From IMG/VR virus record IMGVR_UViG_3300025818_000085, positions 1-33,980 of that record: DNA of 33,980 bases. One strand, given 5' to 3'. This stretch comes from a virus. The notes beneath the pieces were generated by a model that did no database searches, was not told the origin of the DNA, and saw only the letters and a program-made list of their open reading frames with translations. A program made the translations under genes and the position numbers. Below are positions 1-33,980 of this stretch, in pieces. Positions within the stretch are counted from its first letter, which is position 1. Each line of letters opens with the position of its first letter.

Positions 1-431
1 TGCGACGTTCGCTGAATTTGAATCGGCGCAACATCCGGGTGCACTAAAATTAAAGTGTCCGCTGATTGCGTAAAATCCATCTCTTGTATTTGCGCTAACG
101 TTAACGTGGATACCGGCGAGCTGCTAACCGTCGCTTGCAAAACATCATCCTTATACACTTTAAACTCGCCAGCAGTAAACACCAACAAATATGTTTGAAT
201 GTTATTAAACTCAAAATTAATCAAGCGAGCTTCTTGGTTCGACGTCGTCGCCGCAACATACTCTAACCCTTCCCGTCGAAACGCATACCCCTCTGGGCTT
301 ACGTACACGTTCCTCAATTGCTTAGCCGAATCTGCATACCGCTCCCGCCGAATATCCATAATCGACGTAGGGCTAATCTCGCCCCCCACGAACGATCGTT
401 GTGCGGCTATAAGTTTTGTTTTACGCGCCAT
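1..431 (-). CDS. Tail tube / nozzle protein (T7 gp12-like), C-terminus cut by window edge
   Basis: Only the first ~143 codons are present; the gene runs off the left edge. The start (ATG at 431-429) shares its A with the TAA stop of the upstream gp11-like gene, so the two are translationally coupled. The N-terminus reads FVGGEISP followed by an Arg-rich stretch, YVSPEGYAFRREG and then strand-rich sequence. This matches the conserved opening of tail tubular B / stabilisation-type proteins of podoviruses (GGE-SP, then N-x-x-x-x-P-G-R-R-G). The family forms the distal tail nozzle below the gp11 ring. The call rests on that N-terminal pattern plus position directly after gp11; the rest of the protein cannot be inspected. 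Confidence 0.7.
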   Translation of the reverse strand, partial: MARKTKLIAAQRSFVGGEISPTSIMDIRRERYADSAKQLRNVYVSPEGYAFRREGLEYVAATTSNQEARLINFEFNNIQTYLLVFTAGEFKVYKDDVLQATVSSSPVSTLTLAQIQEMDFTQSADTLILVHPDVAPIQIQRTS

Positions 432-994
432 TAGCCCCTAACCGCAAGGTAGCTCTGCGTTCCCGGTGCTGTTCCTGTCCCCCCTGAATTTTGAGAATCT
501 ATTAACTTAGCGTCAATCAATTGCTGTTTTAATAGATTGCCATAGACCACCGCTTTATCTGAGTCTTCTTGCAATGAAATAGCTAATAGTCGAGCCATAG
601 CAAACTCAAGCGCACGGGCAAAATACGCTGGGAACTTATTTTCGGGCGGGGAGAACGCATACGTGATTTTTAATGCCGTTGCGTTACAGTATATTTTATC
701 CTCGTGAATCTCGTAATCTAACGTCGGCGGATCTTTCTTAATCAGCCGTAAATAGTTAGCTGGCAACTGAAACGCCGAAGAAAACCCATATAGCGGAGTG
801 GCCGCTAATTTATTAAGCTCAACTTGGTTAATCGCAAACCGCCAAGGATGGCTCTGTAACAAGCCATCCTTAGTTGTGTCATACAACGCTTTACATAGTT
901 TAGCCTCACGCGTACTATCTGAAAACGACGTGATCTCGTCAGCTCCAATTAGAAGTAGCGCGGCCGTACACAAGCTAACTTTTGTAAGCGTCAT
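431..994 (-). CDS. Tail tubular protein A / head-tail adaptor (T7 gp11-like)
   Basis: 187 aa, close to T7 gp11 (196 aa). The N-terminal pattern CTAALLLIGADEITSFSD, then an Ala/Cys/Leu helix and LLQSHPWRFA, is characteristic of the gp11 family (small residue-rich helix, then L-x-x-HPW-F-A). Members form the ring between the portal and the gp12 nozzle. The ATG at 994 is 5 nt after the previous stop, and the gene shares one base with the gp12-like gene (TAATG). Its place after capsid and before gp12 is the usual podovirus order. Family assignment is by motif and synteny. Confidence 0.8.
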   Translation of the reverse strand: MTLTKVSLCTAALLLIGADEITSFSDSTREAKLCKALYDTTKDGLLQSHPWRFAINQVELNKLAATPLYGFSSAFQLPANYLRLIKKDPPTLDYEIHEDKIYCNATALKITYAFSPPENKFPAYFARALEFAMARLLAISLQEDSDKAVVYGNLLKQQLIDAKLIDSQNSGGTGTAPGTQSYLAVRG

Positions 995-999
995 ATGCT

Positions 1000-1275
1000 C
1001 TAGTCTGTGTCAGTAGCTGTGATAACAAGCCCATCGGTTACGTCAACGACGCCACCAGTGTTGCTGTTAACAACGTTAAAACTGTGAACGGGCGTACCGC
1101 CAGTTGAAGACACAACAAGAATTATGTCGTTCACTTTCAAGTTTACAGACCGATCATTAAAATACCCGGCTGCTCGAATTACAGACAACGCATCGGGCGA
1201 GCTGTAAATAAACAAATCGGGAGTCTCTTGTCCGTACTGAGTGATCGCTTTAAACGAATTAATATCAAATGCCAT
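1000..1275 (-). CDS. Small head-associated protein of unknown function
   Basis: 91 aa, no Cys, rich in Val, Asn, Asp and Gly, and predicted all-beta by eye. The N-terminus FDINSFKAITQYG followed by DALSVIRAAGYFND and VNDIILVV resembles short proteins often encoded directly downstream of phage capsid genes. In those, a 'GYF' turn precedes a 'GD-I' strand, and they are sometimes proposed as decoration or head-fibre-like proteins. A good Shine-Dalgarno (AAGGAGGACAGG) precedes the ATG at 1275. It lies 13 nt after the capsid stop, so it is likely co-expressed at high level. The decoration role is inference from position and size only. Confidence 0.65.
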   Translation of the reverse strand: MAFDINSFKAITQYGQETPDLFIYSSPDALSVIRAAGYFNDRSVNLKVNDIILVVSSTGGTPVHSFNVVNSNTGGVVDVTDGLVITATDTD

Positions 1276-1288
1276 TTACCTGTCCTCC

Positions 1289-2134
1289 TTATGTCTCGTC
1301 AGTAGTAATTTTAACGACACCTAACTGATCGATAACGCCAGCTTCGGCCGAAAAATACATAACAATCTCGTCAGATATAATATTTGCATTATATTCTACT
1401 CGCATCGTAAAGTCTCGGTTCATTACATACCCAACCGCGCTCTTCGCATACGCAAAGTTTGTTCGGTCATTAGTAGCCAAAGGCAACCCGCCTTCATCTC
1501 CGTTATTGCCAATAAATTTAAAATCAAACCCGTAAAAGCTGGCGATACTGCCGTTAACCAAAGTTTTGACCGCGCTCGTATCAATCGTTTTTACGTCAGT
1601 TTCTTGAGTTAAGTGGTGCTTACCTCGCACTCCCGCAACAATGTAGCGAGAATCCTCGTCAACCCCGTCCTCGTCAAGCAATAGTGCTGATTGAGCAATC
1701 ATTGCAACGTTTAGGTTATCGTTACTACCAGATATGTTTTTAGCAACAGTTTTTGACGGAGAAGACGCAACCAAAGCGTCAATGATAATCTGATCTTCTT
1801 TTCGGCGACAAGCTCCGGTAATTGCCGGTTTTAACTCCGCAAGCGCATCGTAGGGAACTTCGCTTTTTAGAAAATCATCACACTGAACACGACCTGCGTA
1901 TCGTTTGATTGTGATTGTTACTTTAGTGACCGGGGGGTTACTAACTAAAACTTCCGTAGCAACAGCGTGCTCGGTCATTCGCATCGCTCCGTATTTTGTA
2001 AACTGATGCGACTCTCCGCCTGTAGTTTTAACCCGTACGGTATCTCTTAACTTCCCACCAGTTTCAATAAATTCATGATGAACATCCGCTTCAAATGTTT
2101 TGAATTGGACTGTGTTTAAAATATTATATGACAT
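1289..2134 (-). CDS. Major capsid protein
   Basis: 281 aa. It forms the icosahedral head shell; an HK97 fold is expected for tailed phages. N-terminus MSYNILNTVQFKTFEADVHH, then TVRVKTTGGESHQFTKYGAM and AGRVQCDDFLKSEVPYDALAELKPAI. This is the pattern of the podovirus/siphovirus 'phage capsid protein' family, in which an early helix binds a T-x-x-G-E-x-x-F-x-K-Y-G strand. The central YIVAGVRGKHHLTQETDVKT and C-terminal strands fit a full-length, untruncated protein. Shine-Dalgarno GAGGAT lies upstream of the ATG at 2134. It follows the scaffold gene after a 161-bp gap, the only sizeable gap in this operon, which may allow separate control of capsid expression. Confidence 0.85.
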   Translation of the reverse strand: MSYNILNTVQFKTFEADVHHEFIETGGKLRDTVRVKTTGGESHQFTKYGAMRMTEHAVATEVLVSNPPVTKVTITIKRYAGRVQCDDFLKSEVPYDALAELKPAITGACRRKEDQIIIDALVASSPSKTVAKNISGSNDNLNVAMIAQSALLLDEDGVDEDSRYIVAGVRGKHHLTQETDVKTIDTSAVKTLVNGSIASFYGFDFKFIGNNGDEGGLPLATNDRTNFAYAKSAVGYVMNRDFTMRVEYNANIISDEIVMYFSAEAGVIDQLGVVKITTDET

Positions 2135-2211
2135 GGTTTATCCTCAATTCTTAACAACTAGTACAACAATCGAATTGGGTTATCGCCACTTAGCGGGCCT
2201 CATCTGCCATT

Positions 2212-2231
2212 TAAAGTTTGGGTCAACTTTA
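2212..2231 (-). other. Hairpin in the capsid 5' intergenic gap
   Basis: In the 161-bp gap between scaffold and capsid, TAAAGTT (2212-2218) and AACTTTA (2225-2231) form a perfect 7-bp stem with a 6-nt loop. On the minus strand no T-run follows, so it is not a classic terminator. It could be a processing site or a stabiliser of the capsid mRNA. The rest of the gap is AT-rich with no recognisable gene. Confidence 0.35.
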
Positions 2232-2295
2232 GCTTTTATGGGCTTCGTAAAAAGGTTACCATAAAAAAACTACAAATAGTATAACTTACTTTTTT

Positions 2296-3069
2296 TTAAT
2301 TGTCAAGTTTTGTACCCTTCGCAACAAAGTAATTTCGCATCTTACTTAAATACTCTTTTTGTTTGTCCGGGTACGCCTCAAACAAATGCTCGTTTTCTTT
2401 CTGATACTTTCTGGCTTCGATTAAAAGTTCGTCAGCCGATTGTTTTGGGGATGCGGCTGCGTTGCCGGATGGAATAGTTAAATTCTGTTTAACTAGATTT
2501 CGGTGTAAAAAATCCAAGGCCTCTCCACTCACCGCTATACTATCCAGTATTTTCTGGTCGGCTTCGCTTAGGCCTCTCTTATAGTTATTAAGCTCACCAA
2601 GCACTTGTTCTTTTCGATGCCCAAGTTTTAACAGCTCGTCTTCGGGTTTAATTTTCGCCGCTTCTATTGACTCTAAATAACTTTCTAGTACCCCTTCCGC
2701 TTGCTCTTTATTTAATCCGTTTTTCTTAAAAACTTCTGCAAGATATGGCAAGTCTAAAGTTTCGCTTAACTCTTTGTACTTTTCCAGTTGCCCGCCTTCT
2801 TCAAAATTAAAATCGTAATCTTCTGGGACTTTATATTTATCCTCGACCTCTTTAATGTTTTTCCGCAATTCCCCAATGTATTTACTCTGTTCGCTATACG
2901 CCGCCGCTAGATCGCCAGCGGTTTTATACTTACCCCCCAATAAATCCGCAGTTTCCGTCTCCGCACTAACACCTTCTGCCGGTGCTTCTACACTTTCTGC
3001 TTGCGCGTTTTCTGTTTCCACTGCTTCTGCCGTTTCTACATTTTCCGTTGGGGTTTCAAGTAATGACAT
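2296..3069 (-). CDS. Capsid assembly scaffold protein
   Basis: 257 aa, strongly acidic N-terminus (about 40 residues of Glu/Ala/Thr/Val low complexity). Then LLGGKYKTAGDLAAAYSEQ and a long Lys/Glu-rich helical middle (KNIKEVEDKYKVPEDYDF). 'LxGKYKTxxDLxxAY' followed by 'P-x-x-Y-x-F' is a hallmark of scaffolding proteins of T7-like and other tailed phages. It guides capsid shell assembly and leaves or is degraded before packaging. It sits between portal and capsid as expected. The ATG at 3069 overlaps the preceding TAA by one base (TAATG), indicating coupling. Confidence 0.85.
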   Translation of the reverse strand: MSLLETPTENVETAEAVETENAQAESVEAPAEGVSAETETADLLGGKYKTAGDLAAAYSEQSKYIGELRKNIKEVEDKYKVPEDYDFNFEEGGQLEKYKELSETLDLPYLAEVFKKNGLNKEQAEGVLESYLESIEAAKIKPEDELLKLGHRKEQVLGELNNYKRGLSEADQKILDSIAVSGEALDFLHRNLVKQNLTIPSGNAAASPKQSADELLIEARKYQKENEHLFEAYPDKQKEYLSKMRNYFVAKGTKLDN

Positions 3070-3317
3070 TAATTAGCCTCCTTAGCTTTATTTTTCACTT
3101 GCTCTAAAAGTCGTTTAAGTTGTCGTACTACACTGTTCTGTCCTTCTCGTTGTGCTGCTGCCATTAAAGTATTGCCACTATCCGGGTGCACCATTTGAAT
3201 AACTGGTTTTCCGATTGTGTTTTCTTCCAAGATTTTCAACGCTTGTTGCCCGTCCGGGGTTCTAAGTAGCCGAATTAACACTAGTTTTTCGTCTTCACTA
3301 AACGGTATTTGTATCAT
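3069..3317 (-). CDS. Small protein of unknown function between portal and scaffold
   Basis: 82 aa, mostly alpha-helical. It has a polar N-terminus with SEDEKLVLIRLLRTPDGQQALKILEE and a basic C-terminal helix (VRQLKRLLEQVKNKAKEAN). The ATG overlaps the portal stop (ATGA, 3314-3317) and its own stop overlaps the scaffold start. It is therefore embedded in the morphogenesis operon and presumably acts in head assembly. I recognise no named family. Confidence 0.7.
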   Translation of the reverse strand: MIQIPFSEDEKLVLIRLLRTPDGQQALKILEENTIGKPVIQMVHPDSGNTLMAAAQREGQNSVVRQLKRLLEQVKNKAKEAN

Positions 3318-4918
3318 TGCGCTGCCTCTGGCGTTTGTTGACCTAGTTGTTGCTGCGCCATGCCAATGATGTTCTGTTGAATTTGAGCCGATTGCTCCTC
3401 TGTTGGTACAAGTCCCGCCGGTAAACTTAAATGTGTGGCGATTTTACGTGCGTATTCTGCTGTGTTTAACACCGTCTCTAACATTTCGGGGCCTTTAATT
3501 TCCATCATGTGCCGTGAATAGCGCATTAGATTGAGTATCTCTTCCTCCTCTTGCAACGTAGCCAGCGGGGACAGACTCTGAACATTAATCTCAAGCCCAT
3601 TTACACGGAATGGACCCAGATCTACGACCGGGTTGCCCGCTGGGTAGTTCACCTTTTCTAAGGTTTTCAACGACACGTCAATCGTTTTGGCCACAAGCTC
3701 TCTAAACAACCGCCCAAACGAAGAACCCGATCGATTAGCATATTCTTGCTGCCGAATCGTTTGCTCGGTAGCCGTCTTTACTGGCGCATCAATCGGGCCT
3801 AGCGGATCGGTAAATAATATTTCGTTAATGTTTTTCCGCAAGTCCTCAACAATAATTCGCTGTAAATTAGAATACGGGGGTGGGTTTAGGTATTGAATTT
3901 TTGGCCCCGCCATATCCCAGTACACCGGTATCGCAATACCCGGTTCAAGTTTCATGTTCTCTAAACTCATAACGCCATCGTCACCAACAAGCAACGGCGG
4001 CTGCCCAGTCATTGCTGCTGCTTTTAAGTCAAATTCTATCGACTTGTTAAGCGTTTTAATATCGGGCAATGCATACAGAAGCGGCCCCCTGCCATACCAC
4101 TCGCCAGCAACCACTGACCATCGAAACACCACCCACGGTAAAAACTCTTCGTCGCGCTCCACAAGTAAATGATCGCCTTTGGTCGCCAAAATACAATACT
4201 TAAACCCCATAACCTTTTCAGTTTTTTGCACTCCGTCGATCATATAGGTTGCCGTAACTTCCGCCGGATACATACCCTCTATCAGCTCGCACTCGTCCAT
4301 TTGTTTTTCTTCTGGGTAGGCGTCTTGCATCTCTTTTGGTATTTTTGCATCCGGCCACGTTTCCATAATGTTTCGGTATTGTACTTTCATTTTTCGAAAC
4401 ACAGTATCTACTGTGTTATCGGCCCCTGTTGCTATGTATAGCTTAGCAATTGGCACCGCTTCCACCAGTAGTGGCTGCTTAATGGTTCCGGGTCGGATAA
4501 GTAAAGCTCCTGTACCGGCCGCAACGTCATACAACGCTTCGGACACTGCTTGATCAAACGACGACGCATGAAGACACTCAAACAACGTTTCCTCTATGGT
4601 TTCTAGATCTGCAAGTGTTTCGGCGTCTTCTTTCTCGTTTTCCCCTTTTAAAAACATCCCCGCTTTTAATCGAGCCCACTTTTTCATTGGCGGCACCAAC
4701 ACGTTTTGGATATTCGACACGAATTTTTGAGTCCCGTTTACTGCGGTTGAATCAAAAACAATTTGAGCGTTATCCCGCTTAGACCCCTTAACCGTTTCAC
4801 TAAATAAATTGCGCTGTGGCATACAATACTCGTACACTTCTTCATACGTCGAGTCCCATTGTTGCTTGCGCGACTCAAGTGTTTTAAACGTCGCTAAAAA
4901 CTTTTCTTTGACGTTCAC
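3314..4918 (-). CDS. Portal protein (T7 gp8-like head-to-tail connector)
   Basis: 534 aa, very close to T7 gp8 (536 aa). The start is GTG at 4918-4916, overlapping the previous TGA (GTGA), with AGGTG upstream; no nearer ATG fits. Family features seen in order: an N-terminal helix with R-x-x-W-x-x-x-Y-E-Y-x-P, then FDSTAVNGTQKFVSNIQNVLVPPMKKWARL, a 'GTGALLIRPG' turn near residue 140, 'WSVVAGEWYGRGPL' and 'TATEQTIRQQEYANRSG' in the clip/stem region. It forms the dodecameric ring at the packaging vertex, binds the terminase and then the gp11-like adaptor. Confidence 0.92.
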   Translation of the reverse strand: MNVKEKFLATFKTLESRKQQWDSTYEEVYEYCMPQRNLFSETVKGSKRDNAQIVFDSTAVNGTQKFVSNIQNVLVPPMKKWARLKAGMFLKGENEKEDAETLADLETIEETLFECLHASSFDQAVSEALYDVAAGTGALLIRPGTIKQPLLVEAVPIAKLYIATGADNTVDTVFRKMKVQYRNIMETWPDAKIPKEMQDAYPEEKQMDECELIEGMYPAEVTATYMIDGVQKTEKVMGFKYCILATKGDHLLVERDEEFLPWVVFRWSVVAGEWYGRGPLLYALPDIKTLNKSIEFDLKAAAMTGQPPLLVGDDGVMSLENMKLEPGIAIPVYWDMAGPKIQYLNPPPYSNLQRIIVEDLRKNINEILFTDPLGPIDAPVKTATEQTIRQQEYANRSGSSFGRLFRELVAKTIDVSLKTLEKVNYPAGNPVVDLGPFRVNGLEINVQSLSPLATLQEEEEILNLMRYSRHMMEIKGPEMLETVLNTAEYARKIATHLSLPAGLVPTEEQSAQIQQNIIGMAQQQLGQQTPEAAQ

Positions 4919-5121
4919 ACAACACCTCGCTCAGACGTTGACAACAGCGACCGTCGTCCTATTGTTCCGCGTCTTAAAGCCAACAAAGCCGTAGTATTTT
5001 CAAGCGCAATTTGCTCGCGCTGTGCTCGGCTTTCTTCTTCTTGTTTTTTCAACTGTTCCTGTTGCATTTCTAATTGCTGACGCTGTACTGAGTCGTCGTA
5101 TTTTGGTCCGCCGCCACCCAT
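4915..5121 (-). CDS. Small Gln/Glu-rich coiled-coil protein
   Basis: 68 aa. A Gly-rich start (MGGGGPK) is followed by a continuous charged coiled coil (QRQQLEMQQEQLKKQEEESRAQREQIALE) and an Arg-rich tail. Small proteins of this composition often lie just before podovirus portal genes; their role is not established. The start is supported by a strong Shine-Dalgarno (GGAGGT) 5 nt before the ATG at 5121. It overlaps the upstream gene by 52 nt in another frame and the portal GTG by 4 nt. Confidence 0.65.
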   Translation of the reverse strand: MGGGGPKYDDSVQRQQLEMQQEQLKKQEEESRAQREQIALENTTALLALRRGTIGRRSLLSTSERGVV

Positions 5122-5561
5122 AGTTTACCTCCATGTTTTCTATTTGCCAAACGTATTTTGCCACCGTTTAGCACCAACCACCGGTACAAACTGTACGGCG
5201 TGAACGCATAATTAGTTACTCCTAGTGCCATTTTAACTATACTAACACATCCGGGTATAATATTTCCAATATGAACCCCCAACTTACAATTTTTTTCCTC
5301 GGTTTCATATTCGACGATTAAATATTTTGGCCGGTTAAAATATTGGGCCAGAACTTCCTCAGCCGTTTGATTTTCGTATAGTTTAGTGTTTATATTAAAC
5401 CCTGTATAATCAATAGCCACCGTGTGCGGACTGATCGTTCGTAACGCAAACACGTGCTGAATATTACGGTTTAGAAGTTTTTTTAAGAGCCGCATAGTTG
5501 GGTGCTTTGTAGGCCCAATGCGTCGAAACACCACGTACCATTTAATTTTTTTCATGCCCAC
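5070..5561 (-). CDS. Conserved phage protein of unknown function between terminase and portal
   Basis: 163 aa, basic. The most distinctive stretch is IPGCVSIVKMALGV followed by TPYSLYRWLVLNGG (about residues 103-132). A Cys-x-x-x-V-K-x-x-L-G then T-P-x-x-L-Y arrangement recurs in phage proteins encoded beside terminases. A thiol-hydrolase-like fold is conceivable from the Cys and the upstream His, but I cannot show it. Start choice is uncertain: GTG at 5561 or ATG at 5555 two codons later; neither has a strong Shine-Dalgarno. It begins 6 nt after the terminase stop. Confidence 0.6.
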   Translation of the reverse strand: MGMKKIKWYVVFRRIGPTKHPTMRLLKKLLNRNIQHVFALRTISPHTVAIDYTGFNINTKLYENQTAEEVLAQYFNRPKYLIVEYETEEKNCKLGVHIGNIIPGCVSIVKMALGVTNYAFTPYSLYRWLVLNGGKIRLANRKHGGKLWVAADQNTTTQYSVSN

Positions 5562-5567
5562 AGTATA

Positions 5568-6986
5568 CTAAAATATTTTAAATTTTGGAAGCACCGTCGG
5601 CTTTTGCATTTTTTCGTTTCGACCTAACATTGTTTTATGCTCGCCCCCGCCCAACAACGCATACTGCAACGCATCGTGTGGGTGGCTAAATCGGTTTTTT
5701 TCCGGCTCCAATTTATACTTGGCCTCGCCCCCAACGTTCAATCGCTTATAGTGATACCCGCCATTAAAGCCTCGGCGCACCATAGGAGCTTTCTGCCGGC
5801 TTACTACAATTCCCGGGAGGCCATTGCTCGACCGCAACAACGGCGACAATACCGCTTCTCGGCGAACCTCAAACTTATTGGACGGTGCGGGTCGAATAAA
5901 TAAGTTTTCTTTCTTAAACAAATCAAACGCTGTAATCCCTTGCTGATCCCTAAAGCCACCTGACGGATCGCCCCATAACTCAGTATTCGCTTGGCTATAC
6001 TCTTTAGTCAAATACTTATTCAGATTTCTAGCAAAGTCTTGGAGCGGCCACGTCTCACCATCGGGCGTTAAAAATTCATCAATCACCCGCCATCGCCCAA
6101 AAGGGTCTCTCTGAGCCATAACTGCCGACGGGGTGAGTCCAAAGTCCACGCCCACAATTAGCGGCAATACCGAGTCATACTTCACATCCGCACTTGAATG
6201 TGTGGCGTCCACATAATTGTCCCCATACACCGGCTTGCCCTCTTGTATAAACCCATACTTTCCATGAACGTACACATCAATCCATTCTTGAGGCTTGCCC
6301 GCCATCATGTTGTTATAATAACCGGGCGGTAAATTTTCCACATTCTCTGCGCCTTCACTTAACCCAGACGGTTGATCAAAAAACACCCACCCCTCCGGCT
6401 GTTGAATTTCAGCCATGTTGTACCACCAGCTAGAATCATCGGGCGGGTTAGTATCCGCTATAACACCAAACCGAGTCGGCCACTGCCCCTCAAAACCTTC
6501 GGGCTTCTCTCTGTGCGACGGATACCGACCTACCCGCCCCGTAGCCGCGTCTAAAATTTCCTTCAAAATATAACGCGCCTCGTTAAACCAGATCATTGTA
6601 GCTTCTAACGACAATAATTTTTTAACGTCTTCCGGACGGTCTAACGCTAAAAAAATAACTTCTGACTCCACATCGTCAATCTTAATATGATGCGAGATCG
6701 GCGGCTTTCGGTTTACCTTGCCAAACACTTCTTCTGGGAACCAGTCCAGCCAAGTCTTTAACGTCGTCGTCTCAAGCTCCGGTGCCGTATTCCTAACCAC
6801 GATATGCCGCGTCCGGCGAATCCCGTCTTTTGATTTTGCTTGAGTCTTCATAACCACAAACAACTCAAAACACATACCCACCGACTTCCCAGAGCCAATC
6901 GGCCCTTTCACACCTCGGAAAAAAGCATCCGAGTTATGAAACTTCGAAAGCGTTGGCGAAGCCTTATAGTTTAATTCAAAGTTCAT
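5568..6986 (-). CDS. terL: Terminase large subunit (DNA packaging ATPase/nuclease)
   Basis: 472 aa. The motor pumps the genome into the prohead and cuts it. Walker A is GPIGSGKS (residues 28-35); Walker B is the hydrophobic strand MIWFNEA (131-137) with the catalytic Glu. The RNase H-like nuclease domain follows, with acidic residues at GVDFGLTPS (D281) and LWGDPSGG (D340) and a C-terminal HPHDALQYA motif near 443-451. All key residues are present. The ATG at 6986 directly abuts the previous stop. It is placed after the small terminase and before the portal. Confidence 0.93.
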   Translation of the reverse strand: MNFELNYKASPTLSKFHNSDAFFRGVKGPIGSGKSVGMCFELFVVMKTQAKSKDGIRRTRHIVVRNTAPELETTTLKTWLDWFPEEVFGKVNRKPPISHHIKIDDVESEVIFLALDRPEDVKKLLSLEATMIWFNEARYILKEILDAATGRVGRYPSHREKPEGFEGQWPTRFGVIADTNPPDDSSWWYNMAEIQQPEGWVFFDQPSGLSEGAENVENLPPGYYNNMMAGKPQEWIDVYVHGKYGFIQEGKPVYGDNYVDATHSSADVKYDSVLPLIVGVDFGLTPSAVMAQRDPFGRWRVIDEFLTPDGETWPLQDFARNLNKYLTKEYSQANTELWGDPSGGFRDQQGITAFDLFKKENLFIRPAPSNKFEVRREAVLSPLLRSSNGLPGIVVSRQKAPMVRRGFNGGYHYKRLNVGGEAKYKLEPEKNRFSHPHDALQYALLGGGEHKTMLGRNEKMQKPTVLPKFKIF

Positions 6987-7415
6987 TTACTTTTTAGGCG
7001 CCCAATCTGCAAGCGTTTTGAAGTCGGCAAAAGGGTCAGGTTCTTCCCATCCCTCAAACGCACCTGTTTTAAATCGACGAGCGAATTCCATCTCTCTATC
7101 GCCAAACTGATTTAAAACTTCTGTTGAAACCTCATCTTCCAAATTGTAATAAGAATTATAGTACGGAACAGAGGCCATTAGCCAATCCTCACCGACAGAA
7201 CCATCCGGCATCCGAGCTACAAATACTAGCACGAGTTTTGAGTCTGGTATGCAAACCGCGCTCCTGAAAATTATAAAATATTTATCTGTTAACCCACATA
7301 TCGGAAAGTTAGTTGAGTTCCAACACTTAAACTTAGCTCTTAATTGAGGGCCATACTTTTCAGCCCGAGTACGAAATTCTAACTTCTTTTGCGTTTCTTC
7401 TTTCAATTCGATCAT
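6987..7415 (-). CDS. Unknown protein, member of a three-copy small family in this phage
   Basis: 142 aa. The core GLTDKYFIIFRSA followed by LVLVFVARMPDGSVGEDW is shared in pattern with the next gene (AVSDDFLVLR then YYRIYPRTAKGDI) and with the gene at 27018-27368 (AVTDKYFVIEWF then RCFIYGRQPDGTLGD). I infer a small beta-sheet domain ending in a turn. No enzyme motif is visible. It overlaps its upstream neighbour by ATGA and abuts terL, so it is co-expressed with packaging genes. Function unknown. Confidence 0.6.
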   Translation of the reverse strand: MIELKEETQKKLEFRTRAEKYGPQLRAKFKCWNSTNFPICGLTDKYFIIFRSAVCIPDSKLVLVFVARMPDGSVGEDWLMASVPYYNSYYNLEDEVSTEVLNQFGDREMEFARRFKTGAFEGWEEPDPFADFKTLADWAPKK

Positions 7416-7765
7416 GTTTCACTCTCCAAATTGGAGAGCTCATTCGGGTAGGGCCACTCCTCCCATTTTTCTTTTATCTTTTCTGGCGGAAAATCTTTAG
7501 GGCTCCGTATGGCCCCCCAACTTACATAAAACTCTTTAAATTGAAGCTCCTGGGCTATGTCGCCCTTGGCCGTTCTGGGGTAAATTCGATAATATCGGAA
7601 GTCATTCGGCGCCCTAAGAACTAAAAAGTCATCACTAACCGCCACCGTGAACTCCCATAAACTTTTCGGAACTCGATTTGCCGCCAACCACTCCTCCCGT
7701 TCAATCTGTTTAATTATAGTTTTGTCCTTCCGCAACCACTGAAATAGTTTAATTTTTATCCGCAT
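7412..7765 (-). CDS. Unknown protein, second member of the same small family
   Basis: 117 aa with a basic N-terminal helix (MRIKIKLFQWLRKDK). The family core follows: LWEFTVAVSDDFLVLR (about 36-51) and YRIYPRTAKGD. The C-terminus is Trp/Glu/Pro rich (EKWEEWPYPNE). Overlap with its neighbours (4 nt downstream, 17 nt upstream) puts it in the small-to-large terminase segment. The N-terminal Arg/Lys helix also resembles that of the 27018 paralogue (INWFRKKKLIEK), supporting shared ancestry. Function unknown. Confidence 0.6.
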   Translation of the reverse strand: MRIKIKLFQWLRKDKTIIKQIEREEWLAANRVPKSLWEFTVAVSDDFLVLRAPNDFRYYRIYPRTAKGDIAQELQFKEFYVSWGAIRSPKDFPPEKIKEKWEEWPYPNELSNLESET

Positions 7766-7991
7766 TTTCTGCCTTTTTAGCCCGTGTGCGTTTTGGCTGT
7801 AAAACCTTCGCCTGATACGCTTCCTTATCGTGCGGGTTTAAATTCGCCCACGCCAAAATAGACGACACAGGCCGCGGCTCGCCACAAACATCACACTCCC
7901 TCAAAACCAAATTCGGATTAACAAACCCCTTATCCAACACGCCGCCATTAGCCGTTGCGCACCGAATACAAATAACCTGAATCTTAGACAT
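7749..7991 (-). CDS. Small zinc-ribbon-like protein
   Basis: 80 aa. Two Cys pairs, C-I-R-C (about residues 8-11) and C-D-V-C (34-37), are spaced like a zinc ribbon or treble-clef knuckle. A basic tail follows (PKRTRAKKAENADKN). Such small metal-binding proteins can bind nucleic acid, but no specific role can be read from the sequence. It overlaps the small terminase gene by 8 nt and the next gene by 17 nt. Zinc binding is inferred from spacing only. Confidence 0.6.
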   Translation of the reverse strand: MSKIQVICIRCATANGGVLDKGFVNPNLVLRECDVCGEPRPVSSILAWANLNPHDKEAYQAKVLQPKRTRAKKAENADKN

Positions 7992-8526
7992 CTATAACTT
8001 CTCCTTTTTCTTGCTTAACCGATCCTAAATCAATGTTTATGTTTATCTGAGTCTTACTACCAGTATCCTCCACACCACCATGTCCTGTAAACCTCATCTT
8101 ATTACTCACCATACTCGCCAACGCCCCCGACACCCGAGAATCCCCCTCCTCAAACCGCTTCATCAACGACTGCAACACCTCCTCAAACTGCCCCGCCGCA
8201 ATCTTAGCATCCAACATCACCGCCTTCACATACGTCTTATGAATACTAACCACAACCTCCTCAATATGCGGCTTTTTTAACCACGTCGCAGCCACCCGCT
8301 TATCAACCCCAGCCGCTTTCGCCGCCTTGTCCGGGTCCAACGTCTTCTTATACTCCTCTAAAAAAGCAATTTGTGCCATCGTATACGCATAATGCTCTGG
8401 TATTTGTACCGGCATACTCCTATCCGCTACCAACTCCACCGGAGGGCTACCCTTATCCGCCTCCTTAAATTTCTTTTTTACACGAGCCATAACGTCCTTA
8501 TCTATCTTTTTACTACTCTCTTTCAT
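7984..8526 (-). CDS. terS: Terminase small subunit
   Basis: 180 aa. It recognises the packaging start site and stimulates the large subunit. A helix-turn-helix is visible around residues 50-90: AQIAFLEEYKKTLDPDKAAKAAGVDKRVAATWLKKPHIEE. This is the usual 'F-x-x-x-Y-x-x-x-x-x-x-x-A-A-x-A-G-x-x-x-x-x-x-W' terminase layout. A helical oligomerisation segment and a polar C-terminus (KTQININIDLGSVKQEKGE) follow. It is the first gene of the leftward structural operon, as in many phages, with terL four genes downstream. No strong Shine-Dalgarno is seen before the ATG at 8526. Confidence 0.8.
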   Translation of the reverse strand: MKESSKKIDKDVMARVKKKFKEADKGSPPVELVADRSMPVQIPEHYAYTMAQIAFLEEYKKTLDPDKAAKAAGVDKRVAATWLKKPHIEEVVVSIHKTYVKAVMLDAKIAAGQFEEVLQSLMKRFEEGDSRVSGALASMVSNKMRFTGHGGVEDTGSKTQININIDLGSVKQEKGEVIDV

Positions 8527-8671
8527 GTTCTAGTTATGGCAGCAGTAAGTGTCGCAGTTTGATTGTTTTAGGTTTTGAGAAAGAAAAAGAGAGTGAAATG
8601 ATTTTGTCTCTACTACTACCATAACCAAAACTACTGTACCATGCACTTTCAAAACCCGTCAAGCCTCTAGC

Positions 8672-8731
8672 TACGTTAAACTCTTCCTGATGCGTTTTGA
8701 GTACGTTAAACTCTTCCTGATGCGTTTTAAA
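8672..8731. repeat. Tandem direct repeat, two 30-bp units
   Basis: Units 8672-8701 and 8702-8731 both begin TACGTTAAACTCTTCCTGAT and are identical over the first 27 positions; the last three differ (GAG versus AAA). A near-perfect two-copy tandem in a control region could be a protein-binding site (for example small terminase or an initiator) or a recent slippage product. Confidence 0.85.
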
Positions 8732-8910
8732 CTTTACCTTTTTTGTAAAGCTCAAAAAATACAGAGGCTCTTTAGATAACGCCTGTGGAAAATTGCATTT
8801 GGCGGGTACCCCCCCACGAATTATGACCCCCCGGGGGCGTTTGTAACACCGTACTATATTTGTTTTCGTTGTAAACTCAAGCAATTATTAACCTATGTCG
8901 CATAACCTAC

Positions 8911-8941
8911 ATTATGTATAGTTTTGTAAAAAGCCTGTAAA
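8911..8941 (-). promoter_or_regulatory. Weak candidate leftward promoter for the structural operon
   Basis: Read leftward, TTTACA (8941-8936) resembles a -35 box. CATAAT (8916-8911) or TATACA lies 19 or 15 nt downstream. The spacing is not ideal, so this is a weak prediction. The inverted repeat GTAAACAC overlaps the -35 box, which could place an operator there. Confidence 0.25.
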
Positions 8942-9095
8942 CACAAGAAATATGTATCGTGTCCAGTGTTTACGTGTTCTCTATGAGTAGTATTATCCGA
9001 GGCGCAGAGGGTAGACCCCTTCTAACCACTCTAACCCGCTTAAACAGCTTACAGAGCGATAATTTGGCATCATTTTACGCTTTTATCCGCTTAAC

Positions 9096-9125
9096 CTAAC
9101 AAAACATACGTTAATAGTATATAAT
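9096..9125 (+). promoter_or_regulatory. Candidate rightward sigma70 promoter
   Basis: A perfect TATAAT (9120-9125) follows CTAACA (9096-9101) by 18 nt. Transcription would start near 9132, almost at the ATG at 9135. The first gene would then be leaderless, or its true start may lie further in. Confidence 0.4.
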
Positions 9126-9134
9126 GTTGATTAT

Positions 9135-9410
9135 ATGGCTGAATATCGCTATTTGATACGCATAAGCTACAAAAACCGTGACAGTTTCCAGACTTGGAAG
9201 CCAGCGAGAACGGCAGCCCAAGCAATGATCAAGGCCTTAGAAGCCTACAAACATCGTATCAGCCACATCACTAGCTGTTGCGTCATAGGCCAACCGATAC
9301 CAGTGTGTAAGAGACGGCGAAAACAACAACAGGCTGAACAGCTTCCAGATCGGGCAGAGCGTTACAAAAAGCCAAAGCCACCAAAGCCGCCAAGTGTATT
9401 CGATATTTAA
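9135..9410 (+). CDS. Small basic protein of unknown function
   Basis: 91 aa, very basic C-terminal half (RRRKQQQAEQ, then KKPKPPKPP). The N-terminal part YRYLIRISYKNRDSF followed by ARTAAQAMIKALEAY looks like a small alpha/beta domain, and the tail suggests nucleic-acid contact. No Shine-Dalgarno precedes the ATG. The only promoter-like box lies immediately upstream, so expression would have to be leaderless or come from further upstream. It stands alone inside the control region, which also suggests a regulatory role. Not assigned to a family. Confidence 0.5.
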   Translation: MAEYRYLIRISYKNRDSFQTWKPARTAAQAMIKALEAYKHRISHITSCCVIGQPIPVCKRRRKQQQAEQLPDRAERYKKPKPPKPPSVFDI

Positions 9411-9423
9411 TCAATAAAACCCC

Positions 9424-9452
9424 TTGCGCAAAAAAGCCAGTTGTGTTATACT
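9424..9452 (+). promoter_or_regulatory. Weak candidate rightward promoter
   Basis: TTGCGC (9424-9429) is followed after 17 nt by TATACT (9447-9452), with 3/6 and 5/6 matches to the sigma70 consensus. The predicted start lies inside the alternating CA/CG tract. Confidence 0.25.
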
Positions 9453-9495
9453 CACGCGCGCACACACGCGCACACGCGCCCACGCACGCACACGT
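9453..9495. repeat. Alternating pyrimidine-purine (CA/CG) tract
   Basis: An almost unbroken run of CG and CA dinucleotides over about 43 bp; the alternation slips once at 9479-9481. Such tracts can adopt Z-DNA under negative supercoiling. It borders a very AT-rich stretch. Confidence 0.8.
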
Positions 9496-9686
9496 AAAAA
9501 AAAGTGTAAAATATATATTTACCTATCACACCTATATTTATAATATCTATATTTTACTAACTAAATACGTTACTGTAGTTTTTTGAAAATTGATTTTTAT
9601 TTTTATTTTAGTGTATTTTACAACGATTATTGAAAAAAAACAAAAATTTATAAAAATCAGTGTATTACAATGCCTTGTGTAATCCC

Positions 9687-9733
9687 GTATATACAAAAAA
9701 AAGTGATGTATTTTAGCGTTTTTTTGTATATAC
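9687..9733. repeat. Perfect inverted repeat, 15-bp arms
   Basis: GTATATAC followed by seven A (9687-9701) pairs with seven T followed by GTATATAC (9719-9733), with a 17-nt spacer. GTATATAC is itself a palindrome. It could extrude a cruciform or bind a dimeric protein. Confidence 0.85.
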
Positions 9734-9759
9734 AAATTTAGGCGTAAATGTGTAATACC

Positions 9760-9824
9760 GTATTACAAAACTACACGTGCATTTGTATTACAGTATTACA
9801 AACGCACGTGTAGTTTTGTAATAC
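9760..9824. repeat. Long inverted repeat, 28-bp arms (27 of 28 paired)
   Basis: Left arm 9760-9787 (GTATTACAAAACTACACGTG...) and right arm 9797-9824 (...CACGTGTAGTTTTGTAATAC), 9-nt loop, one mismatch. The arms contain the GTATTAC motif and a CACGTG core. Immediately left, GTAATAC (9752-9758) adds a second small palindrome. It is not followed by a T-run, so it is not a simple terminator. Confidence 0.88.
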
Positions 9825-9912
9825 ACAAAATGGCCAATTATACAGCATTTTGTTTTTTGCGATTTTTGTATTACGACACTAGGCGTAATATCATACATCA
9901 AGAAATTTCGAT

Positions 9913-9941
9913 TTGACGTGACTGGTCACGGTTGATACTAT
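9913..9941 (+). promoter_or_regulatory. Main early promoter candidate with operator dyad
   Basis: TTGACG (9913-9918), an exact 17-nt spacer and TACTAT (9936-9941) form a sigma70-like promoter about 54 bp before the first gene of the rightward operon. A dyad CGTGAC-TG-GTCACG (9917-9930) fills the -35/spacer region, where a bound repressor would block polymerase. No repressor gene is identified in the window. Confidence 0.5.
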
Positions 9942-9994
9942 TGGTTATGTCGATAGTTTTAGTGGTTTTATTAGTTTAAAATGGAGTGAAAAAA

Positions 9995-10336
9995 ATGAAT
10001 ACTAAAGACAGATTGCGGGAACAATGTGAACGAATTGCGGATGAAATAAGTATAGGCAATTATGCCATGGAGGATTGGGAGCTTGAGGAATGGGACGAGC
10101 CTTGCGCAGCGCATTATTTAAGCGACGCGCTAGATATGGAGTACACCGTGACTGGCAATTTTGAGTATAGAGGCGCAAGGGTATGCGTTGCGCTTGGCGG
10201 GCCAAACATATACATAGACACACGGTACAATGTTGTGCGAGGCTATTGGGGCGGTGATAGTGTGGAGGTACCTTACAGTCACGACAAACTAGGTGTCGAC
10301 GCTTATTGTTGCGAGCGGTACGACGCGTCCCGATAA
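9995..10336 (+). CDS. Unknown protein A (paralogue of the 10764-11054 gene)
   Basis: 113 aa from the ATG at 9995, chosen because GGAG lies 8 nt upstream; an in-frame GTG at 9986 is also open. The C-terminal half carries LDMEYTV, YRGARVCVALGGPNIYIDTR and VRGYWGGD, with a D-x-L-G-x-D ending. The same layout (VGVTYFV, AELIIDVSGADVHIDTR, VYAYWDAEG, LGLDNYW) occurs in the gene at 10764, so the two are duplicates. This strand pattern (G-x-x-I-x-I-D-T-R) recurs in small phage proteins of unknown function. It is the first gene of the early operon, so it is likely expressed immediately after infection. Confidence 0.75.
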   Translation: MNTKDRLREQCERIADEISIGNYAMEDWELEEWDEPCAAHYLSDALDMEYTVTGNFEYRGARVCVALGGPNIYIDTRYNVVRGYWGGDSVEVPYSHDKLGVDAYCCERYDASR

Positions 10337-10767
10337 TGATAGGAATATCTAAAAGAAATGGGCGGGCGTGTTTAGACCCTGAGGATGATAATTTTGTTTA
10401 TAACTTTGTTATTCAGTGCGGGGAGCGCGGGGATAGGTTTGAGCTCAGCAAGCCTCAACAATTGCGGTTGTTAGAGGCTGGGGAGGTTCAGGCTTGGAAT
10501 CTGTATCGCAAATACAACCCCGACGCGCATATTGATTTAAGCGGTTGTGATTTTGGCGGTTTAGACCTTTGGGGTGTGAACTTTGCCCATGCGGATTTGT
10601 CTGATACATCGTTTCATGAGTCTATATTAATAGAGGCGGATTTTAAATTTTCAAAAATCTCCCAGGCTAACTTTAATTTTAGCCGTCTGTTTCTAGCTGA
10701 TTTTACTGGGGTGGACACGCATGAGGCGCGTGGGTTGACCAAGTTAATAGAAGGGTTGGGCAAATGA
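10336..10767 (+). CDS. Pentapeptide-repeat protein
   Basis: 143 aa from the ATG at 10336, which shares its A with the preceding TAA (TAATG). From about residue 70 on, consecutive A(D/N)Lxx-type pentapeptides run to about residue 130, for example IDLSGCDFGGLDLWGVNFAH then ADLSDTSFHE and ANFNFSRLFLADFTG. These fold as a right-handed quadrilateral beta-helix. Known relatives (Qnr, MfpA) mimic DNA and bind gyrase, but others have unrelated roles, so the function is open. The N-terminus MIGISKRNGR resembles the small gene at 11069. An early host-takeover role is inferred from position. Confidence 0.8.
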   Translation: MIGISKRNGRACLDPEDDNFVYNFVIQCGERGDRFELSKPQQLRLLEAGEVQAWNLYRKYNPDAHIDLSGCDFGGLDLWGVNFAHADLSDTSFHESILIEADFKFSKISQANFNFSRLFLADFTGVDTHEARGLTKLIEGLGK

Positions 10768-11054
10768 TAAGACAATGCCAGCTTATTGCCGATGAAATAG
10801 TCAAGCCGACTAAAGATATGGCTAGCTTTTTGGAAACGCTTGTTGGTGTTACATACTTTGTTAACTCGGACAAGGAGTGTGTAGGCGCAGAATTAATAAT
10901 TGATGTTAGCGGTGCTGATGTTCATATCGATACTCGGAGACAGGCCGTGTACGCATATTGGGATGCGGAGGGTACTCGAGTTGAAGTATTTTACCCCGAA
11001 GACGGATTGGGTCTTGATAATTATTGGTTCAGGAAGTATTATCGCGGCTTATAA
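10764..11054 (+). CDS. Unknown protein A' (paralogue of the 9995 gene)
   Basis: 96 aa, start overlapping the previous stop (ATGA). It shares with the 9995 gene the Q-C-x-x-I-A-D-E-I N-terminus (RQCQLIADEI versus EQCERIADEI), the V-H-I-D-T-R strand, the V-Y-A-Y-W turn and the G-L-G-L-D-N-Y ending. It lacks the acidic DWELEEWDE insert of the other copy. No catalytic motif is visible. The order A, pentapeptide gene, A', short gene suggests a duplicated pair of genes. Confidence 0.75.
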   Translation: MIRQCQLIADEIVKPTKDMASFLETLVGVTYFVNSDKECVGAELIIDVSGADVHIDTRRQAVYAYWDAEGTRVEVFYPEDGLGLDNYWFRKYYRGL

Positions 11055-11068
11055 GGGAGTTAGAGAAA

Positions 11069-11200
11069 ATGATAAGAATATCTAAAATTCATGGCCGGGT
11101 GTGGCTTAAAGTGTTTAATGACACTGGCTTAATTTATAGTGACGGCGATTTTCAGTCAATTGGTGAAGCTATGGTTGCCGCGGCTTATTATTTAAATTAA
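11069..11200 (+). CDS. Short protein of 43 aa, possible remnant duplicate of the pentapeptide gene's N-terminus
   Basis: Starts at ATG 11069 with GGGAG about 9 nt upstream and ends TAA at 11200. The first residues MIRISKIHGRVWL match the start of the pentapeptide protein (MIGISKRNGRACL) at protein and DNA level. The remainder (DGDFQSIGEAMVAAAYYLN) looks like a normal short soluble protein and has no pentapeptides. It completes the repeated A-B / A'-B' gene pattern. Confidence 0.6.
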   Translation: MIRISKIHGRVWLKVFNDTGLIYSDGDFQSIGEAMVAAAYYLN

Positions 11201-11223
11201 TTAAAATAGGAGTAAAAAACAAA

Positions 11224-11910
11224 ATGGATAATATAAACATACAAACACGTGCAGCCCGGTTAGCGTTTACCGAACGTAAGTTAAAAAAGACTGAGGTTCC
11301 GGGCGTATTAGAAAGGTTGTACGCCCAAACGAGTTGCGATACTACAAGATTATACCTTGCACGTCTTTATGCAATTTTGACCCCTAAGGTTACGCCGAAA
11401 AAAAATAAGTTGGCGTGGGTAGCGCAAGCGTGTTCCAAGGCTGATGACCAGCCAGATATGCAAAATATCTTTGTCCGAGACGGATACGCTATCGGTGCCG
11501 ATGGTTTTCGAATTCATTTTTACAAAGTGCCGTTTGATTCAATTGATTCGGCTAAGTATGACGGTAAGTTTATCGATTGCGATTTTAATATTCTAGATTT
11601 ACAAAACGTTAAGCCCCTCGACGCAACCGTTATCAAGCATTATTTGCCCGAAGTTTGGAATATGCCTTATACGCAACAAATAGATTTATCAGCTTGTGAA
11701 GTAGTACCGTTGGATGGTACTCGGGACACGGCTTATAAAGTAGCTTTGTTCAGCACAGTCTACTATTTCAACAAGCGATTTGTTGACCAGATTGCCCCGG
11801 GTGTGGCTTGCTTGACGGTTTATGCTAAAAAGGCGGGCAGCGAGTATCCCGTGTGGTTTAGTGCTGGTGAAAACAAAACCGCTGTATTAATGCCGGTACG
11901 CATTAAATAA
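11224..11910 (+). CDS. Possible sliding-clamp-fold (DNA polymerase III beta-like) protein
   Basis: 228 aa. Two features resemble bacterial beta clamps. An IFVRDGYAIGADGFRIHFYK segment (about residues 79-98) is like the clamp's 'A-T-D-G-H-R-L' strand-turn. The extreme C-terminus TAVLMPVRIK is like the clamp's closing 'Y-V-V-M-P-M-R-L'. Length would fit one or two clamp domains rather than three. Phages of several kinds carry such shortened clamp-fold proteins. Its place upstream of the primase-helicase and polymerase supports a replication role. The N-terminal 70 residues are a helical, basic extension. The assignment is tentative. Confidence 0.45.
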   Translation: MDNINIQTRAARLAFTERKLKKTEVPGVLERLYAQTSCDTTRLYLARLYAILTPKVTPKKNKLAWVAQACSKADDQPDMQNIFVRDGYAIGADGFRIHFYKVPFDSIDSAKYDGKFIDCDFNILDLQNVKPLDATVIKHYLPEVWNMPYTQQIDLSACEVVPLDGTRDTAYKVALFSTVYYFNKRFVDQIAPGVACLTVYAKKAGSEYPVWFSAGENKTAVLMPVRIK

Positions 11911-11912
11911 CA

Positions 11913-12290
11913 ATGACTAACAAACTGATTACCTTAAAAATCCCCAAACTAAAAAGCCCCGGAGCGTCCGGGGCCAGAGTAGTACCCAACCCGCTCGAGA
12001 TTCATACAACCCGAGCGGCTTATTTATACATTGGTATTGACTTAGTAGCGGTACAGGTACACAAGGGCTTGGCCGTGTTACCGTTCAAATGGTGTACCGG
12101 TGTACGTTCAGTAGATTTTGTGTGCGCCTTTCTGGTTCAGTACGGCCACAATGTTTCGGAAGGTAAGGCCGCAATTGATCAAGCCATTGAAGCCGGTACG
12201 ATTTTGGTGAAAAATGCAAGGCCTGGCGGACGTTTAACCGTGGAGATCAAGGGCGACATGGCAAAAAGTAAAAACAAGGAGGAAAAATAA
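11913..12290 (+). CDS. Unknown protein carrying a hairpin-encoding N-terminus
   Basis: 125 aa, basic, begins 2 nt after the previous stop. Core: AAYLYIGIDLVAVQVHKGLAVLPFKW, then SEGKAAIDQAIEAGTILV. No known family recognised. Codons for KSPGASGA coincide with a perfect GC-rich hairpin (11956-11974). The C-terminal codons MAKSKNKEEK plus the following Shine-Dalgarno reappear as a copy at 12981-13027, so the gene's 3' end took part in a duplication. Its stop overlaps the next start (TAATG). Confidence 0.65.
   Translation: MTNKLITLKIPKLKSPGASGARVVPNPLEIHTTRAAYLYIGIDLVAVQVHKGLAVLPFKWCTGVRSVDFVCAFLVQYGHNVSEGKAAIDQAIEAGTILVKNARPGGRLTVEIKGDMAKSKNKEEK
11948..11974 (-). terminator. Intrinsic-terminator-like hairpin on the antisense strand inside a coding region
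   Basis: GCCCCGGA (11956-11963), loop GCG, TCCGGGGC (11967-11974) is a perfect 8-bp GC stem. Read on the minus strand it is followed directly by TTTTTAGT, the standard form of a rho-independent terminator. On the plus strand no T-run follows. Confidence 0.5.
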
Positions 12291-12294
12291 TGAA
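12248..12294 (+). repeat. 47-bp junction repeat, copy 1
   Basis: CAAGGGCGACATGGCAAAA... through the Shine-Dalgarno and start codon of the next gene. It matches 12981-13027 at 43 of 47 positions. In this copy it encodes the last residues of the upstream gene. Confidence 0.85.
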
Positions 12295-12976
12295 AGACTG
12301 GACAGGATTTTGGGAGAGCGACACCCACGAATTAAAACAAATTTCTGAAGAGACGGGCGTGACTGTTGATAAGTTTCAAGACATATACGAAACGATGTAC
12401 CCGAATATACACAAATGGGCATGGTACCATCAAACGCTCAAAGATTTAAGAGAGTTACGAGAGCCCAAACCCACCGCGTATGATATAGCGCATGGTTTAA
12501 AAACTACCGAGGACGTAGAGAGATACAACGACTTACAAGCTGAGATCGACAAACTTAAAGATGAATTGAACGTGTTTTGTACTAGTTTTAATATGTCGGG
12601 TGGGGGTGTTCGATTGCTACCCGTCGAGACGCCCGACTGGTTAAAAGACGTACCCGGAGTCTTCCCTTGTTCAATGTTTATTTTACGAGTTTTATGTTCA
12701 TTTAATAGGTATCTGCTAGAGAAAAGTGGATATGGCCCGGGCGTTGCAATCCCAGTGGAGGGGGAGGAATCGCCTAAATGGTGGAAGTTTTGGGACTATA
12801 GCGTTGAGCCACAGCGACAACCATGGAATCCCCCATGCTACGTAAACCGCCTTATACTTGCGTTTGGGGCTTATTTAGACTACCAAGGCATACAGTACCG
12901 CCCGTATCTGGACGATGCCCATGCGTTCCACCATTGGACGCCCCCAAAAGAGTGCGAGTATGAGGCTAACTTTTAG
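12290..12976 (+). CDS. Unknown protein bounded by direct repeats
   Basis: 228 aa. The N-terminal half is helical with a short coiled coil (YNDLQAEIDKLKDELNVF). The C-terminal half is rich in Trp, Pro and Tyr (PKWWKFWDYS, QPWNPPCY, FHHWTPP). No enzyme motif or family recognised. It starts with a strong Shine-Dalgarno (AAGGAGG) and a TAATG overlap. The whole gene lies between two 47-bp direct repeats (12248-12294 and 12981-13027), which suggests it entered as an insert or was duplicated together with the junction. Confidence 0.65.
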   Translation: MKDWTGFWESDTHELKQISEETGVTVDKFQDIYETMYPNIHKWAWYHQTLKDLRELREPKPTAYDIAHGLKTTEDVERYNDLQAEIDKLKDELNVFCTSFNMSGGGVRLLPVETPDWLKDVPGVFPCSMFILRVLCSFNRYLLEKSGYGPGVAIPVEGEESPKWWKFWDYSVEPQRQPWNPPCYVNRLILAFGAYLDYQGIQYRPYLDDAHAFHHWTPPKECEYEANF

Positions 12977-12980
12977 ATTA

Positions 12981-13027
12981 CAAGGGCGACATGGCAAAAT
13001 TTAAAAACACGGAGCAAAAATAATGAA
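12981..13027 (+). repeat. 47-bp junction repeat, copy 2
   Basis: A copy of 12248-12294 with four substitutions. Here it is intergenic. It still contains an open MAKFKNTEQK peptide remnant, a GGAG box and the TAATG that starts the next gene. Confidence 0.85.
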
Positions 13028-13304
13028 TAAACAACACATGGTTACATTTAGAACAGAAGAAGTAGTGGCACGACTATTTAAGGCGTATTGCAAAGATAAG
13101 GGCGTGACGGTCACGTGGGCCTTGTCAGCGTTCATGGCTATGGTAGTGTCCCAAGTTTATGAAGCTGACACAGAGATTGACACAATTCTGGCTGAAAAGA
13201 TAGTAGGAGCGACTTGCTACCAGCAGGAATTCATGGTACTAATTAGAGACTTAATGGGCCGAATGATAAAAAAATTGGAGGCTACACATGATGCCACGTA
13301 TTGA
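13023..13304 (+). CDS. Small ribbon-helix-helix-like protein
   Basis: 93 aa. The N-terminus MVTFRTEEVVARLFKAYCKDKGVTVTWALSAFMAMVV has the layout of ribbon-helix-helix DNA-binding proteins: a short beta strand, a helix, a G-V-T turn and a second helix. The C-terminal helix is acidic/polar (AEKIVGATCYQQEF). It may be a small transcription regulator, a plausible partner for one of the dyads upstream of the operon, but no direct evidence links them. The start is within junction repeat copy 2. Confidence 0.55.
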   Translation: MNKQHMVTFRTEEVVARLFKAYCKDKGVTVTWALSAFMAMVVSQVYEADTEIDTILAEKIVGATCYQQEFMVLIRDLMGRMIKKLEATHDATY

Positions 13305-13368
13305 ACCCCCTCAAATGCGCCAGCCAACGCTTAACAGGCACGCTGCTGCACAAATAATTTATAGTTAG
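13288..13368 (+). CDS. Possible 26-aa leader peptide before the primase gene
   Basis: ATGATG at 13288 has a good Shine-Dalgarno (GGAGGC 13277-13282). The frame (MMPRIEPPQMRQPTLNRHAA...) closes with TAG at 13368. It overlaps the end of the previous gene. It may be a real short peptide or a translational coupling device; conservation is needed to decide. Confidence 0.3.
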   Translation: MMPRIEPPQMRQPTLNRHAAAQIIYS

Positions 13369-13403
13369 ATTACCTTATCAATATCAAATCAGGAGAACAG
13401 CCA

Positions 13404-15554
13404 ATGACCCGATTACAGCCCAGTGCGGCACTACTAAAAACAACTAAAACTTTTTATGACAATGGACTTATAACCATGCCGCTTAAGGGCAAGGTACCCA
13501 TGGTAAAAAACTGGACGAATTTAGAGCTACCAGAAGCGTTTGACCCAAACTACTACACAACAAGCTCAGCAGGCTGGGTGATTCGGGAACCATATATGGT
13601 TATCGATGTGGACGTGCGATCAGAGATTAATGGAATGGTTGGCCTACAACGGCTAACTGACGACCTTAGGTTTGATTTTTTAAACAACGCGGGCGTTACG
13701 GTGCACACACCGACGGGGGGCTTGCATTTGTACTACAAGATCTTCCAGAGCGGCGTAAGCTACAAGAAAACCTTGGCCGCTTACGAAGGGTTGGACTTTT
13801 TGAGAGGCAGCCACCAAGTATTGATACCGCATAGCGAGACCGAGGCGGGCACGTACCAACTGGATGGCGGCGAAAACAAATTCTCAAATATTGTCGAGAT
13901 ACCGGAAGGATTACACTTGTTATTGACGCAAAAAGATTCGGAAGTTTGTGGGGGCACCGGTTATTTTACGGACACTAAAACAGATAAGTTACTCTTGACA
14001 GGCTACGTTAAACAGTTTGGTGTTGTTGGTGAGGGCGAGCGTAACAATGCCTTGTATAAGATGGCTTGTCGGGGCTACGATTTAGGGTTGTCGCCCGAAG
14101 TAGTACTCGGTATCGTGGCGGACGCAGAGTGTTTTGTGCCGCCATTGTCTACTAAAGAAATGGCTACAACGCTTGTGAGCGCATTGAGCACTCGGCAAAA
14201 TGAGATAGGCTCCCATGCTGTTGAGGAAGCACTGAAAGCCCTAGGCCCCATAGATACTGGCTGTTCTCTGGGCCAAGGGCTTAATGACGTGCTTCCCCAA
14301 GAGCAAGCGGACGCTCAGTTTGATGAAGTGTGCCCGTGGCATGATAAGCTACACAAAACCAAACATGGCACTGTGAGTTCTCAGAATTTTTGTGTCCGAA
14401 ATTGCGCCATATTTTTAAAAAACATGAAAGAGTTTAAGGGTAAGCTAGGGTATAATGAGTGGAGCCGTGAGACAGTGTGGCTAGAGCCATGTAGTTGGCA
14501 CGCATTTGATAAAGCGGATTGTATGCCCAATGGCATTGCGGTGACGGATGACGATTTGTTGTCAATCAAAACGTTGTTTAACGACATGGAGTTTGACCCG
14601 TTGGTCAATCAGATTTACCAAGCGGCTCGGACTGTTGGATTTGAAAAGAGTTTTCACCCGGTAAAGAAGTGGTTTAGTGAGTTGCCGGCGTGGGATGGTG
14701 TCGAGCGGGTACGTGGGCTGTTCCCAAAATATTGCAATGCTGAAGACACAGCGTTTAACCGTGAGGTTGGCGAGGTGTTGATGTGTGCGATTGTTAAGCG
14801 CATTTATGAGCCGGGGTGCAAGTACGATCACATGGTGGTATTAGTTGGCCCGGAGGAGCAAGGCAAGTCAACAGCGATTAAGTCCTTGTCGGTGTTCAAT
14901 AGTTGGTTCACGGATTCACTAGGCGATATTAACAAGACTGGTGATGCTATCCAGCAGATCAAAGGTAAGCTGATCGTGGAGGACTCAGAGCTTAATGCGT
15001 TCATGTGCCGGTCGAATACGGTGGCGAGTGTTAAGGCGTTTATATCTCGGGAGGTTGACCGAGCGCGATTGGCGTATGCGAAGTTGACCGAGGACGTTCC
15101 GCGCCAGTGTGTGTTTATGGGCACAACAAACGAAAACCAATTTCTGAATAGCGTTACGGGTAACCGCCGGATATGGCCGGTTGAGGTGTACGACATTGAC
15201 GTGCCAACGCTTACCAACGATTTACCACAGTTGTATGCGGAGGCCTTGGTTGTTTACAAAAAGCGGTACGCTGGGTTAAAGAATGGGTTGGTGTTGCAAT
15301 CGGCAGAAGCTATTGAGCAGGCCAAGAAAGCTCAGACTAGCCGCATTGAAGTGGACGAGCTTGAAAGAGTTATCCAAGAGTGGTTAAATAAAGGCGTGAG
15401 AGACGGGTTTCAGTTGAGTGATGTATGGGATGGTTTAGGTCGAGACATAATACACCTGAGCATTAAGGAACAAAAGCGTCTTGAGCGTGCGTTGTTGAAG
15501 TTGCAGTATAAACGCAGTGATAATGGATTTGTGAAGATTGGAGGAAAAAAATGA
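13404..15554 (+). CDS. Primase-polymerase / VapE-type helicase
   Basis: 716 aa with two domains. The N-terminal primase-polymerase shows DVD (D68, D70 in MVIDVDVR) and TPTGGLHLYYK (102-112), the metal-binding and sG-x-H motifs of archaeo-eukaryotic-type Prim-Pol. The C-terminal 'virulence-associated E' AAA+ domain has the entry FHPVKKWFSELPAWDGVERV, Walker A GPEEQGKST (about 479-487), an acidic strand LIVEDSEL (about 522) and the GTTNENQFLNSVTGNRRIWPVE segment with conserved N and R residues. Together these prime and unwind DNA at the fork. The ATG at 13404 has AGGAGA upstream. All key residues are present. Confidence 0.88.
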   Translation: MTRLQPSAALLKTTKTFYDNGLITMPLKGKVPMVKNWTNLELPEAFDPNYYTTSSAGWVIREPYMVIDVDVRSEINGMVGLQRLTDDLRFDFLNNAGVTVHTPTGGLHLYYKIFQSGVSYKKTLAAYEGLDFLRGSHQVLIPHSETEAGTYQLDGGENKFSNIVEIPEGLHLLLTQKDSEVCGGTGYFTDTKTDKLLLTGYVKQFGVVGEGERNNALYKMACRGYDLGLSPEVVLGIVADAECFVPPLSTKEMATTLVSALSTRQNEIGSHAVEEALKALGPIDTGCSLGQGLNDVLPQEQADAQFDEVCPWHDKLHKTKHGTVSSQNFCVRNCAIFLKNMKEFKGKLGYNEWSRETVWLEPCSWHAFDKADCMPNGIAVTDDDLLSIKTLFNDMEFDPLVNQIYQAARTVGFEKSFHPVKKWFSELPAWDGVERVRGLFPKYCNAEDTAFNREVGEVLMCAIVKRIYEPGCKYDHMVVLVGPEEQGKSTAIKSLSVFNSWFTDSLGDINKTGDAIQQIKGKLIVEDSELNAFMCRSNTVASVKAFISREVDRARLAYAKLTEDVPRQCVFMGTTNENQFLNSVTGNRRIWPVEVYDIDVPTLTNDLPQLYAEALVVYKKRYAGLKNGLVLQSAEAIEQAKKAQTSRIEVDELERVIQEWLNKGVRDGFQLSDVWDGLGRDIIHLSIKEQKRLERALLKLQYKRSDNGFVKIGGKK

Positions 15555-15793
15555 TTGACGCATTAACATATTTTCAAAGAGTTATATTTACAATAGCGTA
15601 TTGGGGCTCGCTGATAGGGGCCATGTGGTTTGTTTGTCGCGGCCCAAACTTAGACGAAAACGATAAGACCTTAGGCGGAGTATGCTACAACGTTTTAATA
15701 CGAACCACACTGGCGGCGGTTGCGTTAGTCGTGTGGTACTACGTATTCACGTTTATATTCTTTTTATTCTTTGAAACTGTGGGGGCGTTGTAA
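15551..15793 (+). CDS. Small membrane protein, two transmembrane segments
   Basis: 80 aa. Hydrophobic segments at about residues 8-27 (FTIAYWGSLIGAMWFVC) and 47-75 (LIRTTLAAVALVVWYYVF, then FIFFLFF), separated by a polar loop with DENDK. The start overlaps the primase gene stop (ATGA). No lysis or exclusion motif recognised. A superinfection-exclusion or membrane-anchoring role is possible but unsupported. Confidence 0.65.
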   Translation: MIDALTYFQRVIFTIAYWGSLIGAMWFVCRGPNLDENDKTLGGVCYNVLIRTTLAAVALVVWYYVFTFIFFLFFETVGAL

Positions 15794-15794
15794 G

Positions 15795-16040
15795 ATGAGT
15801 GAAGATATACGAAGCCATAACGTCGGAGCCTCGGACTATTCCAAGTACAAAATACAGCCATGGGACATTTGGCTTGAGTACAAATTGAACCCATGGGACG
15901 CTGATATTGTTAAACGTGTATTACGCAACAAACCGGGTGAGCGACGACTGGATTATGAAAAGATTATTCATGTGTGTCAGGAACGTATCCGGCAAATAGA
16001 TAACACGATAGATAACACGAGAATACAAGTAGCGGAGTAG
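15795..16040 (+). CDS. DUF3310-like protein
   Basis: 81 aa from the ATG at 15795; an upstream in-frame TTG exists but is less likely. DYSKYKIQPWDIWLEYKLNPWDADIVKRVLRNK followed by LDYEKIIHVCQERI matches the DUF3310 pattern: Y-x-x-I-Q-P-x-D, then I-x-K-x-x-x-R, then D-x-x-K. This small phage family is sometimes annotated as nucleotide kinase-like without firm proof. The C-terminal IDNTIDNT comes from a 12-bp tandem duplication (15996-16019). It lies between a membrane gene and the DUF4116 block. Confidence 0.65.
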   Translation: MSEDIRSHNVGASDYSKYKIQPWDIWLEYKLNPWDADIVKRVLRNKPGERRLDYEKIIHVCQERIRQIDNTIDNTRIQVAE

Positions 16041-16047
16041 AAAGAAA

Positions 16048-17226
16048 ATGATTAATGAGAACAGTACAAAGGCAGAAATGTTGGAAGCGATGAAGCTGCA
16101 AGTATGTGCGTTGGAGTATGCGTCTGTTGAGTTGCGTAATGATCGTGATCTGGTGCTGGAAGCGGTAAGGAAGAATGGGTGGGCGTTGGAGTATGCTAGT
16201 GAGGCATTGCGTAACGATCGTGAAGTGGTGATGGAAGCGGTAAGGGAAAATGGTTTAGCGTTGGAGTATGCGAGTGAGGAATTGAAGGCTGATCGTGAGT
16301 TCGTGATAGCAGCGGTGAAGAAGAATGGGGATGCGTTGCGGTATGCGAGTGAGGAATTGCGTGCTGATCGTGATTTTGTTCTAGCGGCGGTGAAACAAGA
16401 TGGGCGTGCGTTGCGGTATGCGAGTGAAGAATTGCAGAATGATCGTGAAGTCGTGATGGAAGCGGTGAAGCAGAATGGGTGGGTGTTGAAATATGCGAGT
16501 GAGGAATTGCGTGCTGATCGTGAGGTGGTGCTGGAAGCGGTGAAGAAATATAGCTATGCGTTGGCGTATGCAAGCGAGGAATTAAAGGCTGATCGTGAGG
16601 TGGTGATGGAAGCGGTGAAGCATGATGGGTTTGCGTTGTATTATGCTGGCGAGGAATTGCGTGGTGATCGTGAGGTTGTGATGGATGCGTTTGGATTTGC
16701 GTTGAAGTATGCGAGTGAGGAACTTCTGGCTGATCGTGAGTTTATGCTTGAAGCGATGAAGCTGCAAGTATGTGCGTTGAAGTATGCGAGTGAGGAACTT
16801 CTGGCTGATCGTGAGTTTATGCTTGAAGCGATGAAGCTGCAAGTATGTGCGTTGGAGTATGCGTCTGTTGAGTTGCGTAATGATCGTGATCTGGTGCTGG
16901 AAGCGGTTCAACGGAATGGCTGGGCGTTGGAGTATGCGAGTGAGGAATTCCGTGCTGATCGTGAAGTCGTGATGGAAGCGGTGAAGCAGAATGGGTGGGT
17001 GTTGAAATATGCGAGTGAGGAATTGCGTGCTGATCGTGAGGTGGTGCTGGAAGCGGTGAAGAAATATAGCTATGCGTTGGCGTATGCAAGCGAGGAATTA
17101 AAGGCTGATCGTGAGGTGGTGATGGCAGCGGTGAAGCAGAATGGGTTGGCGTTGAAGTATGCGAGTGAGGAATTGAGATATGACAGGGAGATTATTGATT
17201 GTGGGCTGGGGATAAAAAATGATTGA
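16048..17226 (+). CDS. DUF4116 repeat protein 1 (15 repeats)
   Basis: 392 aa made almost entirely of 25-residue repeats after a 21-residue cap (MINENSTKAEMLEAMKLQ). Consensus: L-x-Y-A-S-E-E-L-x-x-D-R-E-V-V-x-E-A-V-K-x-N-G-x-A. I count 15 units; unit 8 is 22 residues and the last is degenerate, which accounts exactly for 392. This is the DUF4116 pattern, seen in bacteria, protists and their viruses, and by appearance a two-helix alpha-solenoid. No catalytic residues are conserved, so a binding scaffold or mimic is more likely than an enzyme. Repeats 5-7 and 12-14 are copies, and 9 and 10 are identical in tandem. The stop overlaps the next start by 8 nt. Confidence 0.85.
   Translation: MINENSTKAEMLEAMKLQVCALEYASVELRNDRDLVLEAVRKNGWALEYASEALRNDREVVMEAVRENGLALEYASEELKADREFVIAAVKKNGDALRYASEELRADRDFVLAAVKQDGRALRYASEELQNDREVVMEAVKQNGWVLKYASEELRADREVVLEAVKKYSYALAYASEELKADREVVMEAVKHDGFALYYAGEELRGDREVVMDAFGFALKYASEELLADREFMLEAMKLQVCALKYASEELLADREFMLEAMKLQVCALEYASVELRNDRDLVLEAVQRNGWALEYASEEFRADREVVMEAVKQNGWVLKYASEELRADREVVLEAVKKYSYALAYASEELKADREVVMAAVKQNGLALKYASEELRYDREIIDCGLGIKND
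16440..16609 (+). repeat. 170-bp exact duplicate within DUF4116 gene 1, copy 1
   Basis: Bases 16440-16609 are identical to 16956-17125 (offset 516 bp, a multiple of three). The copies cover more than two repeat units, and the perfect DNA identity shows recent duplication or gene conversion. Confidence 0.9.
16698..16854 (+). repeat. Exact tandem 75-bp repeat units 9 and 10
   Basis: 16698-16779 and 16773-16854 are identical at an offset of 75 bp, giving two identical adjacent protein repeats (EELLADREFMLEAMKLQVCA). A further 83 bp (16084-16166) recurs exactly at 16825-16907, so the cap and first repeat were copied inside the array. Confidence 0.9.
16956..17125 (+). repeat. 170-bp exact duplicate within DUF4116 gene 1, copy 2
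   Basis: Second copy of 16440-16609; the identity ends at 17126 (C versus A). Confidence 0.9.
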
Positions 17227-18124
17227 TGAAAATAGCACGAGAGAAGAAATGTTGGCAGCGGTGAAGCAGAATGGGAATGCGTTGCGGTATGCGAGTGAGG
17301 AATTGCGTGGTGATAAAGACGTGGTGCTGGCAGCGGTGAAGCAGGATGGCTGGGCGTTGTATTATGCTAGCGAGGAATTGAAGGCTGATCGTGAGGTGGT
17401 GATGGAAGCGGTGAGGCAAGATGGATGTGCGTTGCAGTATGCGAGTGCGGAATTGAAGCGTGATCGTGATGTTGTGATGGAAGCGGTGAAGCAGGGTGGG
17501 TATGCGTTGGAGTATGCGAGCCATGAATTGAAGAACGATCGTGAAGTGGTGGCAGCAGCGGTTCAAAAGACTGGATGGGCGTTGATGTTTGCATCTGAGG
17601 CTCTGAGTGGGGATAAAGATTTGGTGATGGAAGCGGTGAGTAAGAGTGATAGTGCGGATTCGATCTTAGAAGTAGCCTCTGAGGCATTGCAGAATGATCG
17701 CGATGTGGTGATGGAAGCGGTAAAGCGGAATGGTGTTGCGTTGCGGTATGCGAGTAAGGAATTGCGTAATGATAAAGAAGTTGTGCTTGCCGCGGTGAAG
17801 CAGGATGGCTTGGCGTTGGAGTATGCAAGTAATGAGTTGCGTGGCGATAAAGAAGTTGTAATGGAAGCGGTGAAGCAGGATGGCTATGCGTTGCAGTATG
17901 CGAGTGAGGAATTACGCAATGACAAAGAGGTGGTACTGGCAGCGGTTGGTTACAATGGGAATTTCTTGAGGAGTGGGCGTGCGTTGAAATATGCGAGTGA
18001 GGAATTGAGGAATGATATAGATGTGGTTAGGGCAGCTTTGAGTAAGTCTTGGGACGCGGTTAACTATGCAAGTAGGCAAATCCAACGTAACATTATCCAA
18101 GATTGGCTAGGAATTAAAGAGTAA
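17219..18124 (+). CDS. DUF4116 repeat protein 2 (10-11 repeats)
   Basis: 301 aa, same design: cap MIDENSTREEMLAAVKQNGNA, then units such as LRYASEELRGDKDVVLAAVKQDG. Two units carry short insertions (KSDSADSI, and NGNFLRSGRA) and the last (VNYASRQIQRNIIQDWLGIKE) is degenerate. It ends LGIKE, echoing LGIKND at the end of protein 1, so the whole gene, not only its repeats, was duplicated. The units are more diverged than in protein 1. The ATG overlaps the previous TGA as ATGATTGA. Function unknown. Confidence 0.85.
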   Translation: MIDENSTREEMLAAVKQNGNALRYASEELRGDKDVVLAAVKQDGWALYYASEELKADREVVMEAVRQDGCALQYASAELKRDRDVVMEAVKQGGYALEYASHELKNDREVVAAAVQKTGWALMFASEALSGDKDLVMEAVSKSDSADSILEVASEALQNDRDVVMEAVKRNGVALRYASKELRNDKEVVLAAVKQDGLALEYASNELRGDKEVVMEAVKQDGYALQYASEELRNDKEVVLAAVGYNGNFLRSGRALKYASEELRNDIDVVRAALSKSWDAVNYASRQIQRNIIQDWLGIKE

Positions 18125-18127
18125 AAA

Positions 18128-18538
18128 ATGATTAAGAACAAAAGTACGAAAGAGAAAATACTGTCGAGCCTAAAGTTTAACACAATTGGGTTGGTTTATG
18201 CGGGTGATGACTTGCTGGCTGATCGTGAGTTTATCCTTGAAGCGATGGAGCGGCAAGTAAGTGCGTTGGCGTATGCGAGTGGAGACCTGCTGGCTGATCG
18301 TGAGTTTATGCTTGACGCGATGAAGCGGCAAGTAAGTGCGTTGGATTATGCGAGTACTGAGCTGAGGGTTGATCGTGATTTTATGCTTGAAGCCGTGAAA
18401 ACGAACGGGCTCGCCTTGGCGTACACAAGTAAGAGATTGCAGGCTGATCGCGACCTCGTCATGGCGGCGGTTAAGCAGGATGTTCGGGCGTTGCGGTGGG
18501 CAAGTAAGGAATTAAAAGGTGAGTTCGACGATGATTAA
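18128..18538 (+). CDS. DUF4116 repeat protein 3 (about 4 repeats)
   Basis: 136 aa: cap MIKNKSTKEKILSSLKFNTIG, then four 25-residue units (for example LAYASGDLLADREFMLDAMKRQVSA) and a short acidic end (KGEFDDD). Its units resemble units 9-10 of protein 1 (L-A-D-R-E-F-M-L-E-A-M-K). It may be a shortened copy. It starts 3 nt after the previous stop and overlaps the SNF2 gene by 8 nt (ATGATTAA), the same kind of overlap as between proteins 1 and 2. Function unknown. Confidence 0.82.
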   Translation: MIKNKSTKEKILSSLKFNTIGLVYAGDDLLADREFILEAMERQVSALAYASGDLLADREFMLDAMKRQVSALDYASTELRVDRDFMLEAVKTNGLALAYTSKRLQADRDLVMAAVKQDVRALRWASKELKGEFDDD

Positions 18539-20141
18539 GCCAACTTTAACTTATGACTCACTAACGCAAGAGTATTTTTATGCTTGCAGTCGCGAGGAGA
18601 AAGACATACCGAAACAGTGCCGGATGAAGTGGTCAGCTGGAAACACAGCTTGGAAAACTAAAGACTGGGCGTTAGCCATGAGAGCCGCAGAGCTTTCAGG
18701 TATAGGGACTGCCATGTTCAAAGATAAACTAATTAAGCCACCAGCTCGGCTCACCCTACCGGATTTTTTATATGACTACCAGAAGGAAGGCATCCAAACG
18801 ATCGTGGCCAATAAAAACCTATTGTTGGCCGACGAGCAAGGGCTAGGAAAAACGGTACAAACCATTGAGGCCTTGCGGTACATAGACGCTCGACGCATTT
18901 TAGTATTGTGTCCGGCCTCACTAAAGTATATGTGGCAGGAACAATTTGACCAATGGTCGGACAACCTACTCACCCAAGTAGTAAAAAACGGGAAGTCTAT
19001 AATCGATCCGCCAAAAAATTGGGAGATACCGCCTTATGACCCGGTACAATTTAATCCAGAGGACGAACACCCATTAACTCCGGTTCAGATTAACGGTGAG
19101 TCCAGAATCATACAACCATGCAACGTCGTCATTGCTAACTACGATCTGGTGTCTAAACGGTATATCTATGAGCAGTTACGCGCATGGGCCCCCGATATGG
19201 TGATCTATGATGAAGCGCATTACCTTAAGAACCCCACGTCCAAACGGGCCAAGGCGTCGTTTCTCCTGGGGGCTAACGCTAACCGGCGGCTGATGCTTAC
19301 TGGTACCCCGATGCTTAACCGGCCTATCGAGCTTTATAGCATACTTCGGTTTTTAAAACGAGAAGCTGTGGAACCGTATGACAATTATAAAAAATACGGG
19401 TATAAGTTTTGTAACGGTAAAGAGGGCCCATTTGGTTTTGATGTTAAGGGAGCAAGTTGTACCGACGAGTTAAACTACAGGCTCAAACGCACGGTCATGC
19501 TCCGGCGGCTAAAGGCCGATGTGCTTACCGATCTACCGAGCAAGACGATGCAGATTATTCCCATGGAGCAAACCAAAGACACTAAAAAGATAGTCAAGCA
19601 GGAAGGATTGTTTGATGTAAATAAGATTTTAGAGAAGCCGGACGCCAACCTTATTGGCGAGATGGCTACTATCCGTCGAGAGCTTGGAGAAGCTAAGTTA
19701 CCCCAGAGCATTAGTTACATTAAAGATGTAATGGCAAGTGGCGTTGAGAAGGTTGTGGTGTTTGCGTATCACAAGTCAGTATGCGAGGGGCTGTACGAAG
19801 CGTTTAAAGACGACGGTGCGGTGCTAGTCTATGGCGGTACGGCTTCAACTGATCGCCAACGCTACGTCGATCGGTTTCAGAAAGACGCAGACACTAAAGT
19901 ATTTATCGGCCAGATACAAGCTGCTGGCACTGGGCTTACCCTAACTGCAGCCAGTCATGTAGTGTTTGTAGAGAACAGTTGGGTGCCGGGCGAGATGGAC
20001 CAAGCAGTCGATCGCTGCCACCGCATTGGCCAAAATAATAAAGTAACGGCGCAAGTATTGGTTGTTAAGGATAGTGTTGACCATGTTATAATGAGATCAA
20101 TGTTTTTTAAGAAGAGAAGGATTAAGGAGGTTTTAAAATGA
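18531..20141 (+). CDS. SNF2-family DNA helicase/translocase
   Basis: 536 aa from the ATG at 18531 (AGGTGAG upstream; a GTG 12 nt earlier is also in frame). After an N-terminal region it has LPDFLYDYQKEGIQ (Q-motif-like), Walker A ADEQGLGKT (about 100-108), Walker B DEAH (about 226), LTGTP (motif III), then the second RecA domain with VVVFAYHKSV, an AAGTGLTLTAASHVVF motif V and QAVDRCHRIGQ (about 491, motif VI). RIGQ is typical of SNF2 proteins, and the compact size resembles the SMARCAL1-like phage versions. It likely remodels forks or recombination intermediates. ATGA overlap with the next gene. Confidence 0.92.
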   Translation: MIKPTLTYDSLTQEYFYACSREEKDIPKQCRMKWSAGNTAWKTKDWALAMRAAELSGIGTAMFKDKLIKPPARLTLPDFLYDYQKEGIQTIVANKNLLLADEQGLGKTVQTIEALRYIDARRILVLCPASLKYMWQEQFDQWSDNLLTQVVKNGKSIIDPPKNWEIPPYDPVQFNPEDEHPLTPVQINGESRIIQPCNVVIANYDLVSKRYIYEQLRAWAPDMVIYDEAHYLKNPTSKRAKASFLLGANANRRLMLTGTPMLNRPIELYSILRFLKREAVEPYDNYKKYGYKFCNGKEGPFGFDVKGASCTDELNYRLKRTVMLRRLKADVLTDLPSKTMQIIPMEQTKDTKKIVKQEGLFDVNKILEKPDANLIGEMATIRRELGEAKLPQSISYIKDVMASGVEKVVVFAYHKSVCEGLYEAFKDDGAVLVYGGTASTDRQRYVDRFQKDADTKVFIGQIQAAGTGLTLTAASHVVFVENSWVPGEMDQAVDRCHRIGQNNKVTAQVLVVKDSVDHVIMRSMFFKKRRIKEVLK

Positions 20142-21016
20142 ATGTGTTGAGTTTGTTTGACGGTATGAGTTGTGGCCAAATTGCGCTAGACCGCCTCGGC
20201 ATAAACGTAGAAAAGTATTATGCAAGTGAGATTGACAAATACGCCATTAAGATTGCTCAGAAAAACTACCCAAACACTATACAATTGGGCGATATTAAAA
20301 ACGTAAAGGGTGAAGACCTGCCAACTATTGATTTAATTTTGGCGGGGTCGCCTTGTCAAGATTTGAGTAGAGCCAAAACAGATGGCGAAGGCCTTAATGG
20401 CGAAAGGAGTGGGTTGTTTTGGGAGTATGTGAGAATTTTAAAAAAAGTAAATCCAAAATATTTTCTTTTGGAAAATGTTGTAATGAGGAAAGAGTGGGCC
20501 GATATAATAAGTAAAGAACTTGATGTAAAACCAATAGAGATAAACTCAAGCTTAGTTTCTGCGCAGAATAGAAAAAGAATGTACTGGACTAATATACCAA
20601 ACATAAAACAACCAAAGGACAAGGGTATTGTGCTTGGAGATATTATCTATGATGACACATATAAGGTATTTACGGATGAAAGAATAACCAAAACAAAAAA
20701 GGCGACAAAAAATTACATTAAGTGGGATTTGAGTGGCAAAGGTTATTGGTCGCAACAAGATAGGGCTTACTTCAAAGAAAAAAAAGTATGTGCCTTACCT
20801 AAAACAAGTCCCGCTAATAAATTAAATATTGTTTTAGATTATGAAAATGATATTTATAGACGCATGCATCCAATAGAGGCTGAAAGATGTCAAAATGTAC
20901 CCGATAACTATACAAGTGGGGTGAGTGATACTAAAAGACTTGAAATGCTTGGTAACGGATGGACTGTAGACGTTATTTGTCACATTTTAAAAGGAGTAGG
21001 CTATGGAAGTAATTGA
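20138..21016 (+). CDS. DNA cytosine-5 methyltransferase
   Basis: 292 aa. It transfers a methyl group from S-adenosylmethionine to cytosine C5. Motif I: LSLFDGMSCGQIAL; motif II/III: YYASEID, then GDI; motif IV: GSPCQDLS with the catalytic Cys (about residue 73); motif VI: FLLENV; motif VIII: QNRKRMYW; a reduced target-recognition region; motif X: LEMLGNGWTVDVI. All catalytic motifs are intact. No restriction enzyme is adjacent, so it probably protects phage DNA or acts alone. Its codons are clearly richer in A/T than flanking genes, suggesting recent acquisition. GGAGG precedes the ATG and it overlaps the SNF2 stop. Confidence 0.93.
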   Translation: MNVLSLFDGMSCGQIALDRLGINVEKYYASEIDKYAIKIAQKNYPNTIQLGDIKNVKGEDLPTIDLILAGSPCQDLSRAKTDGEGLNGERSGLFWEYVRILKKVNPKYFLLENVVMRKEWADIISKELDVKPIEINSSLVSAQNRKRMYWTNIPNIKQPKDKGIVLGDIIYDDTYKVFTDERITKTKKATKNYIKWDLSGKGYWSQQDRAYFKEKKVCALPKTSPANKLNIVLDYENDIYRRMHPIEAERCQNVPDNYTSGVSDTKRLEMLGNGWTVDVICHILKGVGYGSN

Positions 21017-21362
21017 TCATCGAACAGAAAAACTTAGTAAGATTGTTGGGCTAGAAAAGAACCTAGACATGACGGCTCAATACGCGCCTCGACTCGTTAA
21101 ACGCTTGGGGGTGGGTAGTAAACATGCGTTCCCGAGCTGTTATAGTTTCGATGCAACGTATGGGTATTTTGTAGCCAAGGACGGCAGCAAGCTCCCGGGC
21201 GCACGGGTGCATATACACCACAACCTATTGGACTTATCGGTTGTGGAAAACTGGGCACTGTCCTACGTTGACGAAATACTAGACCCAAGGAACCGAGCAT
21301 TAAAGGATCTGGTTAAACGCATGGCGAATTCGTTTAGAGCCGGAGCGACCCGTGTTAGTTAA
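21003..21362 (+). CDS. Unknown protein between methyltransferase and HD hydrolase
   Basis: 119 aa, overlapping the end of the methyltransferase by 14 nt and the next start by 11 nt. Recognisable features: DHRTEKLSKIVGL N-terminus, AFPSCYSFDATYGYFVAKDG, then HIHHNLLDLSVVENWALSYVDE. The His cluster (HIHH) might bind metal, but no family is recognised. Base composition returns to that of the main operon, so it is not part of the transferred methyltransferase segment. Confidence 0.6.
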   Translation: MEVIDHRTEKLSKIVGLEKNLDMTAQYAPRLVKRLGVGSKHAFPSCYSFDATYGYFVAKDGSKLPGARVHIHHNLLDLSVVENWALSYVDEILDPRNRALKDLVKRMANSFRAGATRVS

Positions 21363-21849
21363 GAAAGCGAGAGATTTTGCTATTACGTATCATAAAGGAC
21401 AGAAGTATAGAGGGCTGCCGTACATAGAACACTTGCGGCAAGTGGCTACGTTTTTGATATTTGAGCTTGACATTACCGATGGAGACGCGGTTGCGGCTGC
21501 GTACCTTCACGATATATTAGAGGACACTCAATGTACTGCGGAACTGCTTGAGAGAGAGTTCAATCAAGGTATCAATGCGATAGTTAGGGCGCTAACCCGA
21601 TACTCGGGCGAAACCAGCGAAGACTATATTACTAGAATTCACCATGCCGGTCGTTACGCCATGGCAGTAAAAACAGCAGATCGAGTGTGCAATTTAAAAA
21701 ACCTAATAATAGATGCTGAGGAAGGTACTTTAAAACTAAAACTACTAACTCGGTACGAACGCGAGCGTCAAACTATACAACGGTATTTCCCTATGGAATT
21801 TGTCGCGCATCTCGATAAGGTACACTGTTATTTGAGGGGGGTATTATGA
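21352..21849 (+). CDS. HD-domain phosphohydrolase, SpoT/MESH1-like
   Basis: 165 aa from a GTG start with GGAG 6 nt upstream. The HD_4 pattern of the (p)ppGpp hydrolase domain is complete: YHKGQKYRGLPYIEHLRQVA (H27), AAYLHDILEDT (H53, D54, E57, D58) and VKTADRVCNL (D110, N114). The length equals a stand-alone hydrolase (small alarmone hydrolase/MESH1 class), with no synthetase domain. Expected reaction: removal of pyrophosphate from ppGpp or a related nucleotide in the cytoplasm. It is placed in the replication operon, so it may keep the host out of the stringent response or trim a nucleotide signal. The substrate is inferred. Confidence 0.8.
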   Translation: MLVKKARDFAITYHKGQKYRGLPYIEHLRQVATFLIFELDITDGDAVAAAYLHDILEDTQCTAELLEREFNQGINAIVRALTRYSGETSEDYITRIHHAGRYAMAVKTADRVCNLKNLIIDAEEGTLKLKLLTRYERERQTIQRYFPMEFVAHLDKVHCYLRGVL

Positions 21850-22994
21850 GCGCACATTCACTATTCGGCGCATCCGCCGCACACATTTGGACTAACTGTA
21901 CGGCACAGCCATGCTTGGCTTCACAAGCTAAAACATTTGAGGAGTCCAGTGATTATGCTAACGAAGGGATCACGGCGCATAATATAGCCGCCGAGATTTT
22001 AAAAGGCACGTTCTTACGAAATCTCTGCCGCGGATCGACAGGCCCCTTCGGTTCTTTACCCGACGAGATGATCGACGCAATTATCATGTACGTGAATTAC
22101 GTGCGGCGACACGTTAAGAAAACCAGTAAGCTATATGTAGAGCAACGTATCCGCCTAGACTCTATTGACGGTGGTCACTTTTTTGGCACGGCAGATGCTA
22201 TCGTTTCGTCCAAGACAACACTAACGGTTATCGATTTTAAGTACGGCCAAGGCATTAGTGTGCAACCAGAGAACAACCCCCAACTGCTTTACTATTTGTT
22301 GGGCGCACTAGAGCTTGAAGGGCTGGACATCCTGTGCGGTAAAAAGTTTTATGTAGCCATTGTGCAACCACGGATGGATAAAGACCCAATCCGTAAAGTT
22401 GAAGTGCCGGCTCGATCGTTGATTGCGTTTCAAGCGTTTCTCGAAGGAAGGTACGAGAAGGTAAAAGAAGACCCAGAATACCGCCAAGGCCCATGGTGCC
22501 AGTTTTGTAAAGTCAAAGGCGTGTGCCCAGAGCTTAAACGCATCAGCAACGTCACGACTAAAACCGATATTGAAGGTGATGTTACGTCGTTACCGGAGGT
22601 GGAGCAGTTAAGCATGGACACAATCAGCAAGGTACTAGAAAACGCCAGTGCTATAAAGAAGTGGTTGACAGCGGTTGAGACCTATGGTTATAATCTAGCG
22701 TTAGAAGGTTGTGAGATTCCGAGACATAAATTAGTATTAGGTGGCCGAGCCACCAGAAAATGGATTAGTGAGAGTAAAGTTGCTGAAGAATTACAGAGCA
22801 AATATGGCCTCGATATTTTCGATATTAAACTCAAGTCTCCAGCCCAGATGGAAAAGTTAGTCGATGACAAGGAGGTTGTGCAACAATATGTAATGGTGCC
22901 AGAGAAAAAACCGGTACTGGTTTCGGACACCGATAAAAGAGAGCCTTATAATTTAGGCAACGAGTTAACAAGTTTATTAGAACAAGGAGATTAA
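21846..22994 (+). CDS. DUF2800 protein, PD-(D/E)XK Cas4/RecB-like nuclease
   Basis: 382 aa. Motifs: N-terminal HSLFGASAAHIWTNC (DUF2800 opening), TAHNIAAEIL, GTADAIV (D117), LTVIDFKYGQG (D130, K132), NPQLLYYLLGAL (Q146, Y149) and a Cys-rich stretch WCQFCKVKGVCPEL. These are the catalytic D, D-x-K and QxxxY of RecB-type nucleases, plus Cys residues that in Cas4-like enzymes hold an iron-sulphur cluster. It likely processes DNA ends for recombination. It overlaps the HD gene (ATGA) and precedes the DUF2815 gene by 1 nt, a pairing very common in phages. Confidence 0.85.
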   Translation: MSAHSLFGASAAHIWTNCTAQPCLASQAKTFEESSDYANEGITAHNIAAEILKGTFLRNLCRGSTGPFGSLPDEMIDAIIMYVNYVRRHVKKTSKLYVEQRIRLDSIDGGHFFGTADAIVSSKTTLTVIDFKYGQGISVQPENNPQLLYYLLGALELEGLDILCGKKFYVAIVQPRMDKDPIRKVEVPARSLIAFQAFLEGRYEKVKEDPEYRQGPWCQFCKVKGVCPELKRISNVTTKTDIEGDVTSLPEVEQLSMDTISKVLENASAIKKWLTAVETYGYNLALEGCEIPRHKLVLGGRATRKWISESKVAEELQSKYGLDIFDIKLKSPAQMEKLVDDKEVVQQYVMVPEKKPVLVSDTDKREPYNLGNELTSLLEQGD

Positions 22995-22995
22995 A

Positions 22996-23601
22996 ATGGC
23001 AAAACAAAGTTACAAGAATAATGTGGTCACCCCAGTGGGCAGACTATCGTACCCGTATTTAGTAGATAAGTTAGTTACTCAAATAGAAGGTAAGGTAGTC
23101 GAGAAGTGGTGCGTAGACTTGCTATTCCCCAAAGACACAGACCTATCGTTGTTAAATAAAATCGTTAAGGATTTAATTAAAGAACAATGGCCAAAAGCCA
23201 CGCCCGAGTTGCTTAAGAAGATTCGAGGGCCCTTTAAAGAGGGCAACGCAAACCTCGATAAAGAAGGTGAGATAAAGGCTGGGTACGAAGATATGATTTA
23301 TGTTTCGTTGGATACTAAAAACCAAGCTCCGATACTCAAGCACGCTACCGGCGAGCTTATGACCCCAGAGGATGGACGCAATGAGTTGTACGGTGGGTGT
23401 TATGGTCGCGCTTTAGTTAACGCCGGAACGTATGACCACCTTGGCAATAGGGGCGTTAAGTTCTACCTAGCCGCTGTCCAAAAGCACCGAGACGGTGAGC
23501 CAATGGGCGACGGTAAAACGACGTCAGCCCAAGTCGATAAACTTATGGAGGCGTTTGACGATCAAGAGGCCGCAACAGATAACTCAGATTTGTTGAGCTA
23601 A
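22996..23601 (+). CDS. DUF2815 single-stranded-DNA-binding-like protein
   Basis: 201 aa. The pattern TPVGRLSYPYL, WCVDLLFPKDTDL, a KxxK-x-x-x-GPFKEGN turn, YVSLDTK, GGCYGRALVNAGTY and GVKFYLAAVQKHRDGE matches the DUF2815 family, viewed as phage SSB (OB-fold). The acidic C-terminus (FDDQEAATDNSDLLS) is like SSB tails that contact replication partners. Gene order DUF2800-DUF2815-polymerase is classic. It coats unwound DNA during replication and recombination. Confidence 0.85.
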   Translation: MAKQSYKNNVVTPVGRLSYPYLVDKLVTQIEGKVVEKWCVDLLFPKDTDLSLLNKIVKDLIKEQWPKATPELLKKIRGPFKEGNANLDKEGEIKAGYEDMIYVSLDTKNQAPILKHATGELMTPEDGRNELYGGCYGRALVNAGTYDHLGNRGVKFYLAAVQKHRDGEPMGDGKTTSAQVDKLMEAFDDQEAATDNSDLLS

Positions 23602-23610
23602 GGCGCACTC

Positions 23611-25536
23611 ATGCTATATATCGACTTCGAAACAAGGTCGTATTGCGACCTAACAGCCAGTGGTTCGTGGCGATACGCACAAGACCCAACTACCGAGATT
23701 TTGTGCATGGCCTACGCTTTCTCAGATACTGAGCCTAAACTAGTAATAGGCTCAGAGCTGCCAGATATAGTAGCTTTGCACATTGATATGGGCGGGATCG
23801 TTGAGGCGCACAATGCCATGTTTGAGCGAGCATTATGGGAGTCTATATGCGTAAAGAAATATGGATGGCCAGAGATAAAGCCGGAGCAATGGCGATGCTC
23901 CGCAGCATTGTGCGCCCGATGGGGCGTCCCTCGAGATTTGAAGACTGCTCCAATCGCCTTGGATCTACAAGAACATAAAGACACCGAAGGCCGGACTATC
24001 ATGCTTCAACTAAGTAAGCCCCGAAAGACTAAAGACGGGCTTGCCTATCTCGAGGACGATACTAAACTCAAGAAGCTGTACGACTACTGTCTTCAAGACG
24101 TTCGTACTGAACGAGCAATTAGCCATCAGTTCACCCAAGACTTTGGTTTTGAGAAGAAAGTGTGGGCCCTAGACCAGCGGATCAATTACCGTGGCGTACC
24201 CGTTGATCGGCAAGGCGTCGAGAACGCACTAGAGCTACTCGCCCTATACGCCGAACAGCTTGATAAAGAAGCCAAAGAAATAACCGGCGGTATCGCAGTA
24301 AGCCAACGAGATAAATTAATCGAGTGGGCCAACGCGCGCAGTGTCGGTTTGCAATCTTTGACTAAAGAAGCCGTGGCCGATTGCCTCGACTGGGTAAAAG
24401 ATAAAGAAGTGAAACGTGTATTAGAGATTCGTTCACAATATAAAACGTCCACCGCCAAGTATCAACGGTTACTATCCAGTATGTCAGAAGGCGACCGGAT
24501 TCGAGATGCGTTTGTTTACTATGGCGCACTAACCGGACGATGGGCTGGCCGCTTGGTTCAGTTCCAAAATTTACCCAAAGGTTCCGTCGCATCCGATCAG
24601 ATCGACGACGTGGTGGATTCTGTGGTTAAAAAGGATATTGCCAAAATAAACGCACACGAGGTTGCCCCTATGTTGCAATTGTCTAGTTGCATTAGGGGTA
24701 TGATAGCCTCGCCCACAGGGAAGTCCCTATATGTGGCGGATTTCGCCGCTATTGAAGCCCGGGTCGTTTCGTGGCTTGCGAATTGTAATTTAGCACTAGA
24801 ACAATTTAAAAAAGGAGATGATTTGTATGTTACCATGGCCGCCAAAATATATAACGTTACTGAAACCGAGGTTACCAAAGCCCAGAGGCAATTGGGTAAG
24901 GCTGCTATTCTCGGTGCTGGCTATGGCATGGGCCATAAAACCTTTCATCGGACTTGCGCGTCGTGGGGAATGGAAGTCTCGGAGGAGTTAGCTCAGTCCG
25001 CCATTGCCACGTACCGTTCTGTGTATAGCGAAATCCGGGATTTGTGGAGACACACCGAGCTGGCGGCTACCAACGCCATTCGGTATGGTAAGCCTGTGAC
25101 TGTGGGGAAGGTCACCTGGTTTATGCACGAGGGCAACCTACACTGTAAGCTACCGAGCGGTCGGAGCTTGACGTATCGTAAAGCTCGACTCAAAGCCAAA
25201 GAAACCCCATGGGGCGGCGAGAGCTATGAGATACTGTATTACGGTTCTCGAGAGAAGGGGGCTAAGTGGGTTGAGATAGACACGTACGGTGGGAAGCTGG
25301 TGGAGAATATCACACAAGCCATTGCCCGAGACTTATTAGCCGAAGCGATGTTTAGGCTAGAGGATGCCGGGTATGATATAGTCATGCACGTACATGACGA
25401 GGTAGTCTGTGAGGTTCCCGACAACTCTACCAAGTCGTTGTCAGAGTATGAAGCTATTATGGCTCAGGTGCCTACATGGGCAGAGGGTATACCGATTGAC
25501 GTTGAAGGTTGGGTCGGTAAGAGATTTAAAAAATAG
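23611..25536 (+). CDS. Family A DNA polymerase with 3'-5' exonuclease
   Basis: 641 aa. Exonuclease motifs: I DFET (D5, E7), II EAHNAMFERALWE, III YCLQDVRTERA. Polymerase motifs: GRWAGRLVQFQNLP (fingers entry), A YVADFAAIEARV (D about 376), B RQLGKAAILGAGYGMG, C HVHDEV (D about 595). All catalytic acids are present, so both activities are expected. It resembles T7-type and other phage family A enzymes in domain order and lacks a 5' nuclease domain. It replicates the genome with the primase-helicase and SSB-like protein. Ends in the TTTAAAAAATAGGAG junction motif. Confidence 0.95.
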   Translation: MLYIDFETRSYCDLTASGSWRYAQDPTTEILCMAYAFSDTEPKLVIGSELPDIVALHIDMGGIVEAHNAMFERALWESICVKKYGWPEIKPEQWRCSAALCARWGVPRDLKTAPIALDLQEHKDTEGRTIMLQLSKPRKTKDGLAYLEDDTKLKKLYDYCLQDVRTERAISHQFTQDFGFEKKVWALDQRINYRGVPVDRQGVENALELLALYAEQLDKEAKEITGGIAVSQRDKLIEWANARSVGLQSLTKEAVADCLDWVKDKEVKRVLEIRSQYKTSTAKYQRLLSSMSEGDRIRDAFVYYGALTGRWAGRLVQFQNLPKGSVASDQIDDVVDSVVKKDIAKINAHEVAPMLQLSSCIRGMIASPTGKSLYVADFAAIEARVVSWLANCNLALEQFKKGDDLYVTMAAKIYNVTETEVTKAQRQLGKAAILGAGYGMGHKTFHRTCASWGMEVSEELAQSAIATYRSVYSEIRDLWRHTELAATNAIRYGKPVTVGKVTWFMHEGNLHCKLPSGRSLTYRKARLKAKETPWGGESYEILYYGSREKGAKWVEIDTYGGKLVENITQAIARDLLAEAMFRLEDAGYDIVMHVHDEVVCEVPDNSTKSLSEYEAIMAQVPTWAEGIPIDVEGWVGKRFKK

Positions 25537-25539
25537 GAG
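25525..25539 (+). repeat. Cassette junction motif TTTAAAAAATAGGAG, copy 1
   Basis: It gives the last Phe-Lys-Lys-stop codons of the polymerase and the Shine-Dalgarno of the next gene. Identical copies lie at 26438-26452 and 26998-27012. Confidence 0.8.
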
Positions 25540-25548
25540 AGTAAAGAT

Positions 25549-25761
25549 ATGGATTTTGAGTATTTCATGATAGTGGCTTTTATGTTTGCATTTTCATTGC
25601 CTTTTAACCTGGCGGTAATTTTGTTTTTTCTAATGGCTAGAGATATTCATGACTTTGGCGATAGGGTAATCGGCTATTCTGGCGTTTTTTGTTATGCCTT
25701 TTTTATGGTTGTATTTGATGTTATCGTAGTTGGTATGCTGGTCGAATACACAAAAATGTAA
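25549..25761 (+). CDS. Small membrane protein, two transmembrane segments
   Basis: 70 aa. Hydrophobic helices at about residues 5-28 (FMIVAFMFAFSLPFNLAVILFF) and 43-65 (SGVFCYAFFMVV, then VIVVGMLV), separated by a short polar loop (ARDIHDFGDR). Strong Shine-Dalgarno AGGAG. AT-rich compared with the polymerase. No family recognised. It is the first of a run of small AT-rich genes bounded by the TTTAAAAAATAGGAG junction motif. Confidence 0.65.
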   Translation: MDFEYFMIVAFMFAFSLPFNLAVILFFLMARDIHDFGDRVIGYSGVFCYAFFMVVFDVIVVGMLVEYTKM

Positions 25762-25777
25762 ATAGGAGGATAAAGAT

Positions 25778-25864
25778 ATGGATATAGATATGGTGTTGGT
25801 TTCGGTGTTGATTTCTTTATTATCAATAATAATATCAGTCATAAATATAGGCCTATATAGATAG
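25778..25864 (+). CDS. 28-aa single-transmembrane peptide
   Basis: ATG at 25778, Shine-Dalgarno AGGAGG, stop TAG at 25864. Sequence: MDIDMVLVSVLISLLSIIIS then VINIGLYR, a short acidic N-terminus followed by one hydrophobic helix and a basic end. The leader over 24 bp (25760-25783) copies the leader and first codons of the previous membrane gene (25531-25554; 22 of 24 identical), suggesting origin by duplication of the junction. Confidence 0.5.
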   Translation: MDIDMVLVSVLISLLSIIISVINIGLYR

Positions 25865-25873
25865 ATTTAAAAA

Positions 25874-26449
25874 ATGACGATTACTTCTATTATCAACGTA
25901 GTTACGTATCCAATTGCTGTAGGGTTTCGGTATTTGTTTTGGTTTTTAATTTACGCAAATTGGGACAAGCGTATGTTTTATTTTTGTTGGGATCTGTTTG
26001 CGTATCTGTATAAACTATCTCCAACTTGGAATTACGATACAGAATGTCGCCTGTATCGTAGGTTCTCGACCCGTTTTTTTCGAGCTTTGAGGTATCGCTA
26101 TCGACTAAGAGACGGTTTCCGATTGCTTCAACAATTACGTACAACCCTCCCGATTACAGAGACGGTTCCTGTTAGGGAATTAAAAGCTGGTCGGGAACAT
26201 ATATACATGCAATCAGATACCTTTTATCTGTACGGGCTGTATAATTCGTTCCGAGTCTTGAAAGCCCCCGGTAATATGTCTTTTTTAGCTCGCGGGATCG
26301 CATTATTTTATTACGGATTCGCAACCGAGTATTACGCACAGTATTACCGCCACTCAGAATTGCATATGTGTAAGGTTGAAGATGCGACGCGCGCCCTAAA
26401 CAAGCTTTTTAATTTAGATCAAAAATTCCGTAAATACTTTAAAAAATAG
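25874..26449 (+). CDS. Aromatic and Arg-rich protein, possibly membrane-associated
   Basis: 191 aa with an N-terminal hydrophobic stretch (TYPIAVGFRYLFWFLIYANW, about residues 11-30) and a strikingly basic, Tyr/Phe/Arg-rich middle (RLYRRFSTRFFRALRYRYRL). The C-terminus is helical (RALNKLFNLDQKFRKYFKK) and ends with the same Phe-Lys-Lys-stop junction as the polymerase. No Shine-Dalgarno is evident. No family recognised; membrane or nucleic-acid contact are both plausible. Confidence 0.55.
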   Translation: MTITSIINVVTYPIAVGFRYLFWFLIYANWDKRMFYFCWDLFAYLYKLSPTWNYDTECRLYRRFSTRFFRALRYRYRLRDGFRLLQQLRTTLPITETVPVRELKAGREHIYMQSDTFYLYGLYNSFRVLKAPGNMSFLARGIALFYYGFATEYYAQYYRHSELHMCKVEDATRALNKLFNLDQKFRKYFKK

Positions 26450-26452
26450 GAG
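26438..26452 (+). repeat. Cassette junction motif TTTAAAAAATAGGAG, copy 2
   Basis: Last codons and stop of the Arg-rich gene plus the Shine-Dalgarno of the MT-A70 gene; identical to 25525-25539. Confidence 0.8.
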
Positions 26453-26459
26453 AATAGAT

Positions 26460-27002
26460 ATGGAACAGATACCGTTTCCAAATAAGAAATATCAGATTAT
26501 TTATGCAGATCCACCTTGGAGTTATAGAGATAAGGCACTTGCAGGTAATAGGGGTGCGGGATGTAAGTATCAGACGCAAAATAAAGATTGGATTGATAGC
26601 CTTCCGGTTTCAGAGATTGCAGACAAAGATTGTTTGTTGTTTTTATGGGTAACAATGCCGAAGTTGAATGAATGTTGGGATTTGATAAGCAAATGGGGGT
26701 TTGAGTATAAAACTGTTGCATTTACTTGGGTCAAGAAAAACAAGAAGTCGGACTCTTGGTTTTGGGGTATGGGGAGTTGGACAAGAGCCAATGCAGAATT
26801 GTGTTTATTGGCTACTAAAGGAAGGCCAAAAAGAATAAACGCAGGTGTTCATTCTATAATAGATACGCCAATCCAAAAGCACTCGCAAAAACCACAAGAA
26901 GTGAGAGACAGGATAATCGAGTTAGTTGGTGATTTGCCACGCATAGAATTATTTGCCCGAAATACAACAGATGGCTGGGATGTTTGGGGCAATGAGGTTT
27001 AA
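26460..27002 (+). CDS. MT-A70 family adenine-N6 DNA methyltransferase
   Basis: 180 aa. DPPW at residues 17-20 (IIYADPPWSY) is the catalytic motif of N6-adenine methylases. LFLWVTMPKL and FTWVKKN follow, and the C-terminus HSQKPQEVRDRIIEL then PRIELFARNTTDGWDVWGNE is diagnostic of the MT-A70/Ime4-like phage family. It is full length for the short phage type, without a visible target-recognition domain. It is AT-rich compared with the core operon and flanked by identical junction motifs (26438-26452, 26998-27012), so it is probably a mobile cassette. It likely modifies phage DNA against host restriction. Confidence 0.92.
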   Translation: MEQIPFPNKKYQIIYADPPWSYRDKALAGNRGAGCKYQTQNKDWIDSLPVSEIADKDCLLFLWVTMPKLNECWDLISKWGFEYKTVAFTWVKKNKKSDSWFWGMGSWTRANAELCLLATKGRPKRINAGVHSIIDTPIQKHSQKPQEVRDRIIELVGDLPRIELFARNTTDGWDVWGNEV

Positions 27003-27012
27003 AAAATAGGAG
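26998..27012 (+). repeat. Cassette junction motif TTTAAAAAATAGGAG, copy 3
   Basis: Identical 15-mer, but here the frame is different: the MT-A70 gene stops at the TAA inside it. The rest supplies the Shine-Dalgarno of the next gene. Confidence 0.8.
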
Positions 27013-27017
27013 TTGCC

Positions 27018-27368
27018 ATGATAAATTGGTTTAGAAAAAAGAAGTTGATAGAAAAGTTGATAAAAAAGTACAACGTGCCAACAGAGCTACAAAAAGACTT
27101 AGTCGCTGTTACAGATAAGTATTTTGTAATTGAGTGGTTCTACGATAATTATGATGATGTCATTCGTTGCTTTATTTACGGCCGCCAACCCGACGGTACC
27201 TTAGGTGACCGCAAAGGAACGACATGGTTCGAGAGGACTGGTCTCGCCGTTTGGGAAACGGACAACTTAGATAGAATACGCGACGACATAAATGCACTGT
27301 GCGACTTAGAAGTTCAAGCTGATTCGTTAAAAAGAAGACGACGTGTTATGCGAGATAGATTTTTATGA
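27018..27368 (+). CDS. Unknown protein, third member of the 'AVTDKYF' small family
   Basis: 116 aa. A basic N-terminal helix (INWFRKKKLIEKLIKKY) precedes the family core LVAVTDKYFVIEWF, then VIRCFIYGRQPDGTLGD, matching the two proteins encoded at 6987-7415 and 7412-7765. The C-terminal part is helical and Arg-rich (DSLKRRRRVMRDRFL). It starts after junction motif copy 3 (TAGGAG). It is transcribed with early genes, unlike its relatives in the structural operon. Function unknown. Confidence 0.6.
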   Translation: MINWFRKKKLIEKLIKKYNVPTELQKDLVAVTDKYFVIEWFYDNYDDVIRCFIYGRQPDGTLGDRKGTTWFERTGLAVWETDNLDRIRDDINALCDLEVQADSLKRRRRVMRDRFL

Positions 27369-27388
27369 GGATTTGAGGTATACTATAA

Positions 27389-27504
27389 GTACGCATTTGA
27401 TAGCTATGCTGTCTATGCCTTGATAAAATATACTATCGAATGTGTACCACAGGCCCAATACCAGTTAACAAAAAGAATAATTACTTAAACATTTGATTGG
27501 GCCT
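27389..27504 (+). ncRNA. Candidate structured RNA: two stem-loops before the resolvase gene
   Basis: In the 147-bp gap before ruvC, 27389-27403 (GTACGCATTTGATAG) pairs over 15 bp with 27433-27447 (CTATCGAATGTGTAC), including two G-U wobbles. A second inverted repeat AGGCCCAAT (27451-27459) / ATTGGGCCT (27496-27504) follows directly, its end 11 nt before the ruvC ATG. A TATACT box (27379-27384) lies just upstream, so a transcript could start near the first stem. This could be a leader controlling ruvC or an independent RNA. Confidence 0.4.
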
Positions 27505-27515
27505 TACAATTTAAT

Positions 27516-27995
27516 ATGACAAACAAACAATCTATTATTGCACTTGATCTAGGAACCACTTGCGGGTGGGCCATTAAACACAATAACCGCACGCATTCCG
27601 GGGTGTTTAAACTAGCCCCCAGTCGGTTTGATTCATACGACCAACGGTTTATTACGTTTCGTAAAAGCCTACAAGAGCTAATAGCCAAACGATTTAAGGA
27701 CGCAGATCTCAGTACGGTACAAGTGTTCTATGAAGAAGTGAGGCAGTCCCAAGCCCCCGACGCAGCCCACATGTATGGCGGCTACAAAACCGTGTTAACG
27801 TGTTTTTGTTTAGATCATGGCATATCGTATAAGGGCGTGGGCGTAAAGACGATCAAGAAGTTTATTACTGGCACTGGCTCGGCTGGCAAAGATAAAGTCA
27901 TAGACAGTGTGCGTAAGCTCGGCCACTACCCAGAAGACGACAATGAAGCCGATGCCATCTCTATTTTGTACTACGGACTGGACTATTTATCGTAG
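27516..27995 (+). CDS. RuvC-like Holliday junction resolvase
   Basis: 159 aa. RNase H-fold endonuclease that cuts branched DNA before packaging. Acidic motifs: LDLGTTCGWA (D11), VFYEEV (E73/E74), and PEDDNEADAISIL (D146 with D141/D142), preceded by GKDKVIDSVRKLG. Length and layout fit phage RuvC proteins. No clear Shine-Dalgarno lies before the ATG at 27516; the upstream region folds into the inverted repeats described separately, so translation may be structure-dependent. It is the last rightward gene, facing the lysis genes. Confidence 0.85.
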   Translation: MTNKQSIIALDLGTTCGWAIKHNNRTHSGVFKLAPSRFDSYDQRFITFRKSLQELIAKRFKDADLSTVQVFYEEVRQSQAPDAAHMYGGYKTVLTCFCLDHGISYKGVGVKTIKKFITGTGSAGKDKVIDSVRKLGHYPEDDNEADAISILYYGLDYLS

Positions 27996-28012
27996 GGCTT
28001 AACCAAGCTCAG

Positions 28013-28135
28013 TTATAGCCAAGATTGCCACGTAATAGAAAGCGCATAAAACAATAGTAGCCATGTGACTAAGACGGCACACCCGAATATAGCCAGTAGC
28101 ACCACACAAATGGCATATAGTATTGTTTTTATCAC
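28013..28135 (-). CDS. 40-aa small membrane protein at the end of the lysis cluster
   Basis: GTG start at 28135-28133 shares its G with the TAG stop of the preceding gene, and the frame ends TAA at 28013. Sequence: MIKTILYAICVVLLAIFGC, then AVLVTWLLLFYALSITWQ, almost wholly hydrophobic with a Lys near the N-terminus. It may be a holin-like or spanin-like partner. The overlap and composition favour this frame over the longer alternative frame across the same DNA. Unconfirmed. Confidence 0.45.
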   Translation of the reverse strand: MIKTILYAICVVLLAIFGCAVLVTWLLLFYALSITWQSWL

Positions 28136-28533
28136 TAGACAATATCCAATTTAAAACCAGTTGGATAGGTTGCCAGTAGCTTATTAAGCGCATTCTTGGA
28201 ATACGACACAGCCAATTGTCGGGGGTGCCCCATAAACTCCCAGTCTTTGCCGACTAAGATACACCCTTCAATATCCGATATGAAATTACCCGCATGAATA
28301 AGGATGCCCGATCGCCCCGGAACATTTAACACAACAAACGCTTCGGGGTATTTCACACTGGTGTGATTGGTAACGTTGTATTGCCCCCACGGGATGCACG
28401 ACACATTCCGCATATTACGCTGCCACGGTAACTCTAAAGTCTTACACACCTCGGTACCGTCCGAAGTGTGTATCGCTCCGAGTATACCCCGATTGCTTTC
28501 TATTTCTCGGTTAAGAGTTAGCAGAGGGGTCAT
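28135..28533 (-). CDS. DUF5675-like protein, candidate cell-wall or lysis function
   Basis: 132 aa from the ATG at 28533; an upstream in-frame TTG adds 9 codons. GAIHTSDGTEVCKTLELPWQ, IPWGQYNV and the segment SGILIHAGNFISDIEGCILVG match the DUF5675 pattern found in phage lysis or tail regions. The H-x-G-N then G-C-I arrangement recalls the H...G-C of L,D-transpeptidase-like enzymes, so a peptidoglycan role is possible, but this is inference. It overlaps the upstream membrane gene by 23 nt and is coupled to the small downstream membrane gene. Confidence 0.7.
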   Translation of the reverse strand: MTPLLTLNREIESNRGILGAIHTSDGTEVCKTLELPWQRNMRNVSCIPWGQYNVTNHTSVKYPEAFVVLNVPGRSGILIHAGNFISDIEGCILVGKDWEFMGHPRQLAVSYSKNALNKLLATYPTGFKLDIV

Positions 28534-28759
28534 TTTTCGCTTTGTCGAAGTTACAAGCAACCAAGTTTACTAGAGCCATTACCCCTTTTAGCTTTTTATC
28601 TTTAACGGCTGATGACACTGCGGAAGCAATAGTCGCCCCTCCGGTAATAGCCAACGCCAAACTTTGGGGGTCGTCTAGGTACTTAACACTAACGCCCACT
28701 GCACCTGCGCCCGAAGCCGCAAGTAAAACCTTATATAGTGTTTTTAAAAATTTAACCAT
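28511..28759 (-). CDS. Small membrane protein, holin candidate
   Basis: 82 aa. A short basic N-terminus (MVKFLKTLYK) is followed by two hydrophobic Gly/Ala-rich segments, VLLAASGAGAVGVSV and LALAITGGATIASAVSSAV. A charged segment (KDKKLKG) and a polar C-terminus follow. Strong Shine-Dalgarno AAGGAGA. Size, two membrane helices and a lysis neighbourhood fit a class II-like holin, but similar small proteins also occur elsewhere in podovirus virion modules. Function is inferred from context. Confidence 0.5.
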   Translation of the reverse strand: MVKFLKTLYKVLLAASGAGAVGVSVKYLDDPQSLALAITGGATIASAVSSAVKDKKLKGVMALVNLVACNFDKAKNDPSANS

Positions 28760-28773
28760 AGATATCTCCTTAT

Positions 28774-28995
28774 TTAGTTATAAAATAATGCGCTTATAAG
28801 CCCGCCAATAACGCTCAGTAATCCAGTGATAAAAGTTGCGTTAAGACGCAACATAATCGTTTTAACATTCTTTCTGTGTTCGTCTAGTAACTGAGTCATG
28901 TGTGCCAATTCTCGACTTATCTCCGCAACCCGGATTTCAAGTTTATGTGCTTGTTCTGATACGGCGTCCAGTTTTCTTTTGTCGTAGTTCTCCAC
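28774..28995 (-). CDS. Coiled coil with C-terminal transmembrane helix (XhlA/spanin-like)
   Basis: 73 aa. A charged heptad coiled coil (AHKLEIRVAEISRELAHMTQLLDEHR) is followed by one C-terminal transmembrane helix (FITGLLSVIGGLISALFY). This layout is that of XhlA-type haemolysin/lysis accessory proteins. The GTG start (28995) has no clear Shine-Dalgarno. It lies 14 nt upstream of the holin candidate. A role in lysis is likely by context. Confidence 0.6.
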   Translation of the reverse strand: MENYDKRKLDAVSEQAHKLEIRVAEISRELAHMTQLLDEHRKNVKTIMLRLNATFITGLLSVIGGLISALFYN

Positions 28996-29099
28996 ACAGA
29001 AGTAGTATTACACACGTTTGGTAGCTTTGTCCATAGACGAGTTCGTGCGTTTTTTGCTAATTTAATGGATCTAGTGGGGTTTGTATACACGTTTTTACC

Positions 29100-29384
29100 T
29101 TATTTTTTAAAACACAAACAGAAACAATTATTAAACCACTTCCACCGTTGGCCTACATGTCTTTGCAGCGGTTTTTTTGACAACGCATTATATTTAAAAT
29201 ACCATAGGCGGGATGATGGTGTATGGACGGTGGCTTGCAATACCCCTTGACGGTATCGATACTCAGTACCGTTTACAACTAAAGAAACCCCACCGGCGAC
29301 TGAAGATAGAAACCGCTTCCATGTCGGCGGTTTGTACACAATATAGCTACCCTTGGGGTCGGCTATATATTTTTTTACTCCCAT
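29100..29384 (-). CDS. Doubtful small protein downstream of the tail accessory gene
   Basis: 94 aa. The ATG at 29384 overlaps the end of the preceding gene by 10 nt. The N-terminal half (MGVKKYIADPKGSYIVYKPP, then FLSSVAGGVSLVVNGTEYRY) looks protein-like, with strands and a Gly-rich turn. The C-terminus (WKWFNNCFCLCFKK) is odd. No Shine-Dalgarno seen. It may be real, or a remnant or shadow frame; if it is not real, this ~380-bp stretch is otherwise without a gene. Confidence 0.4.
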   Translation of the reverse strand: MGVKKYIADPKGSYIVYKPPTWKRFLSSVAGGVSLVVNGTEYRYRQGVLQATVHTPSSRLWYFKYNALSKKPLQRHVGQRWKWFNNCFCLCFKK

Positions 29385-29815
29385 AACGAATCATCGGAGC
29401 AATTAAAGGCTTCTAACTCTTCAAGACTAAACTGGCTAAGCGACGCTTCTAGGATATTCGATTTTTCTTGTAAGCAAGCTATGCTGGATTTAACGCTTTT
29501 AGCCTCCCGCAATACCGTTTTGTCTTGTTCGGAAATGCTATAGCTTGGGTCGATTGCTTTTTGTTTCTGCTCCCGACACAGGATGTCAATAGCTTGCCCT
29601 TGAATGTTATTTTGTTTCCATAAAGGGTACTGGTTATTAATACGCCGTGCGGCTTCTTCTTTAATACACGGTATGTGTTTCTCAACCAAATATGGTTTGA
29701 CTTCTTGCGCCGTTGCTTGCCTCCAAGGGTCTGTTCTAAAGTTTTTAGATAAAGTGTAGTAATCCTGATCGTATTCGACAATATCGTTTGATTGCGTGTT
29801 TATTAAGTAATTCAT
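29375..29815 (-). CDS. Tail fibre accessory / assembly-like protein
   Basis: 146 aa. The motif IKEEAARRINNQYPLWKQNNI (about residues 51-71) is a recurring feature of short proteins or C-terminal modules encoded after phage tail fibres (E-A-x-x-R-I-x-x-x-Y-P-x-W-K-Q-x-N). A charged helix and a Ser/Glu-rich acidic end follow. The ATG overlaps the tail fibre stop (ATGA), so it is coupled to the fibre. A chaperone role in fibre folding is inferred from position and motif only. Confidence 0.55.
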   Translation of the reverse strand: MNYLINTQSNDIVEYDQDYYTLSKNFRTDPWRQATAQEVKPYLVEKHIPCIKEEAARRINNQYPLWKQNNIQGQAIDILCREQKQKAIDPSYSISEQDKTVLREAKSVKSSIACLQEKSNILEASLSQFSLEELEAFNCSDDSLWE

Positions 29816-31230
29816 AACATTTCCTCCCAGCCTAATGTAAATACCCGAAGCGAGTCAACCAAGTTGAAAGATGTGCGATAATAGATTGTAGAATTATCGC
29901 CTACGTGCCGCCTAACGGTTCCTCGACAATGATTTGCCGCCCCCGTCACAAGATCGTTTGGAGTCGCAGAATTTCCCGTTCCTTGATCCGATTCGAACCC
30001 AGAGGTAACGATCATCGAAGAAAACCCAGTCCCATTAGGGTCATATTGAAATGACATAATGCTAATTGTATTTGGCGGGCAAGTAACTGCTAAAGCCGTT
30101 CTACTTGACGTTGAAATCGAAGCACTAGACGATAACTCTAACAGACGATCGCGCAGAAAAAAAGTATAACCGGCTGAACTAAATACCCATTTTCCACGTC
30201 TAATATTTTGACTAGCATCCGTCGCTAAACTAGCCACATACTTCTTTTTAGTATACCCACTTGGGAGCGTTGGGCTAGTTTTACTTGCTGAAAACAACGA
30301 ATCACTGGTTTGTGTTGTCGGATTATAAATTGCAAACAAATAATAAAATGTATCTGCGGCTACCGTTCCGGTATCAAGTCCACCAGCGTTTGTCCCCTCT
30401 GCCCATGCTGCATCGATCTGCTTGGTTATGGCTGATAAAGTGGCCTGCCCAGATTGGTCGTCAAAATCAAAATTGCCGGCTGTAAAATCAATATCGTGGT
30501 CGGCATCCGTACCGTTGGCTATGATAATCTGTTTTGGCAATAGCCGAAGTGCTGGTATCTCTAAAGTAGCTCGAGCTGTTGCAGCGTCCGCATCGTCTAA
30601 AAGCGTTTTAGCAAACGCGCTAATACCCAACGTTGTCAACGCAGTAGCAGCATCGGGATCATCAATAAGTGCTTGCCCAAATTCTGATACTGCATAGTCG
30701 CCTACCGAAGCTCCGGGCCCCGCTTCGGGAACCCCCGTAGTGTTATTAAAAAACATATACTTGCCCTTTCGCTCGTCAAGCGGCGGGAGCTCAATAGGCG
30801 AAGCCCCAGTATCTGACGGCGACTGACGGATTGTCCGCTCGCCATCTCTCTGAACTTGCTGTATAAGAGCAATAATTTTATTTAATGCCAAATTCATAGC
30901 GGCCGCGCGGAATGCCCCCGACGTTGGGAACCCAGTTGTTCGCTCCGCCGGTATATCGCGAAAAAGCGTGACGTTGTCGTTTAATGCTAAGCCGGTGCTA
31001 AAAACAACTTTACCGCCAGCTAAACCATCCGCCAGATCATCCGCAGTGATACTTGACCCGTCGGAGTTTTTAACTGTATAATCCGTAGTCTCCGTTTTAA
31101 GTACATCATTAAGATATACTTTTATGTCGGACGTTTCATAAATCACATACGTAAATACAAAGTCGGTCTGGCCTGCTGTAGCCACATATTGATGAATTGG
31201 ATTTATATCGTTTACTGGTACATTTGCCAT
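29812..31230 (-). CDS. Tail fibre protein, T7 gp17-like N-terminus
   Basis: 472 aa. The N-terminus (VNDINPIHQYVATAGQTDFVFTY, then IKVYLNDVLKTETTDYTV, VVFSTGLALNDNVTLFRDIPAERTT) is the T7 tail fibre virion-attachment domain. A helical segment and two D-A-A-T-A repeats follow (ALIDDPDAATALTTLGI and LLDDADAATARATLEI, about 185-225). The C-terminal half (DQIDAAWAEGTNAGGLDTGT, then TLPSGYTKKKYVASLATDAS) is a phage fibre module that probably carries receptor contact. Shorter than T7 gp17 (553 aa). AGGAGA lies 7 nt before the ATG. It determines host range. Confidence 0.88.
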   Translation of the reverse strand: MANVPVNDINPIHQYVATAGQTDFVFTYVIYETSDIKVYLNDVLKTETTDYTVKNSDGSSITADDLADGLAGGKVVFSTGLALNDNVTLFRDIPAERTTGFPTSGAFRAAAMNLALNKIIALIQQVQRDGERTIRQSPSDTGASPIELPPLDERKGKYMFFNNTTGVPEAGPGASVGDYAVSEFGQALIDDPDAATALTTLGISAFAKTLLDDADAATARATLEIPALRLLPKQIIIANGTDADHDIDFTAGNFDFDDQSGQATLSAITKQIDAAWAEGTNAGGLDTGTVAADTFYYLFAIYNPTTQTSDSLFSASKTSPTLPSGYTKKKYVASLATDASQNIRRGKWVFSSAGYTFFLRDRLLELSSSASISTSSRTALAVTCPPNTISIMSFQYDPNGTGFSSMIVTSGFESDQGTGNSATPNDLVTGAANHCRGTVRRHVGDNSTIYYRTSFNLVDSLRVFTLGWEEML

Positions 31231-31253
31231 GGTCTATCTCCTATAGTATAATA

Positions 31254-33980
31254 TCATTTCTCATTCGGTGCAAACCGACTTACGGGCGCTTCTTTGCCGT
31301 CAACAAAATATTCTTTTTTATCCGACACTGCCCGAGCCGTAATCTCTGGGTATTCAAGTAATAATCGATCTTGTGCCAGTTTCACATCTGTCTGATACAG
31401 TTTTCGCAAGGCTCCGCCGCGAGTCGCCGTTGGGGGGCCAATCTTTTCCATTTCTTTAGCCGGTATAGCTGGCAACGACTGGTATAGTGGTGACTTTGTG
31501 AATTTTAACATCTTGTCATACGTCCCTAACTCGCCTATCAACTCTAGTAATCTGTTGTATTCGTCGGCATTTAAACGCGCCTGCCCTATTGGAGTGGGTA
31601 ACCGACGACTGGGCTTACTAATAATAGTACCGTTGTTTAACTCCTCAATTGCAAGTTTGTCGTTTGCGCCATATTGCGTCAACGATAACGGAAGTATATT
31701 GCCTACCGCTGTTGAACGCCTTGGAATCGGTCGCCCAAATTTATCAAGTTTGTCCTCGCCTAAATTTAATCGAGCCAGTATACTTTCCCACAACGTATCG
31801 GTTTGTTTTTTATTGTCTTCAAAAAACCGAGACGTCCAAGCTACTGCGCCCGGGACAGTCAAACCGGTGACTAAACTCTTACCGGTTCGCTTCAACCCAT
31901 ACTCGTCTTGTTCCGTCACAATGTTAAATAGATCGCCCAATTGCCCCGTGAAGTTTGAACTCGCCATCTGATCGGCAGTCCCAAGTATACCCGCAGCTAT
32001 ATAATTCGTAATATCTTCGGCAAGGTCGTCCTCAATAGTATCGCCGTCCATGTAGTGAAACAACTCCACCACATTGGCCGCTCGGATAAATGGCGCGCTC
32101 AATGGGCTAAAATCGTTTAAGCCAATAACTGTATTACCGATGCGCATCGAGTTTTCAAACATACCCGCATTGTCTAAAGTAGCCCGCTGTCCCGGATCTT
32201 TTATGACCGACCCGCGAGTTAAGCCATCATACGCCGCCTTAAAGGCCAATACGTTGACTCCGGTGGCTATAGACATTCGACCAATGGCTAAATCTCTCTC
32301 ACGGCCGGCTCCGCTGCGTAATGCTTTTTGAGTTAGTGAATCTCCGCGCACATTTAACAAACTGAGTGGCGACTTTGCCAACTCGTATTTAGTCAAATTG
32401 TAAGTGGTCTTTACAAACGGGAACAGCAAGTCGCCACCCGGTATGTTGCGAACTAACGACTCGGCGGCTTTACCGACGCCCGTGAGGTCTTCCGTTAAAC
32501 TCACGCGCTTGGCTTCGGCTCGTGCTTGTCGGCCAGCGGTAACTTGTTGCGCTAATGTTTTATTTTTTAGCGAGCTTAACTTTTTTGTGTCTAAAAAGTC
32601 TTTCAAGTTTTCTTGCTCCCAAATATCTGTAGACAGCTCTTTTACTCGAGCATTAAACGCTTCTCCCGTCAGCCCTTCGTTTGTCGCCCTAGAGATAGCT
32701 CGCGCCTTAAGCTCTGAACGAAACACAATCGCTTGCCCCACATGGTCCTTGTTGCGGTAAAAACCAAGTACAGGCTCCATTGCCGACGTTGCGTAATCTA
32801 AGCCCCGTAAGGCCACGTTGTCTGGCCGCCCAACTAAATCTGCAATTTTAACGTCAGTCTCTTGAACGTTTAATTTTGTACTTGAATCCAACCTAACCGA
32901 CTTAGCTTTTTCTGCCATGTCGTCCAAAAACCCCCGAACTCCAGTTTTCAAACCTTGAATAGGCCCTTTCTCAACCACGGCTTCGGCACCTTTTTTAGCA
33001 TTTAATTTTGCAATCTTTGCCGTGCCGACCACAACTTGTTTCCAATACTCGGTGTATCCCGCCGCTAACGCCTTAGCCTCAGTGAACGTAATATCCGTTG
33101 CCTCAGTCGCTTGTCGAAACACGCCGTTGCGATACGCCTCGTCAACGAATCCCGCCCAGCCTTTTTCTTGCTTAATCGTTTTTGCTGCTTTGGCCCCGCG
33201 TCGCGCCGAACTTACTGTAGCCCCCGCAAACCGGTCTGCCACTTCCCACGTATGCCGATACATATCTGATGTCACATCCCGGGCCATAGACACTGGTGAG
33301 GATAGTAGAAAACTTTTAAACCGACGAGCAATCAAATCGTTGACATCTTTAACTTTTTTAAGCGTTTGTTTACTTGGCCCGCCAAGAAAACCCGCAACGT
33401 CACCGCCATTTTTTGCCAGTTGAATAAGTGCTTTCGCATAGTCAATCTCGTCTTCTATAGTAAGTTTCCCCTCCGCCACTAGCTCCTGCACGGAATTGAA
33501 CCACGCCACACTTTCCCTCTTGGCTCGAAACTGCACACCCCGGGCAGCCCCGGAGGCTACGTCTCGCGCCGTACGCGCTATCTTCGTAAAGTCTTCCGCC
33601 ACCCCCGCAACCGCCCTTGCCGCTTGCACATCGCCAGCGTTAACTAAAGACTCTAAATCCGTAAACGCTTTGGTCATCTCTTGGTATTGGTTCTCTTGAA
33701 TAACAGTTACCGCAGCAATCTGCTCGTCAACCTTTAACTCCTTAGCTGCTTTATATGCGTCTCTCGACTTTAAATCCTCGACCGTGGTGCCAAGAAGTTT
33801 TGCTGCTTCGGCTAACTCTTTTCGGGTTTTAGTTTCTTTAGCTGGCTCCTCAACCGCTTTCTTTAGTCGCTGTACCGCCTCGGGAGGTTGTGCCTGTTCC
33901 TTAGCTAATTTTTCCAAGCGGGTACGAACTTTAGCCATTTTCTCCCGTGCTGGTTTGACAGTCTTTTCGACTACCGTTCG
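31254..33980 (-). CDS. Large internal virion / DNA-ejection-like protein, N-terminus beyond window
   Basis: At least 908 aa. The frame stays open without a stop to the right edge: after the ATG at 33938, upstream codons read RTVVEKTVKPAREK. The true start is probably outside. It is helical and Lys/Ala/Glu-rich at the visible start. Then comes a central helical region (FKSFLLSSPVSMARDVTSD, then FPFVKTTYNLTKYELAKSPLS at about residue 510 of the visible part) typical of very large phage internal proteins that are ejected with DNA. No transglycosylase motif is visible here; it may lie in the missing part. It lies upstream of the tail fibre in the same leftward operon. Confidence 0.6.
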   Translation of the reverse strand, partial: RTVVEKTVKPAREKMAKVRTRLEKLAKEQAQPPEAVQRLKKAVEEPAKETKTRKELAEAAKLLGTTVEDLKSRDAYKAAKELKVDEQIAAVTVIQENQYQEMTKAFTDLESLVNAGDVQAARAVAGVAEDFTKIARTARDVASGAARGVQFRAKRESVAWFNSVQELVAEGKLTIEDEIDYAKALIQLAKNGGDVAGFLGGPSKQTLKKVKDVNDLIARRFKSFLLSSPVSMARDVTSDMYRHTWEVADRFAGATVSSARRGAKAAKTIKQEKGWAGFVDEAYRNGVFRQATEATDITFTEAKALAAGYTEYWKQVVVGTAKIAKLNAKKGAEAVVEKGPIQGLKTGVRGFLDDMAEKAKSVRLDSSTKLNVQETDVKIADLVGRPDNVALRGLDYATSAMEPVLGFYRNKDHVGQAIVFRSELKARAISRATNEGLTGEAFNARVKELSTDIWEQENLKDFLDTKKLSSLKNKTLAQQVTAGRQARAEAKRVSLTEDLTGVGKAAESLVRNIPGGDLLFPFVKTTYNLTKYELAKSPLSLLNVRGDSLTQKALRSGAGRERDLAIGRMSIATGVNVLAFKAAYDGLTRGSVIKDPGQRATLDNAGMFENSMRIGNTVIGLNDFSPLSAPFIRAANVVELFHYMDGDTIEDDLAEDITNYIAAGILGTADQMASSNFTGQLGDLFNIVTEQDEYGLKRTGKSLVTGLTVPGAVAWTSRFFEDNKKQTDTLWESILARLNLGEDKLDKFGRPIPRRSTAVGNILPLSLTQYGANDKLAIEELNNGTIISKPSRRLPTPIGQARLNADEYNRLLELIGELGTYDKMLKFTKSPLYQSLPAIPAKEMEKIGPPTATRGGALRKLYQTDVKLAQDRLLLEYPEITARAVSDKKEYFVDGKEAPVSRFAPNEK

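Follow-up and report, generated by a model that had tools for sequence, protein, structure and literature searches.

A probable iteron-type replication origin beside the AT-richest DNA of an uncultivated virus of bacteria

What is the function of the short, repeat-dense stretch that precedes the replication genes of an uncultivated virus? The window, i.e. the whole stretch of DNA analysed here (IMG/VR virus record IMGVR_UViG_3300025818_000085, 33,980 bases), carries leftward virion genes on both outer parts (capsid, portal-like head-tail adaptor, terminase, tail and internal virion protein) and rightward replication genes from 9995 to 27995. A preliminary description of the region just before the latter proposed a replication origin or a master switch. 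The origin-like reading is the best supported of these: iterons lie next to the AT-richest DNA and the GC-skew minimum, are kept in relatives and are replaced by another array in a distant one (G011). Positions 9494-9985 are thus suggested to be an iteron-type replication origin (probability about 0.8), and the features that bear the weight are the heptamers, the 33-bp units and the AT block. The region and its borders are built as follows:

9135-9410, plus strand: gene for a 91-aa basic protein, abutting the region; 63-95% identical and likewise placed in every relative that extends this far
9452-9493, no strand: CA/CG alternating tract; 0.55 identity and 41% gaps, missing in L008, L014, L020 and L032
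9506-9557, no strand: AT dyad with arms 9506-9518 and 9545-9557, one mismatch
9507-9656, no strand: AT-rich block, the GC minimum of the genome
9561-9660, no strand: indel-free AT block (ATACGTTACTGTA...TTTTACAACGATTATT...); identity 0.89, gap fraction 0.00
9662-9685, plus strand: outer left iteron, GTATTAC with a degenerate GTGTAAT; GTATTAC present in every close relative at a constant distance to the AT block
9687-9733, no strand: 15-bp-arm inverted repeat, specific to the window's phage
9705-9717: arm element GATGTATTTTAGC, inside the 15-bp-arm inverted repeat
9752-9824, plus strand: 33-bp iteron array, GTAATACnGTATTAC units at 9752 and 9785 and a half unit at 9818; spacing common to relatives
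9832-9851, minus strand: arm element in inverted orientation, GGCTAAAATACATCATTTT type, mirroring 9705-9717
9868-9891, plus strand: outer right iteron, GTATTAC-ACACTAGGC-GTAATAT type, kept in all relatives including L021
9913-9941, plus strand: predicted sigma70-type promoter TTGACG-17-TACTAT of the early/replication operon; 0.91 identity over 9901-9944
9995-10336, plus strand: first early gene, 113 aa; relatives have an unrelated gene instead

Seven GTATTAC/GTAATAC heptamers had been counted, and exactly seven are present (9662, 9752, 9760, 9785, 9793, 9818 and 9868), while the remaining 33.4 kb of the window hold six further, dispersed copies. Local dinucleotide shuffles give an expectation of 0.27 and none of 5000 reaches seven; whole-window shuffles never place more than three in 220 bp. 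The direct and inverted short sites hence form a non-random cluster, organised as 33-bp units that begin at 9752, 9785 and 9818 and have the core GTAWTACnGTAWTAC. Moreover, an unbiased scan for repeated 8-mers gives 9601-9900 as the top cluster of the window, and in G002 and G005 higher scores come only from coding DUF4116 repeats. In the window itself, three genes of tandem DUF4116 repeats occupy 16048-18538 (coding-strand GC skew +0.5, third positions up to +0.87); their copy number and location differ among relatives.

The region had also been called AT-rich, and the 150 bp with the lowest GC in the genome (9507-9656, 15.3% GC; next lowest 25%) indeed lie immediately left of the heptamers. 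In each of the five genomes compared (the window, G002, G003, G005 and G007) the GC minimum falls at the homologous place, and the block adjoining the iterons is a probable DNA unwinding element. Chance is excluded as the source of both the heptamers and this block. The AT dyad at its left end has 11-22 pairs in 11/11 sequences with a loop of variable length, and paired changes are found in L171 (T-A to G-C) and L021 (A-T to T-A).

Other elements of the preliminary description exist but do not belong to what relatives keep. The CA/CG tract is real, and no alternating purine-pyrimidine run of the window is longer than its 27 bp at 9453-9479; as an origin feature it falls away, being outside the conserved core and missing in four relatives. 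The perfect 15-bp-arm inverted repeat (9687-9701/9719-9733) is likewise present, and the repeat credited with 28-bp arms has arms of 32 nt that are 94% complementary (9760-9791/9793-9824), but most relatives keep neither as a dyad, and the large repeat, unlike the 33-bp spacing, is not shared. A hairpin function was therefore rejected for both; a quasi-palindromic unit has probably given rise to them as by-products. An interrupted palindrome of 162 bp (9695-9856) is also found in relatives. Its extrusion as a cruciform was set aside because the two arms of one genome differ and, by eye, show no compensating changes; the arms seem likelier to be inverted protein sites.

The relatives comprise ten close ones and the more distant L021/L167/G007, found by PrimPol, DNA pattern and TerL and then aligned. 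A blastn search of 9000-10500 against cultured phages gave no match, and an exact GTAATACNGTATTAC search of viral contigs returned mostly chance contigs, plus the relatives. Conservation of the heptamer had been proposed as a check, and six or seven heptamers are kept in relatives at fixed spacing: the first site is followed after 89-90 bp by the 33-bp units and after a further 50 or 39-40 bp by the last site, the two spacer lengths corresponding to a shift of about one helical turn. Across the array (0.72 identity to the window) the heptamers are constant and the intervening bases variable. Of the non-coding parts, the AT block and the promoter are conserved best, and neither contains indels.

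GC skew, the other check proposed, has its cumulative minimum at the region or within 0.75 kb of it in 5/5 genomes. In the window it falls at 9568, 94 bp left of the first heptamer, and in three genomes it is at most 94 bp from that heptamer (94 bp left, 25 bp right and 94 bp left); in G002 it lies 733 bp left of the array on a flat curve, only 8 counts below the array value, and in G007 about 240 bp from the homologous place. Gene direction confounds these values, with leftward genes left and rightward genes right of the region, and since skew tracks gene direction it is little proof on its own. The direction switch is near 8.9-9.1 kb, and the minimum at 9568 lies past the rightward 91-aa gene. 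The coding strand of this gene has slightly more C than G in 8/9 versions, unlike the remaining rightward genes, which weakly favours the region over the gene-divergence point, the sequences being short.

Could the region be a packaging (pac) or termination site instead? Related contigs start at different genes and two of them (G002 and G011) have overlapping ends, so circularly permuted genomes fit; such genomes require a pac site somewhere, and the terminase genes lie 2-3 kb left of the region. However, repeats, an AT minimum, a skew minimum rather than a maximum and an adjoining early promoter would be unexpected there, and we regard a pac or termination site as very improbable.

The promoter bears on another alternative. 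Promoter-like matches number 10, against 5.5 in shuffles, and 9913-9941 is one of them, so the evidence for it is its conservation. The first gene behind it is different and unrelated in nearly every relative, marking an early-gene cassette site. Among the genes that follow are:

11224-11910, plus strand: clamp-like protein, weak PHROG match to DNA polymerase processivity factor (E 1e-6)
13023-13304: conserved 93-aa protein, RHH-like by eye
13404-15554, plus strand: PrimPol-VapE primase-helicase, candidate initiator, with Prim-Pol, PriCT_1 and VapE domains
18519, plus strand: SNF2-type helicase
21846, plus strand: DUF2800 nuclease
22996, plus strand: Gp2.5/DUF2815-type SSB
23611, plus strand: PolA
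27516, plus strand: RuvC-like protein

The clamp-like gene is a possible phage sliding clamp in a genome that also has a PolA-type polymerase. A 47-bp repeat with a ribosome-binding site and start codon precedes two consecutive genes (12248-12294 and 12981-13027) and has more copies at other gene borders in relatives; it may mark where accessory early genes insert or recombine. An Rfam scan of the window gave no RNA family.

The heptamers might instead be operators of a phage repressor or activator of this early promoter, with the AT block as an upstream activating or UP-like element, and the region would then serve transcriptional control only. The promoter sits 39 bp from the last heptamer in the best conserved stretch, and the conserved RHH-like 93-aa protein could be the regulator. 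Operators, however, need no genome AT minimum 250 bp upstream, nor 100 bp free of indels, and AT and skew minima also accompany the analogous arrays of sequence-unrelated relatives described below. The RHH identity was dropped, as the model of the 93-aa protein has no beta strand, a mean pLDDT of 70 and no fold match. A lambda-type lysogeny switch would have a repressor and an integrase nearby; neither family occurs in the genes scanned (small ORFs partly), no tRNA was found for a tRNA-linked att site, and the 4.5 kb absent from the window are virion protein genes in G002. The master switch thus has less support than the origin, though a conserved early promoter adjoins the array, and control without initiation appears unlikely.

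Analogous arrays recur in distant phages, either at the same place or beside VapE genes. For instance, L210/G011 (38,780 bp, contig ends overlapping; TerL 54% and PrimPol-VapE 35-36% identical to those of the window) has 10 of its 12 genome copies of TGTAATG/CATTACA within 26343-26676 (~330 bp), its top 8-mer cluster. They lie on both sides of 14-15% GC DNA, the genome minimum, with the skew minimum at 27034, and occupy the same gap as in the window, with a short rightward gene on one side and the early genes on the other. A new repeat word with unchanged place and design would be expected of an origin co-evolving with its initiator, although a regulator-operator pair could produce it too. In L258, CGTGTAAGG-type iterons flank a TA-rich block on two sides directly 5' of VapE, where the GC and skew minima also fall.

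TerL of the window is 43-44% identical to that of Pelagibacter phage Hodr, Methylophilales phage MEP301 and Vibrio phage VA-RY-3. In VA-RY-3 (MW900438, L180) the non-coding early gap 6782-7242 holds 6/6 genome copies of AGGATAAA and an AT dyad, and is predicted to be the origin or control region of this cultured phage. It resembles the window in TerL (44%), divergent layout and a top genome repeat cluster at the syntenic place, but has no common sequence, another replication set with a DNA polymerase III alpha and a gap that is not its lowest-GC window. No repeat cluster of this kind appears in the 8-mer scan of MEP301 and Hodr, whose TerL is related and whose replication genes are different.

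Which protein would read the array? The preliminary description had recognised no initiator of a known iteron-binding family; a candidate is PrimPol-VapE, which combines a Prim-Pol with a VapE-like_dom (E 7e-63), matches PDB 7pds ('similar to D. nodosus vapE', E 3e-45) and belongs to the same VapE family as the staphylococcal-island Rep initiators. Phage-inducible islands use VapE-family proteins as Rep/Pri-Rep initiators, and the plasmid-tested origins of these islands have two iteron sets flanking an AT-rich stretch immediately 3' of rep (PMC6092414). The window has such a VapE-type gene, but its region is not of the PICI type by membership: the array (9662-9874) is upstream of the gene and not immediately 3' of it, none of the window's top repeat windows lies directly 3' of PrimPol-VapE, and all seven heptamers are on one side of the AT block. 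It probably works alike. No host genomes carrying a related PrimPol were found.

We surveyed 40 other viral VapE loci by comparing 460 bp around the VapE 3' end with the rest of the contig, and in 16 the densest repeat window of the contig lies directly 3' of VapE; the 16 include several close relatives and represent about eleven independent repeat words. By inspection, phage U5 has a repeat array up to 1 kb downstream of VapE, and three cultured phages have arrays directly 3' of it:

L264 3902-4241: Staphylococcus phage PHM, GATGCAACA/GATACAACA
L266 4560-5243: Rhodobacter phage RcAqua, AGGGTGA
L267 4354-4581: Gardnerella phage AB1, GTGACAA

Together with L258, these loci show that the pairing of VapE and iterons is widespread and that its position relative to the gene varies. 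A GTAA-like core is seen in several arrays (GTGTAAT in the window and G011, GTGTAAG in L258, GGTAAAC and GTGGTAAC elsewhere).

We consider it fairly probable that PrimPol-VapE opens the origin of the window, and it may well read the heptamers in this family. The main difficulty for such a reader is L021/G007, which has only one heptamer left while its PrimPol-VapE is 81% identical, most of the C-terminus included. L021 keeps the left end of the indel-free AT block and has 4 copies of GYGTAA, part of the same 33-bp unit, against 0.6 expected; the 8-mer scan gave no exact array in G007. The loss of heptamers in L021 despite such similarity implies that the heptamer is bound by a different protein, or else that the core being recognised lies elsewhere in the unit (GYGTAA).

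The former would be a variant of the iteron origin with a different binder: the heptamer would be bound by a small protein of phage or host origin (the 91-aa or 93-aa protein, or a host factor like IHF/HU), and PrimPol-VapE would load later, perhaps at the AT block. The state of L021 and the basic 91-aa gene that always abuts the region fit this variant. Other VapE-type systems, however, need no second binder, as PICI rep and ori suffice for plasmid replication (PMC6092414), arrays adjoin VapE genes across phages, and the 91-aa model resembles widespread small folds only. A separate binder is possible, but the less probable arrangement.

The 91-aa protein has a predicted beta-beta-alpha-beta fold (AlphaFold) and an invariant C-terminus, PSVFDI. 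It has no match in cultured phages, Pfam or PHROGs, and PDB profile matches (E 0.4-0.65) were dismissed as chance. Its model matches ribosomal L18a/LX-like folds (Z 6-7), T7 Gp2 (Z 5.5) and phi29 p6 (Z 3.9), and we did not name a function from a fold so widespread among small proteins. A TATAAT-like box ends ~10 bp before its ATG, and the transcript may be leaderless.

Returning to the iteron origin, we infer that replication would begin with an initiator binding the GTATTAC/GTAATAC iterons (9662-9874). Bound and bent, the array would strain the adjacent 150-bp AT block until this block melts, the replicative helicase and primase would load there, and forks would move outward along both divergently transcribed halves of the circular genome. 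PrimPol-VapE as initiator would bring its own primase and helicase. As the promoter next to the array would drive the operon containing PrimPol-VapE, transcription and initiation could influence each other. Against this stands that the array is not beside the presumed initiator gene. We tentatively suggest, at somewhat less than even odds, that VapE-type and PrimPol-VapE proteins are general iteron-binding, self-loading initiators of tailed phages whose origins can be read from a nearby array, and that in the window's family the array moved to the early promoter, coupling initiation to early transcription. If so, the GTAA-like core would reflect a common DNA-binding domain.

The region is a known kind of object in an uncharacterised family, with a variant layout. 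Like the SaPI/PICI pri-rep-ori modules (PMC6092414), it combines a relative of VapE-type Rep with iterons beside an AT-rich probable melting site. It differs in that the array is 3.5 kb upstream of the VapE gene, the iterons flank the AT block on one side only (two-sided in G011 and L258), and the protein has an N-terminal AEP PrimPol fusion in a free-living podovirus-like genome. Direct initiator-site repeats on one side of an AT-rich unwinding element are shared with the iteron plasmid origins RK2 oriV and F oriS (PMC4081077), whereas the window has no plasmid Rep (double winged-helix) gene, no DnaA boxes by eye, and 33-bp units with their own core. The primase-polymerase of phage NrS-1 is likewise a PrimPol with a C-terminal helicase region and recognises a specific sequence, its proposed origin (PMC7102993); in contrast to duplex iterons by an AT block, this consists of two 8-nt sites on a single-stranded template (PMC7102993). 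For lytic podoviruses without a T7-like polymerase few origins are known; the PolA/VapE/DUF2800/DUF2815 replication set is common among phages. The comparison yields a concrete, testable origin for the window's family, and the densest repeat window near VapE would be a simple origin predictor for many VapE phages, including cultured ones such as RcAqua and AB1.
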